Virus record (IMG/VR): IMGVR_UViG_3300035698_017305
Coordinates: 1 to 64,000 of that record
From: a virus
Reading direction: 5' to 3' (one strand)
DNA length: 64,000 nucleotides
Both the position numbers and the translations under genes were made by a program. Each line of letters opens with the position of its first letter. Position 1 is the stretch's first letter. Under the pieces are notes generated by a model. The model ran no database searches, was not told the origin of the DNA, and worked only from the letters and a program-made list of their open reading frames with translations. Of the stretch, positions 1 through 64,000 are shown in pieces.

Positions 1-5
1 CCCCC

Positions 6-605
6 CTAACTCCATACCCAGTTAATGCCATCTCCAACATTTGGGCCCTTATCCGCCCTCTCCACGTCCTTTATTATGGTTCTGTGTTTGACCACAACCA
101 CCGGGTAGTGCTGCGGGCCGCTGTTCACGCAGGTATACTGGGAATAAACCGATTGGGTCCCTGTGGCTAGAAGTCCCCGCCACTCAACCTGTACTATCCG
201 GACCCGGTAGTGATCAGAACTCCGCCAACTGTAGTGATCCATATCTTCCAGATAATGTACCCCATGTAAGTAGCCGTAGTCCTGACCCCAGGCTAATGCC
301 CCATCTAGGGTTGTGAAGATGTGAAACCCATTGTCATACTGGTTGTGCCCAAGAGCTTTCCCATAGTATGAGGTCATTGTTATGGGTCTGGTGCCAAGAC
401 TTGTAGATTCGATACCTTTGGCGTGGTAGACCATTTTACCAGTGAGTGGGTCACGGAAATTCATGAGAGCCCGATAACTGCTCTTCAAGAAGAACCCGGA
501 TGGGGCGACCACTACAAACCCGGTGTTAACCTCATCCGTAAATGCCATGTCTTCAACTGATAACGGGTTCTCCCCGTACTTCTTGATTACGTATGATAAA
601 CACAT
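6..605 (-). CDS. Phage protein of unknown function, paralogue family A
   Basis: A 199-residue soluble protein without signal peptide or membrane segment. It resembles the protein at 1737-2291: both begin MCL, and both have a central GFHIF...AIAWG or ALAWG block, a YRGVLA/WRGLLA...GTQ/GSQ block and a final R(F)RT segment. The start is ATG behind a GGAGGAGG stretch and the stop is TAG. It is the last gene seen of a four-gene array of related genes. The family is not recognised; the Trp/Tyr/His-rich composition suggests a compact globular domain. Confidence 0.8.
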   Translation of the reverse strand: MCLSYVIKKYGENPLSVEDMAFTDEVNTGFVVVAPSGFFLKSSYRALMNFRDPLTGKMVYHAKGIESTSLGTRPITMTSYYGKALGHNQYDNGFHIFTTLDGALAWGQDYGYLHGVHYLEDMDHYSWRSSDHYRVRIVQVEWRGLLATGTQSVYSQYTCVNSGPQHYPVVVVKHRTIIKDVERADKGPNVGDGINWVWS

Positions 606-614
606 ACCTCCTCC

Positions 615-1178
615 TTAATATGTTGAGTACGGGTGGAAATACGCGTCACTCCAGCTCATAAATCTGTCACTATCCTGCTTTGTAGGGAACTTGAGCAGAG
701 GGTCTTCCCCCAAAACCTCTTTGACATGCTTAACGTTGGTAGTGAACTTCCCCTTGAAGTATCGGTTTGCATCCCAGTCCCGATCCGCATGGTCTAGGTT
801 CTCCTTCCACTTCCGCTCAAACTCAGCATCGGTGATTAACAGCTTGATCAGGACCAGCTCACCTCCACGTTTAGCCACTTGCCTTATATCCCAGGCTGAG
901 GGGACGTATACACTTGTAATCGTGTCAGTAAAGACGTGTATACCTGTTTGGTCCGCCATTCTCGACTCACACCACCCCATGAAACCGTGGATATGCTTAC
1001 CCTCCATCCTTTTCAGCTTATGGTAAGTCATGGGGGTGGCTGTAACCGGTCGGCCCACCACGTATTCAAACTCGGGGGCCATCACAGAAAAATACCGTGG
1101 TACCCCACTGACTTTGTGCACAAACTTGGCAACTATCTTCCAGACCACATGGTCTGTCTTGTCTCTTTTATTCTTCAT
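615..1178 (-). CDS. Phage protein of unknown function, paralogue family B
   Basis: A 187-residue protein closely related to its upstream neighbour at 1175-1732. Both share VWKIVAKF near the N-terminus, YFSVMAPEFEYVVG, MEGK...GF.GW and GIHVF, and a later GG-[ET]-[LI]-V-[LI]-IK block. It overlaps that neighbour by four bases (ATGA), which implies translational coupling. The GIHVF motif is echoed as GFHIF in family A, so all four genes at 6-2291 may derive from one ancestor. Function unknown. Confidence 0.8.
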   Translation of the reverse strand: MKNKRDKTDHVVWKIVAKFVHKVSGVPRYFSVMAPEFEYVVGRPVTATPMTYHKLKRMEGKHIHGFMGWCESRMADQTGIHVFTDTITSVYVPSAWDIRQVAKRGGELVLIKLLITDAEFERKWKENLDHADRDWDANRYFKGKFTTNVKHVKEVLGEDPLLKFPTKQDSDRFMSWSDAYFHPYSTY

Positions 1179-1732
1179 TGGCCCCTCTCCTGCGCGTGTA
1201 AGAAGGGGGATATCCAGTCGTGGAACGGCCCCATACTTCGATTCTCCTTTAGATGCAGTCGGAAACTTGGGTCTTCACCAACAACCATCTTGATATGGCG
1301 GACACAGGTAGTGAATACTTCGTCACTAAATAAGGCTGGGTCCCACTTTTCATCTTCTGATTGATCGTAGGACCATCTTGTCCTCAACTCTTCTTCAGTT
1401 ACCAGCATCTTGATAATGACTATGGTCCCGCCCCTGAGAGCAATCTTCTCTACATCCGAGTAGGATGGAAGACACGCCCCAAAGCATTTACTGGAGAAGA
1501 CATGAATCCCCATTTCCGATAATTCTCTTGGAGCAGCCTCGGCTAGACTAACGCAGCCAACCCCCCAGCCTTCAAACCCATACCTACTCTTCCCCTCCAT
1601 CCCACATATTTCCCTGGCGGTGTAGGGGTGGGAGTCTAAGGGCTGGCCGACCACATACTCAAATTCAGGGGCCATAACACTGAAGTAACGTTCCCCAAAC
1701 TTGGCTACTATTTTCCATACTTCAAAATCCAT
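1175..1732 (-). CDS. Phage protein of unknown function, paralogue family B
   Basis: A 185-residue paralogue of 615-1178. The shared order is VWKIVAKF, YFSVMAPEFEYVVG, MEGK, GFEGW and GIHVF. It starts with ATG just after the stop of 1737-2291 and ends in an ATGA overlap with the next gene, so it belongs to one four-gene transcript. No catalytic motif is recognised. The tandem duplication in one operon argues for a dosage-dependent or rapidly diversifying role, but that is inference. Confidence 0.8.
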   Translation of the reverse strand: MDFEVWKIVAKFGERYFSVMAPEFEYVVGQPLDSHPYTAREICGMEGKSRYGFEGWGVGCVSLAEAAPRELSEMGIHVFSSKCFGACLPSYSDVEKIALRGGTIVIIKMLVTEEELRTRWSYDQSEDEKWDPALFSDEVFTTCVRHIKMVVGEDPSFRLHLKENRSMGPFHDWISPFLHAQERGQ

Positions 1733-1736
1733 CGTG

Positions 1737-2291
1737 TCATCCCTCCCAATCTTCGGGCATAACCCCGTCTTCAGTTATTCCTGTTAGAGTTCTGAACCGG
1801 GCTATAACTGTTGGCAGATGTGTCATCATACGGTCATGTCCCCGAGGTATGAAGTGCTGAGACCCAACGGCTAGGACTCCTCGATAATCACACTCCATGA
1901 GCATTAACCCGGAGACATAATCGTTGACCCATTTCCCCCTGATGTCAGGTCTCCGTACCCACCCCATAGTGGCCCCCCAGGCTATCGCTGACCCCCTGGC
2001 GCCAAAGATGTGAAAACCGGCGGGGTATGGGTTGTCGTTATTACTATTAGGGCCGCAGCCGTAAGCCGAGGTTTCCCAGCATATTGCTTCCTTTTCTTGG
2101 CCTAGGGCAAATCTGACCCTGTGTTCCCTAGGCCCCATATACACAATGGACCCATAATTGGGCAGCGGTGTAGGTTTGTTAACGTTGGGTAGGGGTGGGG
2201 GGGTCCGTCTCATTATGACAAAGCCGTGCCCCACAGTGTTCAGGTCTACTTTACCCGGTTCTATAGTTTCTATCACGCAGGTCAAACACAT
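1737..2291 (-). CDS. Phage protein of unknown function, paralogue family A
   Basis: A 184-residue protein related to 6-605 (MCL start, GFHIF block, AIAWG, YRGVLAVGSQ). The start is ATG behind GGGAGGAAAT. It is the first gene of the four-paralogue operon and is preceded by a promoter-like element at 2327-2336. No known domain is recognised. Confidence 0.8.
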   Translation of the reverse strand: MCLTCVIETIEPGKVDLNTVGHGFVIMRRTPPPLPNVNKPTPLPNYGSIVYMGPREHRVRFALGQEKEAICWETSAYGCGPNSNNDNPYPAGFHIFGARGSAIAWGATMGWVRRPDIRGKWVNDYVSGLMLMECDYRGVLAVGSQHFIPRGHDRMMTHLPTVIARFRTLTGITEDGVMPEDWEG

Positions 2292-2326
2292 ATTTCCTCC
2301 CGGTCCTGGTGTTGTTGTATTACTAA

Positions 2327-2336
2327 TCTTATGTCA
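2327..2336 (-). promoter_or_regulatory. Promoter-like extended -10 (TGACATAAG)
   Basis: On the minus strand this reads TGACATAAG, a TG-n-YATAAG extended -10 box that recurs in most minus-strand intergenic gaps here. It lies between the terminator of 2398-2592 and the start of 1737-2291. The promoter role is inferred from position and repetition. Confidence 0.5.
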
Positions 2337-2356
2337 GAAAAGGGAGGGGTTATAAG

Positions 2357-2380
2357 CTAAAAGGAGGGGCGGCCCTCCTC
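2357..2380 (-). terminator. Rho-independent terminator
   Basis: A perfect GC stem (AGGAGGG / CCCTCCT) is followed on the minus strand by TTTTAGC. It lies just after the stop of 2398-2592. Confidence 0.75.
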
Positions 2381-2397
2381 TTCCTTCGGTATACAGC

Positions 2398-2592
2398 TTA
2401 CCCTTTACGGGATCCGCCGCCACCTTTGCCTGCTCCTGTACCTTTACCCGTCCCACCCGTGGCGCACCCACCAGTGTTCCGGCCACCACGGAGCCCTCCG
2501 GTTCCAGATCCTCCACCTCTCCCATCCTTGGGCCGAGCCCCTCCTCGTGGGTTGGTGGATCCGCTTCCGCTTCCGCCTTTCCGTCCAAACAT
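2398..2592 (-). CDS. Small glycine-rich protein
   Basis: A 64-residue protein of low complexity (Gly, Ser, Arg, Lys and Thr repeats) that starts MFGRK. I chose the ATG at 2592 because GAAGGAG sits at ideal spacing; the longer reading from 2673 runs into the neighbouring gene. It is basic and probably disordered, so an RNA-binding or linker role is possible. It follows directly after the membrane protein 2594-3223 and ends at a terminator. Confidence 0.65.
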   Translation of the reverse strand: MFGRKGGSGSGSTNPRGGARPKDGRGGGSGTGGLRGGRNTGGCATGGTGKGTGAGKGGGGSRKG

Positions 2593-2593
2593 G

Positions 2594-3223
2594 TCAGTCT
2601 CCTTCAATTGGAGGTAGTGGGGTAATATTGTCCCGGGTGAAGTGTTCTGATACGACTGACTTCTTACCGCCACCTACCATGTGAGCCCAAAGGAACAGGT
2701 CGTAGATGTCCTCTGGGATAAGTCCTAGTAGAGTATCCTGGTCAATAAAGCTCTTAATCCTGTATCCGTTGGTACCGGTTTCATTCCCGGTGTAGTTGGC
2801 TGGGTAGATATCTTCCTGCCATTTGGTTATGGGCACGTCCAGAGTTACCATCTGCCCCGTTACATCCTTTACCCTTCTAACTCCCACCACGGTGAAAGTC
2901 AGGGTCCCAGCGGTTTTGCACGGAAATCCACAGGTGCCATCGCCAAATATGGAGTAGACCATAGTCTTATTAGATGCATGGAAATGGGTCAGGATTAGGT
3001 TCTCAAGCCCCGCATCACATGGTTTTGTTGTCCCCATATTGAGGTCCTTGACAAATTCGTCGGTGCCTTTGGTAAACCGTTCCTTCAACTGGTCGTAGTA
3101 GGTGAGCATGAACATCAGGAAGAATATGAACAATACGAAGGGGGCTATCCATCGGAATGGGCTCCGGTCATCTTCCTTGATTGGTATTGGTAAGTTGGTA
3201 TATCTCTTGGTATCTATTCCCAT
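2594..3223 (-). CDS. Single-pass membrane-anchored protein
   Basis: A 209-residue protein with one hydrophobic segment at about residues 28-42, preceded by a charged N-terminus. This is an N-in signal anchor followed by a mainly beta-type, Cys-containing outer domain (CDAGL...CGFPCK). No family is recognised. The gene lies between a UPF0489-like gene and a Gly-rich gene with almost no spacing, so the three are probably co-transcribed. A role in the host envelope is possible but not shown. Confidence 0.75.
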   Translation of the reverse strand: MGIDTKRYTNLPIPIKEDDRSPFRWIAPFVLFIFFLMFMLTYYDQLKERFTKGTDEFVKDLNMGTTKPCDAGLENLILTHFHASNKTMVYSIFGDGTCGFPCKTAGTLTFTVVGVRRVKDVTGQMVTLDVPITKWQEDIYPANYTGNETGTNGYRIKSFIDQDTLLGLIPEDIYDLFLWAHMVGGGKKSVVSEHFTRDNITPLPPIEGD

Positions 3224-3253
3224 GGGTTCCTCCTATATCTAGGATCTGTTTTA

Positions 3254-3967
3254 TCATCCGTCCACTTCCTTCCCTTTTTCTACTTCAGTTTCCCATGGGG
3301 GCGGCCCCAGTACTGAATACCCCTCCAGAGCTCTCAGGTTGTCCAGTATGGTCAAGAGTTCTGGATTGTCCAGGGTTGTGGGGTGGACATATTCAGGGCT
3401 TAGGCACACAGCAGCCCCGACCACGTTCATCACCTGTAGATCCTCCGGTTGAATCGTAGGGGAGGCTTGTGATCTGAGCTCACCCCACCCACAACTCTCA
3501 GCCAGGGTTGGTGATGCGAAGTTGGGGGTGCGGTAGTCGTGGCATTCAATGTCACATCGGCCTTGGTACAGAAGGGAGCAGGATCTTACCCAGACAAACA
3601 TAGAGTCCGGTTTCCATTTCCACGAAACATAGGTCCCCCAGGTGCCTTCGTTAGCCTCAGGGAAGGTACTCACTTCCTGCTCCGTGACTAGATCGGAGTG
3701 GTAGTCCACATTGATCAAGGTTGCCAGATCTGGTATATCCCTCCCGCTCTGGTTGATAATTGGGAGGTGTTGGTCATGGGTTTCGGTCACAGGGATGGAT
3801 AACCCCTTAGACTTTCCCATCCTCCATAACATGTGTAGGAAGTCTAAGGCCATGGGCATTCTGGATTCCATAACTTTCTCCAAGGGATGATCCACTGATA
3901 ACCAATAGTCTAGATCAACCGACAGCCATACAGGTCTTTGACCCAGGGCTTCTAATCTGAATCTCAT
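3254..3967 (-). CDS. UPF0489-like (arginase-fold-like) protein
   Basis: A 237-residue protein. It shows VDLDYW near residue 18, an ETHDQH segment, INVDYHSD and EGTWGTYVSW. The Asp/His clusters in this order resemble the metal-binding layout of UPF0489 proteins, a poorly characterised arginase/deacetylase-like family. The enzymatic role is unknown, and the assignment rests on motif order only. Its ATG overlaps the stop of 3964-4152 by four bases. Confidence 0.55.
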   Translation of the reverse strand: MRFRLEALGQRPVWLSVDLDYWLSVDHPLEKVMESRMPMALDFLHMLWRMGKSKGLSIPVTETHDQHLPIINQSGRDIPDLATLINVDYHSDLVTEQEVSTFPEANEGTWGTYVSWKWKPDSMFVWVRSCSLLYQGRCDIECHDYRTPNFASPTLAESCGWGELRSQASPTIQPEDLQVMNVVGAAVCLSPEYVHPTTLDNPELLTILDNLRALEGYSVLGPPPWETEVEKGKEVDG

Positions 3968-4152
3968 GCCAAACTCCTTGCTATCGTTATTAATACTGAC
4001 ACTGCCCCTCGGATCAGTAGGTAGGCTATTGCCCCCAGTAGCCCTAAGGCCACACTAGGCGGGGGTAATGGTGTTGTCACCCAGTGCAGGATGGCAGCCA
4101 CCACTATGTAGATGAGTGCTATCCAATCCAGCACCAATAGAATTTCCGCCAT
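3964..4152 (-). CDS. Small membrane protein with two predicted helices
   Basis: A 62-residue, strongly hydrophobic protein with helices at about residues 4-24 and 31-55, separated by a Pro-rich turn (TTPLPPPS). The start is ATG behind AAAGGAGGAGAT. It overlaps the following UPF0489-like gene by ATGA. This topology is common among phage small membrane proteins such as holins, but no holin-specific evidence is visible. Confidence 0.75.
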   Translation of the reverse strand: MAEILLVLDWIALIYIVVAAILHWVTTPLPPPSVALGLLGAIAYLLIRGAVSVLITIARSLA

Positions 4153-4191
4153 ATCTCCTCCTTTAACGTGGCATATTTCTTCTCCACTCTT

Positions 4192-4200
4192 CTTATGCCA
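4192..4200 (-). promoter_or_regulatory. Promoter-like element (GGCATAAGA)
   Basis: The minus-strand TGGCATAAGAAGAG is a member of the recurring TGnYATAAG family. It sits about 40 bases upstream of 3964-4152. Confidence 0.45.
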
Positions 4201-4254
4201 TATACCATGGGGGTAGACGCAGAGGTAGGCTGACCTAACATGTCAGAAAGTCGG

Positions 4255-4410
4255 TTAGTTTTTATTTGGATCTTGGGAATTGATAGGTTGGGTAGTGTCT
4301 GTGTTTACGTTATCATTAACCTTTTTACTTTTTCTTACGTAACCATAGTATCTCCTAATCTTTCTGGGAGATCTGGCAGCTACTTCGTATAAGGTTGATA
4401 ACTTAATCAT
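4255..4410 (-). CDS. Small basic protein (51 aa)
   Basis: This open frame begins MIKLSTLYEVAARSPRK and ends QDPNKN, filling an otherwise empty gap between a terminator and a promoter-like element. The N-terminal two-thirds is Arg/Lys/Tyr-rich and the tail is polar. The ribosome binding site is weak (GGGG next to the ATG), which lowers confidence. Function unknown. Confidence 0.5.
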   Translation of the reverse strand: MIKLSTLYEVAARSPRKIRRYYGYVRKSKKVNDNVNTDTTQPINSQDPNKN

Positions 4411-4430
4411 GCCCCAGTGTAACAGATACC

Positions 4431-4452
4431 TAAAAAGAGGGGAAGGCCCCTC
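4431..4452 (-). terminator. Rho-independent terminator
   Basis: A GAGGGG..CCCCTC stem is followed on the minus strand by CTTTTTAGG. It lies directly after the stop of 4462-5028. Confidence 0.75.
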
Positions 4453-4461
4453 TAATACTTA

Positions 4462-5028
4462 TTAACCGGGGGTGACATCCCCAATGAGTCTGGCTCTGGG
4501 CAGATACCACTGTTCACCGAACAGCTTGGATGAGTCGTGCATAAACTTGGCCCCTGGGAATGGGTGATCTTCCAGGTCCAGTTCATACTCAGTGACAGAC
4601 CCTGTGTTGTCGATGTCTACCATACCATCCTCATCAGAGGTGCAACCGGGCCCAATGTAGACTCCGAAGCAGTCGCCGTCTTCAAAGAAGTTGACCGCCT
4701 TGCCGAACTCGTTGAGGCCCTTAACGAAGTCTTCCGGGGTGGTGGCACTCTGGTACACAGCCTGACCCAGATCATTGAACACAGCCTGAGCTTTGATCAT
4801 AGTTTCCGCATGTTCCGGGGTTGTGACCAGAAGAACGGGATTCTGTGGGTGAGGCCATAGCACAACCGCCACAGACCCGTTGTAGGAGGCAACCTCTTCC
4901 AACTTGTACTTGAAGAAGGCGCTGTTCATGATCTCATCTGGTGTGTCCATCATGAACTCTTCTAAGTCACCGAAGAAGTAAGTGGTCGGTAGTACTCGTT
5001 TCAATGTAGCGAGAGGTGCGGCTTCCAT
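4462..5028 (-). CDS. Acidic protein of unknown function
   Basis: A 188-residue, strongly acidic soluble protein with two Asp/Glu-rich patches (DEDGMVDIDNTG and ELDLEDHP). The first resembles an EF-hand-like loop, but the spacing is not convincing. The start is ATG behind AGGAG. Its own terminator and an upstream promoter-like element suggest a monocistronic unit. Confidence 0.75.
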   Translation of the reverse strand: MEAAPLATLKRVLPTTYFFGDLEEFMMDTPDEIMNSAFFKYKLEEVASYNGSVAVVLWPHPQNPVLLVTTPEHAETMIKAQAVFNDLGQAVYQSATTPEDFVKGLNEFGKAVNFFEDGDCFGVYIGPGCTSDEDGMVDIDNTGSVTEYELDLEDHPFPGAKFMHDSSKLFGEQWYLPRARLIGDVTPG

Positions 5029-5058
5029 AACATTCTCCTAATGGTTTGTGTTAACCAT

Positions 5059-5067
5059 CTTATAGCG
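5059..5067 (-). promoter_or_regulatory. Promoter-like element (CCGCTATAAG)
   Basis: A minus-strand CGCTATAAG 31 bases upstream of the 4462-5028 start, just below the hairpin at 5083-5103. It is a variant of the recurring TGnYATAAG box. Confidence 0.45.
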
Positions 5068-5082
5068 GATTTTTAGCTAAGT

Positions 5083-5103
5083 GAGAAGGGGTGACCCCCT
5101 CTC
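5083..5103 (-). terminator. Terminator-like hairpin
   Basis: GAGAGGGGGTCACCCCTTCTC on the minus strand, after the GNAT gene. The U-tract is short and delayed, so it is weaker than the other terminators. Confidence 0.45.
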
Positions 5104-5117
5104 TAGCACTGTTATCG

Positions 5118-5735
5118 TTAGAACCGGAACCCCTGGATCGGCTGCACCGCAACCAACACATGGTCCCGACCTGTTTGGGTCAGGATCTCCGTGTGGGTCA
5201 ATCCGTCCAGGATGTGCTGAACTACCCCATCGCGGGGTATGTTTGCCAGAATGGCTTCCTCACCTTTGGCTCTGTCAGTGCCCAGGGTCGCTGCTACCAG
5301 CTTACCCCCGAACCCGTGTCGGCGATGGTCATCGTCAACCGCCACTAACAGGCTCCATTGTGTTGTCCCTTTGTCCCTTACCAGACAAGCCACCCCGACC
5401 AGTTTCCAATCCACATAAACACCGAAGCAGCCATCGAGATCATCACCGTAGTTCAGGGTCCCCCCGAACTTCTGGAAAAAGTCTCTCACCGTATACCTGT
5501 TGTGGATGGGTTTCAGCTCGATTTTAACTTCCCGGTGCCGGACCTGGGTGGTGGTGGTGTGAACAAACACTCGGGGGGTGCGGGTTTCTGCAATCAGGAT
5601 ATCTGCATACCCGATGACCGCGCACCCGGCAACCTTGGCCGCGCCTGCCCCTACTTTGCCGAGAATAGCCAAAGCCTTCTGGCCCTTAGTCTCAGTCTTT
5701 TCCGCATTGAACATATTTTTGAAAGGGTTTTGCAT
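5118..5735 (-). CDS. GNAT-family acetyltransferase-like protein
   Basis: A 205-residue protein. The C-terminal half carries the GNAT acetyl-CoA signature (D-H-R-R-H-G-F-G-G-K-L, i.e. RxxGxG/A) after a beta strand WSLLVAV, preceded by GCFGVYVDWKLVGVA. The N-terminal roughly 75 residues include a short hydrophobic stretch (AAKVAGCAVIGYADILIA). I chose the ATG at 5735 because GGAG lies eight bases upstream; earlier in-frame Met codons run back into the repeat region. GNAT enzymes acetylate amines on small molecules, proteins or tRNA; the substrate here is unknown. Confidence 0.7.
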   Translation of the reverse strand: MQNPFKNMFNAEKTETKGQKALAILGKVGAGAAKVAGCAVIGYADILIAETRTPRVFVHTTTTQVRHREVKIELKPIHNRYTVRDFFQKFGGTLNYGDDLDGCFGVYVDWKLVGVACLVRDKGTTQWSLLVAVDDDHRRHGFGGKLVAATLGTDRAKGEEAILANIPRDGVVQHILDGLTHTEILTQTGRDHVLVAVQPIQGFRF

Positions 5736-5793
5736 AACCATTACTCCTGACTGATGGGATGATTTTCGATTGGCATCGTCTCTCTTCATCATT

Positions 5794-5802
5794 CTTATAC
5801 CA
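5794..5802 (-). promoter_or_regulatory. Promoter-like element (TTGGTATAAG)
   Basis: The minus-strand TGGTATAAGAATG sits 60 bases upstream of the GNAT start. Confidence 0.45.
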
Positions 5803-5841
5803 ATAACCATATGCTTTTTCTCACTTTTTAAGCTAAAAAGA

Positions 5842-5886
5842 GGGGAGTTAGGGGAGTTAGGGGAGTTAGGGGAGTTAGGGGAGTTA
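5842..5886. repeat. Five tandem 9-bp G-rich repeats (GGGGAGTTA)
   Basis: There are five perfect copies of GGGGAGTTA on the plus strand, followed by GGGGAGG that starts the hairpin at 5887-5904. They sit between the hairpin and the T-run of what would otherwise be a normal terminator for 5917-6123. The G-runs have the spacing needed for a G-quadruplex. Confidence 0.85.
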
Positions 5887-5904
5887 GGGGAGGATACCCT
5901 CCCC
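5887..5904 (-). terminator. Terminator hairpin separated from its U-tract
   Basis: GGGGAGG..CCTCCCC stem just after the stop of 5917-6123. The U-tract (CTCTTTTTAGC) lies about 50 bases further on, beyond the 9-bp repeats. Confidence 0.5.
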
Positions 5905-5916
5905 GTCACAATTAGA

Positions 5917-6123
5917 TTACTGGCCGGTCCAGGGTTCGCTAACGACAGTTACCCTGGCGTCAACGCCTACCTTGGACATCACCTGCTCAGGAATAGTGAA
6001 CGATGGTTCGATTGCGGCCCTGAATGGGCAAGGACCCTCTTGGGTGTCCAGGGCATCCATGAAGATTGCCGGGAAGATACTGTAGTAGTGCTGGCTCACG
6101 TTGTAGCAGTCCAGACGCCACAC
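5917..6123 (-). CDS. Short protein of unknown function, start uncertain
   Basis: From the GTG at 6123 it encodes 68 residues. The same frame stays open and protein-like to about 6193 (reading FDRLYIVGHRINDG upstream) but has no normal start there. A GTG behind GGGGAGG sits one base out of frame across a run of four T. A single T deletion would give a protein of about 90 residues, so a homopolymer indel or sequence error is possible. Function unknown. Confidence 0.45.
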   Translation of the reverse strand: MWRLDCYNVSQHYYSIFPAIFMDALDTQEGPCPFRAAIEPSFTIPEQVMSKVGVDARVTVVSEPWTGQ

Positions 6124-6229
6124 AGGATCCTCAGGAGATCCGTCATTGATGCGATGACCTACGATGTAGAGGCGGTCAAAACACTTCCTCCCCTTTTATC
6201 ACCCTAAACCCTATCTTGGGTCAGAGCAA

Positions 6230-6448
6230 CTAGCAAAAACAGTCACTACAGAAGTTCCAGCGACCATACTTATTCACGCAGTCTTCACACATGACTGCGG
6301 GGCACCCCGGGTTATCACACCTTGTGCCTTCCCCTTTCTCTAAGGGCCGTCTGCATTTGTAACAGACCTCCTCGGAAGGTTTGCTTTTACTTCTCAGATT
6401 ATGGATAAACCTTAATAACTCAGGCCCCGCGAACTTGGTAAGTTTCAT
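6230..6448 (-). CDS. RING-like zinc-binding protein (C4C4)
   Basis: A 72-residue protein with eight Cys as C29-x2-C32-x11-C44-x4-C49-x4-C54-x2-C57-x9-C67-x2-C70 (and C72). The pairing resembles a C4C4 cross-brace RING or treble-clef fold, though the third-to-fourth spacing is longer than in classical RINGs. The N-terminal 25 residues form a basic amphipathic helix. Given the Ubl cassettes elsewhere in the window, an E3-like or adaptor role is conceivable but unproven; a plain zinc ribbon is the alternative. It is a single-gene unit behind a promoter-like box. Confidence 0.65.
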   Translation of the reverse strand: MKLTKFAGPELLRFIHNLRSKSKPSEEVCYKCRRPLEKGEGTRCDNPGCPAVMCEDCVNKYGRWNFCSDCFC

Positions 6449-6481
6449 GACCTTACTCCTATCTATTGTTTCTTCATTACT

Positions 6482-6490
6482 CTTATGTCA
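6482..6490 (-). promoter_or_regulatory. Promoter-like element (TGACATAAGA)
   Basis: The minus-strand TCTGACATAAGAGTAATGAAG sits 34 bases upstream of 6230-6448. It is one of the best matches to the recurring box. Confidence 0.5.
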
Positions 6491-6504
6491 GATCTTTAGT
6501 TAAA

Positions 6505-6536
6505 GGAACGGGGAGTGTGGGGTACACATCCGTTCC
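6505..6536 (-). terminator. Rho-independent terminator
   Basis: GGAACGG...CCGTTCC stem with an inner GTGT/ACAC pairing, followed by TTT on the minus strand. It serves 6628-7128. I see nothing else in 6537-6627. Confidence 0.55.
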
Positions 6537-6627
6537 ATCTCTCCAAGACCAGTAGTGGCAGGATATAGGGGGGGCTGTTTGCTCTTTGTCACTTCAACAT
6601 CAACTGGGAACAGGGAGAGGGGTTGAG

Positions 6628-7128
6628 TTATTTACGAACTATGACTATTCTCTTGACCATGCCTTGGGCCAGGGCCATCCGCTCTTCTGGATCCATGTCC
6701 TCGGGGGTGAATTTCTTCATTACCCACTTGATTCGAAGATCTTTGGCGCGTCGGGCTTGCCGGGTATCAAGTGTCAGTGCTTCCTGAGTCGCGGGATCCC
6801 CGATCATGTGGGATGCTTTCTTAACCGCTGCGTCCAGCCATCTCCTCCTGCACCGGTCACAATCCACATGTTTTGTTTGAACCCAGCCTTGGTCCCAATC
6901 GAATGTGAGCAGGCGGGAGTCGGTTACAGGTAGCCGCCCACATGAAGTCCGGCCATCCGGTTCCAGTATGTGCAGTTTCCCGAATGGAGCCAAGGCCCCT
7001 AGAACTCGTCGTCCATCGGCGTAGAAGCGGGCATAGGACATACGTTGGAATCGTCCCACACCAACTTTCTGAGCACGGGTTACCGACTCTTTCTCCTGTT
7101 TGTCTATCTTGTGCATAAACTCTGCCAT
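6628..7128 (-). CDS. Basic protein with paired-Cys motif
   Basis: A 166-residue, Arg/Lys-rich protein with a DCDRCRRRW segment (CxxC) after a 45-residue beta-rich region that includes SCGRLP. The C-terminal third is predicted helical and basic. The layout suggests a small zinc-binding nucleic-acid protein, but no family is recognised. The start is ATG behind AAAGGAG. Confidence 0.75.
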   Translation of the reverse strand: MAEFMHKIDKQEKESVTRAQKVGVGRFQRMSYARFYADGRRVLGALAPFGKLHILEPDGRTSCGRLPVTDSRLLTFDWDQGWVQTKHVDCDRCRRRWLDAAVKKASHMIGDPATQEALTLDTRQARRAKDLRIKWVMKKFTPEDMDPEERMALAQGMVKRIVIVRK

Positions 7129-7268
7129 TTGTTTCTCCTTTGTGACGTGGCATTAGAATTGTCAAGTATTTGAACAGAGGCCGACCCCCGGCAGTGTTAA
7201 CCAGGGGCACAGTTCACCGCCGTTTTCAGGGCCGGTCTCTGAGACTGTGAGGCGGAGGGCCCTTCACG

Positions 7269-7355
7269 TCACCTCCTGGTCTCGTCACTGGGGGCGGAGG
7301 AAACACTTGACGATGCCACGTCATCCCTCCCGCAGTGGGACAGGTTTAATGACAT
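7269..7355 (-). CDS. Possible 28-aa micropeptide
   Basis: ATG with an AAAGGAGGG ribosome binding site eight bases upstream, reading MSLNLSHCGRDDVASS and ending DETRR. It lies in the leader between a promoter-like box (7410) and gene 6628-7128. Its 3' end (AGGAGGTGA) overlaps another GGAGG. It could be a leader peptide or a chance frame. I see no other gene in 7129-7409. Confidence 0.3.
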   Translation of the reverse strand: MSLNLSHCGRDDVASSSVSSAPSDETRR

Positions 7356-7409
7356 TACACAGGCCCTCCTTTCATAGATAGTTTGGTGTATTTTCTCTCT
7401 CTCATACTT

Positions 7410-7418
7410 CTTATGTCA
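7410..7418 (-). promoter_or_regulatory. Promoter-like element (TGACATAAGA)
   Basis: The minus-strand CCTGACATAAGAAGTATGAG is upstream of the 7269-7355 frame and 6628-7128. Confidence 0.5.
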
Positions 7419-7439
7419 GGACTTGGGGGCGTATTTGTA

Positions 7440-7731
7440 CCTAAAAGGAGGGGGAGGGCGTAATGGGCCTCACCACACCACCCCCGTCCCTAACGAAGGT
7501 CCCCTTCCACCCACCACTTCCACCCACAGGTTGGAATAGCGATAGCATCAGTCTTGTTCCGCTTTACCGGAAGTACTTGTAACAACGGCCATTGTCTGTT
7601 GCGGTCACCAACATCAACGACATCACCATTACTTTCATATCCTCAGATGCGGCCTAGCTGGATGAGTTTTAGCTCGCTTCCTCTGTAAATAGAATCATCA
7701 GTGGGCGGGGGAAGGGGTGTTCGTTAAATAT
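7440..7731 (-). ncRNA. Candidate noncoding transcript between promoter box and terminator-like end
   Basis: About 290 bases with no convincing gene lie between a promoter-like CGCTATAAG (7732-7740) and a C-rich end followed by CTCCTTTTAGG near 7440. The only frame with some signal is a 24-codon one starting at an ATG near 7646. It could be a small RNA or a long leader; no known family is recognised. Confidence 0.3.
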
Positions 7732-7740
7732 CTTATAGCG
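7732..7740 (-). promoter_or_regulatory. Promoter-like element (CGCTATAAG)
   Basis: It overlaps the end of gene 7743-7970 and points into the gene-free interval 7440-7731. Confidence 0.4.
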
Positions 7741-7742
7741 GA

Positions 7743-7970
7743 TTACCGCCTCTGTTCTCTCAACGTTTCCAGGAACTTAACAGGGTCGTCGGTGTGGTAA
7801 TTGAACTTACCAACTCTACATTCGTTTATTATCTCTGCCATAACCGCCTGATTCGTCCGGACTTCCTCTAGCTTCCCATGCTCTACCGAATAACTGACCC
7901 ACCCAGTAAATGCTCCGACAAGAGCTGCATAGAGAACTAGCGCCAATATTGTTTCTTTCATTCTTCCCAT
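7743..7970 (-). CDS. Small single-pass membrane protein
   Basis: A 75-residue protein with one hydrophobic helix at about residues 6-26 (ILALVLYAALVGAFTGWV), then a polar tail with one Cys. The start is ATG behind AGGAGG. No family is recognised. It is monocistronic, with a promoter-like box at 8009. Confidence 0.7.
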   Translation of the reverse strand: MGRMKETILALVLYAALVGAFTGWVSYSVEHGKLEEVRTNQAVMAEIINECRVGKFNYHTDDPVKFLETLREQRR

Positions 7971-8008
7971 AGTGTTCCTCCTAGTAAGTGTGGCATCTCT
8001 TCACTACT

Positions 8009-8017
8009 CTTATGTCG
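8009..8017 (-). promoter_or_regulatory. Promoter-like element (CGACATAAGA)
   Basis: The minus-strand CCGACATAAGAGTAGTGAAG is upstream of 7743-7970. The downstream AGTAGTGAAGA is shared with several other copies. Confidence 0.5.
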
Positions 8018-8035
8018 GAGTGTACCCTCTATTTC

Positions 8036-8377
8036 CTACTTTTTCATAGCGGTAAGGTCTTTCTTATCCTGTGTTCCGGGCCAGTCGTTTTTGTAGTCAG
8101 GGTTGCTAATGATACGTAGTAAGTGTTGGCGGGTGACTTCTGTTTCCACATTCTCGTAGTCGCAAGAGATTTCACACAGTATGGGCTGACCTGATTCCTC
8201 CAGGAGTAGGACCCCCAGGAACATGTAAGCAGCCAGTAACGCGTCTTCTTCCTCAGAGCCTAGTACATCAACCATGACTTCTTTTAGGTGCCTACTCAGC
8301 CCCTCGATGGTATTTTGATCTTGAGCAGATGTGTCTTCCGGTTGTTTGAAATCAGATAGCTTTACAATATCTCCCAT
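8036..8377 (-). CDS. Small acidic soluble protein
   Basis: 113 residues from the ATG at 8377, chosen because GGAGGTATC lies directly upstream; the longer frame to 8431 runs into the preceding terminator. The protein is acidic and largely helical, with a central hydrophobic stretch (ALLAAYMFLGVLLLEESG) that looks like a buried core helix. Function unknown. Confidence 0.65.
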   Translation of the reverse strand: MGDIVKLSDFKQPEDTSAQDQNTIEGLSRHLKEVMVDVLGSEEEDALLAAYMFLGVLLLEESGQPILCEISCDYENVETEVTRQHLLRIISNPDYKNDWPGTQDKKDLTAMKK

Positions 8378-8440
8378 GATACCTCCAAAGTAATGTACTA
8401 CCAGCGTAGTAGATACCGTGGGCATATGCAAGTAGCTAAA

Positions 8441-8456
8441 AAGGGGAGGCCCCCTT
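8441..8456 (-). terminator. Rho-independent terminator
   Basis: AAGGGG..CCCCTT followed by TTTTAGC on the minus strand. It overlaps the stop of 8455-8940. Confidence 0.65.
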
Positions 8457-8940
8457 AGTTACGCCTCCCTCTCATACCGGAGAGTACTCCAGCATACCTC
8501 GGATCCTTCTTAGACAGAGTTACCAAAGACCTGTAATCCCCGCCTTGGGCCTTTCGTTCCAAAGCCTGTTTTTCCCTAACCCCAAAGCGGTCAGGGTGCT
8601 CTGTCCTAACGCCGGTTAATTTGAACACTACCACCCTGGGGTTAGTAGGGTCAGAGAATACACATACCCAGTAGCGGTGTACTTTCTCCAACGCTCCACT
8701 CTTCCTGTGGAGTTTGCCCCCGTAATACAGAACCTTGTCCATAAGATCCTGGGTCGTCCCGCCTCTACCCGCCATTTTGGTAATGGTGTTAGATACCACC
8801 ATATAATGGTCAAACCCCCTATCCGAATATGGGGGTCTGTAAGACGCGGGCCAAGTCCCTCCATCATTAACGGATGGAGCCAACCCGATCCCCTTCATTG
8901 GATCTATGATTTCTTTTACAATAACTAACGGAATTGCCAT
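8455..8940 (-). CDS. Basic protein of unknown function
   Basis: A 161-residue soluble protein. A hydrophobic strand (YWVCVFSDPTNPRVVVFKLTGV) is followed by a basic, Arg-rich tail ending GMRGRRN. It is flanked by a promoter-like box (8974) and a terminator, so it is a single-gene unit. No family is recognised. Confidence 0.7.
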   Translation of the reverse strand: MAIPLVIVKEIIDPMKGIGLAPSVNDGGTWPASYRPPYSDRGFDHYMVVSNTITKMAGRGGTTQDLMDKVLYYGGKLHRKSGALEKVHRYWVCVFSDPTNPRVVVFKLTGVRTEHPDRFGVREKQALERKAQGGDYRSLVTLSKKDPRYAGVLSGMRGRRN

Positions 8941-8973
8941 AATGCCCCTCTACTTCATGTTTCCTTCACACCT

Positions 8974-8982
8974 CTTATACCA
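8974..8982 (-). promoter_or_regulatory. Promoter-like element (TGGTATAAGA)
   Basis: The minus-strand TGGTATAAGAGG is 34 bases upstream of 8455-8940 and preceded by TTTTAGCTATAAAC. Confidence 0.5.
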
Positions 8983-9050
8983 GTTTATAGCTAAAACAGA
9001 TCAGGGTTCACTAAGTGATACCCCTGACCGTTCCCCGGTTTCCCAGTCTG

Positions 9051-9536
9051 TTATGCTGCTGAAGACCCCGATGATGTTATGTCTGATAACAATTCCTCAT
9101 ATGCCTCTGTCAAACGTTCCTTATGGAACTGACCCTCAACGCTAGCGTTAGCGCGATATATCTTGGCGTTGTATTTGCCATCGACTGACGAGTACTCTAC
9201 CAAGAAGTATAAGGTGGGCTTGATCCCACTACCGAATAGTTGCCCCCCAACTGTATCCATGCTGACACGTTCTTCTTTACCGGTACCTCTCTTTGTTATA
9301 TCTTGTGATAGCTCATACAGGTTGGTGTCGTCCCATACAAACACCCTCGTCCAGGATATCAACCTTCGGTCACCGTTTCTCACATCGCGCAGAACAGGAG
9401 TTGCCGCCAACAACACGTCATCGGCTTTCAATACAACAGCAGAACTGACGTGTATGGGTGAAACTCCCAGTTCCTTCAACACCGAAGAGAATGCTGGGAA
9501 ATCCCTTATCAGTAGCTCGGCTTTGTATGCTTTCAT
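9051..9536 (-). CDS. Protein of unknown function
   Basis: A 161-residue soluble protein with alternating beta-strand patterns (TRVFVWDDTNLYELS, TLYFLVEYSSVDGKYNAKIYR) and a Ser/Ala-rich C-terminus. No catalytic signature is visible. It is flanked by a promoter-like element at 9580 and has no obvious operon partner. Confidence 0.7.
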   Translation of the reverse strand: MKAYKAELLIRDFPAFSSVLKELGVSPIHVSSAVVLKADDVLLAATPVLRDVRNGDRRLISWTRVFVWDDTNLYELSQDITKRGTGKEERVSMDTVGGQLFGSGIKPTLYFLVEYSSVDGKYNAKIYRANASVEGQFHKERLTEAYEELLSDITSSGSSAA

Positions 9537-9579
9537 TGGACCAGTCCTATATAGTTGATGTTTACTTCCTCTTACTTAT

Positions 9580-9588
9580 CTTATAGCG
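9580..9588 (-). promoter_or_regulatory. Promoter-like element (CGCTATAAG)
   Basis: The minus-strand CCGCTATAAGATAAG is upstream of 9051-9536, directly after the terminator at 9603-9620. Confidence 0.45.
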
Positions 9589-9602
9589 GAATTCAGGGCT
9601 AA

Positions 9603-9620
9603 GGGGAGGATTCCCTCCCC
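9603..9620 (-). terminator. Terminator hairpin
   Basis: GGGGAGG..CCTCCCC stem after the stop of the vWA gene, followed by TTAGCCC. The U-tract is weak. Confidence 0.5.
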
Positions 9621-9625
9621 CCACA

Positions 9626-10384
9626 TCACTGTGTGAAGAAACCGTGAGAGCTCACGGTCCCCGTAGCTGCTTTGCTTGCCCTTATAACAGAGCTAGACAC
9701 TACTCCCATAGCCGCCCTGATTTCACTCGGGTCGGATGTCAGGATGTTCTTCTCCGGAATACCGATGTCTGAGGCCACTTTCTTGGGGTCATACCCAAAC
9801 GCAACCAGTCCTGGGATCAGGATCTCGTCGTGAATACCATTCTCGATCAGCACCTTGGTATTCTTGGCAGAGTCCCGAAGGCTGCTGTTATCCTGGCCGT
9901 CGGTGATAAGCACCCACATAACCCGGACACGGTACCTTGCGTTCTTGAGCAGATCCTGGGCATAGGCCAAAGCCCCGGCCAGTGAACGCTCTGCTGCTGT
10001 GTACTCAGCCGTGGCATCGCCATCAGCGTCGTAGTCTGCCGTGGTGATGGGCTTCACGTCCGCCATCTTCTGGTTGGCGAAGATAATGTCGATGTGGTTC
10101 CGGGTGTCGAACTTCCAGAGTGTCATCAACATAGTATCCGACTCCTTCGAGTTCTGAAGGGAGTCTATCAGGTTGTTGGCACCGTCGATCACTGCATCCC
10201 GGTGACCAGACATGCTCACTGAGTTATCGAGAACCAGGACCACGAGGTTAGCTTCCTCAGCGTCATCCATGTCATCCAGGTCAGGACCGACAGCAGCACT
10301 TGCCGCGTCGTCGTTCATGTTGGTAATGATGGTTTGAACTGCACCATCCTCAAACAGTTGTGCCAGAGCTTTCTTGTCCGCCAT
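9626..10384 (-). CDS. TerY-like von Willebrand factor A domain protein
   Basis: A 252-residue protein. The vWA domain follows an acidic linker, with a MIDAS metal site DNSVS starting at residue 53, later conserved Thr/Asp positions, and WVLITDGQDN. Such TerY-type vWA proteins act as protein-binding scaffolds in kinase/phosphatase signalling cassettes. The gene is the last of a cluster that also encodes a nicotinamidase-like enzyme, a kinase and a PP2C phosphatase, matching the TerY-P triad. The target is unknown. Confidence 0.85.
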   Translation of the reverse strand: MADKKALAQLFEDGAVQTIITNMNDDAASAAVGPDLDDMDDAEEANLVVLVLDNSVSMSGHRDAVIDGANNLIDSLQNSKESDTMLMTLWKFDTRNHIDIIFANQKMADVKPITTADYDADGDATAEYTAAERSLAGALAYAQDLLKNARYRVRVMWVLITDGQDNSSLRDSAKNTKVLIENGIHDEILIPGLVAFGYDPKKVASDIGIPEKNILTSDPSEIRAAMGVVSSSVIRASKAATGTVSSHGFFTQ

Positions 10385-10393
10385 ATTCTTTCC

Positions 10394-11479
10394 TTAGACC
10401 AACCCACACAGGCCGTCGTTAGAGGTTACGATGTTAGCGCCCATTGCCGCAAAGCGGGCGAATTCTGCTTCCGCGATTTCATTGAACTTGATCATGGACC
10501 CGTCGGGCAGAGGGGTGTCCGGAACACTGCTCATGCAGTCTTCGACTATATACACCCTCTTTTTCATATTGTCGTTCAGGGCTCGTCCATCCACTCCATC
10601 GAACAGTTGCTGCAAGGATGTGAGGACACAGTGAGACTTGGCCTGCCCAAACACGAACAAGGCATCCAACTTCTCGATTGCCTGGATGACTTCCAGGTTG
10701 AGACCCTGAGCCGTTGGGTACGAGCTGCTCGGTACAGTCTTCTCCGGAGAGAAGATCCCATAATTCTCTGTCATACCCTCTTGTCCCTTGGACAGCACCT
10801 TGGGCTCCATGATTCGGGCCATGCTCCAGAACATTGCGGCTTCAGCCAGCAGGGGCATCAGAGCCCGGTATGCTGCGAACTGGACACAGTGTGTCGGCCA
10901 GAGGACCAGGGGCGGCTTACCATTGGCTGCGAGGTACTCCACATACTCCACAGCGTCCTTCAGGACCATGGTGAAGGGGCGGATTTTGCCTGCCCGCAGA
11001 ACATCAGGGGTGATGACGGTAAACGGTGCGGGGTGGTTGTTGGTTGAGTCGTCCCACCACGACCAGGGATGAAAGATGCTGAAGATGTGATGGGTGTCCA
11101 GGGATGCCCTGATGGAGGTGACGGCATGGCCATGGTTGTACAGCCACTCTGCGGTTTTAGCCACATCTTCTTGTGCTCCAGGAACATATAATGACCCGGT
11201 GGAAGGTCCAAGGACTCGGGCTATGTCTGCTGCCAGTGGCTCTGTATCTGTCACCCCTACGCTGCCAAGGCACTTCTTCACCTGGGCTTCAAACTCACCC
11301 GGGCCTTCCAGGCAGAAATCGGGCTGCATGTCTATCCAGAGGACCCCGATGTTGGGCCGGGCAGGATCTGCGTTAACTGTGTCCCATCCGGAAGCGTTGG
11401 CCGCCGGTTCGATAATGCTCAGGTCCGGTTGGAACATGAGCCCCGCTTTTCTCCTGTCGAAGAATGAAGGCAATGCCAT
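10394..11479 (-). CDS. Nicotinamidase/isochorismatase-fold cysteine hydrolase
   Basis: A 361-residue protein. It shows the nicotinamidase order: catalytic Asp in WIDMQPDFC (D50), metal-ligand region SLDTHH, LWPTHC, and the nucleophile Cys in GQAKSHCV near the C-terminal third. It is longer than typical PncA (about 200 residues), with insertions after DTHH. Nicotinamidases convert nicotinamide to nicotinic acid; a nicotinate phosphoribosyltransferase-like gene at 19340-20491 could take the product onward. It lies between the TerY-like vWA and the kinase gene, so it may share their regulation. Confidence 0.75.
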   Translation of the reverse strand: MALPSFFDRRKAGLMFQPDLSIIEPAANASGWDTVNADPARPNIGVLWIDMQPDFCLEGPGEFEAQVKKCLGSVGVTDTEPLAADIARVLGPSTGSLYVPGAQEDVAKTAEWLYNHGHAVTSIRASLDTHHIFSIFHPWSWWDDSTNNHPAPFTVITPDVLRAGKIRPFTMVLKDAVEYVEYLAANGKPPLVLWPTHCVQFAAYRALMPLLAEAAMFWSMARIMEPKVLSKGQEGMTENYGIFSPEKTVPSSSYPTAQGLNLEVIQAIEKLDALFVFGQAKSHCVLTSLQQLFDGVDGRALNDNMKKRVYIVEDCMSSVPDTPLPDGSMIKFNEIAEAEFARFAAMGANIVTSNDGLCGLV

Positions 11480-11481
11480 AA

Positions 11482-13389
11482 TTACTTTCCTTTTCTCATA
11501 GTGATGTGTACGATCCGGTTACTATCTACAGCCAGCAGACCATTACCACATACATGCAGTGATGTCTCTGCTGACACTATACCTTTGGTGTCGGGGAACT
11601 TAGTTATCTTGGTCGTACCATAGATCTCCATCCCGTCATCTGTTGGCACCGCCAATGATTCCCGGAGAAGGGCGATGCCATGCACATCCTCCACATCTGG
11701 TTGGATAGACATAGTAGTTCTGCCAGTGGCGGTATCTATGAAGTCGGCATAGATGGTCTCAACTCCCTTCACCACCAGCTTCTGGAGAATGACTGCCATG
11801 CTGTGGCTATCATCAAACTTGATACTCATGTCCACCATCTTGTAAGGCGGCATCATATCTGTCTGTACCTTGGCCAGGATATAGCCCTGACTGGGGTGTC
11901 TGATAAACCAACTGTCCTTATCAAAGGACCGGTAGAACCCGGCTATAACTCCTGCCGGTGACACGCTGAACCATGTCTGACCCGCAATGGCCCCACACAC
12001 CTGCGAGGACATGAGTCCATACTTCAGATCTTTGGTCTTCACTATGTGAGGTCCCCGTATGAAGTACACGTTATCGCTGTCATCAGTTTCAAACACAGGC
12101 TTAACCCCGTTGTACAGATCAACAGGTGTACGGTCCACGTTACAGTCCCCAATCGCCGTTATCTCAGAAGGTTCCCGGGATACGCCGGACATGATGGTGT
12201 AGTTGGGAGACAGCGCATACCTTGGAGCGCATCCAGGAGTCCGTAGGTCCGTACCACTCACCCCTCCTCTTGTGTTCCTTCTCCACACCATGTCGTTTCC
12301 ATGGCCCTTAGTTATCCAGGCGGCAGAGCCATCCCCGAACAGGCGGAAAGTGGTTATCGGATTGTGCCTATCTGTTGACCACCACGACTCCACTTCGATA
12401 GCTCCTTTCACCGTTACTGCCTGCGGTGCTAGCTGTACCATGGGGGCTACCTTGCTGCACGCTGGGCACGCCTTTCTTTCCTGGCTGAAGAATGCTCCAC
12501 AATCAGAACAGGTGACCCCTTTACCCAGCTCTGCCACCACAGCCGCTATGATGGCTTGGGGAGTCACTGTCTTCTTGTCCCGGAACACCCCAATTAACAT
12601 GTCCAACATCTCGTTAGACATCACGGTGTGCGGAATACCTGATCTGGGGTACTCAACATCTGGGCTTAGCACGTCCACACCTTTCTGAATCCGCAGGATC
12701 AGGTTGCCATTTGGGAACTTCGCATCGTCTGTGTGCCGTCCGCCAAACGGATGTATCATGGTCATACTCTGGAACAGCATCACTAACAATGCCCACCAGT
12801 CAGTTTCCTTGGTGAAGTAGGCGTGGCCGTCATCCAGGTTCTTCCCAATCAATGATGGATGTATGAACTTCTGGGATGCCACCACACACGGGAACCCTTT
12901 GATCTGGAATGAGTCTGCATCCATCCATAGAGTTTTGTGCAGGTTAGGGATGTTCTGTGTCATGTGCATAATGCCGAGGTCATTGAGATCACCGACCACA
13001 ACTCCAAACCCATGTATGACATCAAGGGTTGTAGCGGCATGCCGCATCACGGACAGTGAATCTTTGTTGGTAGCTCCTGACTTTCTTCTCCTACCTTTGG
13101 AAGACAGATCATATACTTCAATAGCCTCACCCAAGGGGGCTAGTTTCATAACAAACCCTATGACCTTTCCTTTCTGGAAAACCAAGTCTTGAGGGGCAAG
13201 TACGTTGGAGGGGAGTGGGAGACTCGCTACAAATGCCTCCAGTTTCTTCCCTCTGTTTGGGGTTGGGTCATGGTATAGCTTTACCGCTAAATCGGTGCTA
13301 AGCCTCACCACTGCTCCTTCCCCTCCCTTACCAAGTAGATCTTTCTGTGGGTCAAGCGTTACTGTCTTGCCCTTTATCTCCACCTTCAT
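11482..13389 (-). CDS. Protein kinase with zinc ribbon and C-terminal beta-rich domain (TerY-P kinase type)
   Basis: A 635-residue protein. The glycine loop GKGGEG is at residues 20-25, the ATP Lys in AVKLY at 37, the catalytic-loop Asp in VVGDLND at 134 and the DFG equivalent DAD at 157-159. A zinc ribbon (CSDCGAFF...CPACSK) follows near residue 300. The remaining roughly 300 residues consist of repeated strand patterns, possibly a beta-propeller. This architecture matches the kinase of TerY-phosphorylation triads. Its gene overlaps the PP2C gene by 38 bases, supporting coordinated expression. Confidence 0.85.
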   Translation of the reverse strand: MKVEIKGKTVTLDPQKDLLGKGGEGAVVRLSTDLAVKLYHDPTPNRGKKLEAFVASLPLPSNVLAPQDLVFQKGKVIGFVMKLAPLGEAIEVYDLSSKGRRRKSGATNKDSLSVMRHAATTLDVIHGFGVVVGDLNDLGIMHMTQNIPNLHKTLWMDADSFQIKGFPCVVASQKFIHPSLIGKNLDDGHAYFTKETDWWALLVMLFQSMTMIHPFGGRHTDDAKFPNGNLILRIQKGVDVLSPDVEYPRSGIPHTVMSNEMLDMLIGVFRDKKTVTPQAIIAAVVAELGKGVTCSDCGAFFSQERKACPACSKVAPMVQLAPQAVTVKGAIEVESWWSTDRHNPITTFRLFGDGSAAWITKGHGNDMVWRRNTRGGVSGTDLRTPGCAPRYALSPNYTIMSGVSREPSEITAIGDCNVDRTPVDLYNGVKPVFETDDSDNVYFIRGPHIVKTKDLKYGLMSSQVCGAIAGQTWFSVSPAGVIAGFYRSFDKDSWFIRHPSQGYILAKVQTDMMPPYKMVDMSIKFDDSHSMAVILQKLVVKGVETIYADFIDTATGRTTMSIQPDVEDVHGIALLRESLAVPTDDGMEIYGTTKITKFPDTKGIVSAETSLHVCGNGLLAVDSNRIVHITMRKGK

Positions 13390-14221
13390 CGTCTTCTGCC
13401 CCCCTGTTCCAAATTAAACATACTACAGCCGTGTCATCGTCAAAGCCCCACTCCGGGTCCGGCTTCGGTTTGAACAATGCGTGACCCGAGTTCATCCACC
13501 TCTGTAGTTTCTTAGGTCCCAAATTAAACAGTTCCTGAGTCCTATCCTCCTTTACCAACCTTTCCATTCCATCAGTGGATATGAACAGGAGGTAAGGGTC
13601 GAGAGAGTAGAAGTTCACTAGGTTGAACTGTTTGTCCCCCATCCCTTTCAGGCTCAATGGGTCCACAGTCCTGTAGGCCAAGTAGGATGGGGTGTTATCC
13701 TTATCTCCCAGTTCGTGCACAACCACCTTATCGTTGTGGGATTGCCGCACCCCCAAGTACCCGTCTCCAGCAGAACCAACGAATACGTGGGCATCCACTG
13801 TCAGGGAGTAGATGATTGTGGTCAGGAAGAATTCGTTAACGAACCAACTCCGCTCATGCTCTGACCGAATGACTGGTAGGCATTGTGCCAGTGTCAGGTT
13901 GATAAGATTTAGACAGGCGTTCTCAACCGCTTGGCTAACCCACTCTTGTTCAGGTACCCCATTATGAACCCCCATGAAGATCAGACGGGAGTTGATTACT
14001 TCCGGTATTATGTTTAGTAGTAGGGTACCTAGGAGGGAGGAGCCAACTTCCGAATGCTTACCACTCCCGCACCCATCCAGCACAACCCCGAAGGTGCACT
14101 TCCTGTCACCGATCTCCCAGGAGCGCACCCCTGAAAAATCCTGACAGTTCTTCCCCTGTAACGCGTGATCCCGTCCCTGTATACAGGCAGAGTACGCAGT
14201 AAAGAAATCCCGCCGTTCCAT
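13352..14221 (-). CDS. PP2C-type serine/threonine phosphatase
   Basis: A 289-residue protein. Metal-binding motifs follow the PP2C order: VVLDGCGSGKHSEVG (D49), a central GDGYLG, STDGMERL and a C-terminal DDDTAVV. It would remove phosphates added by the kinase encoded immediately downstream. I chose the ATG at 14221 because GGAGG is five bases upstream. With the kinase and vWA genes it forms a complete TerY-P signalling triad, a set usually linked to stress or phage-resistance functions in bacteria. Confidence 0.85.
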   Translation of the reverse strand: MERRDFFTAYSACIQGRDHALQGKNCQDFSGVRSWEIGDRKCTFGVVLDGCGSGKHSEVGSSLLGTLLLNIIPEVINSRLIFMGVHNGVPEQEWVSQAVENACLNLINLTLAQCLPVIRSEHERSWFVNEFFLTTIIYSLTVDAHVFVGSAGDGYLGVRQSHNDKVVVHELGDKDNTPSYLAYRTVDPLSLKGMGDKQFNLVNFYSLDPYLLFISTDGMERLVKEDRTQELFNLGPKKLQRWMNSGHALFKPKPDPEWGFDDDTAVVCLIWNRGAEDDEGGDKGQDSNA

Positions 14222-14255
14222 CACATCCTCCTTGTTTGTTTACTTCGTCACTACT

Positions 14256-14264
14256 CTTATGGCA
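14256..14264 (-). promoter_or_regulatory. Promoter-like element (TGCCATAAGA)
   Basis: The minus-strand ATGCCATAAGAGTAGTGACG is 35 bases upstream of the PP2C gene and overlaps the last codons of 14257-14811. Confidence 0.5.
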
Positions 14265-14811
14265 TTTCGTGGTACTGTTTTCCGTACTTCTGGTTCCAGA
14301 GTCTGATAGCCTCTGTTACTAGCCGCCCGTTGTTAGACTCTCTGGAACAGATCCTAGCTGCCTCTTCCCCGCCAACTAACCTCTTCAGTAAGTCTAGGGT
14401 TTTCCCTCTACTGTTAAACAGATCCGACCATTTCGGAACTTCCTGCCTAGGGTTAGGTGGGAGAGAGTCTCTACCCATTTCCCACAGCCCGTCATGATCC
14501 ATTGAGGGCATAGTCTCAACCAGTTCTTGGAGGACCTTCATGGCATTAACCTTATTTGGGTAGGTGGCTCCGGGTATGTCCAACTCTAGCTTATCGACCG
14601 CAGCAGTGTTTACAATACCGATACCTATCTCAGTCCTCTCCTTCTCCCTGGGGCATTCCAGTTGTCCCCACGCATCCAGCATACGCTCTTCCTCTTCTTC
14701 CCTTGATACCACGTTCACCTTTACTTTAACTTTCTTTCTATTGTCTATTGGTAACTGTTCTTTTTCGAGTTTGTGCACAGAGATGTGCGAGCTGACCTTG
14801 GGCATACTCAT
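14257..14811 (-). CDS. Protein of unknown function upstream of the TerY-P set
   Basis: A 184-residue soluble protein. The N-terminal part has a basic beta segment (KKVKVKVNVV), followed by an acidic helix (REEEEERMLDAWG) and a helical C-terminal half. The start is an ATG with GAGG upstream. A downstream promoter-like box lies inside its 3' end, so the phosphatase can be transcribed separately. No family is recognised. Confidence 0.65.
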   Translation of the reverse strand: MSMPKVSSHISVHKLEKEQLPIDNRKKVKVKVNVVSREEEEERMLDAWGQLECPREKERTEIGIGIVNTAAVDKLELDIPGATYPNKVNAMKVLQELVETMPSMDHDGLWEMGRDSLPPNPRQEVPKWSDLFNSRGKTLDLLKRLVGGEEAARICSRESNNGRLVTEAIRLWNQKYGKQYHEMP

Positions 14812-14838
14812 GGTTAACCTCTTGATGTTATTGATACT

Positions 14839-14847
14839 CTTATGACA
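14839..14847 (-). promoter_or_regulatory. Promoter-like element (TGTCATAAGA)
   Basis: The minus-strand TTTGTCATAAGAGTATC is upstream of 14257-14811, immediately after the terminator at 14846-14883. Confidence 0.5.
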
Positions 14848-14883
14848 AAAAAACGCCCATAGTCTGGAGGGTTGACTATGGGC
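14846..14883 (-). terminator. Strong rho-independent terminator
   Basis: A perfect 10-bp stem (GCCCATAGTC / GACTATGGGC) with a nine-base loop, followed by GTTTTTTT on the minus strand. No protein gene ends here, which points to a noncoding transcript upstream. Confidence 0.85.
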
Positions 14884-15112
14884 AAATATAGAACGTGTCT
14901 CACACAGTTACAGTGTAGACCTAAAAGGGTATTGGGTCAATCAGGAGCTAAGGTGATAGCCCAGGGCCGAAGCCCTGAGCACACACCCAAATATTGAACA
15001 TCCAAGTTCAAACATTACCGCACAGAATATCTAATGGAGTAGAAACTCCGAGTATGCCCCTGTTATGGAAGTGAGGTTTTAGTCTCGTGAAACGTCCCGT
15101 TTCTTCTTCCAC
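14848..15112 (-). ncRNA. Candidate small structured RNA (about 260 nt)
   Basis: This gene-free interval is bounded upstream by a promoter-like GCTATAAGAGTAGTGG (15117-15125) and downstream by a textbook terminator. Inside are three local hairpins on the minus strand: GGAGT/ACTCC, TTGAAC/GTTCAA and a CAGGGC-TTCG-GCCCTG stem with a UUCG tetraloop. No start codon with a ribosome binding site is present. No known RNA family is recognised. Confidence 0.6.
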
Positions 15113-15116
15113 TACT

Positions 15117-15125
15117 CTTATAGCT
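15117..15125 (-). promoter_or_regulatory. Promoter-like element (GCTATAAGA)
   Basis: The minus-strand TTAGCTATAAGAGTAGTGG drives the gene-free interval 14848-15112. Confidence 0.55.
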
Positions 15126-15130
15126 AAAAA

Positions 15131-15157
15131 GGAGAGGGTGTTCGCACCACCCTTCCT
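15131..15157 (-). terminator. Rho-independent terminator
   Basis: AGGAAGGGTG..CACCCTCTCCT stem followed by TTTTTAGC on the minus strand, after 15168-16082. Confidence 0.75.
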
Positions 15158-15167
15158 CTTATTGCTC

Positions 15168-16082
15168 TCAGTCGAGCCAGAACACTCCACCAGGACCAGT
15201 GAAGGCACCGGAAGCCTCTGCCCCTACCTCATTGTTCCGGATGACGTGGAACCATTTACGCCCCAACTTGAGGGGTGCATGGTCGGAATGGGTCACACGC
15301 CCTCTTACGAACACTTCCTGGGGACGTACACTGAATCCGTGCTTGAGCCGGTAAGCTTCCGGGATGGTCCTCACGATTTCAGCCGCCTTGTGCGGATTAC
15401 CCCCCGGTCCAATCGGTTCACCTTTGTGGATGAGGTGAGGTTCATCAGCCAGGACCCTCTCCAGGCTCTTCTGCCGTTCCTCATTCAGAGGGAGGAAGAA
15501 CCATTCACCCTGCCTCTTGGTACCCTTGCCAGTGGGTCCATCGGCCAGAGTCAAGGTGGTTGGTTTCAGGCTTACATGGGCATCCTTCACGGAAGTCCCT
15601 TTGATGAACTGAGCGATGAAAAGCTGACGTTCATCAACCCCCATCAGGAACTTGCGGGTGCCCCCTCCAACCTTGGTCTGCCTCCTCTGAACTTGGATGG
15701 AGGACTTTTCGCAGAACTGCTCTTTGCAGATCAGGTTCTTTTCCTTGACAGTGGGGTTGTGGTCCATGCGATGGGTGCGATGGGTGTTGCCGGACACATA
15801 CACATCCCACACGGTCGTGAGCTCTCCCTCTTCTTTGACCAGGAGTGTCAACTGGCGCAGAGATTTGTCAGTGGACATTATCGTAATATTAGCGATCCCA
15901 GGCCACACGCGGAAGACTTCACCACGAGTGGACTTGTGCTTCTTGGAGAACTTACGATTGATGTCGATCTGGAACTGATCCTCGTTGAAAGCCCTCAAGG
16001 GCTTCTGGAGAACCTGGATCTTAAGTCCGGCACGGTCAAAACCTTGCCGAATAACGTGTGCTGCTGTTACTGTTGCCGTCAT
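15168..16082 (-). CDS. Phage protein with RQGEWFFLP and RGRVTHSDH motifs
   Basis: A 304-residue protein. Two motif blocks stand out: KRQGEWFFLPL near residue 185 and VRGRVTHSDHAPLKLG..WFHVIRN near residue 265. Similar blocks occur in uncharacterised phage and bacterial proteins; I cannot name the family. His/Asp clustering in the second block could form a metal or catalytic site. The start at 16082 follows AGGAGGTGG. It ends in its own terminator. Confidence 0.7.
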   Translation of the reverse strand: MTATVTAAHVIRQGFDRAGLKIQVLQKPLRAFNEDQFQIDINRKFSKKHKSTRGEVFRVWPGIANITIMSTDKSLRQLTLLVKEEGELTTVWDVYVSGNTHRTHRMDHNPTVKEKNLICKEQFCEKSSIQVQRRQTKVGGGTRKFLMGVDERQLFIAQFIKGTSVKDAHVSLKPTTLTLADGPTGKGTKRQGEWFFLPLNEERQKSLERVLADEPHLIHKGEPIGPGGNPHKAAEIVRTIPEAYRLKHGFSVRPQEVFVRGRVTHSDHAPLKLGRKWFHVIRNNEVGAEASGAFTGPGGVFWLD

Positions 16083-16106
16083 TACCACCTCCTGGTTAGT
16101 ATTGTT

Positions 16107-16991
16107 CTAATCGAACCTATCTCTCCTACGCATCTTCTTCTTCAACTGGGCCATGTGGTCCTCCAGTCTCTTCTCAGCTTCTTTGACCCTATCCTCAGCA
16201 TCTTTGAGCCTAGCCGTCTTAGCGTCTATTCTCTGAAACTCAGGCATGGGCATGGGCGCTCTGGGTAAACCATATCCTCTTCGGCTGCTGACGGGGGGTT
16301 CTATGACATTTTGGAGTTCGGAGTGTATACATGGGTTTCCAATTACCGCCCACAACGCCTTACCTTCAGTCTCCCATCTCCCCTTTTGCTTGTCCGCAAA
16401 CTCTCTCAGGGACTCTGGGGACTCAACGGAGTAGTTGTCAAACCGGTAGAAGTAACGCCACTTCCAGTGGTCGCCTTCCATATAGTATTCCCCAAACCCA
16501 AAGGTCTTGATCCGGCCCCAGTACTTCTTGCTGATGATGTTCCGGGCTATGTCAGCCTCTGGTCTTCCAAACTCAGGCTTAACCAGCATGCCGGTGTGTA
16601 TAGCTCCGATATATCCACCCTTTGTTTTGTACACACATGCTATGTGAGCACCAGCACCACTGTCTAATGGAGTGTGAAAGGAGACTCGGAACAGGCACTT
16701 GTCTTTGTATAACTTGGGTGTGAGGTAATACTTGAACCATATCGCTGCATCCTCACAGTCACCACCTCTGTCCTGATCCGTTTCTTCCACTGTTTTGGGG
16801 TAGCCTCTCCCCACTTCATCAAACTGGTATTCCAGGATTAGGTGCCAGTATAGGAATAGTGTCCAGTCTGTCCCTCTCGTCTCCGCACTGAAAAAGTTAC
16901 AGTATACCCACTCGTAAACCCAGGATATGGGTGATCGCACCACATACCAGATCTTCAGTAGGTATTCCATTTGGTTTCTGTTTAGGGTCAT
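16107..16991 (-). CDS. Transglutaminase-like (papain-fold) protein
   Basis: A 294-residue protein. The core has the Cys motif GGDCEDAAIWFKYYL near residue 88 and a downstream His motif AGAHIACVY near residue 120, the pattern of transglutaminase-like thiol enzymes. The C-terminal 40 residues form a charged coiled coil (DAEDRVKEAEKRLEDH). Members hydrolyse or cross-link peptide bonds; whether this one acts on host proteins, cell wall or a Ubl conjugate is unknown. It is translationally coupled (ATGA) to the HD protein upstream. Confidence 0.65.
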   Translation of the reverse strand: MTLNRNQMEYLLKIWYVVRSPISWVYEWVYCNFFSAETRGTDWTLFLYWHLILEYQFDEVGRGYPKTVEETDQDRGGDCEDAAIWFKYYLTPKLYKDKCLFRVSFHTPLDSGAGAHIACVYKTKGGYIGAIHTGMLVKPEFGRPEADIARNIISKKYWGRIKTFGFGEYYMEGDHWKWRYFYRFDNYSVESPESLREFADKQKGRWETEGKALWAVIGNPCIHSELQNVIEPPVSSRRGYGLPRAPMPMPEFQRIDAKTARLKDAEDRVKEAEKRLEDHMAQLKKKMRRRDRFD

Positions 16992-17578
16992 GGGTATTCT
17001 CCGCATACTTTGAACAAGTCATCTAGTTCCTTCCAGGCGGCCTCTCCTATGCCAGTGTCTAAGGCTTCCCGGAATTTCTTGTGTTCCTTGTGGTACATAA
17101 GCAATTTGTGGTGGGAGTCGGCGCGGGATCGCCGAACATTAGCTATCCTGTCACATAACTTCAACCATGTAGCTGTGGGGTGCCCATCTATTTTCAGATA
17201 GGTCTTCTCATGTCTCTCTTTACGGTTACGCCCCGGTTCATCTGTAACTCTCCATACCGCTTCAGCCACTGATGGACCGAACCAAAACAGTACATCCAGT
17301 TGGGTGACGTTTGTGTCTTCCACTATGTCGTGGAGGTAGGCGCATATGCGTACAAGTATGGGTAGGTTAAACTCGCGGACAATTGAGTCCACATCTTCCA
17401 GGTGGCAGTAATAAGGTTCCCCGTGTCCGTACTCTTGACCTCTATGACACGACTCTGCCATTTCTCTGGCGAGTTGTAGGAACGCTTTATCTGGGGTGGG
17501 TATTGTGCAGAAGACTGATGCAGGCAGGCTGGATCTTGTCCAGACATCCAATGGATTGCAGTTTGGTATGAGAGTCAT
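16988..17578 (-). CDS. HD-domain (p)ppGpp hydrolase-like protein (SpoT/MESH1 type)
   Basis: A 196-residue protein. HD-type metal motifs occur in SpoT/MESH1 order: PYYCHLEDV, ICAYLHDIVEDT (the HD pair) and KLCDRIANVRR. The single-domain size matches small alarmone hydrolases, which remove pyrophosphate from ppGpp and so can dampen a stringent response during infection. No synthetase domain is present. The start ATG is in a TAATG overlap with 17578-17808. Confidence 0.8.
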   Translation of the reverse strand: MTLIPNCNPLDVWTRSSLPASVFCTIPTPDKAFLQLAREMAESCHRGQEYGHGEPYYCHLEDVDSIVREFNLPILVRICAYLHDIVEDTNVTQLDVLFWFGPSVAEAVWRVTDEPGRNRKERHEKTYLKIDGHPTATWLKLCDRIANVRRSRADSHHKLLMYHKEHKKFREALDTGIGEAAWKELDDLFKVCGEYP

Positions 17579-17808
17579 TACCAAGTACTCGATCTAAGCT
17601 GGATCGGTGGGGTTGCATGGACCGTCCATTTAGGTAGAGTGTCCTCGTTACCGTTGGTCAACTCGGCTACCAGATCAGAGGAAGGCCGCCTCCATGGGCC
17701 CCTGGATAACTTATACTGTGCCCATACCCACATTTTAATGAATAGGTTATCCGGCAGCCTTATGTATTCTATCAAGGATTTACGGGGATGATTGCGAATG
17801 AGTATCAT
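17578..17808 (-). CDS. Small basic protein of unknown function
   Basis: A 76-residue protein with an aromatic N-terminal half (LPDNLFIKMWVWAQYKL). The start is ATG behind AGGAG and the stop overlaps the HD gene start (TAATG), so the two are coupled. It is the first gene of a three-gene transcript with the HD and transglutaminase-like genes. Confidence 0.65.
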   Translation of the reverse strand: MILIRNHPRKSLIEYIRLPDNLFIKMWVWAQYKLSRGPWRRPSSDLVAELTNGNEDTLPKWTVHATPPIQLRSSTW

Positions 17809-17832
17809 TGTATTCTCCTATGGGTGGGTAAT

Positions 17833-17906
17833 GCCCGTGGAGGGATTTGAACCCCCGACACAGAGTACTAGAAGCTCCTGCTCTAACCAGACTGAGCTAC
17901 ACAGGC
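17833..17906 (-). tRNA. Predicted amber suppressor tRNA, anticodon CTA
   Basis: A complete 74-nt cloverleaf: acceptor GCCTGTG/CACGGGC, D stem GCTC/GAGC, anticodon loop TTCTAGT (T33, anticodon CTA) and T arm GGGGG-TTCAAAT-CCCTC. The anticodon stem has a C31-A39 mismatch and a G-T pair, so it is weaker than usual. CTA pairs with UAG. The charged amino acid cannot be read from sequence. Confidence 0.8.
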
Positions 17907-17910
17907 TTAT

Positions 17911-18033
17911 GGCGGCGGGAGGAATTGAACCTCCAACCTTCCTAGTCCGTCCAGTGTTCCCAAATCAACAGCATTTGACTACGTGTTGTTTGAAGGACGC
18001 CAAGGATGCATCTACCAATTGAGCTACACCGCC
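17911..18033 (-). tRNA. tRNA-like gene with about 50-nt insertion in the anticodon region
   Basis: The acceptor stem (GGCGGTG/CGCCGCC) and T arm (GGAGG-TTCAATT-CCTCC) are intact and the D arm nearly so (GATGC in place of GAGC). The anticodon arm is expanded to about 60 nt. The insert can fold on its own (GTCC/GGAC closing pair and an inner AACA..TGTT pairing). If TTGGCGT is the loop start the anticodon would be GGC, but this is uncertain. It is either an intron-containing, decayed or recombined tRNA. Confidence 0.55.
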
Positions 18034-18082
18034 TTAGTGGGGATGAGGCTGTCACCTCCCACCCCCCTCTAGTTCAAAGTCC

Positions 18083-18388
18083 TTATAATAGCTTCAGCGA
18101 TCCCACTGCGTCAGCCATATCTCCGGATGGGGGTCCCATGAATGTGTAAGCTGTGGCTTCATTGCCTATGTCCGGCTCCACAAATATAGCCCCGTCTGGG
18201 ATTGATTCCACAAAGTCTTTCAACTCCGATTCGTCCTGGACCTTTAACAACACCATAGTGCTGTCCCAGTCAGCTAACTATCCAGGGGCTGCGTCAGCAA
18301 CGTATTCTGCTACTGAGTGGCAGGCTTGAACAGCTTGTTGGGATTTGCTTAAATCAGCTCTGACTAATGTGTACAGTCGCTTCTTCAT
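18083..18388 (-). CDS. Peptidyl-tRNA hydrolase 2-like gene with in-frame TAG
   Basis: This reads as one 102-codon frame if codon 37 (TAG, 18278-18280) is decoded as an amino acid. Before it: MKKRLYTLVRADLSKSQQAV then QACHSVAEYV. After it: DWDSTMVLLKVQDESELKDF, then a conserved-looking end TYTFMGPPSG. This order of blocks matches the PTH2 family, which frees tRNA from peptidyl-tRNA; normal length is about 115 residues. A tRNA with anticodon CTA lies 180 bases downstream on the same strand. It is either a recoded gene or one broken by a nonsense mutation. It ends in TAA. Confidence 0.65.
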
Positions 18389-18695
18389 CGCTTTCCTCCA
18401 TAGCTGGCTTTGGGATCCTGTAGTCCCCCGATTCGTGTCCCACTTCAGTCACAAAGTCCTGAGCGTATTCGCGTACATCTACACCGAAATGCTTCTCAAT
18501 GAAGTACAGCACAGATCTCTTTGTCGGTTGGTTATGTTCACGATTCTTTTGTTCAATCATACGTAGGGACCGGCCTTTGAGTAAACAATAGGCGATATGA
18601 TTAAATCTCAGGGTTTCTGAGCTAGCAGTGTCCTTCAGATCTTTCTGAAGTTGCTTCAGGTGGGCCATCTTTTCTAGGAACTCTTGTCGTTGCAC
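18354..18695 (-). CDS. Helical protein overlapping the PTH2-like gene
   Basis: A 113-residue, charged and mostly helical protein (EKMAHLKQLQKDLKD, then RSLRMIEQKNREHNQ) with an acidic tail (MEESDEEATVH). The likely start is GTG at 18695 with a weak ribosome binding site. Its last 35 bases overlap the start of the PTH2-like gene in another frame, so the two are probably co-translated. Function unknown. Confidence 0.6.
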   Translation of the reverse strand: MQRQEFLEKMAHLKQLQKDLKDTASSETLRFNHIAYCLLKGRSLRMIEQKNREHNQPTKRSVLYFIEKHFGVDVREYAQDFVTEVGHESGDYRIPKPAMEESDEEATVHISQS

Positions 18696-18773
18696 CTACG
18701 TCATGATCCTGTCCTTTCAGTTACAGGTTATGGTGTATACATGAATGTAACCATCCATGTTCGTGTGTTAAGT

Positions 18774-18846
18774 CGGGGCGAGAGGATTCGAACCTCCGAC
18801 ATCATGCTCCCAAAGCATGCGCGCTACCGGACTGCGCCACGCCCCG
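18774..18846 (-). tRNA. tRNA-Pro(TGG)
   Basis: Cloverleaf with acceptor CGGGGCG/CGCCCCG, anticodon stem CATGC/GCATG, loop TTTGGGA and T loop TTCGAAT. Confidence 0.93.
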
Positions 18847-18921
18847 TTACCCCCTATCTATATCACAGACTGTTGATGATGACCACAAAGAATGCAGTTA
18901 AAATCCCAGACATCAAAATAA

Positions 18922-19227
18922 TTATCCTACCCATCTCCCTTCTTTCGTAAAGCCAGCTCTACGTCCTTTCTTTTTCAGCTTGGCTAAGACGTCCCTCTTA
19001 ACAGTCTCGCCAGCCTTAGTCAGTTTCACCCATCTTGGACCCATATCACGCACATGATCATCGTCCCAGACCAACTCCAGTAACCCCTTGTTGACTAATG
19101 CCATCAGGGTTTGGGTCCTATACTCCATCCCGGGAATTTGGTACAGCCCCGGGTGTCCATCTCCAGTATCTTCCCCGGGGTCCGGGATAAAGGTGATCCA
19201 GGTTTTCATTAGTGATGTTAGCCGCAT
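18922..19227 (-). CDS. Small winged-helix-like protein
   Basis: 101 residues from the ATG at 19227, which follows AGGAGG; the longer frame is an artefact of reading through the tRNA-Leu gene. The segment RTQTLMALVNKGLLEL, then WVKLTKAGETVKRDVLAKL looks like a helix-turn-helix plus wing as in small MarR/PadR-like modules. The C-terminus is Lys/Arg-rich. The DNA-binding role is inferred. Confidence 0.55.
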   Translation of the reverse strand: MRLTSLMKTWITFIPDPGEDTGDGHPGLYQIPGMEYRTQTLMALVNKGLLELVWDDDHVRDMGPRWVKLTKAGETVKRDVLAKLKKKGRRAGFTKEGRWVG

Positions 19228-19242
19228 GCCTCCTCCTAAAGT

Positions 19243-19329
19243 GCCTGAGGCGGGAGTTGAACCCGCATGGCCGTATAAGGTACCCAGGGATTTTAAGTCC
19301 CTTGTGTCTACCAGTTCCACCACCCAGGC
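19243..19329 (-). tRNA. tRNA-Leu(TAA)
   Basis: An 87-nt class II tRNA. Acceptor GCCTGGG/CTCAGGC, anticodon stem AGGGA/TCCCT, loop CTTAAAA, long variable arm, T loop TTCAACT. Confidence 0.93.
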
Positions 19330-19339
19330 TAGGATAGTA

Positions 19340-20491
19340 TTATGGCGAACCTACGAATGGAAATCCACTAGTTAATCTGCGGGTGTCTGCATTAAGTACC
19401 CATTGCCTACCTGCCTTTGCCGAGTTAGTCCAGTTGGCATCGCCAGCCTTCTTAACCTTAACGACGTCAGATGTCCCACCACACAGCTCTATATAGCTGC
19501 CAGTTAGCACAGCATCCTTCTTAGGGTCTAAGGCTTTGTGTCCGTAGAATGCGGCAGTCTTCTCAGCATTGAACCCAGATGATAGCATGATGCCTTTATG
19601 TCCACATCTATCCCGGGCTAGTGTACCTTGTACCGCGTGGTATGCCTCCATGCTCACGCCTCTACCATGCTCCCACTTGTCCATCTCCGTGACTAGAACC
19701 TTCTCCTTACCCATAGGAATAGGTACACACCCTTCACAGTACCGTTCACCCGCCGTATCCAACCGGACTCCCCACCACATAGGGTTATCCTTGAACGCGT
19801 CACATGCCTGCCGGGTGGCCTGTAGCTCTTTGCCCTCATAATCTAGCAGGACTACAAACGGAGTACGCGGGTGGGTCTTGTTGAACATGTATGCACTATC
19901 CACTGACGCTAACTCAGCTACACGGTATTCCCGTTCAGATGCTACGCTAACCAAGGTGTTGAGTGCGTGGGGGATAGTACCTACTGGGTTCTTGTCCATA
20001 CCATCGAACGCGTATACTGCACCCTCCATAGTAGAGGTACCGCTGGCTCCTCCTATAGAAGCTGCTCTAACTATATAGGGCCATAACTCTGGCGGGTAGT
20101 GCCGAGCTGATGCATCATATACTGGGGCACCATGGGCAGCAATCCATATGTCGTGCATGTTTAATGCTGTTTTGCACATAGTAAGGGTGGACAGAATCCA
20201 GGTTTCCCATGGGATCAAGTCTACAGCCTTGCCCTCAAACAGGAGCACTATCTCTTTGGCCTCGAAGATCCTACCCTCTTGCAGATACTTGACCCGGGTT
20301 GCCCCCGCTCTTTCAAGCCCGGCAAGAACCCTGTCCATACCAGATATCATTCCAGGTTTACGGAAAAAGGTACGGTATTGTACCTGAGTGTTTATATCTA
20401 TCCCGCTACTAAGGTTCCTGATGACCTCTACTGATCGGGGGAAGTAGATATCTGAATATCTCTTTATAGCAACGTGGTTTGGAATTAACAC
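19340..20491 (-). CDS. Nicotinate/nicotinamide phosphoribosyltransferase family protein
   Basis: 383 residues from the GTG at 20491. I chose it because GGAGG is five bases upstream and the longer frame crosses a terminator hairpin. Family motifs are present: YFPRS, GGASGTSTMEG, GTIPHALNTL, a WGVRLDTAG loop and IMLSSGFN near the phosphate-binding end. These enzymes join nicotinate (or nicotinamide) to PRPP to make the mononucleotide for NAD synthesis. Together with the nicotinamidase-like enzyme at 10394-11479 it could rebuild NAD by the Preiss-Handler route. Confidence 0.8.
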   Translation of the reverse strand: MLIPNHVAIKRYSDIYFPRSVEVIRNLSSGIDINTQVQYRTFFRKPGMISGMDRVLAGLERAGATRVKYLQEGRIFEAKEIVLLFEGKAVDLIPWETWILSTLTMCKTALNMHDIWIAAHGAPVYDASARHYPPELWPYIVRAASIGGASGTSTMEGAVYAFDGMDKNPVGTIPHALNTLVSVASEREYRVAELASVDSAYMFNKTHPRTPFVVLLDYEGKELQATRQACDAFKDNPMWWGVRLDTAGERYCEGCVPIPMGKEKVLVTEMDKWEHGRGVSMEAYHAVQGTLARDRCGHKGIMLSSGFNAEKTAAFYGHKALDPKKDAVLTGSYIELCGGTSDVVKVKKAGDANWTNSAKAGRQWVLNADTRRLTSGFPFVGSP

Positions 20492-20507
20492 ATCTACCTC
20501 CAAAGTT

Positions 20508-20534
20508 GAGGGGGCTGCACTACACAACCCCCTC
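20508..20534 (-). terminator. Terminator hairpin
   Basis: GAGGGGG...CCCCCTC stem with a 13-base loop followed by AACTTT on the minus strand, after 20541-20753. The U-tract is weak. Confidence 0.55.
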
Positions 20535-20540
20535 CGTTTA

Positions 20541-20753
20541 CTAAATACCCTGTGCCGCTTTCAGAGCTTGGCACACCGCGCTTTCCCATGATGTCTTGAT
20601 ACAGGATGCAGTCAGAGATTTGTTGATGTTCCTACCAATCTTGAGTACTTCCTTAGATATAGGATCCGGTTCAGCCGTAGTCTCGGTCTTAACCTCAGCC
20701 TTGGGCTTAACAACCGGTGCCGGTTTGGGGTCTTTGGAACGATCATATTTCAC
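20541..20753 (-). CDS. Small Pro/Lys-rich protein
   Basis: 70 residues from a GTG start. The first half is Pro/Lys/Glu-rich and probably disordered (KPAPVVKPKAEVKTETT); the second half is a predicted helix with two Cys. The ribosome binding site is weak. It follows the SPFH gene closely and may belong to that operon. Function unknown. Confidence 0.5.
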   Translation of the reverse strand: MKYDRSKDPKPAPVVKPKAEVKTETTAEPDPISKEVLKIGRNINKSLTASCIKTSWESAVCQALKAAQGI

Positions 20754-20773
20754 TCGGTGGCGATTTAGGGAAC

Positions 20774-22051
20774 TTACTTTTTTCTTGTTCCGGAAGGTAC
20801 GCTCATATCAAGTGAGATGTCTTGGGCTGCCTTCATGCCCAGGATGGACATGAAATCAGTGGATGTGAACCCAGCGCCTTTGCCATCACCCCCACCCATA
20901 ACGATACTGGGCACCATCGACGGCCATGTCTTGGAAGCACTGGCCCAGAACTCTTGGCTCTTAACCCAGGCATCCAATTTCGGTTGGAGCGCGCCATCCG
21001 CTTGCATGTTCAGCCTTTTACGTTCAGCTTCACCTTGGCCAAGGAGGATATTCCTCTGTTTGGTTTCAACAGCAGCCAGTCGGTCCAGCTTGGCTTGCTC
21101 CAAACTTGCCTCAGCCCTCACAATCTTCTGTGTTTTCGCCACTTCTTCAATGGCCCTTGTCTCTTCAACTTGTGCCAAAGCCTCTGCCTTGGCCTTTTCA
21201 GCACGGGCCCCAGCTTGCAGGGCCTCAGCTTGCTGGGTTATGATATCCATTCGTGCCTTCCTTTGCTTCTCGATCTGGTCCATAACCACCGTCGGGTAGT
21301 CGATGCCGTCGATTACAAAGTTTGTCATTTGGATACCGTACCGTTCGAAGGGGGACTCTTGCCGGAGGAATCCGTTGATGCATTTGGGGTTGGTGATGTC
21401 GGTACAAGCGGTGCCATGGGCGATCTTGACCTTCTTGACTTCACCAGTAACCTCGTCGGTGACATCTTCCTCCTTCAGGTTAACCACCAGGACACCATGG
21501 CGTAACTGATCTTCCGCCAAGCCCAGGAACTCTGCTCGTCTTGCACTGTAGGACTCTGCCGCAGTCATGTGGGGGCCAGTAGCGAAGATAGCCTTACGGG
21601 ATTGGGGGCCGACCAGATTGGATAGCATTCCCTTATGCCCATGGAACTCTGTGTGCATCTGAATCAACTGGCTACACACCATGGGGGTCAACACTCGAAC
21701 CGATCCTGATACAGGTGCCTTGGTGCCATCACTGAATCGAGTAGGTAACGGACCACTCAGGATATCGGTGTTCTCATCGCCTTCACCACGAACTCGGAAA
21801 GCGTATGTGGACGCGACGGGGTACGTGTAAATGTCCCCGAGTCCCTGCCAGTACGTGCCGGGGTCCAACCGACATGTCATTGTGCCAGAATAGATAGCCT
21901 GCTTCACTTGGTAGTAGCCTACCCGGTTTGTCTCGAACAAGTTGCCGCCAAGCATAACCACCACCAGTAGGGCAATGATCCCAATGCATACACCGATAAT
22001 CAGTTTGACCGGCGGGCCAGCACTACGAGCCTGTGAGCTTTTGTCTGCCAT
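20774..22051 (-). CDS. SPFH/band-7 (prohibitin-like) membrane protein
   Basis: A 425-residue protein. One transmembrane helix at about residues 16-36 (LIIGVCIGIIALLVVVMLGG), then a band-7 domain containing FVIDGIDYPTVVMDQIEKQ, then a long Ala/Glu-rich coiled coil (about residues 260-345: AGARAEKAKAEALAQVEE). SPFH proteins assemble into membrane 'cages' that organise microdomains or guard FtsH-type proteases; in phages they may protect or remodel the host membrane. It is the last of four consecutive membrane-protein genes. The start is ATG behind GGAGGTG. Confidence 0.85.
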   Translation of the reverse strand: MADKSSQARSAGPPVKLIIGVCIGIIALLVVVMLGGNLFETNRVGYYQVKQAIYSGTMTCRLDPGTYWQGLGDIYTYPVASTYAFRVRGEGDENTDILSGPLPTRFSDGTKAPVSGSVRVLTPMVCSQLIQMHTEFHGHKGMLSNLVGPQSRKAIFATGPHMTAAESYSARRAEFLGLAEDQLRHGVLVVNLKEEDVTDEVTGEVKKVKIAHGTACTDITNPKCINGFLRQESPFERYGIQMTNFVIDGIDYPTVVMDQIEKQRKARMDIITQQAEALQAGARAEKAKAEALAQVEETRAIEEVAKTQKIVRAEASLEQAKLDRLAAVETKQRNILLGQGEAERKRLNMQADGALQPKLDAWVKSQEFWASASKTWPSMVPSIVMGGGDGKGAGFTSTDFMSILGMKAAQDISLDMSVPSGTRKK

Positions 22052-22080
22052 TTTTACTTCACCTCCAGAATGTTACGGGT

Positions 22081-22497
22081 TTATACCCTGTCCTTGTTTT
22101 GGTCCGGGGAATCATCGGTGTCCGAACCGTCACCGTTATATACTTCGCCTTGCTCAGCTTCCAGTTCCCCGATAAGGGTGTCCTCTTTGTCGATCTGAAT
22201 CTGTAACTGTATCAAGCTGTCTGTGGATGTTTTCATCTCCTTCGTGATCTGGGCTTCGGTTGTAGCTAGTGATAGCTGTGCTTGCAGTACCTTACGGTGC
22301 CGCTTCTTATCCTCCAATCTTTCCCGTGCCGACTCCAGGGCGATCTCATCCCCGAATGGGTCGTCATCCTCTTCCTCTTCTGGCTCCTTCTTTGTAGTGA
22401 GGAGTGGTATGATCACCTTCCACACTATGAGTCCAAGAATGAGCAATCCCGTTAGATAGATCAGTGCTTGTCCTAACAAGGCTCTTTCTCCTTCCAT
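22081..22497 (-). CDS. Membrane-anchored coiled-coil protein
   Basis: A 138-residue protein with an N-terminal hydrophobic helix (LIYLTGLLILGLIVWKVIIPLL, about residues 12-33), then an acidic linker and a heptad-rich coiled coil to the end. Its ATG overlaps the stop of 22473-22607. It sits directly upstream of the SPFH gene, so the coiled coils may interact. Confidence 0.7.
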   Translation of the reverse strand: MEGERALLGQALIYLTGLLILGLIVWKVIIPLLTTKKEPEEEEDDDPFGDEIALESARERLEDKKRHRKVLQAQLSLATTEAQITKEMKTSTDSLIQLQIQIDKEDTLIGELEAEQGEVYNGDGSDTDDSPDQNKDRV

Positions 22498-22607
22498 GCT
22501 CGCACTATTACTGAAATGAAGTCTATTGCCGCTATCGTCACTACCAACCCTATGGACGCCAGAACTATCATAGTCTGGTTGTCATTTTTCTTCTTCCGCC
22601 ACCACAT
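22473..22607 (-). CDS. Tiny single-pass membrane protein (44 aa)
   Basis: It starts MWWRKKKNDNQ from the ATG at 22607 with AGGAGG upstream, followed by a transmembrane helix (TMIVLASIGLVVTIAAIDFI) and a charged end. It overlaps genes on both sides by 25 bases, typical of coupled small phage genes. The positive-inside rule predicts a cytoplasmic N-terminus. Confidence 0.65.
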   Translation of the reverse strand: MWWRKKKNDNQTMIVLASIGLVVTIAAIDFISVIVRAWKEKEPC

Positions 22608-23097
22608 GCTCAACTCCTCCTGTACAGCGTATGTATTTATCCATCCCGTCAATCTTAATGAAGTACTTGACCCCGCGTTCATCTTCCTTCGTATACAGGC
22701 TCACCCGCTTCCGCTTAGGGATGTAGGGGACCGTCATGTCCTGGACAGTGATGAGAGTTATGTCCGTCTCTATAACGGAGTAACCCCCAACCTTAGTTGA
22801 AGGAGTCATGCCAGCAACCTTCCCAAGGTTCTTCTCTACCAGCTTATATTCACTTTGCTGGGACACTACTTCCGATAGTTGTTCCTTAGGAGTCTTATGT
22901 CCGAAAACGCCCAGCGATGACAGGTAAGCCACACCCAGCATTGCCAGCCCAACCCCCATAACTAGCAGCGTCATCCAAGGCAGAGGATTGTTCAAGCGAA
23001 GAGTCAGGCGACGGGTTGGACGATAAACAGACTGTGGCCGCCTCGGTTTTGGCTTTAACTGTCGGTTTCTAACAGGCAGCAGGTTTACTTTTATCAT
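22582..23097 (-). CDS. Membrane protein with basic N-terminus
   Basis: 171 residues from the ATG at 23097. About 45 Arg/Lys/Pro-rich residues precede one membrane helix (MTLLVMGVGLAMLGVAYLSS), then a soluble beta-rich domain. It is the first gene of the four-gene membrane cluster ending with SPFH. No family is recognised. Confidence 0.65.
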   Translation of the reverse strand: MIKVNLLPVRNRQLKPKPRRPQSVYRPTRRLTLRLNNPLPWMTLLVMGVGLAMLGVAYLSSLGVFGHKTPKEQLSEVVSQQSEYKLVEKNLGKVAGMTPSTKVGGYSVIETDITLITVQDMTVPYIPKRKRVSLYTKEDERGVKYFIKIDGMDKYIRCTGGVEHVVAEEEK

Positions 23098-23157
23098 TGC
23101 TCCACATCTCCTTTTCAACTGCTCAGCAGTCTGCTAGTATCAGCTAACCTTTACGGT

Positions 23158-23189
23158 TATTGATAATTTAAAACCATTTCAGGTATAAG
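23158..23189 (+). promoter_or_regulatory. Plus-strand promoter (TTGATA-18-TATAAG)
   Basis: TTGATA and GGTATAAG are spaced 18 bases apart, about 45 bases upstream of 23235-23552. It is the best -35/-10 pair among the TATAAG elements in the window and lies in the divergent gap between the membrane cluster and the two plus-strand genes. Confidence 0.6.
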
Positions 23190-23234
23190 TGCCTGCAATC
23201 AGGTTACATCCTCCAACAACACAAGGAGAACAAG

Positions 23235-23552
23235 ATGGCCAAGACTCAGTGTGCGGTCCCGGGGTGCAAGAACACAGCAAGCAAACGGTATGATGACCGA
23301 CCTGCGGTGTGCTTGTCCTGCTACCGGACGTTACCACGAAATGGTAATGTTCCAGTGATACCAGGGCTGGATGACGAGCCACAAGCGGTAGAGGCAGACA
23401 GTATTCATTTAGCTCATAATGATACTCCAGAACCGAAACGACTATGGAGACAAGGGATAGATGTGCTGCATCAGGTACAGAAACTCTCTGATAGGTCCAG
23501 AGGTCGGATCGAAACACACATTGCCACCCAGATACTTACTGACACCCCGTAG
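23235..23552 (+). CDS. Small zinc-finger protein
   Basis: A 105-residue protein with an N-terminal zinc-binding module CAVPGCKN...CLSCYR (four Cys), then a charged helical region. The start is ATG behind AAGGAG. It is followed within six bases by the phosphoesterase gene and is likely co-transcribed. It may bind nucleic acid. Confidence 0.7.
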   Translation: MAKTQCAVPGCKNTASKRYDDRPAVCLSCYRTLPRNGNVPVIPGLDDEPQAVEADSIHLAHNDTPEPKRLWRQGIDVLHQVQKLSDRSRGRIETHIATQILTDTP

Positions 23553-23557
23553 CTATT

Positions 23558-24295
23558 ATGTGGTCTGCCGACTGGCATTTGGGCAGCCTTAGCACAGACG
23601 CGAGGGGCGTTGAGAAACATCTAGATCTGCTCATCAACTCACCCGAACTTAGAATGGTCACGGTCGGGGATCTCATTGAGAACACTCGGGTCTTCAGGTC
23701 TTTGGAAGCGGTCACTTCCCAGTCTATTAGCCCTGAACTACAAATGGATATCGCAGAAGATCTTATTGAGGACCTGTCTTCCAGGGATCTGCTGCTTGCG
23801 GCATTTTGGGGCAATCATGATGTGGAAAGAGACGAACGCCTCTTCGGATCATCACCCCTAGCCAAGATATTCGCCCAGTACTCAGTACCCTACTTTGCCG
23901 GTATCGGGGTCATGGATCTTATTGTGGGATCTCAAACCTACAAGATAGTAGCCACCCACAAGTACAAGGGTAACAGCGCCACTAATGACCTCCACAGTCC
24001 CAATAAGCTACACATGGAAAAGTGCTCGGATGCGGATGTAGCAGTTACTGCTCACACCCATAGGCCAGCTCACAGCACCGTGTTTAGGTACTTGGGTGGG
24101 ATCGAACGGCAAGTGGAACTAATTAAAACAGGCACGTACAAAAGTGATGACGTGTTCAGTGTCAGGCATTTCTCTCCAGGGGTGGTCGGGGTCCCAACAA
24201 CAGTGTTCTACCCTCACCACAAAGAGATGATTACATTCTCTAGTCCGATGGCAGCGGTCACCTACATTCGGGCTGAAAGGAGAGTGAACAAGTAA
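23558..24295 (+). CDS. Calcineurin-like metallophosphoesterase
   Basis: A 245-residue protein. Metal-ligand motifs follow the family order: SADWHLG (DxH), VGDLIENT (GD), WGNHDVERDE (GNHD), ATHKYKG and TAHTHRP (GHxH type). The size fits single-domain phage phosphatases or nucleases of the Mre11/SbcD-like or YfcE-like groups. The substrate is unknown. The start is ATG although its ribosome binding site is weak; it is probably coupled to the preceding gene. Confidence 0.8.
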   Translation: MWSADWHLGSLSTDARGVEKHLDLLINSPELRMVTVGDLIENTRVFRSLEAVTSQSISPELQMDIAEDLIEDLSSRDLLLAAFWGNHDVERDERLFGSSPLAKIFAQYSVPYFAGIGVMDLIVGSQTYKIVATHKYKGNSATNDLHSPNKLHMEKCSDADVAVTAHTHRPAHSTVFRYLGGIERQVELIKTGTYKSDDVFSVRHFSPGVVGVPTTVFYPHHKEMITFSSPMAAVTYIRAERRVNK

Positions 24296-24304
24296 AGGGT
24301 AAGC

Positions 24305-24376
24305 GCCCCGGCCAGGATTCGAACCTGGGACCTACGGCTTAGAAGGCCGTTACTCTATCCGCTGAGTTACCGGGGC
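24305..24376 (-). tRNA. tRNA-Arg(TCT)
   Basis: 72 nt. Acceptor GCCCCGG/CCGGGGC, anticodon stem ACGGC/GCCGT, loop CTTCTAA, T loop TTCGAAT. Confidence 0.93.
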
Positions 24377-24385
24377 GCAAAACCT

Positions 24386-24565
24386 TTAGAACGGATGGGA
24401 GGGTAAGTACATCATACCCAATATGATCAGGAACACCAACAGATAAGGTATAAAGGCAAAGATCATCCCGTTTAACCATGGGTGATCCATCTGGTCTAAT
24501 GGTGTGTAGTCATAGTCGGGAGGCGGTATATGATTGTTTGGGTCAGTCTTCCATTTCTCTTTCAT
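24386..24565 (-). CDS. Small tail-anchored membrane protein (59 aa)
   Basis: A frame of 59 codons begins MKEKWKTDPNNHIPPPDYDY and ends with a hydrophobic helix (GMIFAFIPYLLVFLIILGMM) just before the C-terminus. The start is ATG with GAGGGG six bases upstream. Its topology is N-in with a C-terminal anchor. It lies between two tRNA-Arg genes. Confidence 0.7.
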   Translation of the reverse strand: MKEKWKTDPNNHIPPPDYDYTPLDQMDHPWLNGMIFAFIPYLLVFLIILGMMYLPSHPF

Positions 24566-24672
24566 TTTTAGCCCCTCATTTGCTACGGATAGTTGTACCT
24601 TACTATCATTAACTCGATCAATGTGAAACCCCTCTTACTTTTCATACCCGCACTCCTTATAATTATTGTGGT

Positions 24673-24744
24673 GCCCCCAGAAGGATTCGAACCTTCGACC
24701 TACCGCTTAGGAGGCGGTTGCTCTATCCCCTGAGCTATGGAGGC
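24673..24744 (-). tRNA. tRNA-Arg(CCT)
   Basis: 72 nt. Acceptor GCCTCCA/TGGGGGC, anticodon stem ACCGC/GCGGT, loop CTCCTAA, T loop TTCGAAT. Confidence 0.92.
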
Positions 24745-24751
24745 TATTTAC

Positions 24752-25327
24752 CTATGTCGCTGAGATCGCTACGTAGTAGTACTTTCCCTTCTCTAGTATA
24801 GCCCCGCTGAGTTCAAGGTACTGTACCATTAGTTCGTCATCTTCACTGCCTGCTTGGATTACGACCATGGATGAATCGTCGTGGGTGCTGGCACCCCTAG
24901 CTACGCACCAGTCTATCAGGTCATCACCAAAACCCGCAGCATCTATCTGGAAGCATAGTGTCAGGCCCCTATCAAATCCTGGTTTGATGGCGTACTCTAG
25001 GTCCTCCTTTACGGATTCAGGGTCGGTCAGGTAGAACTTGGATACTTTCCCATCCCCCTCTACTACCATCGCTATAGCGCCAATGCCGGTAGTAGAGGTA
25101 CCGAACAGTCCGTTTAAGAACCCCAGGGCTCCGAGAGTGTACCACTTGTTATTCTCATCCCCAGCAGAGGAAGTTACCACCTGTATGGAAGGGTGCTTCG
25201 CTACTTTCTCGTTAACCCCAACCCGAATACCGTCCATGAAAACCTGGCATCCCGGTGGGTCATTCTCTAACAGCCAGTTCAGTTGGTCTACCACATCCTG
25301 TGGTGTTATGCTCTTTTTGAATCCCAT
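24752..25327 (-). CDS. Soluble protein of unknown function
   Basis: A 191-residue, acidic protein. It has a Gly-rich hydrophobic middle (LGALGFLNGLFGTSTTGIGA) that is too polar for a clear membrane helix, and alternating strands towards the end. The start is ATG behind AGGAGG. It is 10 bases upstream of the next gene start on the same strand, suggesting an operon with 25337-25708. Confidence 0.7.
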   Translation of the reverse strand: MGFKKSITPQDVVDQLNWLLENDPPGCQVFMDGIRVGVNEKVAKHPSIQVVTSSAGDENNKWYTLGALGFLNGLFGTSTTGIGAIAMVVEGDGKVSKFYLTDPESVKEDLEYAIKPGFDRGLTLCFQIDAAGFGDDLIDWCVARGASTHDDSSMVVIQAGSEDDELMVQYLELSGAILEKGKYYYVAISAT

Positions 25328-25336
25328 TGTACCTCC

Positions 25337-25708
25337 TTAACTGAATGGACTATTATGTTTCGTCACATGCTTTCTCAGGTACTCCTGTGTTTGAGAGGAC
25401 GTCTCAAGCTCCTTGGTCTTTATCTTCTCCAAGAACACATCAAAGGCACTGGAGGTAGGGGCAAGCCGAGTAGGGTACCGTAGGAAGAACGTCCTGTTTA
25501 TGGTATCAATCAACTCTCCTATACACGCGTTGCACCAGTCATACTTCTCTGAGTGGGACTCCCTGTAGTCACTATCACAGTCTACTTCCGCACCATCCGC
25601 GAAGTCAAACCGCACAATCCCATTATTTCCTTGGTCTGACCGGACCACTTTGCCACAACAGTCACAGGTTGTTTCAACTATGGCTGGTTGTATCACCTTT
25701 CTAGACAT
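25337..25708 (-). CDS. Zinc-binding protein
   Basis: A 123-residue protein with CDCCGK near residue 15 and CNACIG near residue 65, which can form one four-Cys zinc site around an acidic beta region. The C-terminus is Ser/Lys-rich. A promoter-like TGACATAAG at 25736-25744 precedes it. Function unknown. Confidence 0.7.
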   Translation of the reverse strand: MSRKVIQPAIVETTCDCCGKVVRSDQGNNGIVRFDFADGAEVDCDSDYRESHSEKYDWCNACIGELIDTINRTFFLRYPTRLAPTSSAFDVFLEKIKTKELETSSQTQEYLRKHVTKHNSPFS

Positions 25709-25735
25709 ATATAATCCTCCGTATTCATTGTAGTA

Positions 25736-25744
25736 CTTATGTCA
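25736..25744 (-). promoter_or_regulatory. Promoter-like element (CTGACATAAG)
   Basis: The minus-strand ATCCTGACATAAGTACTAC is 28 bases upstream of 25337-25708 and follows the terminator at 25766-25788. Confidence 0.5.
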
Positions 25745-25765
25745 GGATAACTAGCTAAAGAGAAA

Positions 25766-25788
25766 GGGTGGAGATTTCCCCCACCCCC
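25766..25788 (-). terminator. Rho-independent terminator
   Basis: GGGTGG..CCACCC stem with CTTTCTCTTTAGC behind it on the minus strand, after 25819-26241. Confidence 0.6.
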
Positions 25789-25818
25789 CTCAGAACTCGC
25801 GTAGCCGGTTGGCCTACC

Positions 25819-26241
25819 TTATTTCTTGCCCGTCGTAACTGCTTTCTTCTTGTACTTCTTTACCACTTTCTTCTTGGCAGTGGCCTTGGTAAGTTTGCCT
25901 TCACATACAGACAGTGCCGTCTTGGACTTGGACAGGCTCATGTTGGCGTCACTGTAGTTAGAGTTGGCCTTGCTCAAGCTGAGCTTCAGTTTACCAATTT
26001 CACCGGCCTGCGCCTTGATGTCGGAGTTGGCCTCAGTCAGCTTGGTGGCGTAACTGCCGTACCCTCCACCGAAGCCGAGTCCGAGGCAGATCAGCCCAAC
26101 CATGATCAGGATGAAGTATTGCATACCGGTCCAACCCGGGTCATCCTTCTTGTCAATCTTGGCGGGGACTTTCACAGGGATTGCCTCCTTCGGTAATACT
26201 GCGTCATCTTTCTTCAGGTCATTGGTCTTGTCTTCGTTCAT
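25819..26241 (-). CDS. Membrane-anchored coiled-coil protein
   Basis: 140 residues from the ATG at 26241 with GGAGG upstream; the longer frame reads through the tRNA-Met gene. A charged N-terminus is followed by one membrane helix (YFILIMVGLICLGLGFGGGY, about residues 41-60), a Ser/Lys/Asn-rich coiled coil and a Lys-rich end (KKKVVKKYKKKAV). This layout resembles spanin-like inner-membrane subunits, but no lipoprotein partner is visible. Confidence 0.65.
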   Translation of the reverse strand: MNEDKTNDLKKDDAVLPKEAIPVKVPAKIDKKDDPGWTGMQYFILIMVGLICLGLGFGGGYGSYATKLTEANSDIKAQAGEIGKLKLSLSKANSNYSDANMSLSKSKTALSVCEGKLTKATAKKKVVKKYKKKAVTTGKK

Positions 26242-26278
26242 GCGTCCTCCATTAAGGAATGTGGTGTGGGAAACTGGT

Positions 26279-26351
26279 GGGCCCAGAAGGATTCGAACCT
26301 TCGACAATCCGGTTATGAGCCGGGAGCTCTAGCCAACTGAGCTATGGGCCC
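26279..26351 (-). tRNA. tRNA with anticodon CAT (Met or Ile2)
   Basis: 73 nt. Acceptor GGGCCCA/TGGGCCC, loop CTCATAA, T arm GAAGG/CCTTC. Elongator Met and lysidine-modified Ile2 cannot be separated by eye. The acceptor does not look like an initiator. Confidence 0.9.
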
Positions 26352-26357
26352 TAAGGT

Positions 26358-26645
26358 CTAAACTGCTTTAGGGACATCATCCTCTTCAATCCACTCTTGC
26401 ACCTGCCTGAGTGGGTAACTCCTCCTCTTGCCTTCGGCCAGGAACCGTACCATGGGCCCCAGCACTTGAATTGTATGAACTGCCTTTATGGTCCTCCACT
26501 GCTGGACCGCCTTTAACTTCCGAATAGGTAATGTGCCGTCCTCATCACAGGGCTCAGGTACCAACTCAGACAGTAGATGCACTTTTACAGTGGTCGGTTT
26601 GTCCATTTTGATGGTGAGATATTCACCCACGATCTTGTCTGACAT
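26358..26645 (-). CDS. Small soluble protein
   Basis: 95 residues with several strand patterns (LTIKMDKPTTVKVHLLSEL; TIQVLGPMVRFL) and an acidic C-terminus. The start is ATG behind AAAGGAGGAG. It lies between the tRNA-CAT gene and a promoter-like box at 26681-26689. No family is recognised. Confidence 0.7.
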   Translation of the reverse strand: MSDKIVGEYLTIKMDKPTTVKVHLLSELVPEPCDEDGTLPIRKLKAVQQWRTIKAVHTIQVLGPMVRFLAEGKRRSYPLRQVQEWIEEDDVPKAV

Positions 26646-26680
26646 GTCTCCTCCTTTGGGCTAGTTTCTTCTCTAACCCT

Positions 26681-26689
26681 CTTATGGCA
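26681..26689 (-). promoter_or_regulatory. Promoter-like element (TGCCATAAGA)
   Basis: The minus-strand TGTGCCATAAGAGGG is 36 bases upstream of 26358-26645 and borders the tRNA-end repeat. Confidence 0.5.
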
Positions 26690-26694
26690 CAAAG

Positions 26695-26715
26695 TAGGAC
26701 GAGAGGGATTTGAAC
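26695..26715 (-). repeat. Orphan copy of the tRNA-Leu(CAA) 3' end (21 bp)
   Basis: It is identical over 21 bases to 26941-26961, the T-arm and acceptor end of tRNA-Leu(CAA). The small gene 26718-26927 lies exactly between the two copies. Confidence 0.85.
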
Positions 26716-26717
26716 TA

Positions 26718-26927
26718 CTAATCATAATCTTCCCCACCGGCATCTAAATATCTAAGATATGATTTATTGTATTCGTCAAGTTCTCCTCCTTTAAACCATT
26801 TATCCCAACACCTAGATGAGCAGAAATGATCTTTCCACACAGGATTTTCAATAGTAGACTTTGTATACGCCTTCTTGCATGTTGTGCACATTACGATAGG
26901 AGTCTTCTCTTTGTCTGCCACTTTCAT
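26718..26927 (-). CDS. Small zinc-finger protein between tRNA-end repeats
   Basis: A 69-residue protein with CTTCKK...CSSRCWDKWF, a four-Cys zinc module of the type found in small DNA-binding or HNH-like proteins, and an acidic Tyr-rich tail. It looks more AT-rich than its neighbours and ends in TAG. Direct copies of a tRNA 3' end on both sides suggest the segment was inserted as a unit. Confidence 0.65.
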   Translation of the reverse strand: MKVADKEKTPIVMCTTCKKAYTKSTIENPVWKDHFCSSRCWDKWFKGGELDEYNKSYLRYLDAGGEDYD

Positions 26928-26941
26928 TATGATCCCCTAAT

Positions 26942-27024
26942 AGGACGAGAGGGATTTGAACCCTCACAAGGTTTCCCCCACCAGATTTTGAATCTGGCGC
27001 GTCTACCAGTTCCGCCACCGTCCC
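26942..27024 (-). tRNA. tRNA-Leu(CAA)
   Basis: 83 nt, class II. Acceptor GGGACGG with TCGTCCT, anticodon stem CCAGA/TCTGG, loop TTCAAAA, T loop TTCAAAT. Confidence 0.9.
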
Positions 27025-27027
27025 ATA

Positions 27028-27255
27028 TTACAGTGCTGATATAGAGCTCCACCACCATCCAGTCATGGTACATACCCCGACCATCAGGGACATAAGCATC
27101 AATGGTAAGATCCTCTTACGGATAAGCTTAGGTCTATCTGCTGCAAAGGGGAGAATTGTATCTTCCTCAAACTTTCCGCGCTGTTCCCACCCAAAGAAAC
27201 CCCCAAGGAAAAACAGTAAGGCTATCACTCCAGCGAAGAGTACAGAGTCCATCAT
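27028..27255 (-). CDS. Small protein with two membrane helices
   Basis: 75 residues. Helices lie at about residues 4-22 (SVLFAGVIALLFFLGGFFG) and 50-70 (LPLMLMSLMVGVCTMTGWWW), with a charged loop between them. It sits among tRNA genes. No family is recognised; a holin-type function cannot be excluded. Confidence 0.7.
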   Translation of the reverse strand: MMDSVLFAGVIALLFFLGGFFGWEQRGKFEEDTILPFAADRPKLIRKRILPLMLMSLMVGVCTMTGWWWSSISAL

Positions 27256-27297
27256 TGTGGCACCTCATATATTTGTGTAGGTTTATCCAGAACCAGT

Positions 27298-27369
27298 TGC
27301 CGTGAGTGGAGTCGAACCACCTACCTAACGCTTATCAGGCGTTCGCTCTACCAGATGAGCTACACGGCA
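27298..27369 (-). tRNA. tRNA-Ile(GAT)
   Basis: 72 nt. Acceptor TGCCGTG/CACGGCA, anticodon stem AACGC/GCGTT, loop CTGATAA, T loop TTCGACT. Confidence 0.92.
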
Positions 27370-27372
27370 ATA

Positions 27373-27449
27373 AGCCACCCCCCGGAATCGAACCGGCAAA
27401 GTTGGATGTTTTGCAGACATCCCGCCCCAACCAGGAACACAAGGTGGCT
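27373..27449 (-). tRNA. tRNA-Cys(GCA)
   Basis: 77 nt. Acceptor AGCCACC/GGTGGCT, anticodon stem GATGT/ACATC, loop CTGCAAA, T loop TTCGATT. The D arm is atypical (GTTCCTGGTTGGGGC). Confidence 0.87.
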
Positions 27450-27458
27450 TCTATCTAT

Positions 27459-27544
27459 GGACTACCTAGGAATCGAACCTAGCTGACCGCTTCCACGATA
27501 CTGAGTTTACAGCCCAGTCACCCTCCATAGATGGCTAGTAGTCC
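27459..27544 (-). tRNA. tRNA-Tyr(GTA)
   Basis: 86 nt with a long variable arm. Acceptor GGACTAC/GTAGTCC, anticodon stem CTGGG/CTCAG, loop CTGTAAA, T loop TTCGATT. Confidence 0.9.
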
Positions 27545-27549
27545 TTCTC

Positions 27550-28101
27550 TCACTTATTGTACCAGATCCAAGACCAGCACCATAACATATCTCCGTTGGA
27601 TAGTATCAGCCCTACTGGGATAATTCTACCATCCCCGTCATTGGGTCCAGTGCATCCTGTGTACCCATGGCCCATGAACACCTTATGAAGGTCACTGAGG
27701 ATAGGACCCTTGGCTTTAGGATCCATAGAACTTCTCCAGAAGTTGACATCGCACGCCATGTCCCACTTGTAGTTGCTCTTCATCTCACCTGGGTAGGAGT
27801 TAAACGTGGGGTCATCTGTTACCAGCATCTGAGGGATGAGCCAGTAGTATTTGTTTCCATATTCTAAAGGGCACTCGTACTTCACACACTCTTCCACCGT
27901 GCGAGAGTCTACCCCGAAGCGTTTCCGTAGGGTAACCCAAGGGTTAAAGTCAAAGCAGCTCAGAAAGACCTGAGTCTTGAAGTCAGTTACGTCCGGTGGG
28001 GGCAGTATATAGTCCTCCCCGCGTATGAAGTCGCCTCCTATATCATCTGGGACATACACATTAGGGGCTTTCAGAATCTCTACTCTCTTTTCAGTCGCCA
28101 T
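27550..28101 (-). CDS. Soluble protein of unknown function
   Basis: 183 residues, rich in aromatic residues and Cys (FLSCFDFNPW, ECVKYECPLEYGNKYYW, GYTGCTGPNDGDG). It ends in MLWCWSWIWYNK. The Gly/Asp-rich loop before a final beta hairpin is the only notable motif. Its start overlaps 28091-28309 by 11 bases, suggesting coupling. Confidence 0.7.
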   Translation of the reverse strand: MATEKRVEILKAPNVYVPDDIGGDFIRGEDYILPPPDVTDFKTQVFLSCFDFNPWVTLRKRFGVDSRTVEECVKYECPLEYGNKYYWLIPQMLVTDDPTFNSYPGEMKSNYKWDMACDVNFWRSSMDPKAKGPILSDLHKVFMGHGYTGCTGPNDGDGRIIPVGLILSNGDMLWCWSWIWYNK

Positions 28102-28309
28102 TGCCGTTCCCTTTCATCAATTCCTTGTTACATCCAGACTCCACCCGATACTGGCCACCTTCCCTATTTGGGTCATTGGTTTGCATCTGTCGTAATAGAT
28201 CCCGTATCATAGTCATTGCTTCATCATTAGTTAGGTCTATCACTAACAGGTCCCGCATGTGATCCTTCGGGTTATCCCAATCAGGCTTCCTTAGTAAACT
28301 TGCTCTCAT
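28091..28309 (-). CDS. Small soluble protein
   Basis: 72 residues, mainly helical (DEAMTMIRDLLRQMQ) with a basic Asn-rich end. Coupled to 27550-28101. Function unknown. Confidence 0.6.
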   Translation of the reverse strand: MRASLLRKPDWDNPKDHMRDLLVIDLTNDEAMTMIRDLLRQMQTNDPNREGGQYRVESGCNKELMKGNGNGD

Positions 28310-28337
28310 TCAACCCACTCCATCCACTGTTGTTAAT

Positions 28338-28409
28338 GTGCCGAGCGGGACTTGAACCCACAGTCAACAGATTAAAAGTCTGCTGCTTTACCAATTAAGC
28401 TACCGACAC
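28338..28409 (-). tRNA. tRNA-Lys(TTT)
   Basis: 72 nt. Acceptor GTGTCGG/TCGGCAC, anticodon stem GCAGA/TCTGT, loop CTTTTAA, T loop TTCAAGT. Confidence 0.92.
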
Positions 28410-28419
28410 TAGACACTAT

Positions 28420-28671
28420 TTACGCCAGATCATACCGCCTCAGGCTCTCGATGCCCTCTTCTGTGTACTGACTCTTGGGGTATAGCAGTATCACATCGCT
28501 ATGCCAGGGTTCCCCAAAGTCCAGCCTGTGCTCTCTGGTAGGAGTGTAGACAGGTTCTTCAACCTCATCCTCCGGTTCCGGTTCACTGCCTACAGGTTTG
28601 GCCGTTATGGCCTCTACTGCAAACGCCATAAACCCGACTAGCACTAACATTACCAACACAATGTCAAACAA
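28420..28671 (-). CDS. Small membrane-anchored protein
   Basis: 83 residues from a TTG start with GGAGG seven bases upstream. An N-terminal membrane helix (IVLVMLVLVGFMAFAVEAIT) is followed by an acidic Pro/Glu linker and a short soluble tail. Topology is N-in with an outer or periplasmic tail, or the reverse. Confidence 0.65.
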   Translation of the reverse strand: MFDIVLVMLVLVGFMAFAVEAITAKPVGSEPEPEDEVEEPVYTPTREHRLDFGEPWHSDVILLYPKSQYTEEGIESLRRYDLA

Positions 28672-28683
28672 CGTCCTACCTCC

Positions 28684-29118
28684 TTAGTCTAGGAAAACTG
28701 TTTCTGCCTTATTCGTCTTAGGGTCCCAGGTCAACCTCAGTGTCATGGCGGTGATGCAACCAACTCCGTCAAACTTGTAGGTCTTACCGTCACTGGACAC
28801 AAATGGGTATAGCCACACCGAGTTACCCTTATGAACCGTAACCCTGGAGCACCTACATCCATTATGCGGGAAGTAACAGTGGTCGATACCGACAGGACCT
28901 ATCTTCACTTGGGTAAACACGGGCATGGGCAACATGAACCCGGAGTCCATGATAGCGTCTACCAGCTCTTCTGAAGATTTTTGTATCACGTCTACCACAG
29001 ATAGATCTAGCTTCTCCTGAGCCATTTTGCGTATTTCTAACCGACTGTGATATTCTACCCAATCCCTGGTCAATTTGCGCCAATCAACTTCACATACATC
29101 CTCACTTAGGAATTCCAT
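28684..29118 (-). CDS. Soluble protein of unknown function
   Basis: 144 residues from the ATG at 29118. The N-terminal half is helical and the C-terminal half is beta-rich with HCYFPHNGCRCSRV, a Cys/His cluster that may bind metal. It ends directly before 28420-28671. No family is recognised. Confidence 0.65.
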   Translation of the reverse strand: MEFLSEDVCEVDWRKLTRDWVEYHSRLEIRKMAQEKLDLSVVDVIQKSSEELVDAIMDSGFMLPMPVFTQVKIGPVGIDHCYFPHNGCRCSRVTVHKGNSVWLYPFVSSDGKTYKFDGVGCITAMTLRLTWDPKTNKAETVFLD

Positions 29119-29150
29119 AGTCACCTACTCTTTCTACTTATTGTGTTAAA

Positions 29151-29221
29151 GCGGATGATGGGAGTCGAACCCACAACCTTTAGCTTGGAAGGCTCCTGCT
29201 CTACCATTGAGCTACACCCGC
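29151..29221 (-). tRNA. tRNA-Gly(TCC)
   Basis: 71 nt. Acceptor GCGGGTG/CATCCGC, loop CTTCCAA, T loop TTCGACT. The anticodon stem GGAGC/GCTAA has a weak lower end. Confidence 0.88.
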
Positions 29222-29335
29222 AGATGACCGCTGGCAAGTTGTCTAAGGGGACGGTCAACTCCCTTTGTCCCACTTATACCCGGCATGCCTTTACCTGATG
29301 TTAGGTGGGATCAGAATAACGAAGTAGTTTACAGG

Positions 29336-29447
29336 ACAAGGGGGAGAGAACGATGAGCCGTACACAGGATCAGAACATCGGGTAGACTCTTCAAAGAATC
29401 CCTAGTCGTCCTACGTCGAACACTCACCTGCCTCCTCTCCCCCTTGT
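29336..29447 (-). ncRNA. Candidate structured RNA closed by a 13-bp helix
   Basis: ACAAGGGGGAGAG and CTCTCCCCCTTGT pair perfectly across 112 bases. An inner hairpin (GGGATTCTT / AAGAGTC..CCC) fits inside. It lies in the gap between the two tRNA-Gly genes, where no frame has a good start; the overlapping frame begins inside a tRNA. No known family is recognised. I see nothing else in 29222-29517. Confidence 0.45.
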
Positions 29448-29517
29448 GGTTCCTGAGGGTGACTATGATATCATTGTCGGACAGTTGAAGCTGACCTCGC
29501 CACCTTTTTCGTTGTAA

Positions 29518-29588
29518 GCGGACAGTGGGATTTGAACCCACGGCAACCTGCATGGCAAGCAGGTACTCTACCACTGAGTTATGCCCGC
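29518..29588 (-). tRNA. tRNA-Gly(GCC)
   Basis: 71 nt. Acceptor GCGGGCA/TGTCCGC, anticodon stem CCTGC/GCAGG, loop TTGCCAT, T loop TTCAAAT. Confidence 0.92.
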
Positions 29589-29599
29589 ACATAGGGAAT

Positions 29600-30660
29600 G
29601 GAGTTACTCGGCAAGAAGCCTACACAGGTCTCGAATCTGGGATTCAGTATTCACCTTTTCGGGTACTGGGTTGTTCCCCTATCCCACTTGCCGCCAATCC
29701 GCGTGTCCCTATTCTGAGTACGATACCACAAGTGTGCTGTCACGCCAAAGAACATGTCATCTCACTCCTCGTGACCCGTCTACCCACATCCCTTTTGAGA
29801 AGCGAAGGAACGGATGTAGGACCGGTGTGTCTCCGGTAGGCGTGGCATGCCCGAGTTTAACCTAACTACGCAGCCGTAGTGTGGCCGGACATGTCAGCAG
29901 TACCCTTGCAGGAGCCCCTATCAGGCACACCCGGAACTCATTCGACAACCACGGCCAATGTGGCGGCAAATGACCGGACCTTTAGTTCTCTCCCTACGGG
30001 CCTGTGCGATCACAAAGGTTCACTCATTATAGGCAACCCTTCAACCCCACTGATACTAAGGTTGTTGGGAAGGGACGGTTAATTCCATCCTGGCTGCTTC
30101 TAAGCCCACCTCCTGATGGTATTCGTACCACAGACTGGGTTGTGAGTTTCCAGCTCACGTCCCGCCTGATTATTGATTAGTGACAGCATAGGTGTGCTGT
30201 TACGCCAAAGAGAAACCCCTTTCCTGTCGCTGAAGGTTACCTGTCCCTAGGAGACTGGTAGGGTTACTTCCACATTTACCCAAGCCTTGAAGTTCACATC
30301 CTGTTACCAGACACACTCCGTTCCTCGCTTGGTGCTTCGTCTCACTCCTTAGAAGCGACTTGACATCCAGAGATGTCAAGAAGGGACAGTTAATTCCGTC
30401 CTGGCTGCCTCTATGCCAACTTTCCTATGCTATCGAATGGGTAGGTGGTCTTTCAGATATTTTTGCATACTTTTTGACATTTAAACAGTTTGTCCATTTA
30501 CACATTACATCCTACACGCCTTACGTCTGCAACATAAACCTTATTAGGGTCGATAGTGTTTGGGATCATATCAATTCGCCTTCACCCAGGAGGCTAGCTA
30601 TACTTTCGGGTATAACGCCTACTCGTGCTTAGGCACGTCTTCTCTTACTCAACCCGCCTA
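29600..30660 (-). ncRNA. Candidate giant structured RNA (GOLLD- or ROOL-like setting)
   Basis: About 1 kb without a credible gene on either strand, in the middle of a tRNA belt. It has an internal duplication: block X (GTGTGCTGTYACGCCAAAGA on the plus strand) at 29732-29751 and 30192-30211, and block Y (GGGACRGTTAATTCCRTCC) near 30071 and 30382, in the order X-Y-X-Y. One X copy forms an 11-bp hairpin with upstream GTGACAGCA. Giant phage RNAs such as GOLLD and ROOL are known to sit beside tRNAs; the class here is inferred from size, position and structure only. Strand is assumed from the neighbours. Confidence 0.5.
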
Positions 30661-30669
30661 CCCAAGGCG

Positions 30670-31206
30670 TTATAGTTCCATCTCTAGATAGTCCAGGTCA
30701 GCAGCTTCCAATGGGATTTCCAGTTCCAACGCATTGAGTTTAGACAATCTGGCCTGCAACTCTCTCTTCCTCTTCTTCAGCCCCTTGATCTGGAGCTTTA
30801 TACTGGCACGGCTGTCCAAAGGTCTCACCTCTACCTCGGTGATTACCTTCAGCCCGCCGTTTACTTCAACGCTGCTTCTCTTGGATGCTTCCGATCCTTC
30901 CAGAGCTACATCACATAAACCCAGTAATTCCTCAGTGTTCTTGATATCCCGCACAGTTTCACCCACGCCGTTGTTTGTGTTGAACGCGGCGAGGTGTGTG
31001 TTAACCAAATTGGACACTCGGAATGCGGCCTTGACCTTGGGCAGATATGTATCGAAGTCATCCATCTCCCCACGGCCTTCTACCACTACCCCATCGTTTA
31101 AGACCTCATGGTAGGCTACTCTGAATCTGGATTTCCCCAGCAAGGCGTTAACCACCTGCATAATTTCATTCTTGATAGGTAACCATTCGTTCACCGTTTT
31201 TCTCAT
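30670..31206 (-). CDS. Coiled-coil protein of unknown function
   Basis: 178 residues. The N-terminal two-thirds is mixed alpha/beta (RFRVAYHEVLNDGVVVEG); the end is a strong coiled coil with heptad Leu (IKGLKKRKRELQARLSKLNA) and an acidic tail. The start is ATG behind AAGGAG. It stands alone between RNA genes. Confidence 0.7.
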   Translation of the reverse strand: MRKTVNEWLPIKNEIMQVVNALLGKSRFRVAYHEVLNDGVVVEGRGEMDDFDTYLPKVKAAFRVSNLVNTHLAAFNTNNGVGETVRDIKNTEELLGLCDVALEGSEASKRSSVEVNGGLKVITEVEVRPLDSRASIKLQIKGLKKRKRELQARLSKLNALELEIPLEAADLDYLEMEL

Positions 31207-31255
31207 ACGTTTTACTCCTTAATTGTACGTGGGCCCCTCTGCCTGTCAGAGTTAA

Positions 31256-31343
31256 GAGCATACCGGGATTCGAACCCAGACCAATGCCATAACAGGTAGG
31301 AATCGAACCTATGGGGGAAGCTAACCCGACCGACTCTTTGCTC
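31256..31343 (-). tRNA. Degenerate tRNA-like element with two T-loop motifs
   Basis: Acceptor GAGCAAA with TATGCTC (one mismatch) and T arm CTGGG-TTCGAAT-CCCGG. The middle contains a second ATAGG-TTCGATT-CCTAC hairpin; if that is the anticodon arm the anticodon would be CGA (Ser). The D arm is poor. It is either a diverged tRNA-Ser or a tRNA relic. Confidence 0.4.
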
Positions 31344-31398
31344 AAGGCCCTTTATTTATAGTAACATTCGTCCTGTTAGTGTGCATGTTTTTGGTTAC

Positions 31399-31514
31399 TG
31401 TTGATGACCTGGGGCAGGATAGTTCTAGCCGCAGAGGGGCACCTAGATGCATCTAGATACTCCGTCCGTCCTTTCCGCCATGCTTGCAGAGGGCACTAAC
31501 ACAGGTCATCAACA
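31399..31514 (-). ncRNA. Long-range hairpin, possible noncoding RNA
   Basis: A perfect 13-bp pairing (TGTTGATGACCTG with CAGGTCATCAACA) encloses about 90 bases that contain the palindrome CTAGATGCATCTAG. It lies in the gene-free interval 31344-31686, between a tRNA-like element and the tmRNA. That interval also has an isolated T-arm-like hairpin (CTTAGG-TTCGATT-CCTAAG) near 31660. Confidence 0.4.
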
Positions 31515-31686
31515 ATATTGTTTCAGGCAGGAGGCAACCTACCGAGGGACTGTAACTCCCGAGGGTGTGCCAAGGGCGCAGGCGCTGCGGGATATCAGCT
31601 CCCTCAACTTTGTCTCCGGAGACTCTATTGAGTTTGCTCTAGACAGTATCATCTTAGGAATCGAACCTAAGCTCCATGCCCTTGTA

Positions 31687-32040
31687 TGGTGGAGGTGGCG
31701 GGAATCGAACCCGCGTCCGCGAACACTTACCGTGCTCATCTACGTGTGTGTCCAACCTTTCTATCCTGAAAGACATGGTTGGCAACGCTTTCAGGACCCC
31801 ACTGCCTTACCCGTGTGGGGAACACCGGGACGGGTTTTGTCAGCTATTACCCGATACTGACAACCGGGGAGTCTAAGGTGACGTTCTAGCCTACAGCGAC
31901 TCTCCGTAGGTAGACCGCGCTACTCTCTAAGCAGCGATGGGAAGTTGATTTTCGGCAACTATCTAGGTTTGTTCTGTAACGTAGAACATCCGACACGCAA
32001 AGCACGACTCAATTATTCCCGTCGAATCCAGGTCACCCCC
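31687..32040 (-). ncRNA. ssrA: Transfer-messenger RNA (tmRNA)
   Basis: The 5' end GGGGGTGACCTGGATTCGAC and 3' end GGTTCGATTCCCGCCACC + TCCACCA are canonical tmRNA termini; GGGGGTG pairs with CACCTCC and CCA is encoded. The tag frame at 31927-31956 reads Ala-Glu-Asn-Gln-Leu-Pro-Ile-Ala-Ala and stops with TAG. It follows TAGTT, where the resume codon is expected. GC-rich helices downstream fit the pseudoknot ring. tmRNA rescues stalled ribosomes and tags the product for proteolysis. It lies 7 bases after tRNA-Glu on the same strand. Confidence 0.93.
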
Positions 32041-32046
32041 ATAAGA

Positions 32047-32118
32047 GCTCGGGACGGGACTTGAACCCGCGATCACCAGATTGAAAGTCTGGTGGCTTAA
32101 CCACTGGCCTACCCGAGC
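32047..32118 (-). tRNA. tRNA-Glu(TTC)
   Basis: 72 nt. Acceptor GCTCGGG/CCCGAGC, anticodon stem CCAGA/TCTGG, loop CTTTCAA, T loop TTCAAGT. It is directly upstream of the tmRNA. Confidence 0.93.
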
Positions 32119-32124
32119 AAAGCA

Positions 32125-32427
32125 CTATTTCTTTTTGGGTTTTATCTTAACCTTGACCAAACGCCGAAGCTCTACTGTATCTCCATCCAGTAAATCAAGC
32201 AAGCGTGTTTTGAGATTTTCGATCTTAGCCTTCAGCCCCTTCTTCTCACCTTCTGGTAGGGATGGTTCAGTTAACTTCTTGACATGCCGACGTACCTGAG
32301 CGGCTAGCTCTGCTGCCTTAGACTTACGTATGGACTCAGCTCTTACACTGACCTCGCACATCTCAAACAACTTAGAGGCGTCGGCTTTCTTTGCAGCAGC
32401 CTGTATCGCATCCCGAATATTTTCCAT
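32125..32427 (-). CDS. Small helical basic protein
   Basis: 100 residues, almost entirely helical and Lys/Arg/Glu/Ala-rich (AAELAAQVRRHVKKLTE; GLKAKIENLKTRLLDLL) with a Lys-rich C-terminus. The start is ATG with GGAACC upstream and a promoter-like box at 32467. It could be a nucleic-acid-associated coiled-coil protein. Confidence 0.65.
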   Translation of the reverse strand: MENIRDAIQAAAKKADASKLFEMCEVSVRAESIRKSKAAELAAQVRRHVKKLTEPSLPEGEKKGLKAKIENLKTRLLDLLDGDTVELRRLVKVKIKPKKK

Positions 32428-32466
32428 GGTGGAAGGTTCCTTTCCGTGTGATTTTGCTTCATATTC

Positions 32467-32475
32467 CTTATGTCA
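32467..32475 (-). promoter_or_regulatory. Promoter-like element (CCTGACATAAG)
   Basis: The minus-strand ATCCTGACATAAGGAATATG is 40 bases upstream of 32125-32427, right after a terminator. Confidence 0.5.
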
Positions 32476-32486
32476 GGATTTACAGC

Positions 32487-32510
32487 TAAAAAGCGGGGGG
32501 GTTCCCCCAC
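32487..32510 (-). terminator. Rho-independent terminator of the Ubl cassette
   Basis: GTGGGGG-AA-CCCCCC stem followed by GCTTTTTAGC on the minus strand, just after 32521-33576. Confidence 0.8.
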
Positions 32511-32520
32511 TTAATTCCAC

Positions 32521-33576
32521 TTATGCGGTAGTAAAGATCTGCTGAATCCTCTCATCTTCCCAGTATACTTTGGGTGGTTCCTTGCCAACCCACGGTGGGG
32601 GCAACTTTTCAAGATGAGAATGTCCTAGCAGAGCTTCATCATAAGGTCTGTCAAAGTCTAGACCTTCTAAGGCTCTCCATACAGGGAACAAATCCCGTAG
32701 GAATTGCTTGACCATGTAGCGTAGAGCCATGTTGTGCATGTGCCCCTTCCAACCCTTCTCATCCTTACGGGCGAGCAGGTCCTCCCTATGGGCAAGCCTG
32801 TAACGGTATTGATCATAGATTTGTCTGTAGCGTTTGTGACCACACTTAATCAGGTTAGCGGACATCACCCCGATCAACTTAGTTTTGAGCGTAGGGTTGA
32901 AGGTGATAGCCTTCTTTGTCTTCGTCTCACCCGCCGCATTAAGGTACTCCACATCAACCAAGTGCTCTGCTCTACGACTCCTGCCTAGCCCGTCCTTTGC
33001 AACGTCTAGACCTGCATACTTCCACAGACTGGATACGTGCCGTGCTTTGTGGATGTCAAACTCGGCGACTATGATACCACCCATGGCGGGGCCAATACCA
33101 CTGATACGTTCCAAGTATTCATTCCAGATAGGAAACTCTTCCAGCCCCATCCTGATAAGGCTTAGTTGTTCCCTTTCAACCCGTTCCAGCGCGACGTAGT
33201 GTTCCACTAGTTTGAGGGTGGCATAGTCTCCTATAACCCCGTCCCCTTCAAACTTGTGTGGTCTGATCCGTACAACGCCGTCTGTGATTCTCTTGTACGA
33301 CAGCTTCAGTGTCTTGAGGGTAGACTTGGCTTCCCCGCTGAGCTCATCCTTTTCAGCCTTCCCTGGGATCTTTCCGTTCTTGACCTTCCAGCTCTCTACC
33401 ACTCGGTTCCCCAGACCTATCCGTGTTTTCTGGATGTCCAGGTTCCCTCTGACCTGTGCTCTGAACCTCATTCGAGGTCCATCTGGGTCCACCACTGGGT
33501 CTGGAGGAGGAGCTTTTGCCTTCGGTTTGACCTTCGGTTTGACCTTGGATACCCTGGATTCTGCTGCTTCTCCCAT
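32521..33576 (-). CDS. IS110-family C-terminal (Transposase_20)-like protein
   Basis: A 351-residue protein. A basic, Pro-rich disordered start is followed by a helical region, then a helix-hairpin-helix-like block (ISGIGPAMGGIIVAEF), WKYAGLD and a long helical end. This is the order seen in the C-terminal domain of IS110/IS116 transposases; the N-terminal DEDD catalytic domain is missing, so it is unlikely to transpose. It is the last gene of the Ubl cassette and may be a DNA-binding partner or target. Confidence 0.65.
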   Translation of the reverse strand: MGEAAESRVSKVKPKVKPKAKAPPPDPVVDPDGPRMRFRAQVRGNLDIQKTRIGLGNRVVESWKVKNGKIPGKAEKDELSGEAKSTLKTLKLSYKRITDGVVRIRPHKFEGDGVIGDYATLKLVEHYVALERVEREQLSLIRMGLEEFPIWNEYLERISGIGPAMGGIIVAEFDIHKARHVSSLWKYAGLDVAKDGLGRSRRAEHLVDVEYLNAAGETKTKKAITFNPTLKTKLIGVMSANLIKCGHKRYRQIYDQYRYRLAHREDLLARKDEKGWKGHMHNMALRYMVKQFLRDLFPVWRALEGLDFDRPYDEALLGHSHLEKLPPPWVGKEPPKVYWEDERIQQIFTTA

Positions 33577-33585
33577 AAGTTCCTC

Positions 33586-34239
33586 CTACAAGGTGGTCAT
33601 AGTGGCGAAGTCCATACGCGTCACCTTGTTGAATGTTCCACCGTTGATGTGCTGTTTGATAACGCCTGTGATAATACACGCGATACCAAATGCTGTATAG
33701 ATGATTGCTCTTTCCGTGCACGGTGCAGGAGTAGCCTCACTACTGGGATAGAGATTCTTTTCGTACATCTCTATGTCATCTGGATCGGTGGGGTCCACAG
33801 CGTACACCTCAGCATACTCTGCTCCCATGCGGGCTTCGATGAATAGGGGGATGTTGAAGTTGGACTTGCAGGCATTCCATATCTTGATACGGGTATCCAT
33901 TGAGTCAACTGCTACCACCACGGTACCTTCCAACTTTTGACTGGTGTACCACATAGGTTTGGTAGTGAGGGACGTGTCATGGAAGCACTTGACGATTTCG
34001 TTCATCGCCACCACCTTCATCTTACCCAGGTCTTCCTTCCGGAACATTTGGTTGGGGAGGTTGTGTGCTTCCACCTTATCGTTATCCCATACCGTCACCT
34101 TGCTTACACCCATCTTAGTGAGGGCAAACGTGGTGGGTGAACCTATTCCACCGACTCCGATGATGTGGACTTCGTAGTCTTTGATGGCGTCGGCACGGAG
34201 AATTCCGCTTTGACGGCAATAGATATCGCTTGCGAGCAT
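33586..34239 (-). CDS. E1/ThiF-family adenylyltransferase, Ubl cassette 1
   Basis: A 217-residue protein. The nucleotide-binding loop GVGGIGS is at residues 28-34, VWDNDKVEAHNLPNQ follows and a candidate catalytic Cys is in APCTERA (C174). E1/ThiF enzymes adenylate the C-terminus of a ubiquitin-like protein and pass it to Cys. The size is that of a minimal single-domain E1. Its start lies 97 bases inside the JAB gene in another frame; the N-terminal RQSG supports the long start. Confidence 0.88.
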   Translation of the reverse strand: MLASDIYCRQSGILRADAIKDYEVHIIGVGGIGSPTTFALTKMGVSKVTVWDNDKVEAHNLPNQMFRKEDLGKMKVVAMNEIVKCFHDTSLTTKPMWYTSQKLEGTVVVAVDSMDTRIKIWNACKSNFNIPLFIEARMGAEYAEVYAVDPTDPDDIEMYEKNLYPSSEATPAPCTERAIIYTAFGIACIITGVIKQHINGGTFNKVTRMDFATMTTL

Positions 34240-35225
34240 TGTAGTATGTCCTTTAAGTGGGATTTCTTCGTGTACAAGTATTCATCTAGTTCAATGATAC
34301 CATTGTCACCTTCAGATTCGTTTATGAAGAGGTCATCAAGTAGCTCCATCATCTTTTCAGATGAAGCTTGGACGATGCTGGCTAGGCGATTTGAATCTCC
34401 GATGACAGGCTCTTCCTTAGGCATATCCACCCAAGTGTCCTCTATCTCATCTTTTACCTTTTCTGCCGCGAGATCTTCTGCCATGAGTTCTTCTTCGTCC
34501 CCTACTACGTGAAGACCCATTTCCGCCAGCTCGTCCTCCATTTTTTTTGCTAGAGACTCCTGTAGATGTGCATCCATCTCCAGGTCTCCATACTCATCCT
34601 CCATGTACATGTTGTGAGGACTGCATAAGCCACGGGGGTCACCCCTACCGTTGCCCCTAGCAGTACCGTTACCACCGGGCCATGGACCTCCTTGACCGTA
34701 GTGGTGGGTGTGTACAGGTAAGGCTCGTTTTACCTTCTCTTCAATCTCTGCTTTGGCTATAGCCATCTCATCTATATTCACCTTCAGCACTGGGGTGATG
34801 AGTACATTGCTAACTGTGAGTCGCAACGGTTTGTACACGTCCACCCTACAGGAGTATTCCCCCCTCTTGTTCATGCACAACGATATTAGGAACGTATCGT
34901 TCTTCAGATCGTCGTCGATGGTGGAGTCGTCTACTGATGAGAAGGCGGTGTCCATGTCAACGTGTGAGTGCTGCCATAGGCGTAGTAGCACAGGGTCTAC
35001 CCCCGCCTTGTCTAGGTCATACACTAACTTACCGACATCATCTTGGTCCATATCCGTAGAGGCCCCATGACATTCCTGCTTAGGCAGGTACACATCAGAT
35101 ATGTGGAGCTTATTTGGGCGGTTCTCATCTTGGTGCACAATCCCTAGAGAGGACATCTCAATAGGGCAGGCGCTTACCCAAGCTTTCAGCTTATCCCAAG
35201 CTTTCTGGTCAATAGTAATTTCCAT
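34143..35225 (-). CDS. JAB/MPN metallopeptidase with JAMM motif, Ubl cassette 1
   Basis: A 360-residue protein. The N-terminal JAB domain has Glu23 (PIEMSSLG) and the zinc motif H86-S-H88-x7-S96-x2-D99. These peptidases cleave after the Gly-Gly of ubiquitin-like proteins, to mature a precursor or remove it from targets. A Gly/Pro-rich linker follows near residue 190, then a strongly acidic C-terminal region that may bind partners. Encoded six bases after the E2-like gene. Confidence 0.88.
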   Translation of the reverse strand: MEITIDQKAWDKLKAWVSACPIEMSSLGIVHQDENRPNKLHISDVYLPKQECHGASTDMDQDDVGKLVYDLDKAGVDPVLLRLWQHSHVDMDTAFSSVDDSTIDDDLKNDTFLISLCMNKRGEYSCRVDVYKPLRLTVSNVLITPVLKVNIDEMAIAKAEIEEKVKRALPVHTHHYGQGGPWPGGNGTARGNGRGDPRGLCSPHNMYMEDEYGDLEMDAHLQESLAKKMEDELAEMGLHVVGDEEELMAEDLAAEKVKDEIEDTWVDMPKEEPVIGDSNRLASIVQASSEKMMELLDDLFINESEGDNGIIELDEYLYTKKSHLKDILQCSQAISIAVKAEFSVPTPSKTTKSTSSESVE

Positions 35226-35230
35226 ACAAT

Positions 35231-37648
35231 CTACTCCTGGTCTTCTTCTTCTTCTGGTTCTTGCTCTCTCAACGCTTCTACCAACTCGTCTCCAATGGCG
35301 TCCAACATGGCTGCCGAGACAGTCCCTGCGTCTATGACAGCGGGTACCGGTGGTATTCTGAGTGTTGCCTCATTCAGTACTCTATGTACGGCCTGTATCG
35401 CCGCATCCCTAGCTGGGGTTTCCTCAGTCATAATTGACGGTGATATAACTATAGGCTCAAGTGCCTCACCTTCTGCGTCCAGGGCGGCTTGGAAACTATC
35501 CCTCATACCCTGTAACTCTGGGGAACCTTGTGCTAGCTCTACTATGCTTGGGTCTATCTCCAACACATCCTCAAGGGACTCCCCACTGCAACGGTCTACT
35601 TGCTCAACCGCAGAATCAACCTCAGCTATGTAATTCATAACTTCTTGGGCTCCTGGACTGTCCAGTGGGCCATACGGTACCGGTTCCTCATCTGCCATGT
35701 CCTCATCCCCAATGATCATCTCGTCTACAACCCTAGCAAACTCCCGGTCTTCCTCACTACGAATTTCAGTTGTTACACTAATCTCGTAAGGTTCAGCTCT
35801 CCCATATGACCAAGGCACAGTTGTTGAATCGTGGGCTGGAGGCATAGTCGGACTAGCGGCATCTACATGTCTCTGTGGAGCCCTGGGTGCTGCCACAAAC
35901 CCATACTGATTAAACCCATCACCACTGTCAGGTTGCCCCTCAACTACTTCAACTCCTACCTGCGGCGGTTCCACAGCGGCCTCAGATGCAGTTGAGTGTG
36001 CACATCTCGGGGATATGGTGCACCGAGCACAAGCTTGGGACCTATTTACCCTGTCGTAACAGAACTGTTGAGCAGCGACAATGGGGTAGTAGGGGCAGCC
36101 CGCTTGGTGGCATTCGGTACCCGATGAAGAAGATCCACTCACACGTCGTCTCTGTAAACAACTAATAGGTCCGGTCTCACCAATCTGTTGACCGTTTTGA
36201 CACGCGGTAATGCTCCGGTCTGTCCCTTCAGTGCAGTCATCCCTACTAGAACAAGTAGCACACTGAGACCAGTCACCTTCTTCTTCTAGATACTCAGCGC
36301 ACCTAGTGTAGCCAGAGTCGAAGTGGGGGCAATTCTCATCATCACAGACAGCGCAATCATGGTAACCGCTGTTTTCCCAACAACTATCCCGTCTGTTATC
36401 ATCGTCCTCATCTTCGTCATAGTCCTCATCATCACTGCCCCCATCACTGCCCCAGTTAGCAACCCTGACGTAGGAATCGTTGTCATTAGCATGGCGGAGG
36501 TAATCAGCTATTAGAGCCAATGCTGCCGCATACTCCTTGGTCTCTATCAGGTTCATTAACTGGTTGTCAATATTACCTAGGCAAGGGATACCAGAGTCAG
36601 AAATGTGCGGGTGACCAGAGCTCCGCCTGAACTTGGTGTCGTCCTGTTGATTTATCTTGAGGGCCCCAGTCCTGTCGTTGAGGGTTACCTCAAACCACCC
36701 CACGTCATACTTTACCCCATCATTCTCTCCAACGATGATGACCCTGGGGGTTGTGGCTACTATGTTGTCCTCTGATACCCTGATCTCTCTGTACACGTTG
36801 GGGATGAGTTTACACATAGCACCAAACTGGCCATCAAACTGAGACTTTTCCGAATCTTCAAAGTAGAGGTTGATGGACTTCATCTCTACCCTCTTCTTAT
36901 CACGCTCTCTACCCAGGACTAGGGCTTTTTGTCTCAGCTCCCTAATCTCGTGTCCAGCGGTGGTAATCTCCAGGTGAATGGCTGCAACCCTCTCCGATAC
37001 TGTCTTTCTACGCGTCCTGATGAAGTCCTCTTTGAGCTGTGTTGGGTCCCACACATGGTCTAACTCCTTGGTCAGCATCACCTCAATAGCCGCCCAAAGC
37101 CAGTTTACAGGGGCTTCTACGTCCGTACTGGACATATTTCGGAAACTTAGGGGTAAGAAGATATGACTACCCCCGTAAGAGAATCCGAAAAGTCCCGCCT
37201 CTTCTACTGGCGGGATTAGCTCAAAGGGTGTGCCTTCGTTTACATGCAAGGCTGTGTTGTATGGGCTTGAAATGACTCGTACCCCAGCCCCCAGGATTCT
37301 CCTTTTGGTCGCGTTTAGATCAGAGTAGAACTTAGCGTAATCAAATACTTTCGTTTTGACCTCAATGATCTTGTCCTTGACCTCGGTCCTGAACGTCTTC
37401 ATATCTCCTGACGTGTTGGATTGTACATATAGATGTAGTCCACGCCTCAGTACCATGTACCCTTCCGGATCTCGGTTGGTATACCCTTCAATCGGGTGAT
37501 CCCCAGCTAGTAACCGGGATAGTGGCTGTTGTAAGTCACATTCCGTATAGATGATTGGGATCCCCTTACTTGAGGAGAAGAACTCTAGTTGAGCCTTTAG
37601 TGCTGGGGGTGGTGCCGTTGTTGTGTTTTGTATCTCCGCTGTCGGCAT
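35231..37648 (-). CDS. E2-like protein with coiled coil and Cys-rich tail, Ubl cassette 1
   Basis: 805 residues from the ATG at 37648, behind GGGAGGAA. The central domain carries HPHISDSGIPCLGN, with His346, His348 and candidate catalytic Cys356; this HPH...G.[PI]C.G motif marks bacterial E2/RWD-fold proteins in Ubl operons. A coiled coil precedes it (about residues 205-255). After residue 420 comes a very acidic stretch, then about 18 Cys spread over 150 residues in CxxC-type pairs, perhaps several zinc knuckles acting like an E3. The final 200 residues are acidic and low-complexity. Confidence 0.78.
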   Translation of the reverse strand: MPTAEIQNTTTAPPPALKAQLEFFSSSKGIPIIYTECDLQQPLSRLLAGDHPIEGYTNRDPEGYMVLRRGLHLYVQSNTSGDMKTFRTEVKDKIIEVKTKVFDYAKFYSDLNATKRRILGAGVRVISSPYNTALHVNEGTPFELIPPVEEAGLFGFSYGGSHIFLPLSFRNMSSTDVEAPVNWLWAAIEVMLTKELDHVWDPTQLKEDFIRTRRKTVSERVAAIHLEITTAGHEIRELRQKALVLGRERDKKRVEMKSINLYFEDSEKSQFDGQFGAMCKLIPNVYREIRVSEDNIVATTPRVIIVGENDGVKYDVGWFEVTLNDRTGALKINQQDDTKFRRSSGHPHISDSGIPCLGNIDNQLMNLIETKEYAAALALIADYLRHANDNDSYVRVANWGSDGGSDDEDYDEDEDDDNRRDSCWENSGYHDCAVCDDENCPHFDSGYTRCAEYLEEEGDWSQCATCSSRDDCTEGTDRSITACQNGQQIGETGPISCLQRRRVSGSSSSGTECHQAGCPYYPIVAAQQFCYDRVNRSQACARCTISPRCAHSTASEAAVEPPQVGVEVVEGQPDSGDGFNQYGFVAAPRAPQRHVDAASPTMPPAHDSTTVPWSYGRAEPYEISVTTEIRSEEDREFARVVDEMIIGDEDMADEEPVPYGPLDSPGAQEVMNYIAEVDSAVEQVDRCSGESLEDVLEIDPSIVELAQGSPELQGMRDSFQAALDAEGEALEPIVISPSIMTEETPARDAAIQAVHRVLNEATLRIPPVPAVIDAGTVSAAMLDAIGDELVEALREQEPEEEEDQE

Positions 37649-37740
37649 GTTGGGTTCCTCCCTAAATAAAAGGTGGGGGTGGGGGAAAAGGAAGGGGGAG
37701 TGCTGTCCTCCCCACATCCTACGCATCCCCCCGGAATGCT

Positions 37741-37950
37741 TTAGTTTCCACCCTCGATCTTGGGCACGAGCTGAATGGTGTCCTCTTCCCCGATCTGGAC
37801 AGTGGGGGAGGCTTCTTCACCGTTGAGCAAGACGCGGAATCCTGAGCGATCCAGTTGGGCAGCGGCCAGGGCATCCTGAATTGTAGCGCCCGGTTCCACT
37901 TCGACTTCTCTTGTGTTAGTACCCTGTTTCAACACTCTTACAGTGGCCAT
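37741..37950 (-). CDS. Ubiquitin-like (MoaD/ThiS-type beta-grasp) protein
   Basis: 69 residues from the ATG at 37950 with AAGGAG upstream. The strand-helix-strand order of a beta-grasp fold is visible: ATVRVLKQG, REVEVEPGATIQDALAAA, FRVLLNGEEA, DTIQLVPK. It ends EGGN, so one residue follows the Gly-Gly and would have to be removed, probably by the JAB peptidase encoded two genes on. It heads the operon with E2-like, JAB and E1 genes. Confidence 0.85.
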   Translation of the reverse strand: MATVRVLKQGTNTREVEVEPGATIQDALAAAQLDRSGFRVLLNGEEASPTVQIGEEDTIQLVPKIEGGN

Positions 37951-37997
37951 GTTTTCTCCTTCTTTCCCAGGTATGAATTGGGGTTTACGTTGACCCA

Positions 37998-38006
37998 CTT
38001 ATGGCA
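37998..38006 (-). promoter_or_regulatory. Promoter-like element of the Ubl cassette (TGCCATAAG)
   Basis: The minus-strand CCTGCCATAAGTGGGTC is 48 bases upstream of the Ubl gene. It matches the recurring extended -10 box and is divergent to the plus-strand glycan operon. Confidence 0.55.
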
Positions 38007-38028
38007 GGCTTTTTCTTATATTCTCTAC

Positions 38029-38038
38029 ATGCTATACT
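38029..38038 (+). promoter_or_regulatory. Plus-strand extended -10 (TGCTATACT)
   Basis: TGCTATACT is 23 bases upstream of the glycan-operon start. The -35 region is T-rich (CTTTTTC). Confidence 0.5.
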
Positions 38039-38060
38039 CGGGGCGGAGGGTTATAATTCA

Positions 38061-40916
38061 ATGATTTATGTTCTCACATCTCGCCCTAGCGGTAAGGGGT
38101 GCAAGGCTATGCTCCAACGGGGTAAGTCTTTAGGCATTCCCATCAAAGTCATTACAGGCAACACCGCAATGAGTCCAGGTGACGTGGTATTTGTATACGA
38201 AGCCAAGAAGCCAGCACTCAACACTATCAAGAACAGAACTGATATCACTGTAGTTAATGGTGTTAGGTACAACAAGCAGGGCCAGTATAAGATTCTTGCC
38301 CCGGGCGGTGTACCTGTACCTAACTGGGCTCTGTTAAAGCCGGGCCAGAAAAACCGTTTCGATACAGTGGCTTTCCCCGCTATCATGAAACCCAACGTCG
38401 GGGGATACGCCCGTGGGGTTAAGCTGGTACCCTCAGCAGATAAGGCTAAGTCTATAAGGCTCAAGGAGAATATGATTCTCCAAGAGTATGTGGACTGTAA
38501 GGGGGAGTGTACCAGAGTCCTGATGGTTGGGGACGACCCAGCTATTGTTGTGACCAGGATAGCGCATGATGGGTACATAGCGGCATACGACTTTGGTCGG
38601 AAAGGTAAGTTGGAGTTCACACCCCTGACGGACAAAGAGCTGGAGATATGTATAAAGGCGTGTAAGCTTCTAAAGATCGAGATTGGTGGGGTAGATATCA
38701 TCCGGGACTCCAAAACAGGAGAGCCCTATATACTGGAGGTGAATCACTTCGCAGTACCCTTCTACCTCAAAGAGATGTATAAAGACGCTACAGATACTAT
38801 ATTGAGGTATCTACACAAATTGGAAAAGCCGAGAACTACCAATATCAAAAGGACGAAGGCCGTGCCTACTAAAACCTCTATCAAACCAGCTAAGCCGAGA
38901 GTGCTGTGGATCGTAGATAAGCCAGGGTGGTCCCATGACAACAAGACTGAGGCTATCACCCGTCAATTATCTGATGAGTTTGACTTTGATAAACAGTATT
39001 TGTACCAGTCAGGCAATGTCTACGACTACTCTAAGTACTCACACGTACACATCTCACTGTGGTATTGGCCCGTTCAGCATAAGGACTTCCCAAGACCCCC
39101 CGCAGACATCACTACAACTACCATCAGTAGCTGGCAGTCCTGGGAGAAGTATGGGAGGGCCAAGACAGCGGCTCATGTGAAACATCTGTATGGTGGAGCT
39201 GTTTGTGTGAACCGAGAGCTGTTTAATGAATTCTCTCCTATCATACCTAGGACCTACCACTGCCCCAATGGGGTAGATACCGAAATGTTTACACCAGGAC
39301 CCGCCACCTCAAACCCAAAGTTCACGGTAGGGTTTGCCGGTAACCCCTGGATGCACAAGGGGCGCAAGAAGTACTTCAAGCTGATTAAACCTGCGTTGGA
39401 CTCTTTGAAGAACGTGACTCTACGCACCGCTCTGGGTAAGTACCCATACAAGGACATAAAGCCTCATGCTGAGATGCCCGCGTTTTACCAATCACTGGAT
39501 GCTTACGTCCATGCCGCTGGGGGCAAGTGGGATACAGCCCCTAACCCAGTGTTGGAGGCCGCTGCCTGTGGAATCCCGATAATTATCTCCCCAGTGGGTG
39601 ATTGGAAAGAGTTGTTTGTGGATGGTGAAACCGCGTTGGTGCTGCCTACTGACCCCAATCCTAAGGATATAGTTAATGCTATCAATAGGTTAGCTGGGGA
39701 TAAGAAGCTACAGCGCAAGCTAGCTATTGGGGCTAGGTTCGTAGCAGAGAAGCTTAGCTGGAGTGGGTTGGCTGAGAAGTATAGAAAAGTGTTTAAGGCG
39801 CACAACAGGCCACGGGGAGTTATAAAACCATCCAAGACTAGAACAGGGCTATCCTTAAAGGACAGGTTGGGTAGAAGGGATGCTATGAAGACAACTCTAC
39901 CCACGTTAAATAGTAAGATTAAGAAGTCCCCCAAGGCACAGGTCATAAAATCAAAACCACGCATAGGATTGCTAGTTGATTATAAAGGGTGGGCCTGGGA
40001 TATCAATGCCCATAACATAGCTAAGCACCTATCTCAGTACTACGACTTTGACATATACTATACATCCGGTGGGGGTGGTGGTCGAATACTGTTCCCCGGA
40101 CTAGACCTAGTGCTGTGTTTCAGAATAGATGAGACGCAACGACGAGGTGGTTACGTTAGAAGGATACCTGCCCATAAAAGGTTAGCATCCATATCCAGTT
40201 TTACCAACAAGGTGGCCAAACGGATACTGTCTGATAACAAGGAAGGGGCAAAGTTCCTACGTAACAGTTATGCTGGGGTGGGGGCTGTGTCCAGGGAACT
40301 CGCCGACTTCATTAAACCCTACCACAGACGCGTATACTACATCCCTAGGGGGGTTGAGACAGACCATTTCTTACAGGCTCCTAGGCCAAACGGTAAGAAG
40401 CTAGTGGTGGGTTGGGTAGGGACCCGGGACAGGGCCAACAAAGTGTACCCAGCATTTGAATTAGCTAAGAAGCATCTCGGTGACAAGTTCATTTGGTCTC
40501 CCAGGACAGAGAGTAGGGGGAACCCGGGCAGTCCCAAGTTGACCCATGAGGATATGGCCACCTACTACAGTAAGCTGGATGTGCTAGTTCACACAGCGTG
40601 CCATGACGGCACTCCTAACCCTATCTTTGAAGCTGCCTCATCTGGAGTCTGCATCGTTAGCACCCCGGTCGGGTCAGCCCAGGAGTTTATGCGGGATGGG
40701 GTTAACTGTCTAAAGCTAGAAAATGGGGGCAAGAGGGACATCGCAAGGTCTTTGGTAACTGCGTTAGAAAAGCTAGATGGCAACAGAGAACTAGTTGATA
40801 GGTTCGGTAGGACTGCCTCCAGAGAGATGAGAGATAATTGGGACTGGGAGAAGATCATACCGTTGTACAAACGGATGTTCGACCAATCCCTAACCCGAAG
40901 AAAGGGAGTAAGGTAA
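38061..40916 (+). CDS. ATP-grasp ligase fused to two GT4-type glycosyltransferases
   Basis: 951 residues from the ATG at 38061; GGAGG lies 11 bases upstream, and the earlier ATG at 38001 lacks a ribosome binding site. Residues 1-265: RimK-like ATP-grasp (PAIMKPNVGG, LQEYVD, GGVDIIRD...ILEVN). Residues about 275-590: a first GT-B domain (CPNGVD, VGFAGNPWMHKG, PNPVLEAAACGIPIIIS). Residues about 625-945: a second GT-B domain (YIPRGVET, VGWVGT, TPNPIFEAASSGVCIVS). An amide-ligase plus two sugar transferases in one chain suggests assembly of a decorated glycan or glycopeptide. Confidence 0.85.
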   Translation: MIYVLTSRPSGKGCKAMLQRGKSLGIPIKVITGNTAMSPGDVVFVYEAKKPALNTIKNRTDITVVNGVRYNKQGQYKILAPGGVPVPNWALLKPGQKNRFDTVAFPAIMKPNVGGYARGVKLVPSADKAKSIRLKENMILQEYVDCKGECTRVLMVGDDPAIVVTRIAHDGYIAAYDFGRKGKLEFTPLTDKELEICIKACKLLKIEIGGVDIIRDSKTGEPYILEVNHFAVPFYLKEMYKDATDTILRYLHKLEKPRTTNIKRTKAVPTKTSIKPAKPRVLWIVDKPGWSHDNKTEAITRQLSDEFDFDKQYLYQSGNVYDYSKYSHVHISLWYWPVQHKDFPRPPADITTTTISSWQSWEKYGRAKTAAHVKHLYGGAVCVNRELFNEFSPIIPRTYHCPNGVDTEMFTPGPATSNPKFTVGFAGNPWMHKGRKKYFKLIKPALDSLKNVTLRTALGKYPYKDIKPHAEMPAFYQSLDAYVHAAGGKWDTAPNPVLEAAACGIPIIISPVGDWKELFVDGETALVLPTDPNPKDIVNAINRLAGDKKLQRKLAIGARFVAEKLSWSGLAEKYRKVFKAHNRPRGVIKPSKTRTGLSLKDRLGRRDAMKTTLPTLNSKIKKSPKAQVIKSKPRIGLLVDYKGWAWDINAHNIAKHLSQYYDFDIYYTSGGGGGRILFPGLDLVLCFRIDETQRRGGYVRRIPAHKRLASISSFTNKVAKRILSDNKEGAKFLRNSYAGVGAVSRELADFIKPYHRRVYYIPRGVETDHFLQAPRPNGKKLVVGWVGTRDRANKVYPAFELAKKHLGDKFIWSPRTESRGNPGSPKLTHEDMATYYSKLDVLVHTACHDGTPNPIFEAASSGVCIVSTPVGSAQEFMRDGVNCLKLENGGKRDIARSLVTALEKLDGNRELVDRFGRTASREMRDNWDWEKIIPLYKRMFDQSLTRRKGVR

Positions 40917-41986
40917 TGGGAAACATACGACTATTAGTTCTGGGAATGAACCGTAAGTGGTTTACGAGAAGGTCTACAGACTTTGACGATTCAGTTAACA
41001 CTGACCTACTTGAAAAGCATGGCATAGATGCCTTTGTCATAGGCCCTGGACATGGTGAAGTGCCACGTTCCTTTAAGGAGGTACTAACCATCATGGGGGG
41101 ACCCCCAGATGTAATCATCACCTCCGCTGTCTGGAAGTCCCAGTACTGGCGTAAAGGAGACCCCAGGAAGAGGTTGGTAGAAAAACTAATAGGGGCTACC
41201 CCTCTTCAGTTTGAGAACTTCAATAGGATCTGGGAAGAGGTCATGGCCTCTGAATCCCTATTCAAGATCGCTAGAATCGAACATGACTTCTGGTTGAAAA
41301 AGGATTCAGGTAGTGTGGTGGCGCAGCCACAGGCTGACTACAGGATAATCAACCCATACGCCTCCCCGTCTATGCTGGGGGATATATCCAGGTTCTGGCC
41401 CAATGCAAGGGTGTACTTTTTGCCCTTCAGTGTGAAGCCGGAGTTTATCAGGGACGTTAACCCGCCCAATAAGATATGGGATGTGTGCGTGCCGGGTAAG
41501 GGTAATCTAGGGCACCCATTGTACCCCTACCGTGGGCCTATGAGAGCCATAATGACGTCCTCAGGATTCTCTTATCCACCGTACAGTAACTCCACGGGTA
41601 AGCGACCGACTCAATGGGATTTCTTTAACCTCATGCGTGCCAGCAGGATGGTGGTGTTTAGTGGCACTAATTGGAAGGTACCGATAAAGAAATTCTCCGA
41701 GTCATTGGCTTCCGGGTCCTTGGTACTGGCTCATCCAGGTCTCAAGATATACAAGGATCTAGGGATAGTACACGGTAGACATTTCATACAGTGTCCTATA
41801 GATGAGGCGGAAAGTACGGTTAAGAGGTTCCTAGATAAGCCTAGGCTGCGGGAGAAGGTGGCTGCGGCGGGTAAGAAGTTCTTTATAGAAAACCTATCAC
41901 AGGACGTAGTGACCGAGAGGTGGTTTGTCCCATTAGTCCATGAGATACATGGGGAGAGTGAAGTTAATATTAGAGGTAAGCTATGA
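40916..41986 (+). CDS. Glycosyltransferase (GT-B type)
   Basis: 356 residues from the ATG at 40916 (TAATG overlap). The C-terminal motif KKFSESLASGSLVLAHPG, then a short helical end (TVKRFLDKPRLREKV), is typical of the donor-binding half of GT4/GT1 enzymes. The N-terminal half has the acceptor-side Rossmann pattern (IRLLVLGMNRKWF). Part of the six-gene plus-strand glycan operon; donor and acceptor are unknown. Confidence 0.75.
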   Translation: MGNIRLLVLGMNRKWFTRRSTDFDDSVNTDLLEKHGIDAFVIGPGHGEVPRSFKEVLTIMGGPPDVIITSAVWKSQYWRKGDPRKRLVEKLIGATPLQFENFNRIWEEVMASESLFKIARIEHDFWLKKDSGSVVAQPQADYRIINPYASPSMLGDISRFWPNARVYFLPFSVKPEFIRDVNPPNKIWDVCVPGKGNLGHPLYPYRGPMRAIMTSSGFSYPPYSNSTGKRPTQWDFFNLMRASRMVVFSGTNWKVPIKKFSESLASGSLVLAHPGLKIYKDLGIVHGRHFIQCPIDEAESTVKRFLDKPRLREKVAAAGKKFFIENLSQDVVTERWFVPLVHEIHGESEVNIRGKL

Positions 41987-42711
41987 ACCTGATCTTGACT
42001 AGCTACTTCACGGGCAGTGACAATCCTATGTTTGGGGCTAACAAAAAAGGACTGCATAGAATTCAGCAGCACTCCCCTGACCAGTTCGCTCTGATGGAGA
42101 GTTGGTATAGATCGGTGGAGAGGCATGGGTTGAGCGCAGTTGTCCTGCATGATGAGCTGTCGGACGCCTTCGTGGAGAAGTACTCTACTGATCAGATCTC
42201 ATTCCTTCGCACCCCTCTTCAACACCCCCACCTATCCATTAACGAGGAAAGGTTCATACTTTGGAGGAAATTCCTTCTGGAAAAGGGGGACGTTGAGTAC
42301 GCCCTTCTAACTGATTTATTTGATGTTCATTTTCTTCGGGACCCTTTCCCCTTCATGGAAGAGCATCCTGAGTCTGGTTTGTTCACAGGGGACATCCAGG
42401 GTAAGCTACTTAGTGACCGGAAGGGTAAGTACACCTACACTCAGATCGTAAAACTGTTCGATGACTTCCCTTACTGGGACAATCCCAAACTAGGAGCCGG
42501 TACGGTGGGGGGAAGCAGAGAGAACTTGCTGAAACTGTTGGGGGGCATGGAGCAGTTGTTCCTCCACTTTAGGCAACCCAGAACTGATATGGCTGTGTTC
42601 AACTACTGCGCCTATTCCCTATTTGGTGGCCGCATCTTCTGTGGTCCTCCATTTAACAGCCCCTTCGGGGGATATGTTACGGGTGGGGACTTCATCGTGG
42701 TTCACAAGTGA
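41983..42711 (+). CDS. Nucleotide-diphospho-sugar transferase-like protein
   Basis: A 242-residue protein. LLTDLFDVHFLRDPF places an acidic DxxD/DxH motif after a hydrophobic strand, as in GT-A-type putative nucleotide-sugar transferases; GAGTVGGSRENLLKLL and DMAVFNY follow. It overlaps the preceding gene by ATGA. The specific reaction is unknown. Confidence 0.65.
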   Translation: MNLILTSYFTGSDNPMFGANKKGLHRIQQHSPDQFALMESWYRSVERHGLSAVVLHDELSDAFVEKYSTDQISFLRTPLQHPHLSINEERFILWRKFLLEKGDVEYALLTDLFDVHFLRDPFPFMEEHPESGLFTGDIQGKLLSDRKGKYTYTQIVKLFDDFPYWDNPKLGAGTVGGSRENLLKLLGGMEQLFLHFRQPRTDMAVFNYCAYSLFGGRIFCGPPFNSPFGGYVTGGDFIVVHK

Positions 42712-42718
42712 GGAACAT

Positions 42719-43636
42719 ATGATTATATACACGCCATTGCTTAATGAGATGCCGTGGACTCCGTTCCTACTACGTAGTCTGCTAGATCATGACTGCCCTA
42801 TAGTACTGGCTGAGGGGAGGTCTGATTGGTTAAGTGGGATGGACACATCCAAGGATCCTTTTGAAGCCGCCCGTAGTGATGATGGTACTTGGGAGCTGTG
42901 TAAGCACTTCGCTAAGACTTGGCCGGATAGGGTTACACTGAGATACAACGACCCAGGGGAACAAAAGGTTACCTCAGGTAGGGAGAAGCGCAGACCTAGA
43001 CATCTCCACAGAGAGTATGCCTTCTCCCAGATTAAGAACGGGGATTGGCTTCTGACTTTGGATGGCGATAGTTTCTTCTATCCACCCGACATTCCTAAGC
43101 TAAAAAAGCTTATGGGGGCCAAGGAGAACAAGGAAGTGTTGCAGGTACTAGTGGCACAGAAGGTGTTCGTCCTGAACTTCCAGACGTATGTAACTAAGAA
43201 GAAGGTTCCAGGATTGGTTAGTACGTGGGCGTCCTTGTGGCCACTCATTTACCGTAAGGATCCTAGGGTTACTATCCCTATAGGGGATGAGCTGTACAGG
43301 TCTCTTACAGGTAGGCGGATAGTTAAAACTGGATGGCAGAGTAAGGAGTCTTTGCAAAGTGGAGTGGTGCGCCCCAACCCTCATGCTCTAATAGACAGGG
43401 GGATACAGTTCTTCCACTACAAAGGGGTTAAGAAGACGCACAACAGGCGTCTAAGGTATGGAAGAGCGGGAGGGGAAGCATTTGTGGAGCACCCATTAGA
43501 GGCTCCTTATCTCCACCCATATGACGGGCCACACCCAGCCTTGCTTGATACTCACCCGTGGAGGAATGTACCGGATGTTAGAAAAGAAGACCCCAGTTTT
43601 GATTGGCGTGACTACGCTTACCTACTGGATAGATAA
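42719..43636 (+). CDS. Glycosyltransferase (GT2-like, DxD motif)
   Basis: 305 residues from the ATG at 42719 with GAGGAA upstream. WLLTLDGDSFFYPPDI carries the DGD metal motif of GT-A enzymes. An Arg/Lys-rich loop precedes it (SGREKRRPRHLHREY), and aromatic His/Tyr segments follow. Part of the glycan operon. Confidence 0.72.
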   Translation: MIIYTPLLNEMPWTPFLLRSLLDHDCPIVLAEGRSDWLSGMDTSKDPFEAARSDDGTWELCKHFAKTWPDRVTLRYNDPGEQKVTSGREKRRPRHLHREYAFSQIKNGDWLLTLDGDSFFYPPDIPKLKKLMGAKENKEVLQVLVAQKVFVLNFQTYVTKKKVPGLVSTWASLWPLIYRKDPRVTIPIGDELYRSLTGRRIVKTGWQSKESLQSGVVRPNPHALIDRGIQFFHYKGVKKTHNRRLRYGRAGGEAFVEHPLEAPYLHPYDGPHPALLDTHPWRNVPDVRKEDPSFDWRDYAYLLDR

Positions 43637-43647
43637 AGAGGATTACG

Positions 43648-44187
43648 ATGGGTAAATTGGAGAGGTATGTTCAGTCACCCAACAGGTTAGACTCCTACAG
43701 GTACCAAGCCATTAAAAGGATATGCAGTGGGCTGTATACCACTGGTAGTACTGCACTGGAGGTCGGCCCAGCAGATGGCACCTTTGCCAGACTGATATCT
43801 GATTTAGGGTTTACCACCACAGCGGTAGACATGGAGAGGAACCCGCAGGTCAGGACTGAAAAGAGAAACGCATACGAGTATGTTATTGTCCCCGGTGGGA
43901 TAGAGAAGTTTGACCATACCCCGTTTGATCTCGTCCATGCTGGGCAAATGCTGGAGCATGTACCCGATCCTTATGAAGTACTATCCCATATCAAGCAATT
44001 GGTTAGGGGGCATATGATCATGACAGTACCGAACTTTCAGATAAAGAGCGGTGAGCACCTAACGGTGTTTACTAAAGAATCAGCTATGGACCTGTTCTCT
44101 AGTTGCTTTGAGGTGACCCACTCAGAAGTGGTGAGGGACCCCAGGAAACATAAAGAGGATTATGTCCTAGTTGGGAGGCCAATATGA
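43648..44187 (+). CDS. Class I SAM-dependent methyltransferase
   Basis: A 179-residue protein. SAM motif I ALEVGPADGTFARL at about residue 35, acidic end of strand 2 AVDME, FDLVHAGQMLEHVPDPYEV (motif II region) and HMIMTVPN. These short enzymes often methylate sugars or other small molecules in glycan clusters. Encoded 11 bases after the GT2-like gene and overlapping the next by ATGA. Confidence 0.85.
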   Translation: MGKLERYVQSPNRLDSYRYQAIKRICSGLYTTGSTALEVGPADGTFARLISDLGFTTTAVDMERNPQVRTEKRNAYEYVIVPGGIEKFDHTPFDLVHAGQMLEHVPDPYEVLSHIKQLVRGHMIMTVPNFQIKSGEHLTVFTKESAMDLFSSCFEVTHSEVVRDPRKHKEDYVLVGRPI

Positions 44188-45209
44188 GCCCTGTTATATC
44201 CAAGAGTGAGCCAGACATTCTAGCACTCCATGCCGCTGGAGGCAGTGGACACTCCGGTGCTTTTCTAAACTATGTAAAGAGACACCATCCAAACTTCTGG
44301 TCCAGGATAGGGATGCGGCGGTTCAACATGTCCAAGGATGCAGCACGAACTGATACGTTTCCGTGTGTGGCTGATAAGTACAAGCTCCTGCTACTATGGT
44401 CCCGTGACAGTCTAGGTCTCACTAACCCAGTACTGCTACAGAGGCTGATGGAGCTGGAGGCTAGAGCTTCCACTAAAGGTGTACCATTCATTAACCCACC
44501 TTCAGCATCTGACTCCACCTCCCGTACAGAGCAGTGCCGGATTTGGTATGAGTATTCTCTGCCCGGCGCTGTAGTTCAGGTATGCCCACGAACACTGGAG
44601 GGGTTCAAACACTTCGGTGACACCTATGGCTGGCCATTCATCATAAAGCGTAACTGGGGGCACGGTGGGGGTGACCACGTACAGCTTATAAGCTGCATTG
44701 AAGACGTGAACCTAGAGTCTATGGTAACTGATCGTGTTTGCATTCAATATGTGGAAACTAAGGGACAAGATGGGCTGTATAGGAAGTACAGAGCTGTCGT
44801 GGTGGGTAATCAAGTCATACCTGCTCATGTACAGATATCTAAAACGTGGATGGTAAATTCCGGATCTCAGGATGTTCCCAGCCAGCTTCTGTCTCAAGAG
44901 ACCAAGGAGTATGTGGATGATGACATGCTACCTCACCTACGCTACAACCTGAAGCTGGCGGTACACACACTAGGCTTGACCATAGGGGCGGTGGACTATT
45001 CCTTTGACGCTAAACACGGTTTGGTGCTGTGGGAGGTCACGCCCTGTTTTTCTTTAGCTGACACTATTAAAAGGTATGGATCCGCTGTGTCTAACCGAGT
45101 GTGTGAGGCTATCTACCGGCATTACAAGACTACGTTGGGGGAAGAGTTTAAGGACTTTGAGCTAAAAAGGAAGTGGCCGTTAGACCACCCCTTTTTGTTA
45201 CGCAGCTAA
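44184..45209 (+). CDS. ATP-grasp family protein
   Basis: A 341-residue protein. WPFIIKRNWGHGGGDHVQL (nucleotide loop), VCIQYVETK, RKYRAVVVGNQVIP and AVDYSFDAKHGLVLWEVTPCF (metal-binding end) follow ATP-grasp order. It probably forms an amide bond or phosphorylates a substrate; partner unknown. It closes the plus-strand glycan operon and converges on the DUF932 gene, overlapping its end by 12 bases. Confidence 0.78.
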   Translation: MSPVISKSEPDILALHAAGGSGHSGAFLNYVKRHHPNFWSRIGMRRFNMSKDAARTDTFPCVADKYKLLLLWSRDSLGLTNPVLLQRLMELEARASTKGVPFINPPSASDSTSRTEQCRIWYEYSLPGAVVQVCPRTLEGFKHFGDTYGWPFIIKRNWGHGGGDHVQLISCIEDVNLESMVTDRVCIQYVETKGQDGLYRKYRAVVVGNQVIPAHVQISKTWMVNSGSQDVPSQLLSQETKEYVDDDMLPHLRYNLKLAVHTLGLTIGAVDYSFDAKHGLVLWEVTPCFSLADTIKRYGSAVSNRVCEAIYRHYKTTLGEEFKDFELKRKWPLDHPFLLRS

Positions 45210-46235
45210 GCCAGCAGCCTCTAGCTTGATGAGGTTGTAGGCCATAGCTTTCTTGCTGGCCCCGTCATCAAACCACGCTGATTGGTAGCGTTTCCCGTCA
45301 TCGGAACCACGGTGGTGGTCCAGGTATTCAACGATAGCGTTGTAACCCCCCCACCATGTTCCATGGATTCTGTCCGACCCAAACCCAGCCCCCTCGTGCA
45401 GGCCGAGGATAGAATCCCAGATGTTTTGGGTCCGTGCTGACGCTTCCCCTTCCTCAGGTTCCGGCCAAATTCTCTTAATCACCCTGAACAAACGCTCGTT
45501 GGTCATGTTGGATCCTGCCAACTGGAGGAATTCACCCTGCATATTCCCGAATATGACATCACTACCCCTGACCATATCTTGCATGTCGCCCATTCGTTGG
45601 AGGGCACCTGACCTATGGACTATCCTGAAGAGGCGGGAACCGGTGCGTAGGGCGGTCATGAGCATGTTTGTGCAGGTGACCCTGATAGCTGTTAGTGACA
45701 TCCACAAAGCCCCAGTTCCACCATGCGCGTTAGTTACCATGACATACTTGGTAAGCTGATCTCCACGAACATCCATGGACCCGCCGGGGTATTGGAACAT
45801 CATGAATACCTTCTTACCGTTAGCGTAGTGACCAGCTACTGCCGGGATCATGCCCATCGCTATGAGCTCGTTGGCAATTCCGACCAGCATGCCATTCTGG
45901 ATTGGGATGTACCGTTCTGTCACGGTTCCCAGGGAGATGGGTGGGTGGTTAGGCCCTAGGTCCCGGATGATTTTGTAGTCTCCGTCATGGATGACTTGGG
46001 TCTTAACCTCCGTTTCAACCCACTCACCATTCTCATCAACAGTGGTGGGCGCAGTCTGTTTGAATGGGTAGTACAGGGGCATTTTCGTTACATCCCAGTT
46101 CAACCCAGCCGTCTCTAGAAGTTGCGCTCCAGTCCCCACCCCTCTCAGGTTGGTGGCGGATGAATGGTCTGACTCTTCTAAAGCCAAAGGTAGCCAGTTT
46201 TCAATAGGTTCATTCTCTGGTCTTTCAAAGGACAT
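45198..46235 (-). CDS. DUF932-family protein
   Basis: A 345-residue protein. GTVTERYIPIQNGMLVGIANEL and the block TALRTGSRLFRIVHRSGAL, as well as a central TNAHGGTGALWMSLTAIRVTCTNM-like region, match DUF932 phage/plasmid proteins, which are common on mobile elements and linked to replication or recombination without proven activity. It is convergent with the glycan operon. Confidence 0.78.
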   Translation of the reverse strand: MSFERPENEPIENWLPLALEESDHSSATNLRGVGTGAQLLETAGLNWDVTKMPLYYPFKQTAPTTVDENGEWVETEVKTQVIHDGDYKIIRDLGPNHPPISLGTVTERYIPIQNGMLVGIANELIAMGMIPAVAGHYANGKKVFMMFQYPGGSMDVRGDQLTKYVMVTNAHGGTGALWMSLTAIRVTCTNMLMTALRTGSRLFRIVHRSGALQRMGDMQDMVRGSDVIFGNMQGEFLQLAGSNMTNERLFRVIKRIWPEPEEGEASARTQNIWDSILGLHEGAGFGSDRIHGTWWGGYNAIVEYLDHHRGSDDGKRYQSAWFDDGASKKAMAYNLIKLEAAGLAA

Positions 46236-46293
46236 GATCTACTCCTTATGTTTACTTAGTATTCTTTTGACAGAATTAGGGCCTCGATTACTC

Positions 46294-46323
46294 TTGACAT
46301 CACTATGCAATCACCTCTACAAT
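46294..46323 (+). promoter_or_regulatory. Sigma-70-type promoter (TTGACA-18-TACAAT)
   Basis: A consensus -35 TTGACA and TACAAT separated by 18 bases, 37 bases upstream of the TTG-start frame at 46360. It is the only near-consensus sigma-70 pair I found in this gap. Confidence 0.65.
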
Positions 46324-46359
46324 TCTAGGTATACAATACTTGCTTGAGGAGTTGGTGCA

Positions 46360-46527
46360 TTGGAAACAAATTGGACAAAGGCTCGCAAGGCTGGAAATGA
46401 TAATGCGCTTATCAGGACACACTTCCCTAGGCGGGCTGTAAGGCTGCGCCCACAGAGTCGCTCAATAGTTGATATCCTTACTATTTACGTCCCAGTAATA
46501 GCTGGGCTAGTCGGTACAGCCGGATAG
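46360..46527 (+). CDS. Possible 55-aa membrane peptide (TTG start)
   Basis: The frame starts METNWTKARKAGNDNALI with GAGGAG eight bases upstream. It has an Arg-rich middle and a C-terminal hydrophobic segment (ILTIYVPVIAGLVGTAG). It lies downstream of a strong promoter in an otherwise empty gap (46236-46568). Tail-anchored topology is likely if it is real. Confidence 0.45.
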   Translation: METNWTKARKAGNDNALIRTHFPRRAVRLRPQSRSIVDILTIYVPVIAGLVGTAG

Positions 46528-46568
46528 AGTTCTTAGTAAACCATACCAAGAAAGGGGGGCGCACAGAG

Positions 46569-46808
46569 ATGAAAACGCCCGGAGAATTGCAAACTGAGTT
46601 GCTAGATTTACCTGGGGTTGTCTTCGCTTCCGTGAAGGCATCTCAACGTGTTGGGGCTATGGCTGTGTACATCGGTACTAGCATCGAAGAAGAAGATGCA
46701 GCCGGTCTCATCCGTGAACTGTTGGGGCAATACCCTAACCACGACTTCGGTGTACAGATTGTACGTGGGGAGACCAGCCTACGATTTAACCGAGGATTGG
46801 TGAATTAA
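46569..46808 (+). CDS. Small soluble protein
   Basis: 79 residues with a ferredoxin-like beta-alpha-beta pattern (VVFASVKASQRVGAMAVYI; AAGLIRELLGQYP; FGVQIVRGE). A ribosome binding site is present (AAAGGGGGGCG). It is coupled by ATG overlap to the zinc-ribbon gene. Function unknown. Confidence 0.65.
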   Translation: MKTPGELQTELLDLPGVVFASVKASQRVGAMAVYIGTSIEEEDAAGLIRELLGQYPNHDFGVQIVRGETSLRFNRGLVN

Positions 46809-47017
46809 TGCAAGGGTCCAAGGTACCAGCACCACTGTGTCCGAATCCTTTATGCCGCAATCAGTTCACCATACGAGTGAAGACTGTGGCAGGTGGGAAG
46901 CGCGCTGAATACATCTGTCCTAAATGCGCGGAGTCTTTTGAGATTCCTCGTGTTGTTATGGGGGAACCCAACCTAAAAAGAAGGGGGAGCACCATTGGCT
47001 CTCCCCCCTCTGACTAA
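46808..47017 (+). CDS. Zinc-ribbon protein
   Basis: 69 residues with LCPNPLCRNQF and YICPKCAESFE, a classic CxxxxC...CxxC ribbon. Such proteins bind nucleic acid or RNA polymerase. The last 40 bases overlap a terminator serving the opposite strand. Confidence 0.7.
   Translation: MQGSKVPAPLCPNPLCRNQFTIRVKTVAGGKRAEYICPKCAESFEIPRVVMGEPNLKRRGSTIGSPPSD
46972..47007 (-). terminator. Terminator of the E1-2 gene, inside the opposing zinc-ribbon gene
   Basis: On the minus strand GGGGGGAGAG...CTCCCCC followed by CTTCTTTTTAGG. The stem lies within the coding end of 46808-47017 and may also act on the plus strand. Confidence 0.65.
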
Positions 47018-47664
47018 CTGAACAGGTTGTAGGCAGTCATCTTCATGTCTTTCAACGTGAACATGTATCCTAGGTACTCGTCGTTGTCTATAAACCGGCA
47101 TATAGCCTCAGCCATCATACCCACAGTGAAGTGTACTAGGTTACGCGCAAGTGGGTACTCACACACATCCAGTCCGTCCTCTTCAACAGCGGGTCGTTTA
47201 AACCTAGGGTTCCAATACACCTCGGAGTAACCTTGAGCGGCCATCCCTCCGTGTAAGCAGGGCACCACACCATTTCCGCATGTGTCATGGATTAGTTGCC
47301 GGGAGTCCCAGTTGTCAAACGCATCCACCACAAGGCGGTTGCCCCTAAGTATCTTGAGTGCGTTCTTTTCAACCAGCCTACACGTCTCTATCACAGGTTT
47401 AACCCGGTATGCTTGGTAGATCATAGCCTGCATCACAGCAGCTTTGTTCTTCCCAATGAACCTCCTTTCAAAGTTCTGGTTACCTAGGTTATGAGATTCT
47501 ATCTTGTCATCATCCAGGAACCTGACGTTATTAAACCCCAGTTGGTACAGGATAGGAATTAGGTTTGACCCTAAAGCCCCCACGCCACACACCATTATCT
47601 GTGAGTTCTTTCTTCGTGTCAGGTCACCTCGATACAACTCCTCATGGGTTAGGGCATCCGCCAT
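47014..47664 (-). CDS. E1/ThiF-family adenylyltransferase, Ubl set 2
   Basis: A 216-residue protein. GVGALGSN at residues 27-34, FLDDDKIESHNLGNQNF and VVDAFDNWDSR, with a candidate catalytic Cys in DVCEYPLARN (C168). It differs clearly from the E1 at 33586-34239, so the phage has two E1 types. Its start lies inside the JAB-2 gene (23-base overlap), as expected for an E1-JAB pair. Confidence 0.88.
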   Translation of the reverse strand: MADALTHEELYRGDLTRRKNSQIMVCGVGALGSNLIPILYQLGFNNVRFLDDDKIESHNLGNQNFERRFIGKNKAAVMQAMIYQAYRVKPVIETCRLVEKNALKILRGNRLVVDAFDNWDSRQLIHDTCGNGVVPCLHGGMAAQGYSEVYWNPRFKRPAVEEDGLDVCEYPLARNLVHFTVGMMAEAICRFIDNDEYLGYMFTLKDMKMTAYNLFS

Positions 47665-48127
47665 TTTTCCCTCTTATCTGCGGTAGACATGCCTGTCCGA
47701 GTATGGAGGCCCCTTCAAAGTAAAGGTTTCGTCCACGCATGGATAGCAGATCTATGCGGTTGTGGATTTGAATTGGTTGCTTATCCGGCAGGGGTAGAAA
47801 CAGGAAACACCCTATGGTTTGGAAGTCACCAGACGCTGATGCGATGATACATAGCAACGGTCTTCCCAATGCTATTGCCCACCCTGAGTGAGTCCTATGG
47901 TCTGTAGCACTCCAGTGCACGCCCCCACCCGGTGGATGCGTATGCAAGAAGCCAATGAAGTCACTGTGGGGTACAGACAGTTCGTGCAGTCTTTCCATAG
48001 TGACTTCAAAGTCGAAGTTAGCCGGTCCGTTGTCAGTGTAATCAATAGGTATCTTCTGGAGGAGGTGCTCAGCATCTATAGCCTCAGCGAAGTGCAAGGT
48101 CCATCCTAGTTCCCGGAACCTAGTCAT
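47642..48127 (-). CDS. JAB/MPN metallopeptidase, Ubl set 2
   Basis: 161 residues from the ATG at 48127. The zinc motif is H62-T-H64-x8-S73-x2-D76 (LHTHPPGGG..WSATDH). It is shorter than the JAB of cassette 1 and has no acidic tail. It would release or mature a Ubl; the partner may be the protein at 52809-53036. Coupled to the vWA gene upstream and E1 downstream. Confidence 0.85.
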   Translation of the reverse strand: MTRFRELGWTLHFAEAIDAEHLLQKIPIDYTDNGPANFDFEVTMERLHELSVPHSDFIGFLHTHPPGGGVHWSATDHRTHSGWAIALGRPLLCIIASASGDFQTIGCFLFLPLPDKQPIQIHNRIDLLSMRGRNLYFEGASILGQACLPQIRGKNGGCPNP

Positions 48128-48890
48128 AGTAGACACCCCGATTGACCAGACCGCGTTTAGCGGCTTCTATAACCTGGGGGCTGACTCCCAGCTCATCCAT
48201 CATCTGTGAGGTGTGTAGGTTCCGTTCCACTATCATAGAGAACACTCTCCGCTCTAGGTCAAGCTGCTGTACAGCCTCAGTGAGAACTGTAGTCACGCCC
48301 TCACTGGATGTAACAGCCCGTACCGTACCACCAGTTGGGGCTGCAAACTCGGCGAATGCTTCCTCCAACGGTATATCGTGGTGTCCATGTACACATAGGG
48401 CGTGAATGATCACACCTTTCTTCTCAAATGCGGATGACACGTCATCCTCTGTGATACCTTCCCCCTGAGGGTAATGGTCATACTCCTTGTACTTGGGGAT
48501 CCCGTGTTGAGGGGCGTCACCAACCAGTATGCAGTACTTAAGGGAGTGCTCCCTCCATGGGTACTTCAGCGAGGCCGCCAACCCAGTCAGTACTGCCTCA
48601 GGAGCGTCAGCCCCTCCACCAGCGGTGAGCTTACGGATCATAGGTCCCACTTCGGATACCGGGACTAACCTACCATCCGTCATGTCCTTAACTATCCAGG
48701 CATCTGTGAAGTCTCGGTAGGCTGTCACCCCAACTTTGATGTCGGTGTCGGTGTCCTTGGCTACCTTGTTGATCATGCTGAGCATGGTTGTTTTGCAGTA
48801 TTCTAGATCTCTACCCATGGATCCAGTGGCGTCTAAGCAGAACACCAAATCCAGGGATGAGATGTTCTCTTTTTCACCAATCGTATTCAT
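48120..48890 (-). CDS. vWA domain protein with C-terminal helical part
   Basis: 256 residues from the ATG at 48890, which has ACGGAG upstream. MIDAS motif DATGS near residue 18, then YRDFTD and GGGADAPEAV, followed by LVGDAPQHG. This resembles the vWA subtype found with E1/JAB or ternary signalling sets. It starts inside the preceding gene and abuts JAB-2, so all three are probably translated together. Confidence 0.82.
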   Translation of the reverse strand: MNTIGEKENISSLDLVFCLDATGSMGRDLEYCKTTMLSMINKVAKDTDTDIKVGVTAYRDFTDAWIVKDMTDGRLVPVSEVGPMIRKLTAGGGADAPEAVLTGLAASLKYPWREHSLKYCILVGDAPQHGIPKYKEYDHYPQGEGITEDDVSSAFEKKGVIIHALCVHGHHDIPLEEAFAEFAAPTGGTVRAVTSSEGVTTVLTEAVQQLDLERRVFSMIVERNLHTSQMMDELGVSPQVIEAAKRGLVNRGVYYD

Positions 48891-49743
48891 CATCATCTCC
48901 GTCATCATCGTCATCTCCAATAGAGTCGGCCCCGTTGGTCCCGGGAACGCTCACTCTGTAGATCAGTTTTCTACGTTCCCCCTCAGCCACTACGCTTCCT
49001 AGTGCGGTTAGGTCATACACCTTGTCGGTACCATTCAGACATATCCCGGCGTTTACCACCTGGAAGTTAGTCTTTCTGACCCTGGTGAAGTAGGGGTTGC
49101 CAGCCCTAGACTTCCATTCGATCACAAGGTGGTCTCCTTGGTCCATCAGACGCATGAGCTTTCCGCCTGAGGCTAAGAGAGCGTCTCCTACCAACTCCTC
49201 TACAGATTTCTTGCGCCGTGCTTTCTCGTGCTGTACAGCCATGGCTAGGGCTAACAAGTCTGTGGGGGTCATGAACTTGGCTTTCTCTACAGTACCTGCC
49301 TTGAACATCTCTAACATGACAGGGGTTTGATCGAACCCTATCCCAGCAGGTTCCCAGTAGTACCAGTTGGTATGATCGGAGGCTACCCTGACCACATCAA
49401 ACCTTTCCGCACCCTCGACCAAGTGGATCGGAATGATCTCATCGTTCCAGGCACCAAACCAGATGCCGTCTTCTTCATAGAACAAACGTACATTAGCCTT
49501 CACAGGGAGGCACTTCAGGTAGTCGTCCTTCTCTATCTCATCTGCGGGCCGTTGAATTCTTAACCAAGGGGGAGCACATCTGAACAGATGCCACCCATGA
49601 GATGGATTACCCTGCACCTTGAGGGTTACCAGGGTCTTGTCCATTATCACTTTGATGCGCCTACTCCCTAGGAAAGGAGCTACCACGTCAGTAGGTGGTT
49701 TGGCACGCTCCTTTTGGATCATCTTTTCGACAAGACTATCCAT
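48874..49743 (-). CDS. Protein of unknown function with acidic tail
   Basis: 289 residues. It has strand-rich halves (TLVTLKVQGNPSHGWHLFR; YRVSVPGTNG), a central helix with KARRKKSVEELVGDALL, and a run of Asp/Gly at the C-terminus that could bind Ca2+ or a partner. Its 3' end encodes the start of the vWA gene. No family is recognised; the position ties it to the Ro60/E1/JAB island. Confidence 0.7.
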   Translation of the reverse strand: MDSLVEKMIQKERAKPPTDVVAPFLGSRRIKVIMDKTLVTLKVQGNPSHGWHLFRCAPPWLRIQRPADEIEKDDYLKCLPVKANVRLFYEEDGIWFGAWNDEIIPIHLVEGAERFDVVRVASDHTNWYYWEPAGIGFDQTPVMLEMFKAGTVEKAKFMTPTDLLALAMAVQHEKARRKKSVEELVGDALLASGGKLMRLMDQGDHLVIEWKSRAGNPYFTRVRKTNFQVVNAGICLNGTDKVYDLTALGSVVAEGERRKLIYRVSVPGTNGADSIGDDDDDGDDDEYDW

Positions 49744-49784
49744 AGGACTCTCCTTTCATTGTTTAGGAATGTGTGGGTAGGGAG

Positions 49785-49858
49785 GGAGAATGACGGGATT
49801 CGAACCCGCAGTACCTGGAGTCACAGTCCAGTGCCATAACCGTTAGGCTACACTCTCC
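49785..49858 (-). tRNA. tRNA-His(GTG)
   Basis: 74 nt with the extra G-1:C73 pair typical of tRNA-His (GGAGAGTG / CATTCTCC). Anticodon stem CTGGA/TCCAG, loop CTGTGAC, T loop TTCGAAT. It separates the TROVE gene from the vWA group. Confidence 0.92.
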
Positions 49859-49887
49859 ATAAATTCTCCGCCCCCTACCCACACTAA

Positions 49888-51606
49888 TTAGGCTGCTCTA
49901 TCGTCTACGGGCAGTGGTGTGTCCATGATCTCTTGCAGAGTGTTCCTAAGAGTTCTGCGAGACAGGAACCTGATAACATCCGGGACCGCAATGAGGTCAG
50001 TGCTGTCGTCCAGGTTGAACACTTGAATGGCGGTGCCAGCGGTGGCCGCAGCATCACGTACACAGCGGTGTCTCTTGTCTTCCAGACTGCCCCACCTTCC
50101 CAGTTTAATCAAGCAAATACTTACCTCATCTGATCCAGGAGGAGCCGTCTCCAGATACTTGGGCCACACATCCGGGAACCGAGGAGCACTATTCTCTCCT
50201 TCATCCGTGATGATAATGACGTTTTCCGCAAAGTCACCACTCCTCATCATCTCGTCGATGCCTACACCAACAGAGGTGGATCCAAGTGCTCTTACCCTAC
50301 GGAACGCCGTAGTCCAGTCCTGTAGCGTACCTCTGCCCGGTACATTGATCTTGTCGGCTTTCACCTCGAAGGTGTATGTGTGCAGAGGAGTACCCGCAAC
50401 CATGGAGGCCGAAATCATAGACCCCAAGGTCTTGGCCAGCTCGATTGCAGCACCCATGGACGTACTACAGTCAACCAGAAGAACGGTCGGCTTGTTGATA
50501 ACCTTCTTGACGCGGGCGTCAGACACTTGGAGAATTTTCTCCTTGATATCTGCGCTGACAGCGGTAGATTCCGCAGCTTTCACCGCCTTTAAGGTATCAA
50601 CCCGACCAGACTTCTTGGCCTTCTTCAGTCGAGACTCCAAGAGCTTGGCAAGGTCCGGGTTGTCCCATGCACCTTTCTTCCTGAATGCTTCCACATTCAT
50701 CAGAAGCTCCTGAGGAGACATTACACTGATCAGTGCTGCCATAACAGCAGGAGTCTGAGTAGTCACCGAGCCTACCGCGATTGGGTAGGGGATTTTGTAC
50801 TTGGCGATCAATTCAGCCTGCTCAGCAGGGTCACTTGTGGTACTCAGCACCTTCTGGTAGTACAGCTTAGGAGTCCTGTGTTCGAGTGGATTCTTCTCAA
50901 ACAGGGCTGACTGTACCCATCCAACTGGTGGTGTATGCGTCCAACTGTACAGAGACTTCAGTGCGCTACCAGCTCTGACAGCGATGGCATCAAACATTTC
51001 TGTGTTGTCCTCCAGGTCACGGAGTAGGCCACCCACAACCTTGCTGACCCTCTTAGGAATGTTCTTAGCTCCCGGGATACCGGTTACCTGGAACACTGAG
51101 GTCATGTAGGTGCCGTCCCGATTCTTCTCAAACCGGAGGTCTGCATCTTTTGCTCTGGGAATCTTGGCTTTGACCAACCTCAGGAATGCTTCCCGTTCCG
51201 TAGCCGTGGAAGTGCCGTTCCGTAGCTTTGGGTTTAGGTCCGTCTTTGCCTTCATGATGTCCTTGTCGTCAGACAATTTCACCACAACCTTACCTTCCTT
51301 GAGCAGGTTGATGATCCGGTGAATCTCATACACTGGGAACCTGGGCAGTAAGGCAGCCCCAACATCCCTGAACAGGACGTCATCAGGCATACCTCGGAGT
51401 AAGTACGCTGTCATCAGTTCCTTGTGATCCCGGATCTCCGTGTTGTCCATGGCCCATACAGCGAGGTGGGCGAAGAATTCCGGGTCCGCTTCGAACATTG
51501 TCCGGAATAACTCATGAGATCCCTTGCCGATATTCCGGTGTGGAGTACTCATGAAAGCCTTTAGCATGTCCAATCGGACATCAGCTTCTCTGGTTTCGGT
51601 CGCCAT
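49888..51606 (-). CDS. rsr: TROVE-domain protein, Ro60/Rsr homologue
   Basis: A 572-residue protein. The N-terminal and middle parts form the TROVE helical-repeat ring (FRTMFEADPEFFAHLAVWA; YLLRGMPDDVLF; SWTHTPPVGW). The C-terminal vWA-like domain has the MIDAS-like VLLVDCSTSMG and GVGIDEMM. Ro60 proteins bind Y RNAs on the outside of the ring and misfolded RNA ends in the hole, and in bacteria work with PNPase and rRNA maturation. Seven Y-like RNA elements lie directly upstream on the same strand, which supports the call. Confidence 0.92.
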   Translation of the reverse strand: MATETREADVRLDMLKAFMSTPHRNIGKGSHELFRTMFEADPEFFAHLAVWAMDNTEIRDHKELMTAYLLRGMPDDVLFRDVGAALLPRFPVYEIHRIINLLKEGKVVVKLSDDKDIMKAKTDLNPKLRNGTSTATEREAFLRLVKAKIPRAKDADLRFEKNRDGTYMTSVFQVTGIPGAKNIPKRVSKVVGGLLRDLEDNTEMFDAIAVRAGSALKSLYSWTHTPPVGWVQSALFEKNPLEHRTPKLYYQKVLSTTSDPAEQAELIAKYKIPYPIAVGSVTTQTPAVMAALISVMSPQELLMNVEAFRKKGAWDNPDLAKLLESRLKKAKKSGRVDTLKAVKAAESTAVSADIKEKILQVSDARVKKVINKPTVLLVDCSTSMGAAIELAKTLGSMISASMVAGTPLHTYTFEVKADKINVPGRGTLQDWTTAFRRVRALGSTSVGVGIDEMMRSGDFAENVIIITDEGENSAPRFPDVWPKYLETAPPGSDEVSICLIKLGRWGSLEDKRHRCVRDAAATAGTAIQVFNLDDSTDLIAVPDVIRFLSRRTLRNTLQEIMDTPLPVDDRAA

Positions 51607-51651
51607 ATGACTTTCTCCTTTTCATTTCTGGACCGCTACCGTTTTATAGGT

Positions 51652-51712
51652 ATAAAAAAAGATCGCAGGAAGTCACCGAGGTAGGTCCAATACCACGGAA
51701 GTGCTTGCGATC
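51652..51712 (-). terminator. Terminator of the Y-like RNA array
   Basis: AGATCGCA / TGCGATCT stem with an inner hairpin (CACTTCCGTGG / ... GACTTC region), followed by TTTTTTT on the minus strand. It ends the array transcript 45 bases before the Ro60 start. Confidence 0.8.
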
Positions 51713-51746
51713 TTCCCCATGTGGGGACTGTCTAATGAATATGGTT

Positions 51747-51825
51747 AGAACAGCTAGCTAGTCGTGGGAACCGTTGTTTTTCGCCAAATGAAAATGTATG
51801 TTCCGACTGTAGGGCTAGCTGTTCT
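51747..51825 (-). ncRNA. Y-like RNA element 1 (no tRNA domain)
   Basis: A perfect 12-bp outer stem (AGAACAGCTAGC / GCTAGCTGTTCT), the conserved internal loop strands CCTACAGTC and CACGACTA, an inner stem GGAAC/GTTCC and a 28-nt unstructured loop. It is the minimal form of the repeat and shows the scaffold stands alone. Confidence 0.8.
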
Positions 51826-51839
51826 TTTCTGACTTGGTT

Positions 51840-51986
51840 TCTGGGGTAGCGAGTCTGTAGGCCCAATTGATTTGTTAGTCTGATCCGTAGTCAGATGCCT
51901 TAACCACTTGGCCACATATGATTTCTCACATGATGGGATTCGAACCCACGTTAAAATGTATGGCCCACATGTAGGGCTACCCTAGA
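51840..51986 (-). ncRNA. Y-like RNA element 2, permuted tRNA-like domain
   Basis: 11-bp outer stem and inner GGCC pairing. The insert reads on the minus strand: T arm (GTGGG-TTCGAAT-CCCAT), acceptor 3' strand CATGTGA, a GAAA tetraloop, acceptor 5' strand TCATATG, D arm, and anticodon arm TCTGA-CTACGGA-TCAGA (ACG). The tRNA is thus opened between its variable region and T arm. Confidence 0.82.
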
Positions 51987-51999
51987 ACTGTATAGTGTT

Positions 52000-52149
52000 T
52001 TTCGAGAGTGCTAGTCGAAGGACCCATTGTAAAACTGGATGCTCTACCATTGAGCTACTTGGGCTCAAGCCCAAGACAGGAATTGAACCTGCGCCTTCCC
52101 CTTGGTATGGGACGTTTGTGTATGGCCCGTCTGTAGGGCACTCTCGAAA
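52000..52149 (-). ncRNA. Y-like RNA element 3, permuted tRNA-like domain
   Basis: Perfect 12-bp outer stem TTTCGAGAGTGC / GCACTCTCGAAA. Insert order: anticodon arm (CCC-ATACCAA-GGG, ACC by position), T arm (GCAGG-TTCAATT-CCTGT), acceptor CTTGGGC, TTGA loop, GCCCAAG, D arm. It is opened between the D and anticodon arms. Confidence 0.8.
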
Positions 52150-52163
52150 TTGTGTATAAATGC

Positions 52164-52317
52164 TATGGAACTAGCGAGTCGTAAAGCCCATTGATCTTTA
52201 ATCGCTTGTGCTAAATACAAGTGCCTTTACCAATTTGGCCACTCTGGGTGAGCCCCAGAGGAAGGATTCGAACCTCCAAAATGATATGTATGGCTTAACT
52301 GTAGGGCTAATTCCATA
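52164..52317 (-). ncRNA. Y-like RNA element 4, permuted tRNA-like domain, anticodon TTA
   Basis: Outer stem TATGGAACTAGC / GCTAATTCCATA (11 of 12 pairs), inner stem AAGCC/GGCTT. Insert order: T arm, acceptor CTCTGGG, GCTCA loop, CCCAGAG, D arm, anticodon arm CTTGT-ATTTAGC-ACAAG, then a variable-arm-like GAT..GATC hairpin. TTA would pair with UAA. Confidence 0.8.
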
Positions 52318-52330
52318 TTGAAACTGTTAA

Positions 52331-52468
52331 GGTGCGGCTAGCTAGTCGAGAGACCCATATTAGGTACACCGAGGTGGAATTGAACCACCGACTTTTTGCT
52401 TAATAGGCAAATGCTCTATCCAACTGAGCTATTGGTATGTATGGCCTAACTGTAGGGCTAACCGAACC
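52331..52468 (-). ncRNA. Y-like RNA element 5 enclosing a linear tRNA
   Basis: Outer stem 10 of 12 pairs, inner stem around GGCC/GACC. The insert is an ordinary-order tRNA at 52366-52438. Confidence 0.78.
52366..52438 (-). tRNA. tRNA or tRNA-like domain, anticodon ATT (Asn codon AAU)
   Basis: 73 nt. Acceptor ATACCAA/TCGGTGT (one A-C mismatch), D stem GCTC/GAGC, anticodon stem TTTGC/GCAAA, loop CTATTAA, T arm GGTGG-TTCAATT-CCACC. A34 is unusual for Asn, where GTT is expected, so it may be a mimic. Confidence 0.7.
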
Positions 52469-52492
52469 TATATTTGATTTCCAAAGAACTGA

Positions 52493-52664
52493 ACATTAGA
52501 GAAGATGGGGCAGCTAGTCGAGAGATCCCAAGTAACTTAACTAAGCTACTCCCCCGTAGTGGTGGGGGAGGCTGGAATTGAACCAGCGACACTTTACTTT
52601 CACGTAAATGCTCTACCATTGTTTGTATGATCCAACTGTAGGGCTACCTCATCATCTCTAATGT
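52493..52664 (-). ncRNA. Y-like RNA element 6, tRNA-like domain opened in the D loop
   Basis: The longest outer stem (20 of 22 pairs) and an inner GATC pairing. Insert order: D-arm 3' half (AATGGTAGAGC), anticodon arm (TTTAC-GTGAAA-GTAAA, GAA-like), T arm, acceptor CTCCCCC, loop ACCACTAC (contains ACCA), GGGGGAG, then D-arm 5' half TAGCTTAGTT. Confidence 0.8.
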
Positions 52665-52674
52665 CAAAGAATTA

Positions 52675-52810
52675 AACTGTGAGCGGGTAACTAGTCGAAG
52701 GGCCTTTGTAACGTTCTGCTTCATCAGCAGCCCCCGTATGGTGGAGGCTCAGGGAGTTAAACCCCGAACTGTTATGTACGGTCCCACTGTAGGGTTACCC
52801 CGTCACAGTT
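52675..52810 (-). ncRNA. Y-like RNA element 7, reduced tRNA-like domain
   Basis: Outer stem 15 of 17 pairs, inner stem GGGCC/GGTCC. Insert: T arm (CGGGG-TTTAACT-CCCTG), acceptor AGCCTCC with ACCA in the loop and GGGGGCT, then a CTGCT/AGCAG hairpin in place of D and anticodon arms. Its 5' end touches the stop codon of 52809-53036. Confidence 0.75.
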
Positions 52811-53036
52811 ATTTACCGAACTTACCGTCTGGCCTCAAGTGTACTGTGCCGGACGCTTCAAATGGGTCTGCAACAAACGAGTTGAATGTTGAGACGTCTT
52901 TGCTGAGTGCACCGGCTACTGCCAGCTTAAGGTCTGCTTCATCGAAGACATCTCCTAAGTCCAACTCCTCCACTGGGAGTGTTTGGGATTGTCCGTCAAC
53001 GAACACGTTTATGAATTGGAAGTTATTACGTTCCAT
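52809..53036 (-). CDS. Possible second ubiquitin-like (beta-grasp) protein
   Basis: 75 residues from the ATG at 53036 with AAGGAG upstream. Pattern: strand FQFINVFVDGQ, strand SQTLPVEEL, helix DEADLKLAVAGALS, strands with FVADPFE and GTVHLRPDGKFGK. This fits a small beta-grasp fold, and single-domain Ubls in E1/JAB operons often end in ..KFG. There is no Gly-Gly. It lies upstream of the Y-like array and in the same direction as E1-2 and JAB-2. Confidence 0.45.
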   Translation of the reverse strand: MERNNFQFINVFVDGQSQTLPVEELDLGDVFDEADLKLAVAGALSKDVSTFNSFVADPFEASGTVHLRPDGKFGK

Positions 53037-53083
53037 CTTGATCTCCTTATGGCGTACTTTATACCTGATTCTCAGATGGCCCG

Positions 53084-54103
53084 TCAAGAACTTTTTATTT
53101 TTGATTTCCCCCACATGACCGGTGCAGGTTTTCCGTCCTTGAGTATGGGCTTAGCCTTGTGTTTCTTCTTTGGCCTGGGGGGAGGGGCTGGTAGCTTGTC
53201 AGACTTCCTGATCTTATCCAACGTTAGCTTAGCCACGGCCTCTCCTATAGCCAGTGCCTGTGAGTCCCTGGGGAATAGATGGCGTTTACCATCAGATAAC
53301 CCGTAGTGCCGGTTACCTTCCCAGAATATATAGCTACCATCCCGTAGTTTACTGTAGTCTAGTGCTACGAAATCGTGTCCGAGCAGTTGGCCCGCCCGCA
53401 ATACTTGATCAGCATTAGGCTCACCGCCCCTCAAGAACATCCTGTCCTCGTGCAGGGCCTGTGGGTGTGTAAGTGTATCCCTCATGTGAACGTTCCACTT
53501 GTCAGCGACAACCAACTGGCGCAGAATCAGTTGATCTCCTATGACAAACGTTCTCCACTTCCGGTAGTATCCATCTTCACTCTGGTAATCTGCATACTTG
53601 ATAGCCAGGGTTAGCTTTACCCTACTGTCTTTGATTACCTTAGCCGCCTCTTTACTGTTGTGTACGAGGTGCATGTGACGGCCACCATGGTCACTGTCTC
53701 TTCTTAGAATGGCTGGGTAGCCAATAGATAGAGCAGTGAATGATGAGAACAGTTGATGCTGCGGAGTTGGGATACCATTATCTTCCCACACCCTATACAT
53801 CGTAGAGTGTTTGTTATCGAACTTACTGATTGGTTGTATCACAGGCAGGCCAATCTCGCGTGCCCGGACTTCTATCTGTTTGGCTTTGGAGAGGTACTCT
53901 TGCTTGGCTCCATACGACCAGAACAAGATCGCATCATAGTCGAACAACTTGGGCATGGCCGTGAACTGGGGACATATAGTTGTCCATTTCAGCCCAGCCT
54001 TTTGAAACCCGTCAGTCAGGGATTTACCTGCGGGGTTACGGGTAAACATCGCTTCTGTGTTAGTTACCACTAGAACTCTAGGTCCCTGACCGACTGGTGC
54101 CAT
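53084..54103 (-). CDS. ATP-grasp family protein
   Basis: A 339-residue protein. YPAILRRDSDHGGRHMHLV (nucleotide loop), LAIKYADYQSEDGYYRKWRTFVIGD, FVALDYSKLRDGSYIFWEGN (metal end). A basic Pro/Lys-rich tail follows (PPPRPKKKHKAK). It resembles the ATP-grasp protein at 44184-45209 (both have a G-Y/LYRKYR/W block), so they may act on the same type of glycan or peptide. Confidence 0.75.
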   Translation of the reverse strand: MAPVGQGPRVLVVTNTEAMFTRNPAGKSLTDGFQKAGLKWTTICPQFTAMPKLFDYDAILFWSYGAKQEYLSKAKQIEVRAREIGLPVIQPISKFDNKHSTMYRVWEDNGIPTPQHQLFSSFTALSIGYPAILRRDSDHGGRHMHLVHNSKEAAKVIKDSRVKLTLAIKYADYQSEDGYYRKWRTFVIGDQLILRQLVVADKWNVHMRDTLTHPQALHEDRMFLRGGEPNADQVLRAGQLLGHDFVALDYSKLRDGSYIFWEGNRHYGLSDGKRHLFPRDSQALAIGEAVAKLTLDKIRKSDKLPAPPPRPKKKHKAKPILKDGKPAPVMWGKSKIKSS

Positions 54104-54107
54104 TATG

Positions 54108-54563
54108 TTATCCCCTCCACAAAGATTTGTGCCCTATTGGTACGATGGAACGAGCCCTGTCAACGATACCCTTTGCGCCAGGGTTCACGATCTTAAGGCT
54201 GTCGGTTCTCCTTAGACCCGCTAGGATAGCACGGGTGAAGGCCAGAGTCTCGCCTACTATTCTTTCTTCCCCATCCTCATCCACTTTGAGAGCGATACCG
54301 GTGGCAGTTCCAGTCGGTGTTGTGATGAAGCAGGTACGGATGCTGGATTTATCCGCATACCTCTTTAGTTTGAACTGTACATCAGATGCCTCCAGGCTTT
54401 CGACCGCGATCCTGTTCATCCTTTTCTGGATCTGTGGCCCTACCACCCCCAGAACTTCGGAGTCCTTTTCATCCACGAAGTCTTCCAGGATGTAGTTCAG
54501 GGTTCTCTTGACTGACCTTTGCGTTCGATGGTTGTGTGCGTGGTTTATTGCTCGTTGTCCCAT
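54108..54563 (-). CDS. Soluble protein of unknown function
   Basis: 151 residues. A basic N-terminus (HAHNHRTQRSVKRTL) is followed by a beta-rich middle with ITTPTGTATGIALKVDEDG and a helix-rich end. Separated by four bases from the ATP-grasp gene and abutting 54564-54791; likely one operon. Confidence 0.65.
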   Translation of the reverse strand: MGQRAINHAHNHRTQRSVKRTLNYILEDFVDEKDSEVLGVVGPQIQKRMNRIAVESLEASDVQFKLKRYADKSSIRTCFITTPTGTATGIALKVDEDGEERIVGETLAFTRAILAGLRRTDSLKIVNPGAKGIVDRARSIVPIGHKSLWRG

Positions 54564-54791
54564 TTACAATGCTCCTTTGTCTCGTAGCTCTTCAATGACT
54601 GCTTTTTGAATCCGCTTCTTTTTCAACGCTGGTGGCCTATCCACCACTACTCTCTTCTTGCTGCCATCAGGCACCAGGACTGTAGTGAACAGTGTCCGGG
54701 CCCTGGCCTTGGCTAATAACTCATCCTCAAATACATGGCATGCAACTTTTATCCCATCGACCAATATGGGAACAATCAGACCGTTTAACAT
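54564..54791 (-). CDS. Small basic protein
   Basis: 75 residues from the ATG at 54791 behind GGAGG; the longer frame crosses the promoter-like box at 54816. N-terminal beta hairpin (NGLIVPILVDGIKVACHVFE), C-terminal Lys/Arg-rich helices. It is the first gene of the minus-strand Ro60/Ubl island. Confidence 0.6.
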   Translation of the reverse strand: MLNGLIVPILVDGIKVACHVFEDELLAKARARTLFTTVLVPDGSKKRVVVDRPPALKKKRIQKAVIEELRDKGAL

Positions 54792-54815
54792 AGAATACCT
54801 CCAAGTCTTGAACCT

Positions 54816-54824
54816 CTTATGGCG
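54816..54824 (-). promoter_or_regulatory. Promoter-like element of the Ro60/Ubl island (CGCCATAAGA)
   Basis: The minus-strand CCGCCATAAGAGGTTC is 25 bases upstream of 54564-54791. It is divergent to the plus-strand promoter region at 54844-54895. Confidence 0.5.
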
Positions 54825-54843
54825 GGAACTGATCAGTTTTTCC

Positions 54844-54895
54844 TTGACAGATGAGTATGGTTTATTCATATACTTGAGTACTGTATATGTATAAC
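54844..54895 (+). promoter_or_regulatory. Plus-strand promoter region of the assembly operon
   Basis: TTGACA with TATACT 19 bases on, and a second TATAAC box ending near 54895, just ahead of 54906-55151. Either pair could serve the operon. Confidence 0.5.
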
Positions 54896-54905
54896 CGGAG
54901 TTGGA

Positions 54906-55151
54906 ATGGCAAACGTAAAAGAGGGTGAAGGATACCAGAGGGAGTTGGACGAACTCCTAGATATACTGGATTCGAAGAAGAAAGCCCGTAGTGCTAACAA
55001 CCGTATAGCCCATTGTCCTAAGTGTGACTCAACAAAGTACCGTGTAAAAGTAGCAGGCAGAACAGTTACTTACACCTGCAAGGACTGTGGTGGGTCTTGG
55101 CAGGGAACCATGTTTTCACCTATGGGAGTTATAGCGAATGGCAGAGAATGA
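54906..55151 (+). CDS. Zinc-ribbon protein, first gene of the assembly operon
   Basis: 81 residues. A charged helical N-terminus precedes a zinc ribbon (HCPKCDSTKYR...YTCKDCGGSW). Such ribbons occur in transcription factors such as TFIIS-like or anti-terminator proteins. The start is ATG behind GGAG. It overlaps the next gene by 14 bases. Confidence 0.7.
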   Translation: MANVKEGEGYQRELDELLDILDSKKKARSANNRIAHCPKCDSTKYRVKVAGRTVTYTCKDCGGSWQGTMFSPMGVIANGRE

Positions 55152-55941
55152 GGGACCGACGATCCAAGATCTACTTGAGGCGACCAAAGGAAAGAGCGCC
55201 CCGCGTGGAGGAGCAGGTGCAGAGGATGGAGTTAAGAGGATAGTTAATCGTCCGGCTAAGGGGGGCGGATCCAAAATTGACCCTGAGGCGGCCATGGCTA
55301 TGCTGGAGGGCATGATTCAAAAGCAGGAAGGCTCACCTAGCATGTCGGAAGATGCATTGGAACAGCATCTAGATGAACAGCAGCACGTCCCAGAACCGGT
55401 AGCGGCAGTAGAACCGCAGGAGACTAACCCAACTGATGATCTCCAAATGGAGATGCTGGCGGAAGAGGAAGCTTTCGCAGAAGTCTCAGAGCATATTACA
55501 GCCCTTGTTTCAGACTATAGAAGGGAGGCCATCGAGAAGCGGTGCACCCCACTAGACGTGGAACAGCTCATTGTAAACGGTGAAGTGAGGCAAAGGGTCA
55601 TCGTGGTACCGGGTAAGTTCGAACCCACCTTCAGATCAAACAGCACCAGAGAAGACATGTTCATCAAAGAAGTGATGTTCGGAGTTACTGGGTCAGCCCA
55701 ATACATCCGGGACAAGTTCGCTTTGATGCAACTGACCCTCGGGGTTGTGGCAATTAACAACCAACCATTACCGTCTCACCTGGATGGGTCAGGTAGGCCG
55801 ACTAAGGATCTGTTCTGGGCTAAGTACGAAAAGACCCTGGACCTTCCTGCTACTCTCATTGCGGACTTGGCTGTCAACCACACATGGTTTAGCCAGCGAG
55901 CCCAAGGTCTGACAATATTCGACGAAGTAAAAAATGGTTAA
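55138..55941 (+). CDS. Acidic phage protein, possibly structural or assembly
   Basis: 267 residues. The first 110 are acidic and Gln/Glu-rich (EQHLDEQQHVPEPVAAVEPQ) and probably disordered; the remainder is an alpha/beta domain with many strands (RQRVIVVPGKFEPTF). Position among small genes suggests a virion or chaperone-type role. Coupled to the next gene (TAATG). Confidence 0.65.
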   Translation: MAENEGPTIQDLLEATKGKSAPRGGAGAEDGVKRIVNRPAKGGGSKIDPEAAMAMLEGMIQKQEGSPSMSEDALEQHLDEQQHVPEPVAAVEPQETNPTDDLQMEMLAEEEAFAEVSEHITALVSDYRREAIEKRCTPLDVEQLIVNGEVRQRVIVVPGKFEPTFRSNSTREDMFIKEVMFGVTGSAQYIRDKFALMQLTLGVVAINNQPLPSHLDGSGRPTKDLFWAKYEKTLDLPATLIADLAVNHTWFSQRAQGLTIFDEVKNG

Positions 55942-56312
55942 TGACTCCACTAGGGTGGGCAGTAGGCAATATGATGTACGACAAATCGCCTGTGCCCGAA
56001 CATGGCACCCCCGTGGAGTTGATGTTCCTATTGATCCGGTCCATGAAGTTCAATGCGGATATCGAGAAGACTCGTGCTTTGATGACTGCGGCGATCAACC
56101 CGGAGAAGGCACAGGATGCTTTCAAGGAATACAGGATAGCCGTACTTCCCTACCTAGTGAAGCAGGAAGAGAAGGAGAAAGCAGAGTTGGCTAAGGTCAT
56201 GGACAGGATGGTAGCTCAAGGACCACTGCAAATCACCCCGATGGTTGACCTAGGTGACCAGTTGCGGAAGATGAAGAAGGATGCACGTAGTGCCAAAAAA
56301 ACCGCAAATTGA
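55941..56312 (+). CDS. Helical phage protein
   Basis: 123 residues, almost all helical, with a C-terminal basic segment (QLRKMKKDARSAKKTAN). Tightly packed after the acidic gene. Function unknown. Confidence 0.65.
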   Translation: MTPLGWAVGNMMYDKSPVPEHGTPVELMFLLIRSMKFNADIEKTRALMTAAINPEKAQDAFKEYRIAVLPYLVKQEEKEKAELAKVMDRMVAQGPLQITPMVDLGDQLRKMKKDARSAKKTAN

Positions 56313-56463
56313 TATCACTGATGCCATGAAGACGTTTAAGAGAGGGGTCACTGCGGGTGAGAAGATAGCTGAACAATTGGAGAGGCTCAACAATACTTTA
56401 GACAAGGTGGTTAAGTCCACTTCTAAGAAGAGTTGGCCTCTCCCAGGCACGGAGAAGGTATGA
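56290..56463 (+). CDS. Small helical protein
   Basis: 57 residues from the GTG at 56290 (AAGG nine bases upstream). Heptad-like helix (AGEKIAEQLERLNNTLDKV). It overlaps genes on both sides by a few bases (ATGA at the end), so it is very likely translated. Confidence 0.55.
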   Translation: MPKKPQIDITDAMKTFKRGVTAGEKIAEQLERLNNTLDKVVKSTSKKSWPLPGTEKV

Positions 56464-56804
56464 CGCCAAGAATTGAACTAATCGGACTAGTTAATGTGGT
56501 AGAAACAGATCTATTTGGTAACTGTAGTTCTAACCAGTCTTTCATCAAGGTTAGAGTTGACGGAAACGAACAATTGATCCCTGGGACTATCAACAAGGAG
56601 GCTTTGGCATCTCTCCGTAAGACCACTGAGCCTTTGTATGAGAGCATGGGGTGTAAGGTGCCTGACGCTGAACCCGTGGAGGTAGAAGCAGCCCCTTTTC
56701 CAAGCCCCCAGATGCCTATGACTCCGGAAGGGTTGCAGGAAGAGATCGAGACACTGGCAGGGGGAGACCCACACACAGACTCGGACGGGGTAGCGCCCCT
56801 TTAA
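56460..56804 (+). CDS. Small phage protein
   Basis: 114 residues from the ATG at 56460 (ATGA overlap). N-terminal beta hairpins (RIELIGLVNVVETDLFG), then a Pro/Glu-rich acidic tail. Function unknown. Confidence 0.6.
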   Translation: MTPRIELIGLVNVVETDLFGNCSSNQSFIKVRVDGNEQLIPGTINKEALASLRKTTEPLYESMGCKVPDAEPVEVEAAPFPSPQMPMTPEGLQEEIETLAGGDPHTDSDGVAPL

Positions 56805-56813
56805 AGGTAAGTG

Positions 56814-57209
56814 ATGAGCAAAGAATCAATACTAGCGGAGTCTCTATTACGCATCGAGGGGAAACTGGACTGGCTGGCCTTAGCCATGGTGCAGAAGGCG
56901 AGGTACGACGGAGCCCCATTCGATCCACTACCGGAGGCCCCACCATACGATATATCCGTGGTTGGAGGCAGATGTCCTTTTTGCAACCACGACATCAAGC
57001 TGGTGTCCCAGGACGGGGTAGCAGTAAGGCAGTGCGAATGTAAGTCAGGGGTGAAACCTATGGATGTAGGGGCACTCAAAGATATAACTGATGCCGTTGG
57101 TGAAAGACTGCGGCAGGAACAAGAAACTGTGAGGAGAACGAACGATGCCAGAAGCGCCGACGCAAGCAGATTATCTGAGACAGATGGGGATGACTCTACC
57201 GGAGCGTAG
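56814..57209 (+). CDS. Zinc-ribbon-containing phage protein
   Basis: 131 residues from the ATG at 56814. An N-terminal helix (LRIEGKLDWLALAMVQ) precedes a four-Cys module CPFCNHDIK...QCECKSG, then a helical end. It overlaps the following gene by 65 bases in another frame. Confidence 0.6.
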   Translation: MSKESILAESLLRIEGKLDWLALAMVQKARYDGAPFDPLPEAPPYDISVVGGRCPFCNHDIKLVSQDGVAVRQCECKSGVKPMDVGALKDITDAVGERLRQEQETVRRTNDARSADASRLSETDGDDSTGA

Positions 57210-57528
57210 TACCGGTAAGGCTCAGGTATTAGGAGTGTTTAAGATTGAACACCTTCTAGCAATCAAGTATGACGATGGACGGAAGATCAATACCCAGATG
57301 GGGTTTATGGCGGGGGATGAGGTAGTACTACTCCCCATTGATGTTGGTAAGGAGAAGTACAAACCGGACCACGCAACCACGTCCAAAGCTTCCGGGTTCA
57401 TTAACGAAGCTATCAAGAAGTGGAAGAAGAGGTTTGACGCGGCCATTGGTAAGGTGGACGTGGATCTAGCCCCAGAAGCACCTATGATGGGAGGAGAAGA
57501 CAAAGATGGCGATGAAGCCTCTAAATAA
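57145..57528 (+). CDS. Small phage protein
   Basis: 127 residues. The start is ATG behind GAGGAG. Strand-rich N-terminal half (QVLGVFKIEHLLAIKYDDG), then a basic helix (FINEAIKKWKKRFDAAIG) and an acidic end. It sits just before and overlaps the GroES-like gene. Confidence 0.6.
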   Translation: MPEAPTQADYLRQMGMTLPERSTGKAQVLGVFKIEHLLAIKYDDGRKINTQMGFMAGDEVVLLPIDVGKEKYKPDHATTSKASGFINEAIKKWKKRFDAAIGKVDVDLAPEAPMMGGEDKDGDEASK

Positions 57529-57814
57529 ATGGGTTCAGATAAAGCCCGATCCCCGTCCAGAAACTACCGAAGCTGGCTTAGTGTTGGTTGAGTCCACCAC
57601 TGAGAAGCTAAGTGCGAGCGCGGGGACGGTCCTCGCGGTGGGCCTAGATGTTGATCATGCAAAAGTGACTGTCGGGGATCGGGTTATGTACAGGTTCTTC
57701 TTGGAACAAGCCCACACTCTGCAAGACGACTCGTGCTTGATTAAATACGATGACCTGATGGCTGTTGTTGACAAGGACACACCAGTAGGGTTCCTGAACA
57801 AGACAGGAGACTGA
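57506..57814 (+). CDS. GroES-like co-chaperonin
   Basis: 102 residues. The cpn10 order is clear: PLNKWVQIKPDPRPETTEAGLVLVE, then AGTVLAVG, VTVGDRVMYRFFL and CLIKYDDLMAVV. The mobile-loop region has EAGLVL-like residues. Phage GroES homologues (e.g. T4 gp31) cap host GroEL so that large capsid proteins can fold. A roughly 10-residue C-terminal extension is unusual. Confidence 0.85.
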   Translation: MAMKPLNKWVQIKPDPRPETTEAGLVLVESTTEKLSASAGTVLAVGLDVDHAKVTVGDRVMYRFFLEQAHTLQDDSCLIKYDDLMAVVDKDTPVGFLNKTGD

Positions 57815-57815
57815 C

Positions 57816-58538
57816 ATGGGAGAGATCAGAAATGTATCCCCGCGTAAGGTTGATTACTACTGGGTTATACCCCTTAGTGAGATAGACTTCCCGGTTAAGG
57901 GCATCTATAAAACTCGGAGTGGGGAATTGCCCACGCGTATGAAGTTCCTACACCCCAAGGCTTACTGGGATTTCAAACGTCTTCAGAGGGACACTGACTT
58001 CAAGCTGGTGTACTCAGACATGTACCGGTCCTTTGCGGAGTCTCTGGCTGCTAAGAAACGTAAGCCTAGGCTGGTAGCGTCTCCCTCTTTCAGTGGTCAC
58101 AACTTCGGTGTCAGCTTTGACATCGACATGGGTAAGGCCCAGGAAGTGATTGGGAAGATACATGGCGCTGCCGATGCTACAGTGTTTGCAGTCCAGCAGT
58201 TCCTAGCGAAGTATGGGTGGACTCATATCAACAAGGAAAGCTGGCATTTCAACCATGTAACTGGGTACGGTTACTCTAGGCCATGGATAGACGCTACATA
58301 CGGTGACGAGTTTAACCTGACTGCTGAAGAGATTCAGTCGGCTCTGAACGAACTTGGGTACAACGTATGGCCTATTGACGGAGACATCGGTCCCCAAACT
58401 GAGGCAGCAGTTGAAGAGTTCCAGGAGGACTACAGCCTTGCTGCTGATGGGGTCCCGGGCAGAATGACCCAGAGGATTCTGGCTAGCTTTGCCGCTGAAA
58501 TTGAACTCATAGACCCGGTGGAATATACTAATGAGTAA
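57816..58538 (+). CDS. Endolysin: M15-type D,D/L,D-peptidase with peptidoglycan-binding domain
   Basis: 240 residues. The M15 metallopeptidase domain has H95/D102 (GHNFGVSFDID) and the E141/H144 end (KESWHFNH). Residues about 165-235 form a PG_binding_1 repeat (EIQSALNELGYNVWPIDGDI). No signal peptide is visible, so a holin would be needed. This enzyme class cleaves peptide cross-links of the cell wall, which supports a bacterial host. Confidence 0.85.
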   Translation: MGEIRNVSPRKVDYYWVIPLSEIDFPVKGIYKTRSGELPTRMKFLHPKAYWDFKRLQRDTDFKLVYSDMYRSFAESLAAKKRKPRLVASPSFSGHNFGVSFDIDMGKAQEVIGKIHGAADATVFAVQQFLAKYGWTHINKESWHFNHVTGYGYSRPWIDATYGDEFNLTAEEIQSALNELGYNVWPIDGDIGPQTEAAVEEFQEDYSLAADGVPGRMTQRILASFAAEIELIDPVEYTNE

Positions 58539-58686
58539 GAAAGTTCGGGTTAACTACCTGATACCGGAAGACGTCAAGAAGTTCTTGGGCAAGTACGCCA
58601 AGGACAATGACACTACCTGTACGTCCGTGGTGGTTAAGCTCATAAAAAGGCTCAAGCACGAGGTAGAACATGTCGAATCAGTATGA
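58531..58686 (+). CDS. Small RHH-like protein (51 aa)
   Basis: It starts MSKKVRVNYLIPEDVKKFLG, overlapping the lysin stop and the next gene start. A strand followed by two helices (DVKKFLGKYAKDN; SVVVKLIKRLKHEVE) matches a ribbon-helix-helix DNA-binding fold, usually an autorepressor. No operator is evident. Confidence 0.6.
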   Translation: MSKKVRVNYLIPEDVKKFLGKYAKDNDTTCTSVVVKLIKRLKHEVEHVESV

Positions 58687-59290
58687 TGGCTACAAACTAG
58701 TAACGGATACCTATCCTCTACCGGTTAAGGCCACATTAGACGATGTTATCGGGGCACTGAAGGAAGTATTCCGACAGCCCTTTGTGCAGAGTTTAGTGAT
58801 CAGGATAGGTCTCGGCGATCCTGTTACGGTGGAGAGGTATGTCCCTGCGGATGCCGTTAGGGAAGTGACTGAATACGTAGAAACTAGTGTGTTGTCGGCT
58901 ATACGCAACGCTGATATGGAGGGTTTGAGGTCAGATGAACTTCCTCAGACAGTGCTTGGTAAGGTGGCAGCTATGTTCTACTACATCCAAAACAGGCGTC
59001 TACAACCAGCTTTTGTAGTTGTAGGATCGGTATCATTTCTTCTGGGTGAGTTAAGTAAAGAAGTAGAGGGTACTCCTCTAGCGAGCATGGTTGCTGACAA
59101 TATAGAAGAGGGGATCGACCGCATACTCGGAGTGTCTCTGGTGGAGGACGATGATCTCCCACCCGATGCTTTGATAGTATGCGGTGCCCCTACATCATTA
59201 GCTGAGCCTATAGACGTTAAGCTCAGTGTTATCACAACCATGGAGAACGCGAATGAACCCATCAGAGAAAGCCCCGATCCTGGAAGTTAG
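58670..59290 (+). CDS. Phage protein of unknown function
   Basis: 206 residues. Long helical stretches with a hydrophobic segment (RLQPAFVVVGSVSFLLGELSK) that looks like a buried helix rather than a membrane anchor. The start is ATG behind GAGG. Possibly a virion-associated protein by position. Confidence 0.65.
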   Translation: MSNQYDGYKLVTDTYPLPVKATLDDVIGALKEVFRQPFVQSLVIRIGLGDPVTVERYVPADAVREVTEYVETSVLSAIRNADMEGLRSDELPQTVLGKVAAMFYYIQNRRLQPAFVVVGSVSFLLGELSKEVEGTPLASMVADNIEEGIDRILGVSLVEDDDLPPDALIVCGAPTSLAEPIDVKLSVITTMENANEPIRESPDPGS

Positions 59291-59408
59291 GAAAGACAGG
59301 CTGAAGATTGATCTAACCGATGAAGGTATTGATTTCAAACTGGACATGTCGTTGTCCAAGATACTGGATGCAATTGAACGATGGCTGAAATCTCTACGCA
59401 AGGGTTAA
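59253..59408 (+). CDS. Small phage protein (51 aa)
   Basis: 51 residues (starting MNPSEKAPILEVRKDRLKID), beta-rich then helical with a basic end. Strong GGAG site and overlaps with both neighbours support translation. Function unknown. Confidence 0.6.
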   Translation: MNPSEKAPILEVRKDRLKIDLTDEGIDFKLDMSLSKILDAIERWLKSLRKG

Positions 59409-59680
59409 GTCTACGTACTGTCGAGGCAGAGATAGTGGAGTCTAGTCTCGACTACAGATCCTTATTCGATGCTAGAGACGGTGTACGTAAGCGGGTGGAG
59501 GCCCAGTCTGACATCCCTCGAATGCTAACCCCACTACAGTATTGGTCTGGTACCGACGCTGTTCTTGGGTCTTTGGATATGGCTATCAGTGCGGTAGAGC
59601 GGACGATGGCAGAACTGAAAGAACTTTCCCGAAAGATTAGGGCGGGTGAGATACCCAACTTAGACACCGGGATTAATTGA
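59381..59680 (+). CDS. Small helical phage protein
   Basis: 99 residues, helical, with a Leu/Glu-rich second half (AISAVERTMAELKELSRKI). The ribosome binding site is weak; it is probably coupled to the preceding gene by overlap. Confidence 0.6.
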   Translation: MAEISTQGLSLRTVEAEIVESSLDYRSLFDARDGVRKRVEAQSDIPRMLTPLQYWSGTDAVLGSLDMAISAVERTMAELKELSRKIRAGEIPNLDTGIN

Positions 59681-59687
59681 GGTAGGC

Positions 59688-60170
59688 ATGGCTGAATTCG
59701 ACAAGTCCCTAGTGGACCAAATAGTTAGAGCCCTGAACGCAACAGGGGGAGAGGTGATTGAAGTCACTTCGGTGACCCCACAGGTTAACTTCATTTGTAG
59801 GGTCAAGCCCGAAGATGAGGGGCAGTGGGTGCATGGACCGGTTGAACGGCTGGTTAAGTTTGCATTTGATTACAAGATGGAAAATGCAGGGGCTGAGCAA
59901 TGGAAGATCCATGCCTGTAAGCAGTATATGTACCGTCTACAGAAAGTAGGCGGGGCTAAGTATGCTTACGGTTGGAACCTATCATTCCGATTCAACATCC
60001 CCCTAGAAGACCTAATGGATGAGGTAGTCGGTTGTATCAGAGGGGTAGACGACAACAAGAAGGTGAATATCACTGAGATGGATCTACCGTTTGATCCTAC
60101 CTCCCCAGCTAACCCAGATGCCAGGGGCCTTCTAAGGGCCGGTAGGGGCATGACACCGGTTGAAAGTTAA
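59688..60170 (+). CDS. Phage protein of unknown function
   Basis: 160 residues with alternating strands (QVNFICRVKPEDEGQWVHG; AYGWNLSFRFNIP) and a Gly/Arg-rich end. The start is ATG behind GAGG. A structural role is suggested only by position. Confidence 0.65.
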   Translation: MAEFDKSLVDQIVRALNATGGEVIEVTSVTPQVNFICRVKPEDEGQWVHGPVERLVKFAFDYKMENAGAEQWKIHACKQYMYRLQKVGGAKYAYGWNLSFRFNIPLEDLMDEVVGCIRGVDDNKKVNITEMDLPFDPTSPANPDARGLLRAGRGMTPVES

Positions 60171-60173
60171 ACT

Positions 60174-60746
60174 ATGGAGTCAGTACCGTACAGTGTTCAA
60201 CTAGGGCGTGAGGGAGCAGGTAAGGACCATGACTGGGGTAAGTGGAAGGTAGAGATCACCTTTGCCAAAGACAGAACCCCCGGAGGACCTAACTCTTTTG
60301 TGGTAGAGGTATATGAAAATGGCATAGCCTTGGGTGCAGCAGGAGATATGAGAGCTTACCTATGTAGAGACATCGAAGAGAAGGATCTTGGGTGTCAAAA
60401 GGTATTCTCCGCCCTGTACGTTGACTTCAAGACCATAGCGGTGTGCCCTCACTGTAAACGGACCTGGAACCCCAACAGGTTAACCACGACCGTGGTATAC
60501 AGGCTGTCCACAGACAAAGCCGCTATCGCCATAGCCAAGATTATGCGGAGGGTTGAGTTTGATGCGGACATCTTTATCAAGTACCACCCCTCTGATATAC
60601 GTTACCAGGAAATGGTTAGAGAGCTGGGGTTGGACAAGGCTGCTACCCTACAAGGACTACTGGTATACAAGAAGTCAGACCTGATAAATGCCATATCAAC
60701 TGGAAAAGGTTTGGAAGAAGAGTTGAAAGGACTGCTCAGTGCGTAA
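60174..60746 (+). CDS. Phage protein with CxxC motif
   Basis: 190 residues. The middle carries MRAYLCRDIEEKDLGC and VCPHCKRTWNP, which can form one zinc site. The C-terminal half is helical. Encoded four bases after the preceding gene. Confidence 0.65.
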   Translation: MESVPYSVQLGREGAGKDHDWGKWKVEITFAKDRTPGGPNSFVVEVYENGIALGAAGDMRAYLCRDIEEKDLGCQKVFSALYVDFKTIAVCPHCKRTWNPNRLTTTVVYRLSTDKAAIAIAKIMRRVEFDADIFIKYHPSDIRYQEMVRELGLDKAATLQGLLVYKKSDLINAISTGKGLEEELKGLLSA

Positions 60747-60758
60747 TATACTATACCC

Positions 60759-61196
60759 ATGTATTCTTTTTTACACGAGACAGACCAAATCAAACTCTCC
60801 GGTCTCAATGACTGGCTAGGGAAGATACGGTCAACTAAGGAACCTTCGCAACGGAACGTTGATAGGGCGGAGAGGTTAGCTAACGATCCTAACTGGAAGG
60901 ACTTCAATAGACGCCTGTTAGACCCACAGTTTCAGATGGCTGTCATTGAGAACAAGGATAGCGATGATAGGCTAAAAAGATATGTCATTTCGATGGCCCA
61001 ACTCTACAAGGGGGATAAGGTCGGACGAGTGAAGGGCAAGTCAGGCTCTTATGAAGTGCGGCAATTAGCAGATGGTAGACTGGGATGTACATGCCTGGAT
61101 TGGAAGTACGCTAAGTCACATAGAGGCGAGGACTGTAAGCACATCACAGCTTGGAAGAAGACACATCGTTCAGAGGGGAAGAATGTGAGGCTATGA
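60759..61196 (+). CDS. SWIM zinc-finger protein
   Basis: 145 residues. The C-terminal part has CTCLDWKYAKSHRGEDCKH, i.e. CxC-x12-CxH, the SWIM finger signature of DNA- or protein-binding modules. The N-terminal half is helical. It is followed by about 110 bases without a gene (61197-61312), containing two hairpins (GGCCGG..CCGGC and GGCGG..CCGCC) of unknown role. Confidence 0.7.
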   Translation: MYSFLHETDQIKLSGLNDWLGKIRSTKEPSQRNVDRAERLANDPNWKDFNRRLLDPQFQMAVIENKDSDDRLKRYVISMAQLYKGDKVGRVKGKSGSYEVRQLADGRLGCTCLDWKYAKSHRGEDCKHITAWKKTHRSEGKNVRL

Positions 61197-61312
61197 GAAC
61201 TTCACCTTTCTCCTCTTCTACACATTCTGTGTTCTCCGATTCAATCAGTGAGGTGGCCGGTCTCTACCGGCGGATTCCAATGCCGCCATTCTCCTTATAG
61301 CAGGAAAGTAAT

Positions 61313-61582
61313 ATGAAGTTCCATGAGCTAAAACAGAAAGAAACTACGTTAATGCACCGAGCTGCGGTGCTATCCAGGGTAGCTGGGTTTATCAAGACTA
61401 ACTACCTACCAGATGACTCAGGTGAAGCCTCTGGTAAATTGTATGTTGAAGGCTGTTCTGTAAGTGAGGTCCCGGAAGAGACTCTATCAGACATGTACGA
61501 TACATTCATCGAGGAGATCCAGGACATCAATAAAGAGATAGACACACTACATAATTTGGAAGTTCAGGAGGGTGACGAATGA
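61313..61582 (+). CDS. Small acidic coiled-coil protein
   Basis: 89 residues, helical and acidic (ETLSDMYDTFIEEIQDINKE). The start is ATG behind CAGGAAAG. It overlaps the next gene by ATGA and probably forms a pair with it. Confidence 0.65.
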   Translation: MKFHELKQKETTLMHRAAVLSRVAGFIKTNYLPDDSGEASGKLYVEGCSVSEVPEETLSDMYDTFIEEIQDINKEIDTLHNLEVQEGDE

Positions 61583-62022
61583 GTAAAGGCAAGAAGAGCA
61601 AGTCTGTAGACCCTGGCCGGGTGTCCTACAAGGACCTACTATTCAGGCAGGTAAAAGCAGAAAGAGCCATTGAAGCACTTGGACTTGATCTTACTGCGTT
61701 TAAGAAGAACGTCAGGGAGGCCATAAGTACTCTGTACGAGAACCAGATACTACTGGGCCGTAAGGTGGACACCCTTGATGAGTCTCTGACCGTTATAATC
61801 AGACTCCTACAGGACAAGAACATCATAGAATCTACTGAGGAGATCGCCGAGCTGTCCAAGGAGATGAGACAGGTGGTGGCAGCATCCAACTTGATTCTGT
61901 TGCTCACGGCACCGGTGGCTAAAAAAGGAGAGGGGGTAGAGTCTCCCCCACCCCCATCTACACCGCCGCAAGAAGCGGGGGCGCAACCGTATCCAAAAGG
62001 AGCCAGGATCTATAAGTCCTAG
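61579..62022 (+). CDS. Coiled-coil protein with proline-rich tail
   Basis: 147 residues. A long coiled coil (AIEALGLDLTAFKKNVREA) and a Pro/Gly-rich C-terminus (PPPPSTPPQEAGAQPYPKG). Convergent with the minus-strand gene 62019-62360. Function unknown. Confidence 0.65.
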   Translation: MSKGKKSKSVDPGRVSYKDLLFRQVKAERAIEALGLDLTAFKKNVREAISTLYENQILLGRKVDTLDESLTVIIRLLQDKNIIESTEEIAELSKEMRQVVAASNLILLLTAPVAKKGEGVESPPPPSTPPQEAGAQPYPKGARIYKS

Positions 62023-62360
62023 ACTTCCATAGTTCCGTCCTTTGAATTGATCTTAAGGCCATCCCGCACAGGGACAACGTATCTGATCATGTCTTTGTGT
62101 ACCATTAGAACGATTTCGGGGGTAACATCAGTGTTGTCCTCTTCCTCCTCACCGTCCTTGGGGGGCTTGCTCATCCTACGGAAGAACCCAATGAAGTCGT
62201 CCCCGATCTCGGAGATAGCACACACTGATTTGATCTTTACCGGGTTAGCATCCACTTCCGCTCCCTCCTTTGTCGGCTCCATAACAAGCAGCACATCAAT
62301 TGAATCAACGTCCCCGTACCCTTCGAAGTCAATCATCTCTGTATCGCAGTAAGTTCCCAT
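62019..62360 (-). CDS. Small acidic protein
   Basis: 113 residues with strands (SIDVLLVMEPTKEGAEV; VKIKSVCAISEIGDDF) and an acidic loop (GEEEEDNTDV). Two bases separate it from 62362-62619, suggesting one operon with the ligase. Function unknown. Confidence 0.65.
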   Translation of the reverse strand: MGTYCDTEMIDFEGYGDVDSIDVLLVMEPTKEGAEVDANPVKIKSVCAISEIGDDFIGFFRRMSKPPKDGEEEEDNTDVTPEIVLMVHKDMIRYVVPVRDGLKINSKDGTMEV

Positions 62361-62361
62361 G

Positions 62362-62619
62362 TCATCTACTCCATTTCTCTATGAATTTCACTCGCTCGGC
62401 CCTGGTGATAAACTCCGGATTCGGTTCATCTTCCCCAATGTCGTGGGGGCTGTAGAACACCAGATGCTTACCTCTTTCCTCAATCAGAATTGTGTTTGAA
62501 ACCCGCAGCACTTGGTTTGGTTCATCGGGCTTCACCGACTCCACTATCACCTTCAGTGTCTGGGGCTTGTTGTACTCTGCTACCTTTACCGGTCTGTCTT
62601 CCTGCTGCTCTTCGCTCAT
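62362..62619 (-). CDS. Small protein next to DNA ligase
   Basis: 85 residues from the ATG at 62619 (GGAG six bases upstream). Charged N-terminus, then strands (TLKVIVESVKP; VLRVSNTILIEERGKHLVFYS). It follows the ligase stop by two bases. Function unknown. Confidence 0.65.
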   Translation of the reverse strand: MSEEQQEDRPVKVAEYNKPQTLKVIVESVKPDEPNQVLRVSNTILIEERGKHLVFYSPHDIGEDEPNPEFITRAERVKFIEKWSR

Positions 62620-62621
62620 GC

Positions 62622-64000
62622 TCACTCCATATCAAGTAGTTCGTTCCCACACTCACTCGGTTCTTTGTCAGTCCGAACCCTCCTCTGCCTAGGAAAGGTT
62701 ACGGCGTTGGATATCTCTCCACGGGAAAGGTACTTCCTTTTAGCGTACTCCACTTCCCAAACCTGCGGGTACATACTCGGATCGGCATTATCTTTAGCCC
62801 AGTCGTCCGTAAAGCCTGAACCACAGTTACAGATAAAGACTGGAGTTCCTTTCGAATCGTACTGGTATAACGCCACTGATCCCACATGCCCCATATGTTT
62901 CCCTGTTCCATATTCTCCCATCCCTTCATCTGGATTCCAATAAATTACGAAGTCATCTTCAAAGATTGGCTTCACCTTACACGACACCGCTGATGGCCTG
63001 TACGGTTTCCCATGAAACATTAGGCCCTGTTCACCCATGATACCGTCTGGGTCTGTCACCACAAACCCTTCCCACTTGGCTTCAACCGCGATAGCTAACG
63101 CTACTGCCACCGGGTCCTTCATGTCTACCTCGGTCCTATCTGGGCCACTTACTCCTGATAGTAGGTTCCCCGTACTTAGAACTTCTGGGGGTAGAAGCTG
63201 CTCAAATCCTCGACACCCGGTGATCTTGTCCTTAACCCAACCGATCCGTTCCCTCATGTTCATGCTGCGGATGTAGTCATTCCCATCTACAAATGCTACG
63301 TCCCACACGTAGTAGAACAGCTTACCCTGCTTAGCTTGGCGCTCTACCGCGTCATTAGCATTGGATATACCGGTTACGTAGTCGAAGTTATCATCTTCCT
63401 TAGAGGCTACCAGTTCCCCCAGTAGTACTGTGTTGTGGGGGATCTTACCCATAGCACACCAAGTCTCTAACGACCTGACTATGTGGTCAAACTTCTCACT
63501 CCAAGTGATTGACTCCGTTTTCTTCTTATCCAGAAGTCTCCGGGAGTACAGCCTAGCTTTGCCGTCATCTTGGATCACTGCCACGCACATAAGTCCATCC
63601 CTCTTACGCATGAACCACGCGGTCTTGTCCACCAGGATCTTCTTCATCATAGCTTTGCTGGGGTTGTGGGCTGGCTTATAGAATGCCCAGTTCTGTGGTA
63701 GTGGTCCGTCGAATACAAACCCCTCATACTTTGTCATGTTCAGTTTCTCTACTTCTTCCTGCTTCACCGACCCGTCACTGTTTAACCCAATGTATCCCTC
63801 CCTCTGTTTCATCTCAGCCTTACGGGTTGCCGTGTTGATAGCTACCTGTTCCGGGCTGATCTCATTTGTCTTACCAACGTTCTTGGCTAAACAAACATCT
63901 GTTGTAGACTGCATCTTCCCACCCTTGATACCCCAAGTGGCAGTGACTGATGAGCCCTCTGTCTCAATCGACCACGCCTTTGTTTTGGCCGTCCGGCCTC
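62622..64000 (-). CDS. ATP-dependent DNA ligase with WGR-like N-terminal domain (partial)
   Basis: The reading frame is open to the window edge, so the start is outside. From the internal Met at 63914: motif I KRDG (K104-G107), motif III LLGELVAS, motif IV WEGFVVTD, motif V SCKVKP, then an OB-fold-like end. Upstream of that Met the frame continues T-K-A-W-S-I-E and TWGIKGGKMQST, the WGR-like lead-in found on some phage ligases. It seals nicks in DNA using ATP. Confidence 0.82.
   Translation of the reverse strand, partial: GRTAKTKAWSIETEGSSVTATWGIKGGKMQSTTDVCLAKNVGKTNEISPEQVAINTATRKAEMKQREGYIGLNSDGSVKQEEVEKLNMTKYEGFVFDGPLPQNWAFYKPAHNPSKAMMKKILVDKTAWFMRKRDGLMCVAVIQDDGKARLYSRRLLDKKKTESITWSEKFDHIVRSLETWCAMGKIPHNTVLLGELVASKEDDNFDYVTGISNANDAVERQAKQGKLFYYVWDVAFVDGNDYIRSMNMRERIGWVKDKITGCRGFEQLLPPEVLSTGNLLSGVSGPDRTEVDMKDPVAVALAIAVEAKWEGFVVTDPDGIMGEQGLMFHGKPYRPSAVSCKVKPIFEDDFVIYWNPDEGMGEYGTGKHMGHVGSVALYQYDSKGTPVFICNCGSGFTDDWAKDNADPSMYPQVWEVEYAKRKYLSRGEISNAVTFPRQRRVRTDKEPSECGNELLDME

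What the first reader, a model, noticed from the sequence alone, without database searches (positions are those of the whole stretch)
47014..53036. Second E1/JAB set physically linked to Ro60, vWA protein, Y-like RNAs and a possible Ubl
All genes run in one direction: Ubl-like (52809), Y-like array, TROVE, tRNA-His, unknown with Asp tail, vWA, JAB, E1. The last four protein genes overlap each other. This suggests ubiquitin-like modification acting on, or controlled by, an RNA quality-control particle. I know of no described link between the two.
Basis: partly seen in the sequence, partly recalled or inferred. Interest (0 to 1): 0.88.

Follow-up and report, generated by a model that had tools for sequence, protein, structure and literature searches.

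The report
Ubiquitin-like operon built around Ro60
A phage genome carries a gene set, also conserved in cyanobacteria and planctomycetes, that joins a ubiquitin-like protein and its activating enzyme to the RNA-sorting protein Ro60 and its tRNA-shaped partner RNAs, two pathways that I found no report of being connected in bacteria.

Summary
On the minus strand lie a ubiquitin-like protein (Ubl, 52809-53036), seven Y RNAs, a TROVE/Ro60 protein, a new two-domain protein, a JAB peptidase and an E1. Same-strand synteny recurs in all ten virus loci found with the TROVE protein as probe (contig ends permitting), in many cyanobacterial, planctomycete and other bacterial loci, and in one very divergent planctomycete operon. 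In 117 cyanobacterial genomes, TROVE, the new protein and the E1 occur in exactly the same nine; the Ubl occurs in eight of those. The Ubl model is beta-grasp and the family ends in an invariant (F/Y)G; extra residues after that glycine occur only where a JAB is present. The Y RNAs carry tRNA modules, in the window in several circular permutations. The vWA gene, the tRNA-His and the aspartate tail are local extras. A Ubl pathway working with the Ro60-Y RNA particle is therefore well supported. Unproven: what the Ubl is attached to, whether the new protein (double OB domain plus invariant GICL cysteine) is an E2, and whether the Ubl conjugates proteins or carries sulfur for RNA. I found no published description in the held library.

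The parts
52809..53036 (-). Ubl: 75-aa beta-grasp protein ending ...LRPDGKFG|K; first gene of the module
   Evidence: AF2 pLDDT 84, strand/helix order b-b-a-b-b; ubiquitin-like neighbours, Z 4.5-5.2; family of about 65 ending (F/Y)G
52677..52807 (-). Y RNA unit 1: Y stem plus T arm, acceptor hairpin, D-like arm (YrlA-like order)
   Evidence: fold -49.9 kcal/mol; not read as a tRNA in any rotation
52500..52656 (-). Y RNA unit 2: anticodon-like arm, T arm, acceptor hairpin, D 5' half (permuted tRNA)
   Evidence: 14 of 96 rotations read as tRNA, 0/100 shuffles; weak YrlA match
52328..52470 (-). Y RNA unit 3: Y stem with an uninterrupted tRNA-Asn(att) module at 52363-52438
   Evidence: aligns with cyanobacterial Y RNAs; R1 model 80 bits (this unit was in the model's alignment)
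52161..52319 (-). Y RNA unit 4: T arm, acceptor hairpin, D arm, anticodon arm (permuted tRNA)
51997..52151 (-). Y RNA unit 5: T arm, acceptor hairpin, D arm (YrlA-like order)
   Evidence: YrlA model 36 bits, gathering 69
51836..51989 (-). Y RNA unit 6: T arm, acceptor hairpin, D arm, anticodon arm (permuted tRNA)
51744..51827 (-). Y RNA unit 7: bare Y stem-loop without a tRNA module
49888..51606 (-). TROVE/Ro60 protein, 572 aa, with DxSxS MIDAS (VDCSTSM) in its vWA half
49784..49857 (-). tRNA-His inside a long inverted repeat; local, not a conserved part
   Evidence: z -5.1
48874..49743 (-). New 289-aa protein: N-terminal double-OB-like domain (about 16-135) and C-terminal domain with invariant (A/S)G(I/V)CL cysteine (Cys235); candidate E2-like or RNA-binding adaptor
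   Evidence: no Pfam or NCBIfam family
48120..48920 (-). vWA-domain protein; a local addition, not conserved in the module
47642..48136 (-). JAB/JAMM peptidase (H65TH...S76ATD79); predicted Ubl processing or deconjugating enzyme
47014..47664 (-). E1-like (ThiF fold) enzyme, 216 aa, no CxxC pair, invariant Cys168 in D(V/I)CxYPLA

Best explanation
The module is a dedicated ubiquitin-like pathway that works on or with a Ro60-Y RNA particle. Inferred scheme: the E1 adenylates the C-terminal glycine of the Ubl, taken over after JAB removes the extra residues where these exist, and holds it on its invariant cysteine. The Ubl passes to the new protein, whose double-OB domain sits on RNA or on the particle and whose invariant GICL cysteine acts as the E2-like acceptor. 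The Ubl then goes onto Ro60 or a protein held by the particle, and JAB can take it off again. The Y RNAs gate Ro60 and offer tRNA-shaped docking modules. Shown here: the gene set, its order, co-occurrence across phyla, the predicted Ubl fold and its glycine end, E1 and JAB signatures, and the tRNA-bearing Y RNAs. Inferred: every catalytic step and the target.
For: Fixed order and strand in virus and bacterial loci. TROVE, new protein and E1 in exactly the same 9 of 117 cyanobacterial genomes, with the Ubl in 8 of these, even where contigs separate them. A highly divergent planctomycete operon keeps all five proteins. Ubl beta-grasp model. Glycine end, with extensions only where JAB is present: 6/15 against 0/49. 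E1 and JAB match conjugation-type enzymes. Invariant cysteine after four strands and before a helix in the new protein. Covarying Y RNAs in 58 of 79 sources, none among the 300 best matches in the loci whose TROVE lacks the rest.
Against: No biochemical evidence. The new protein has no detectable similarity to E2 profiles beyond the GICL motif and no HPN motif. JAB was not found near the genes in cyanobacteria. Some Gemmataceae have a related TROVE without the other genes, so Ro60 can live without the pathway. The Ubl has one terminal glycine, not two.
Confidence: 0.5

Rival explanations
1. The Ubl is a sulfur carrier: the E1 makes a C-terminal thiocarboxylate and the OB protein passes sulfur, through its invariant cysteine, to the tRNA-like modules of Y RNAs or to tRNAs, as TtuB/TtuC or Urm1/Uba4 do for tRNA thiolation (established knowledge).
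For: tRNA modules lie inside the operon; OB-like RNA-binding fold; E1 scores best against ThiF and thiF_fam2 models; JAB was not found near the genes in most bacterial loci.
Against: No rhodanese, TtuA, ThiI or cysteine desulfurase turned up in the neighbourhoods looked at (not exhaustive); none of 40 E1s has the CxxC pairs of ThiF/MoeB-type enzymes.
Confidence: 0.2
2. Conjugation without an E2: the E1 and Ubl modify proteins directly, as archaeal SAMP/UbaA does, and the OB protein is an RNA-binding adaptor or substrate whose cysteine is structural.
For: No E2 profile match for the new protein; its clearest fold match is the double-OB interdomain of the proteasomal ATPase Mpa.
Against: The cysteine is invariant in a family only about 25-30% identical, and the protein and E1 occur in the same genomes.
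Confidence: 0.2
3. Neighbourhood without shared function: the genes travel together or share a promoter, and Ro60/Y RNA and the Ubl pathway act separately.
For: Genes are spaced several kilobases apart in some cyanobacteria, and gene neighbourhoods can be mobile.
Against: Exact co-occurrence even when split over contigs; the divergent operon keeps all five; synteny holds across several phyla and viruses.
Confidence: 0.07

Closest known systems
Prokaryotic E1/E2/JAB/Ubl gene clusters, types 6a-6e (Iyer, Burroughs and Aravind 2006, PMC1779556), including PRTRC (6d) and the CBASS Cap2/Cap3 modules
   Same: Small beta-grasp Ubl with terminal glycine, E1-like ThiF-fold protein, JAB peptidase, and a further conserved cysteine protein in one operon
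   Different: Partner is Ro60 with Y RNAs; Ubl and cysteine protein match no Pfam family; E1 far below the PRTRC_ThiF cut-off (35 against 145 bits); TROVE is not mentioned in that paper
Bacterial Ro60 (Rsr) - Y RNA - rtcBA RNA repair operon (PMC7790460)
   Same: TROVE protein encoded with Y RNAs, one of which has a tRNA-like domain
   Different: Here a Ubl pathway is encoded with them; Y RNAs carry whole or differently permuted tRNA modules
YrlA Y RNA (RF02553)
   Same: Units 1 and 5 have the order T arm, acceptor hairpin, D arm
   Different: Scores 36 and 25 bits, below the gathering cut-off of 69; other units are opened at other points of the tRNA, or are intact
TROVE proteins of jumbo phages (PMC7824862)
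   Same: Phage-encoded TROVE protein
   Different: That review treats them as RNA repair; passages found on JAB or Ubl terms: none
Mpa/ARC proteasomal ATPase interdomain (PDB 7ljf, 3fp9)
   Same: Double-OB arrangement resembles residues 16-135 of the new protein (Foldseek E 3e-4; VIA Z 6.8 over 107 residues, rmsd 4.2-4.3)
   Different: No ATPase domain; extra C-terminal cysteine domain

Membership tests
TROVE/Ro60 protein | Sequence homology to Ro60 | tested here: met
   Profile A15 hits TROVE 9l5y at 4e-8 and RO60 9nen at 3e-6; PHROG 850 at 8e-10. Pfam TROVE model itself not hit
TROVE/Ro60 protein | vWA half with DxSxS MIDAS | tested here: met
   D379, S381, S383 invariant in 25 sequences
Prokaryotic Ubl-conjugation operon (types 6a-6e kind) | Beta-grasp Ubl with terminal glycine | tested here: met
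Prokaryotic Ubl-conjugation operon (types 6a-6e kind) | E1-like adenylating enzyme in the same operon | tested here: met
Prokaryotic Ubl-conjugation operon (types 6a-6e kind) | JAB peptidase with JAMM residues | tested here: met
   In virus and several planctomycete loci; not found nearby in cyanobacteria
E2 (UBC fold) enzyme | UBC fold with catalytic cysteine | tested here: inconclusive
   Predicted a-b-b-b-b-Cys-a order and invariant GICL cysteine, but hhalign to E2s 1% and this domain was not covered by the fold search
E2 (UBC fold) enzyme | HPN motif before the cysteine | tested here: not met
   Absent from the alignment
PRTRC system (type 6d) | Matches to PRTRC/Prok-E2_D and Prok_Ub models | tested here: not met
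   No hit for the new protein in Pfam or NCBIfam or for the Ubl in Pfam at E up to 10; E1 far under the PRTRC_ThiF cut-off
YrlA RNA (RF02553) | Reaches the Rfam gathering score | tested here: not met
   Best 36.4 bits against 69
Y RNA | Conserved Ro60-binding stem enclosing a variable module, encoded beside a Ro60 gene | tested here: met
   Shared stem in all seven units; motif found 28 times in the Ubl-TROVE stretch, once outside, never on the other strand; covariation. Ro60 binding itself was not tested
Sulfur carrier system (ThiS/TtuB/Urm1 type) | Sulfur donor or thiolating partner encoded with the Ubl | tested here: inconclusive
   None noticed in the neighbourhoods examined, not an exhaustive search

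The most novel reading that the evidence does not exclude
A separate class of bacterial ubiquitin-like system whose substrate or scaffold is a Ro60-Y RNA particle: Ubl modification of Ro60, or of proteins it holds, directed by tRNA-mimicking Y RNAs through a new OB-plus-cysteine E2-like enzyme, present in cyanobacteria, planctomycetes and other phyla and carried by large phages.
Probability: 0.5. Interest if true: 0.93.

Novelty: new variant of a known kind. Interest (0 to 1): 0.87.

Why it matters
Ro60 and Y RNAs are studied as RNA quality-control and RNA-repair factors, and bacterial ubiquitin-like systems mostly as antiphage modules. A conserved gene set that unites them would be a ubiquitin-like pathway dedicated to an RNA-protein particle in bacteria. 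It gives a testable setting, in culturable cyanobacteria such as Microcoleus and Nostoc, for asking what Y RNA tRNA mimicry is for. It also offers two protein families without any Pfam match, one of them a possible new E2.

Tried and rejected
Phage-only linkage: rejected, bacteria have it too. A scan with a single TROVE sequence found no relative in IMG/VR; the two-sequence profile did. A two-sequence profile of the acidic-tail protein found none in IMG/VR although the gene is there, so that scan is insensitive. Asp tail as the key feature: rejected, not conserved. vWA as core: rejected. PRTRC system: no model hits; the Prok-E2_D genome search rang nowhere, controls included, and so says nothing. 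UBC folds did not appear in the fold search, but the C-terminal domain was barely covered. Tandem Y units as ordinary tRNA genes: rejected for units 2 and 4-6, which read as tRNAs only after circular rotation. A few calls failed on term length or handle format.
Full report
WHAT IS THERE. The window is part of a 132,813-base IMG/VR virus record. On the minus strand, in transcription order: a 75-aa protein (52809-53036), seven structured repeats (about 52807 to 51744), a 572-aa TROVE protein (49888-51606), a tRNA-His (49784-49857), a 289-aa protein with an Asp-rich tail (48874-49743), a vWA protein (48120-48920), a JAB protein (47642-48136) and a ThiF-fold E1 (47014-47664). The last four protein genes overlap, as stated.

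IS THE LINKAGE REAL. A distant phage genome of 595 kb (LR756511, locus L002) encodes TROVE, the tail protein, JAB and E1 at 31-36% identity in the same order. A two-sequence TROVE profile then found nine IMG/VR loci, and an E1 profile found one more (L012). In every one the order is Ubl, TROVE, tail protein, JAB, E1 on one strand, apart from losses at contig ends and an undetected Ubl in L005. The Ubl ORF had not been used as a probe. A TROVE scan of 84,980 bacterial and archaeal species gave 80 loci, from cyanobacteria, planctomycetes, Chloroflexota and others. Profiles built only on the virus proteins recover the Ubl upstream in 49 of 64 loci with enough sequence, the tail protein downstream in 24 of 46 and E1 in 23 of 46, with no case on the wrong strand or in the wrong order.

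CO-OCCURRENCE. In 117 genomes drawn evenly from the cyanobacteria, TROVE hits 9, the tail protein hits the same 9 and E1 the same 9; 108 have none. The Ubl hits 8 of the 9 and no others. One of the nine was the seed genome, so the effective table is 8 of 116; by counting, one exact match of that kind has a chance of about 2e-12, not corrected for shared ancestry. In three of the nine the genes sit on different contigs (G037, G089, G145), so the match is not only physical linkage. In planctomycetes TROVE hits 4 of 149 and the tail protein 3, two of them shared. Exceptions are some Gemmataceae and one Bacillota locus, with this TROVE family but no tail protein in the genome.

A DIVERGENT COUSIN. 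The planctomycete genome that gave only a partial tail-protein hit (G263, locus L103) turned out to hold a compact operon: a TROVE-like protein with vWA (5587-7494), a tail-protein relative with AGVCLSGED (7498-8415), JAB (8529-8918, Prok-JAB 1e-8), a Ubl ending RPKVPFG-GGARGA, and a ThiF-fold E1. The order is changed but all five parts are kept.

THE UBL. The AlphaFold2 model (pLDDT 84) has strands 8-13 and 16-21, helix 33-43, strands 54-59 and 64-69. Foldseek's best hits are protein L domains, with ubiquitin-like domains below, none significant. VIA-align lists ubiquitin, FUBI, the Caldiarchaeum ubiquitin and a bacterial Ubl from an E1-E2-Ubl complex at Z 4.5-5.2 over 54-67 residues. That is a beta-grasp fold, not proof of descent. 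The strongest evidence is the C-terminus: across the family R-(P/A)-x-x-x-(F/Y)-G is followed by nothing in most members and by K, KIET, K, KS, KS or GGARGA in six. All six loci have a JAB gene: 6 of 15 JAB loci against 0 of 49 without, Fisher p 7e-5, not corrected for ancestry. This is what a precursor trimmed by JAB would look like.

E1 AND JAB. The E1 has the nucleotide-binding CGxGAxGS region and an invariant cysteine in D(V/I)CxYPLA; none of 40 members has a CxxC. Its best solved relatives are ThiF-type proteins and eukaryotic E1s, and PADLOC scores its relatives with E1-E2 models. JAB keeps HxHx7-9SxxD in 16 of 16 and its nearest solved relative is the archaeal Rpn11 homologue.

THE NEW PROTEIN. 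It has no significant Pfam or NCBIfam match in any of 11 members. Residues 16-135 look like the double-OB interdomain of Mpa, the ATPase that handles Pup, a different protein tag (Foldseek E 3e-4; Z 6.8 over 107 residues); RNA-binding OB proteins follow. The C-terminal part is predicted as a long helix, four strands, a loop with Cys235 and a helix. The motif (A/S)G(I/V)CLxGxDxx(F/Y)DLxSL is invariant at its core in 32 diverse members. E2 enzymes have a cysteine in a GxICL setting (own knowledge), and the secondary-structure order is that of a small UBC fold. But hhalign against E2s gives 1% and aligns only that motif, and HPN is absent. I call it an E2 candidate, no more. The acidic tail is missing in many members.

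THE Y RNAs. All seven window units share a closing stem of about 12 pairs, then CCTACA and CGACT(A/C)G loops, then a short stem. Unit 7 is bare. Unit 3 holds an uninterrupted tRNA-Asn(att). Units 2, 4, 5 and 6 are not read as tRNA as they stand, but are after circular rotation, with 0 of 100 shuffles each doing so. Units 1 and 5 show the T-acceptor-D order of YrlA. So one array holds tRNA modules opened at different points of the circle. A motif search derived from this stem hits the Ubl-to-TROVE stretch 28 times in 15 loci, once elsewhere and never on the opposite strand. A model built from twelve bacterial units and window unit 3 has 19 pairs with changes on both sides and 95% paired cells, against about 40% when slid. 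It finds full-length matches of 60 bits or more in 58 of 79 sources, including all virus loci searched. The nine loci whose TROVE lacks the partner genes are absent from the 300 best matches. Most bacterial modules are plain tRNAs grafted on the Y stem. That Y RNAs near Ro60 carry tRNA-like domains is established (Chen et al. 2014, cited in PMC7790460); mixed permutations within one array I did not find described.

EVOLUTION. In an E1 tree the virus rows form at least two groups, near planctomycete rows; the window row is a long branch and its place is unsure. The phages may have acquired the module more than once.

WHAT IT LIKELY DOES. Established: a Ubl, an E1 and a new cysteine protein are tied to Ro60 and tRNA-bearing Y RNAs, with JAB in a subset. 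Inferred: the E1 loads the Ubl, the OB-cysteine protein carries it to the Ro60 particle, and JAB matures or removes it. The serious alternative is sulfur transfer to RNA, because tRNA-shaped RNAs lie in the same operon and Ubl-E1 pairs serve tRNA thiolation elsewhere. The data do not decide.

KNOWN OR NEW. The 2006 survey of prokaryotic Ubl operons lists types 6a-6e without TROVE. The jumbo-phage review mentions TROVE only as RNA repair. Full-text searches for TROVE or Ro60 together with Ubl terms returned no description. The library holds open-licence papers only, and two relevant articles could not be read, so prior mention cannot be excluded.

Noticed in passing
window 49773-49884: tRNA-His lies between perfectly complementary GTGTGGGTAGGG / CCCTACCCACAC arms; the whole folds into one long hairpin (z -5.1) in which the cloverleaf is not the best fold. 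Possibly another stem-mounted tRNA.
   Followed up: partly
window 51744-52807: One Y RNA array contains tRNA modules opened at different points (intact, D loop, variable loop, anticodon), i.e. a series of circular permutations; unit 3 reads as tRNA-Asn with the unusual anticodon ATT, also seen in L006 and some cyanobacteria.
   Followed up: yes
window 33586-37726: The first E1/JAB set: ThiF protein (33586-34239, Pfam 9e-21), weak Prok-JAB protein (34143-35225) and an 831-aa protein without family; only distantly related to the set studied here.
   Followed up: partly
L103:5587-9782: Compact divergent planctomycete operon TROVE-OB/Cys protein-JAB-Ubl-E1; a good start for finding further branches of the system.
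   Followed up: partly
L019:11736-13214 and L053:16396-17601: AAA ATPase genes just upstream of the new cysteine protein in a planctomycete and a cyanobacterium.
   Followed up: no
window 44184-45209 and 53084-54103: Two proteins of about 340 aa on opposite strands that look alike by eye and like ATP-grasp enzymes (one weak CPSase_L_D2 hit).
   Followed up: no
window 17832-32118: Cluster of tRNA genes plus a tmRNA with tag AENQLPIAA on the minus strand; one is called tRNA-Pyl(cta).
   Followed up: no
L094:10771-11061: An ORF annotated as HNH endonuclease is also listed as a lincosamide resistance gene at 100% identity by the plasmid database; the two labels conflict.
   Followed up: no

What the first reader, a model, noticed from the sequence alone, without database searches (positions are those of the whole stretch)
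51747..52810. Seven-copy array of Y-like RNAs with circularly permuted tRNA domains, directly upstream of a Ro60 homologue
Seven tandem elements share an outer stem of 11-22 bp, conserved internal-loop strands (TAGCCCTACAG on one side, CGACTAG on the other) and a 4-6-bp inner stem. Stem sequences differ between copies but keep pairing (inner stems GGAAC/GTTCC, AAGCC/GGCTT, GGGCC/GGTCC), which is covariation. Elements 2, 3, 4 and 6 carry full tRNA-like domains opened at different points (variable region, D/anticodon junction, D loop) with the acceptor stem capped by a short loop (GAAA, TTGA, GCTCA). Element 7 has only T arm, acceptor and a hairpin; element 5 encloses a normally ordered tRNA; element 1 has none. 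Bacterial Y RNAs (YrlA type) are known to combine a Ro-binding stem with a tRNA-like domain, and the 3' strand CGACTAG resembles the UUGACUAG strand of vertebrate Y RNAs. An array that presents different permutations and different anticodons in one transcript is, to my knowledge, undescribed. An alternative is that they are permuted tRNA genes whose scaffold is a processing module.
Basis: partly seen in the sequence, partly recalled or inferred. Interest (0 to 1): 0.97.

Follow-up and report, generated by a model that had tools for sequence, protein, structure and literature searches.

The report
Phage Y RNAs carrying permuted tRNAs
Next to its Ro60 gene, a large phage encodes seven small RNAs that share one Ro60-type docking stem but display tRNA copies cut open at different points; the same docking stem carries tRNA-like and ribosome-like pieces in many bacteria and huge phages, which suggests that Ro60 collects mimics of the translation machinery.

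Summary
Seven elements lie on the minus strand (52808-51746) between a small protein gene and a Ro60/TROVE gene. Motif-defined outer stems pair 92% in register against 57% when swapped (best of 5,040 permutations). tRNA domains are opened at the variable region (E2, E4), the D/anticodon junction (E3) and the D loop (E6); E5 is in normal order, E7 partial, E1 a bare hairpin.
These are almost certainly Y RNAs of the YrlA kind (E3 scores 36 bits against YrlA, below the cut-off of 69). A covariance model built only from short bacterial elements beside Ro60 recovers the phage elements (E to 1.8e-9) and E1, with none in 370 kb of controls. Such arrays (1-8 copies) precede Ro60 in most of 80 bacterial loci examined, so the array is not unique to this phage.
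Found in relatives: huge phages also carry inside-out elements (the Y module inserted in a tRNA D loop), and cyanobacterial elements carry 23S rRNA pieces (sarcin-ricin loop, GTPase centre, helix 69) instead of tRNA. That favours a mimic or decoy role over tRNA release. Binding, expression and function are untested.

The parts
52685..52808 (-). E7, first transcribed: Y module enclosing T arm, 7-bp acceptor stem (loop ACCATAC) and a small hairpin; no D or anticodon arm
52502..52655 (-). E6: Y module enclosing a complete tRNA opened in the D loop (D 3' half, anticodon arm, T arm, capped acceptor, D 5' half)
   Evidence: weak YrlA match 25.2 bits
52328..52471 (-). E5: Y module enclosing a normally ordered tRNA (Asn, anticodon AUU) at 52363-52438
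52160..52319 (-). E4: tRNA opened at the variable region, cap GCTCA, loop anticodon UUA
51998..52151 (-). E3: tRNA opened at the D/anticodon junction, cap TTGA; full-length below-threshold YrlA match (52016-52115, 36.4 bits)
51838..51989 (-). E2: tRNA opened at the variable region, cap GAAA, anticodon ACG
51746..51826 (-). E1: Y module closed by a short loop, no tRNA domain; hit by the model built from bacterial Y elements
51653..51713 (-). branched hairpin followed by seven U, likely terminator or attenuator between array and Ro60
   Evidence: z -3.2; 0 of 200 shuffles fold as well
49888..51606 (-). Ro60/TROVE protein, 572 aa (TROVE-type helical repeats plus vWA-like domain)
52809..53036 (-). 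75-aa small protein with beta-grasp-like predicted topology; homologues sit upstream of Ro60 in other phages
   Evidence: fold match not significant

Best explanation
The array is a set of seven Y RNAs made beside a phage Ro60 protein. Each RNA has two modules. The Y module (outer stem, conserved internal loop CCCUAC / GACU-G, inner stem, then UACA) is the likely Ro60-binding site. The other module is a domain shaped like a tRNA, opened at varying points of its chain and closed at the acceptor end, so that it cannot be charged as encoded. Shown here: the RNA anatomy, its conservation with Ro60 across phages and bacteria, and the use of other translation-machinery pieces in the same slot in relatives. 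Inferred: Ro60 binds the Y module, the RNAs are stable, and the mimic domains engage enzymes that recognise tRNA (in relatives, also rRNA). My preferred role is that of decoys or tethers for tRNA- and rRNA-acting enzymes, such as host defence nucleases or RNA-processing enzymes.
For: Ro60 identity: the only PDB hits by profile are RO60 and TROVE proteins (E 4e-4 to 9e-4); the ten best fold matches are Ro60/TROVE, including Ro60 of Thermus phage phiLo. Synteny: the same module lies upstream of Ro60 in other phage contigs and in most of 80 bacterial loci, with 200 of 233 bacterial hits in the 3 kb upstream of Ro60, against 3 hits in 505 kb of control sequence. Covariation: 14 of 16 pairs have compensatory changes in 21 bacterial short elements. 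Independent model: hits up to 51.9 bits in phages, E1 at 22.2 bits (E 1.1e-4 in the region; 0.038 over 266 kb), none in 370 kb of controls. YrlA relation: E3 matches full length at 36.4 bits. Anticodons are relaxed: A34 other than ACG in 12 of 76 Y-borne domains versus 1 of 177 ordinary phage tRNAs (p 2.8e-6; phages alone p 0.001). Mimicry beyond tRNA: 19 of 307 inserts match 23S rRNA at E<0.01 versus 1.8 in shuffles: helix 69 region, or sarcin-ricin loop plus GTPase centre.
Against: No expression, binding or processing data. The window's elements are divergent from the rest: the bacterial model sees only E1, and Rfam YrlA does not reach its cut-off. The Pfam TROVE model does not match the protein. 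No rRNA mimic was found in the window itself. The decoy or tether role rests on analogy. The A34 comparison pools related sequences and different hosts.
Confidence: 0.82

Rival explanations
1. Permuted tRNA genes: the Y-like scaffold is a processing module; acceptor caps are cut, inner ends are joined, and functional tRNAs are released.
For: Complete tRNAs after rotation; some caps contain ACCA (E6, E7, L028 6900-7058); RNA ligases are present in some larger phages.
Against: Some elements have no tRNA or only part of one; other Y elements carry 23S rRNA pieces; anticodons drift to forms not normally used by bacteria (AUU, AAU, AAG); phage W01 has ordinary tRNAs for the same anticodons; no RtcB in any of the 11 records; no ligase family found in the window's contig (the contig is incomplete).
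Confidence: 0.07
2. Tether only: as in D. radiodurans RYPER, the tRNA-like domain recruits PNPase or another RNase to Ro60, and diversity of tRNA openings is neutral drift.
For: Known role of bacterial Y RNAs with PNPase (PMC8394870; PMC4726728); relaxed anticodons fit drift.
Against: Does not explain up to eight different domains per locus, nor 23S rRNA domains in the same slot.
Confidence: 0.3
3. Decoy only: the elements present uncleavable or sacrificial copies of targets of translation-attacking host defences (anticodon nucleases and similar).
For: Phage tRNAs counter tRNA-cleaving defences (PMC11555353); YrlA was proposed as a competitive inhibitor of an anticodon nuclease (PMC7790460); relatives mimic helix 69, sarcin-ricin loop and GTPase centre.
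Against: Also present in bacterial chromosomes; no defence partner identified; E1 and other short elements carry no target.
Confidence: 0.35
4. A decayed tRNA cluster with chance inverted repeats.
For: tRNA-rich phage.
Against: Pairing kept in register in all copies, covariation, and conservation with Ro60 across phyla.
Confidence: 0.01

Closest known systems
YrlA bacterial Y RNA (Rfam RF02553; S. Typhimurium rsr-yrlBA-rtcBA)
   Same: Beside a Ro60 orthologue; long stem of paired ends; tRNA-like domain in the order T arm, capped acceptor, D arm; 3' internal strand AaAcUuG resembles AACUUGG of the relatives
   Different: YrlA is described with D, T and acceptor arms (PMC8394870); here most domains also carry an anticodon arm, openings vary, seven copies lie in tandem, and no element reaches the Rfam cut-off (36.4 of 69 bits)
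D. radiodurans Y RNA / Rsr / PNPase (RYPER)
   Same: Two-module logic: Ro60-binding stem plus effector domain
   Different: No PNPase link shown here; many copies with different effector domains
Permuted tRNA genes of algae and archaea (from own knowledge)
   Same: 3' half before 5' half, joined at the acceptor end
   Different: Here the inner ends are held in a conserved Y module; openings lie at several places; no sign of splicing; some elements carry no tRNA
Phage tRNAs that counter tRNA-cleaving defences (e.g. T5 tRNA-Tyr, PMC11555353)
   Same: Phage-borne tRNA-shaped RNAs in clusters
   Different: Those are ordinary chargeable tRNAs; these are closed inside Y RNAs

Membership tests
Bacterial Y RNA (YrlA kind) | Encoded next to a Ro60 orthologue | tested here: met
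   Ro60 at 49888-51606, 140 nt downstream; same arrangement in phages and bacteria
Bacterial Y RNA (YrlA kind) | Stem formed by the paired 5' and 3' ends with a conserved internal loop | tested here: met
Bacterial Y RNA (YrlA kind) | tRNA-like domain with T arm, capped acceptor stem and D arm | tested here: met
   E2, E3, E4, E6; E5 in normal order, E7 partial, E1 none
Bacterial Y RNA (YrlA kind) | Match to Rfam RF02553 at its gathering score | tested here: not met
   Best 36.4 bits (E3), cut-off 69; also not reached by the bacterial arrays tested
Bacterial Y RNA (YrlA kind) | Binding to Ro60 | not testable with these tools
   Needs pulldown or gel shift
Ro60/TROVE protein | Sequence relation to Ro60 proteins | tested here: met
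   PHROG 850 'RNA-binding protein' E 8.7e-10; profile against PDB finds only RO60/TROVE; Pfam gives no TROVE hit
Ro60/TROVE protein | Ro60 fold with metal-site residues DxSxS in the vWA-like domain | tested here: met
   Top fold matches are Ro60 (probability 1.00) but TM only 0.25-0.37, so domain placement is not fixed; D379, S381, S383 invariant
Vertebrate Y RNA | Match to the vertebrate Y RNA family | tested here: not met
   No such match listed
Permuted tRNA gene | Precursor processed to a mature tRNA | not testable with these tools
   Needs RNA sequencing; indirect signs are against it

The most novel reading that the evidence does not exclude
Ro60 with this kind of Y module is a general display system for mimics of the translation machinery: tRNAs opened at any point, tRNAs with the Y module inserted in the D loop (inside-out, with free and possibly chargeable ends), and copies of 23S rRNA functional centres, used as decoys against enzymes that attack translation.
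Probability: 0.35. Interest if true: 0.93.

Novelty: new variant of a known kind. Interest (0 to 1): 0.8.

Why it matters
Why bacteria and phages keep Ro60 and tRNA-like Y RNAs is unclear. Arrays that put many different tRNA permutations, and in relatives pieces of the ribosome's factor-binding centre and helix 69, on one conserved docking stem make that question testable: the displayed pieces point to the enzymes that should bind them. The inside-out elements would be a tRNA/Y RNA chimera of which I know no precedent.

Tried and rejected
Single-sequence Ro60 search of viral contigs found nothing; a profile of two, then of nine, was needed. A 15-base motif search of viral contigs gave 26 scattered hits that were set aside and mostly used as negative controls. 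BLASTN of the array against phages found only ordinary tRNA similarity. Pfam on the Ro60 neighbours was mostly empty. Idea that inside-out tRNAs fill gaps in the phage tRNA set: rejected, phage W01 has ordinary copies. Idea that inside-out tRNAs always have standard anticodons: dropped after an AUU case (L159). Idea that an encoded CCA is a conserved feature: dropped, it is present in some phage elements only. The tmRNA-like matches in L117 and L150 do not sit in a recognised Y module. Two inside-out hits (L027 6754, L035 6597) are joins of neighbouring elements and were discounted. Key papers on YrlA (Chen 2014, Wang 2018, Sim 2018 and 2020) are not held, so priority could not be fully checked.

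Full report
What is there. The array lies on the minus strand, in one direction with a 75-aa gene (52809-53036) before it and a Ro60-like gene (49888-51606) after it. Seven elements share CCCTACA on the 5' side, [AC]GACT[AC]G on the 3' side and [AG]TACA just inside the inner stem. Chosen by these motifs alone, outer-stem pairing is 92% in register and 57% after swapping arms; the true assignment is the best of 5,040 permutations. Folds agree. A branched hairpin with a U run lies between array and Ro60.

tRNA domains. E2 and E4 read T arm, acceptor, cap, D arm, anticodon arm, so they are opened at the variable region. E3 reads anticodon arm, T arm, capped acceptor, D arm. E6 is opened in the D loop. 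E5 is in normal order. E7 has only T arm and acceptor, E1 nothing. Joining each insert head to tail lets ARAGORN find tRNAs in E2 and E4, and in permuted elements of other phages; the same rule passes 0 of 300 shuffled inserts.

The protein. PHROG 850 (RNA-binding protein) matches at 8.7e-10. Pfam TROVE does not match. A profile of ten relatives finds RO60 and TROVE chains as its only PDB hits, and the ten best fold matches of the predicted model are Ro60/TROVE structures, although the model is of moderate confidence (pLDDT 76.5, pTM 0.52) and overall TM-scores are low.

Relatives. Profile searches gave 9, then 17, viral contigs with this Ro60, plus LR756511, a 595-kb phage (handle W01, locus L027), and 200 bacterial stretches, of which the best 80 were kept: mainly Planctomycetes, Cyanobacteria and Chloroflexi. 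A descriptor scan for the module finds 56 elements in 14 phage loci (window included) and 233 in 69 bacterial loci; 200 of the 233 lie in the 3 kb upstream of Ro60. Control sequence of 505 kb gives 3 hits. Bacterial loci carry 1 to 8 elements. As an independent test, a covariance model was built from 21 short bacterial elements only; 14 of its 16 pairs show compensatory change. It finds phage elements down to E 1.8e-9, finds E1 of the window (22.2 bits), and finds nothing in 370 kb of controls. So the array is a divergent member of a widespread set of Ro60-linked RNAs.

Relation to YrlA. YrlA has a Ro60-binding stem and a domain like the D, T and acceptor arms of tRNA (PMC8394870). In the Rfam consensus printed the order is T arm, capped acceptor, D arm, and the 3' internal strand is aAaAcUuG, close to AACUUGG of the phage and bacterial relatives. 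E3 matches over the full model at 36.4 bits (cut-off 69). I therefore file the array as a new variant of bacterial Y RNAs, with the Rfam threshold not met and Ro60 binding untested. TROVE proteins in jumbo phages and YrlA in phages have been noted before (PMC7824862; PMC7765460). The huge-phage paper does not mention Ro60, TROVE or Y RNA in its main text (PMC7162821).

Inside-out elements. In five phage contigs (L027, L028, L031, L035, L159) about twelve tRNA genes carry the Y module inside, mostly in the D loop, with the outer stem capped by a short loop, often GAAA. Strict scanning finds none with a T arm in the 80 bacterial loci. Removing the module restores a junction-spanning ARAGORN tRNA (at least 10 of 210 excision variants) in 10 of 17 cases, against 2 of 48 control excisions. 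The same object thus occurs with its ends at the Y stem or at the acceptor stem. None is in the window.

Anticodons. Among Y-borne tRNA domains, 12 of 76 have A34 outside ACG, against 1 of 177 ordinary tRNAs of these phages (p 2.8e-6; phages alone p 0.001). In the normal-order element nearest Ro60 in L027, L028, L031 and L035 the anticodon changes from phage to phage (UGU, UAG, AUU, UAG) although the arms are alike by eye. This is not what decoding tRNAs do.

rRNA mimics. Of 307 inserts, 19 match E. coli 23S rRNA at E<0.01; shuffles give 1.8. Ten cyanobacterial elements carry the sarcin-ricin loop AGUACGAGAGGA just after the UACA core; most of them also carry the L11/GTPase-centre segment (Rfam large-subunit rRNA models at 50-54 bits in three, at or over the cut-off of 50; 32-38 bits in L158). 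Nine other cyanobacterial elements and one in phage LR756511 (L027 4681-4999) carry the helix-69 region (23S 1903-1935). All sarcin-ricin hits outside E. coli rRNA lie in Y elements. Limits: the matches are short, the rest of these domains is unexplained, and the loci within each class are related, so they are not independent events.

Mechanism. The slot next to the Y module holds tRNA, opened or not, or pieces of the ribosome's functional centres. What these share is recognition by enzymes that act on translation RNAs. I therefore prefer a mimic role: Ro60 displays structures that bind, distract or recruit such enzymes. Wolin and colleagues proposed competitive inhibition of an anticodon nuclease for YrlA (PMC7790460), and phage tRNAs are known to counter tRNA-cleaving defences (PMC11555353). 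A tether to PNPase remains possible. Release of functional tRNAs is unlikely for the reasons given. These functional steps are inference.

Noticed in passing
L107 5483-5687, L110 7463-7663, L111 8385-8585, L113 8606-8815, L115 7463-7664, L117 8428-8645, L135 11064-11310, L142 2794-3004, L150 8642-8844, L158 10604-10822: Cyanobacterial Y elements, mostly downstream of Ro60, carrying the 23S sarcin-ricin loop sequence and, in most, the GTPase-centre (L11-binding) segment.
   Followed up: partly
L119 3395-3579, L109 3866-4053, L145 3459-3681, L114 4130-4315, L150 3792-3973, L143 5513-5708, L136 4208-4404, L140 3992-4181, L113 3972-4151, L027 4681-4999: Y elements with a piece of 23S rRNA 1903-1935 (helix 69 region), in the array upstream of Ro60; one is in a huge phage and has a 274-nt insert.
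   Followed up: partly
L027 3794-3922, L028 7395-7533, L031 6231-6362, L035 4833-4960, L159 4990-5140 and others: tRNA genes of huge phages with the Y module inserted, mostly in the D loop, and capped by a short loop.
   Followed up: partly
window 47014-53036: Around Ro60 on the minus strand: small beta-grasp-like protein, vWA protein, weak JAB peptidase match (below cut-off) and ThiF/E1-like enzyme; resembles a ubiquitin-like conjugation operon. L035 13755-14204 also has a JAB protein.
   Followed up: partly
window 17910-18033: Minus-strand tRNA with an insertion of about 50 nt in the anticodon arm (39.9 bits), next to a tRNA with anticodon CUA; not the Y module.
   Followed up: partly
L117 3263-3346, L150 3189-3272: Compact tmRNA-like matches (35-37 bits, below cut-off 47) upstream of the Y arrays, not in a recognised Y module.
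   Followed up: partly
window 31687-32040: tmRNA gene in the phage contig (126 bits), tag AENQLPIAA, beside tRNA-Glu.
   Followed up: no
window 53084-54103 and 44184-45209: Two proteins that look alike and ATP-grasp-like by eye; no Pfam match.
   Followed up: no
L062, G003 contig coordinates 52600-52765: YrlA-like RNA (27.8 bits) with a permuted tRNA about 8 kb upstream of Ro60, where the adjacent array seems absent.
   Followed up: partly
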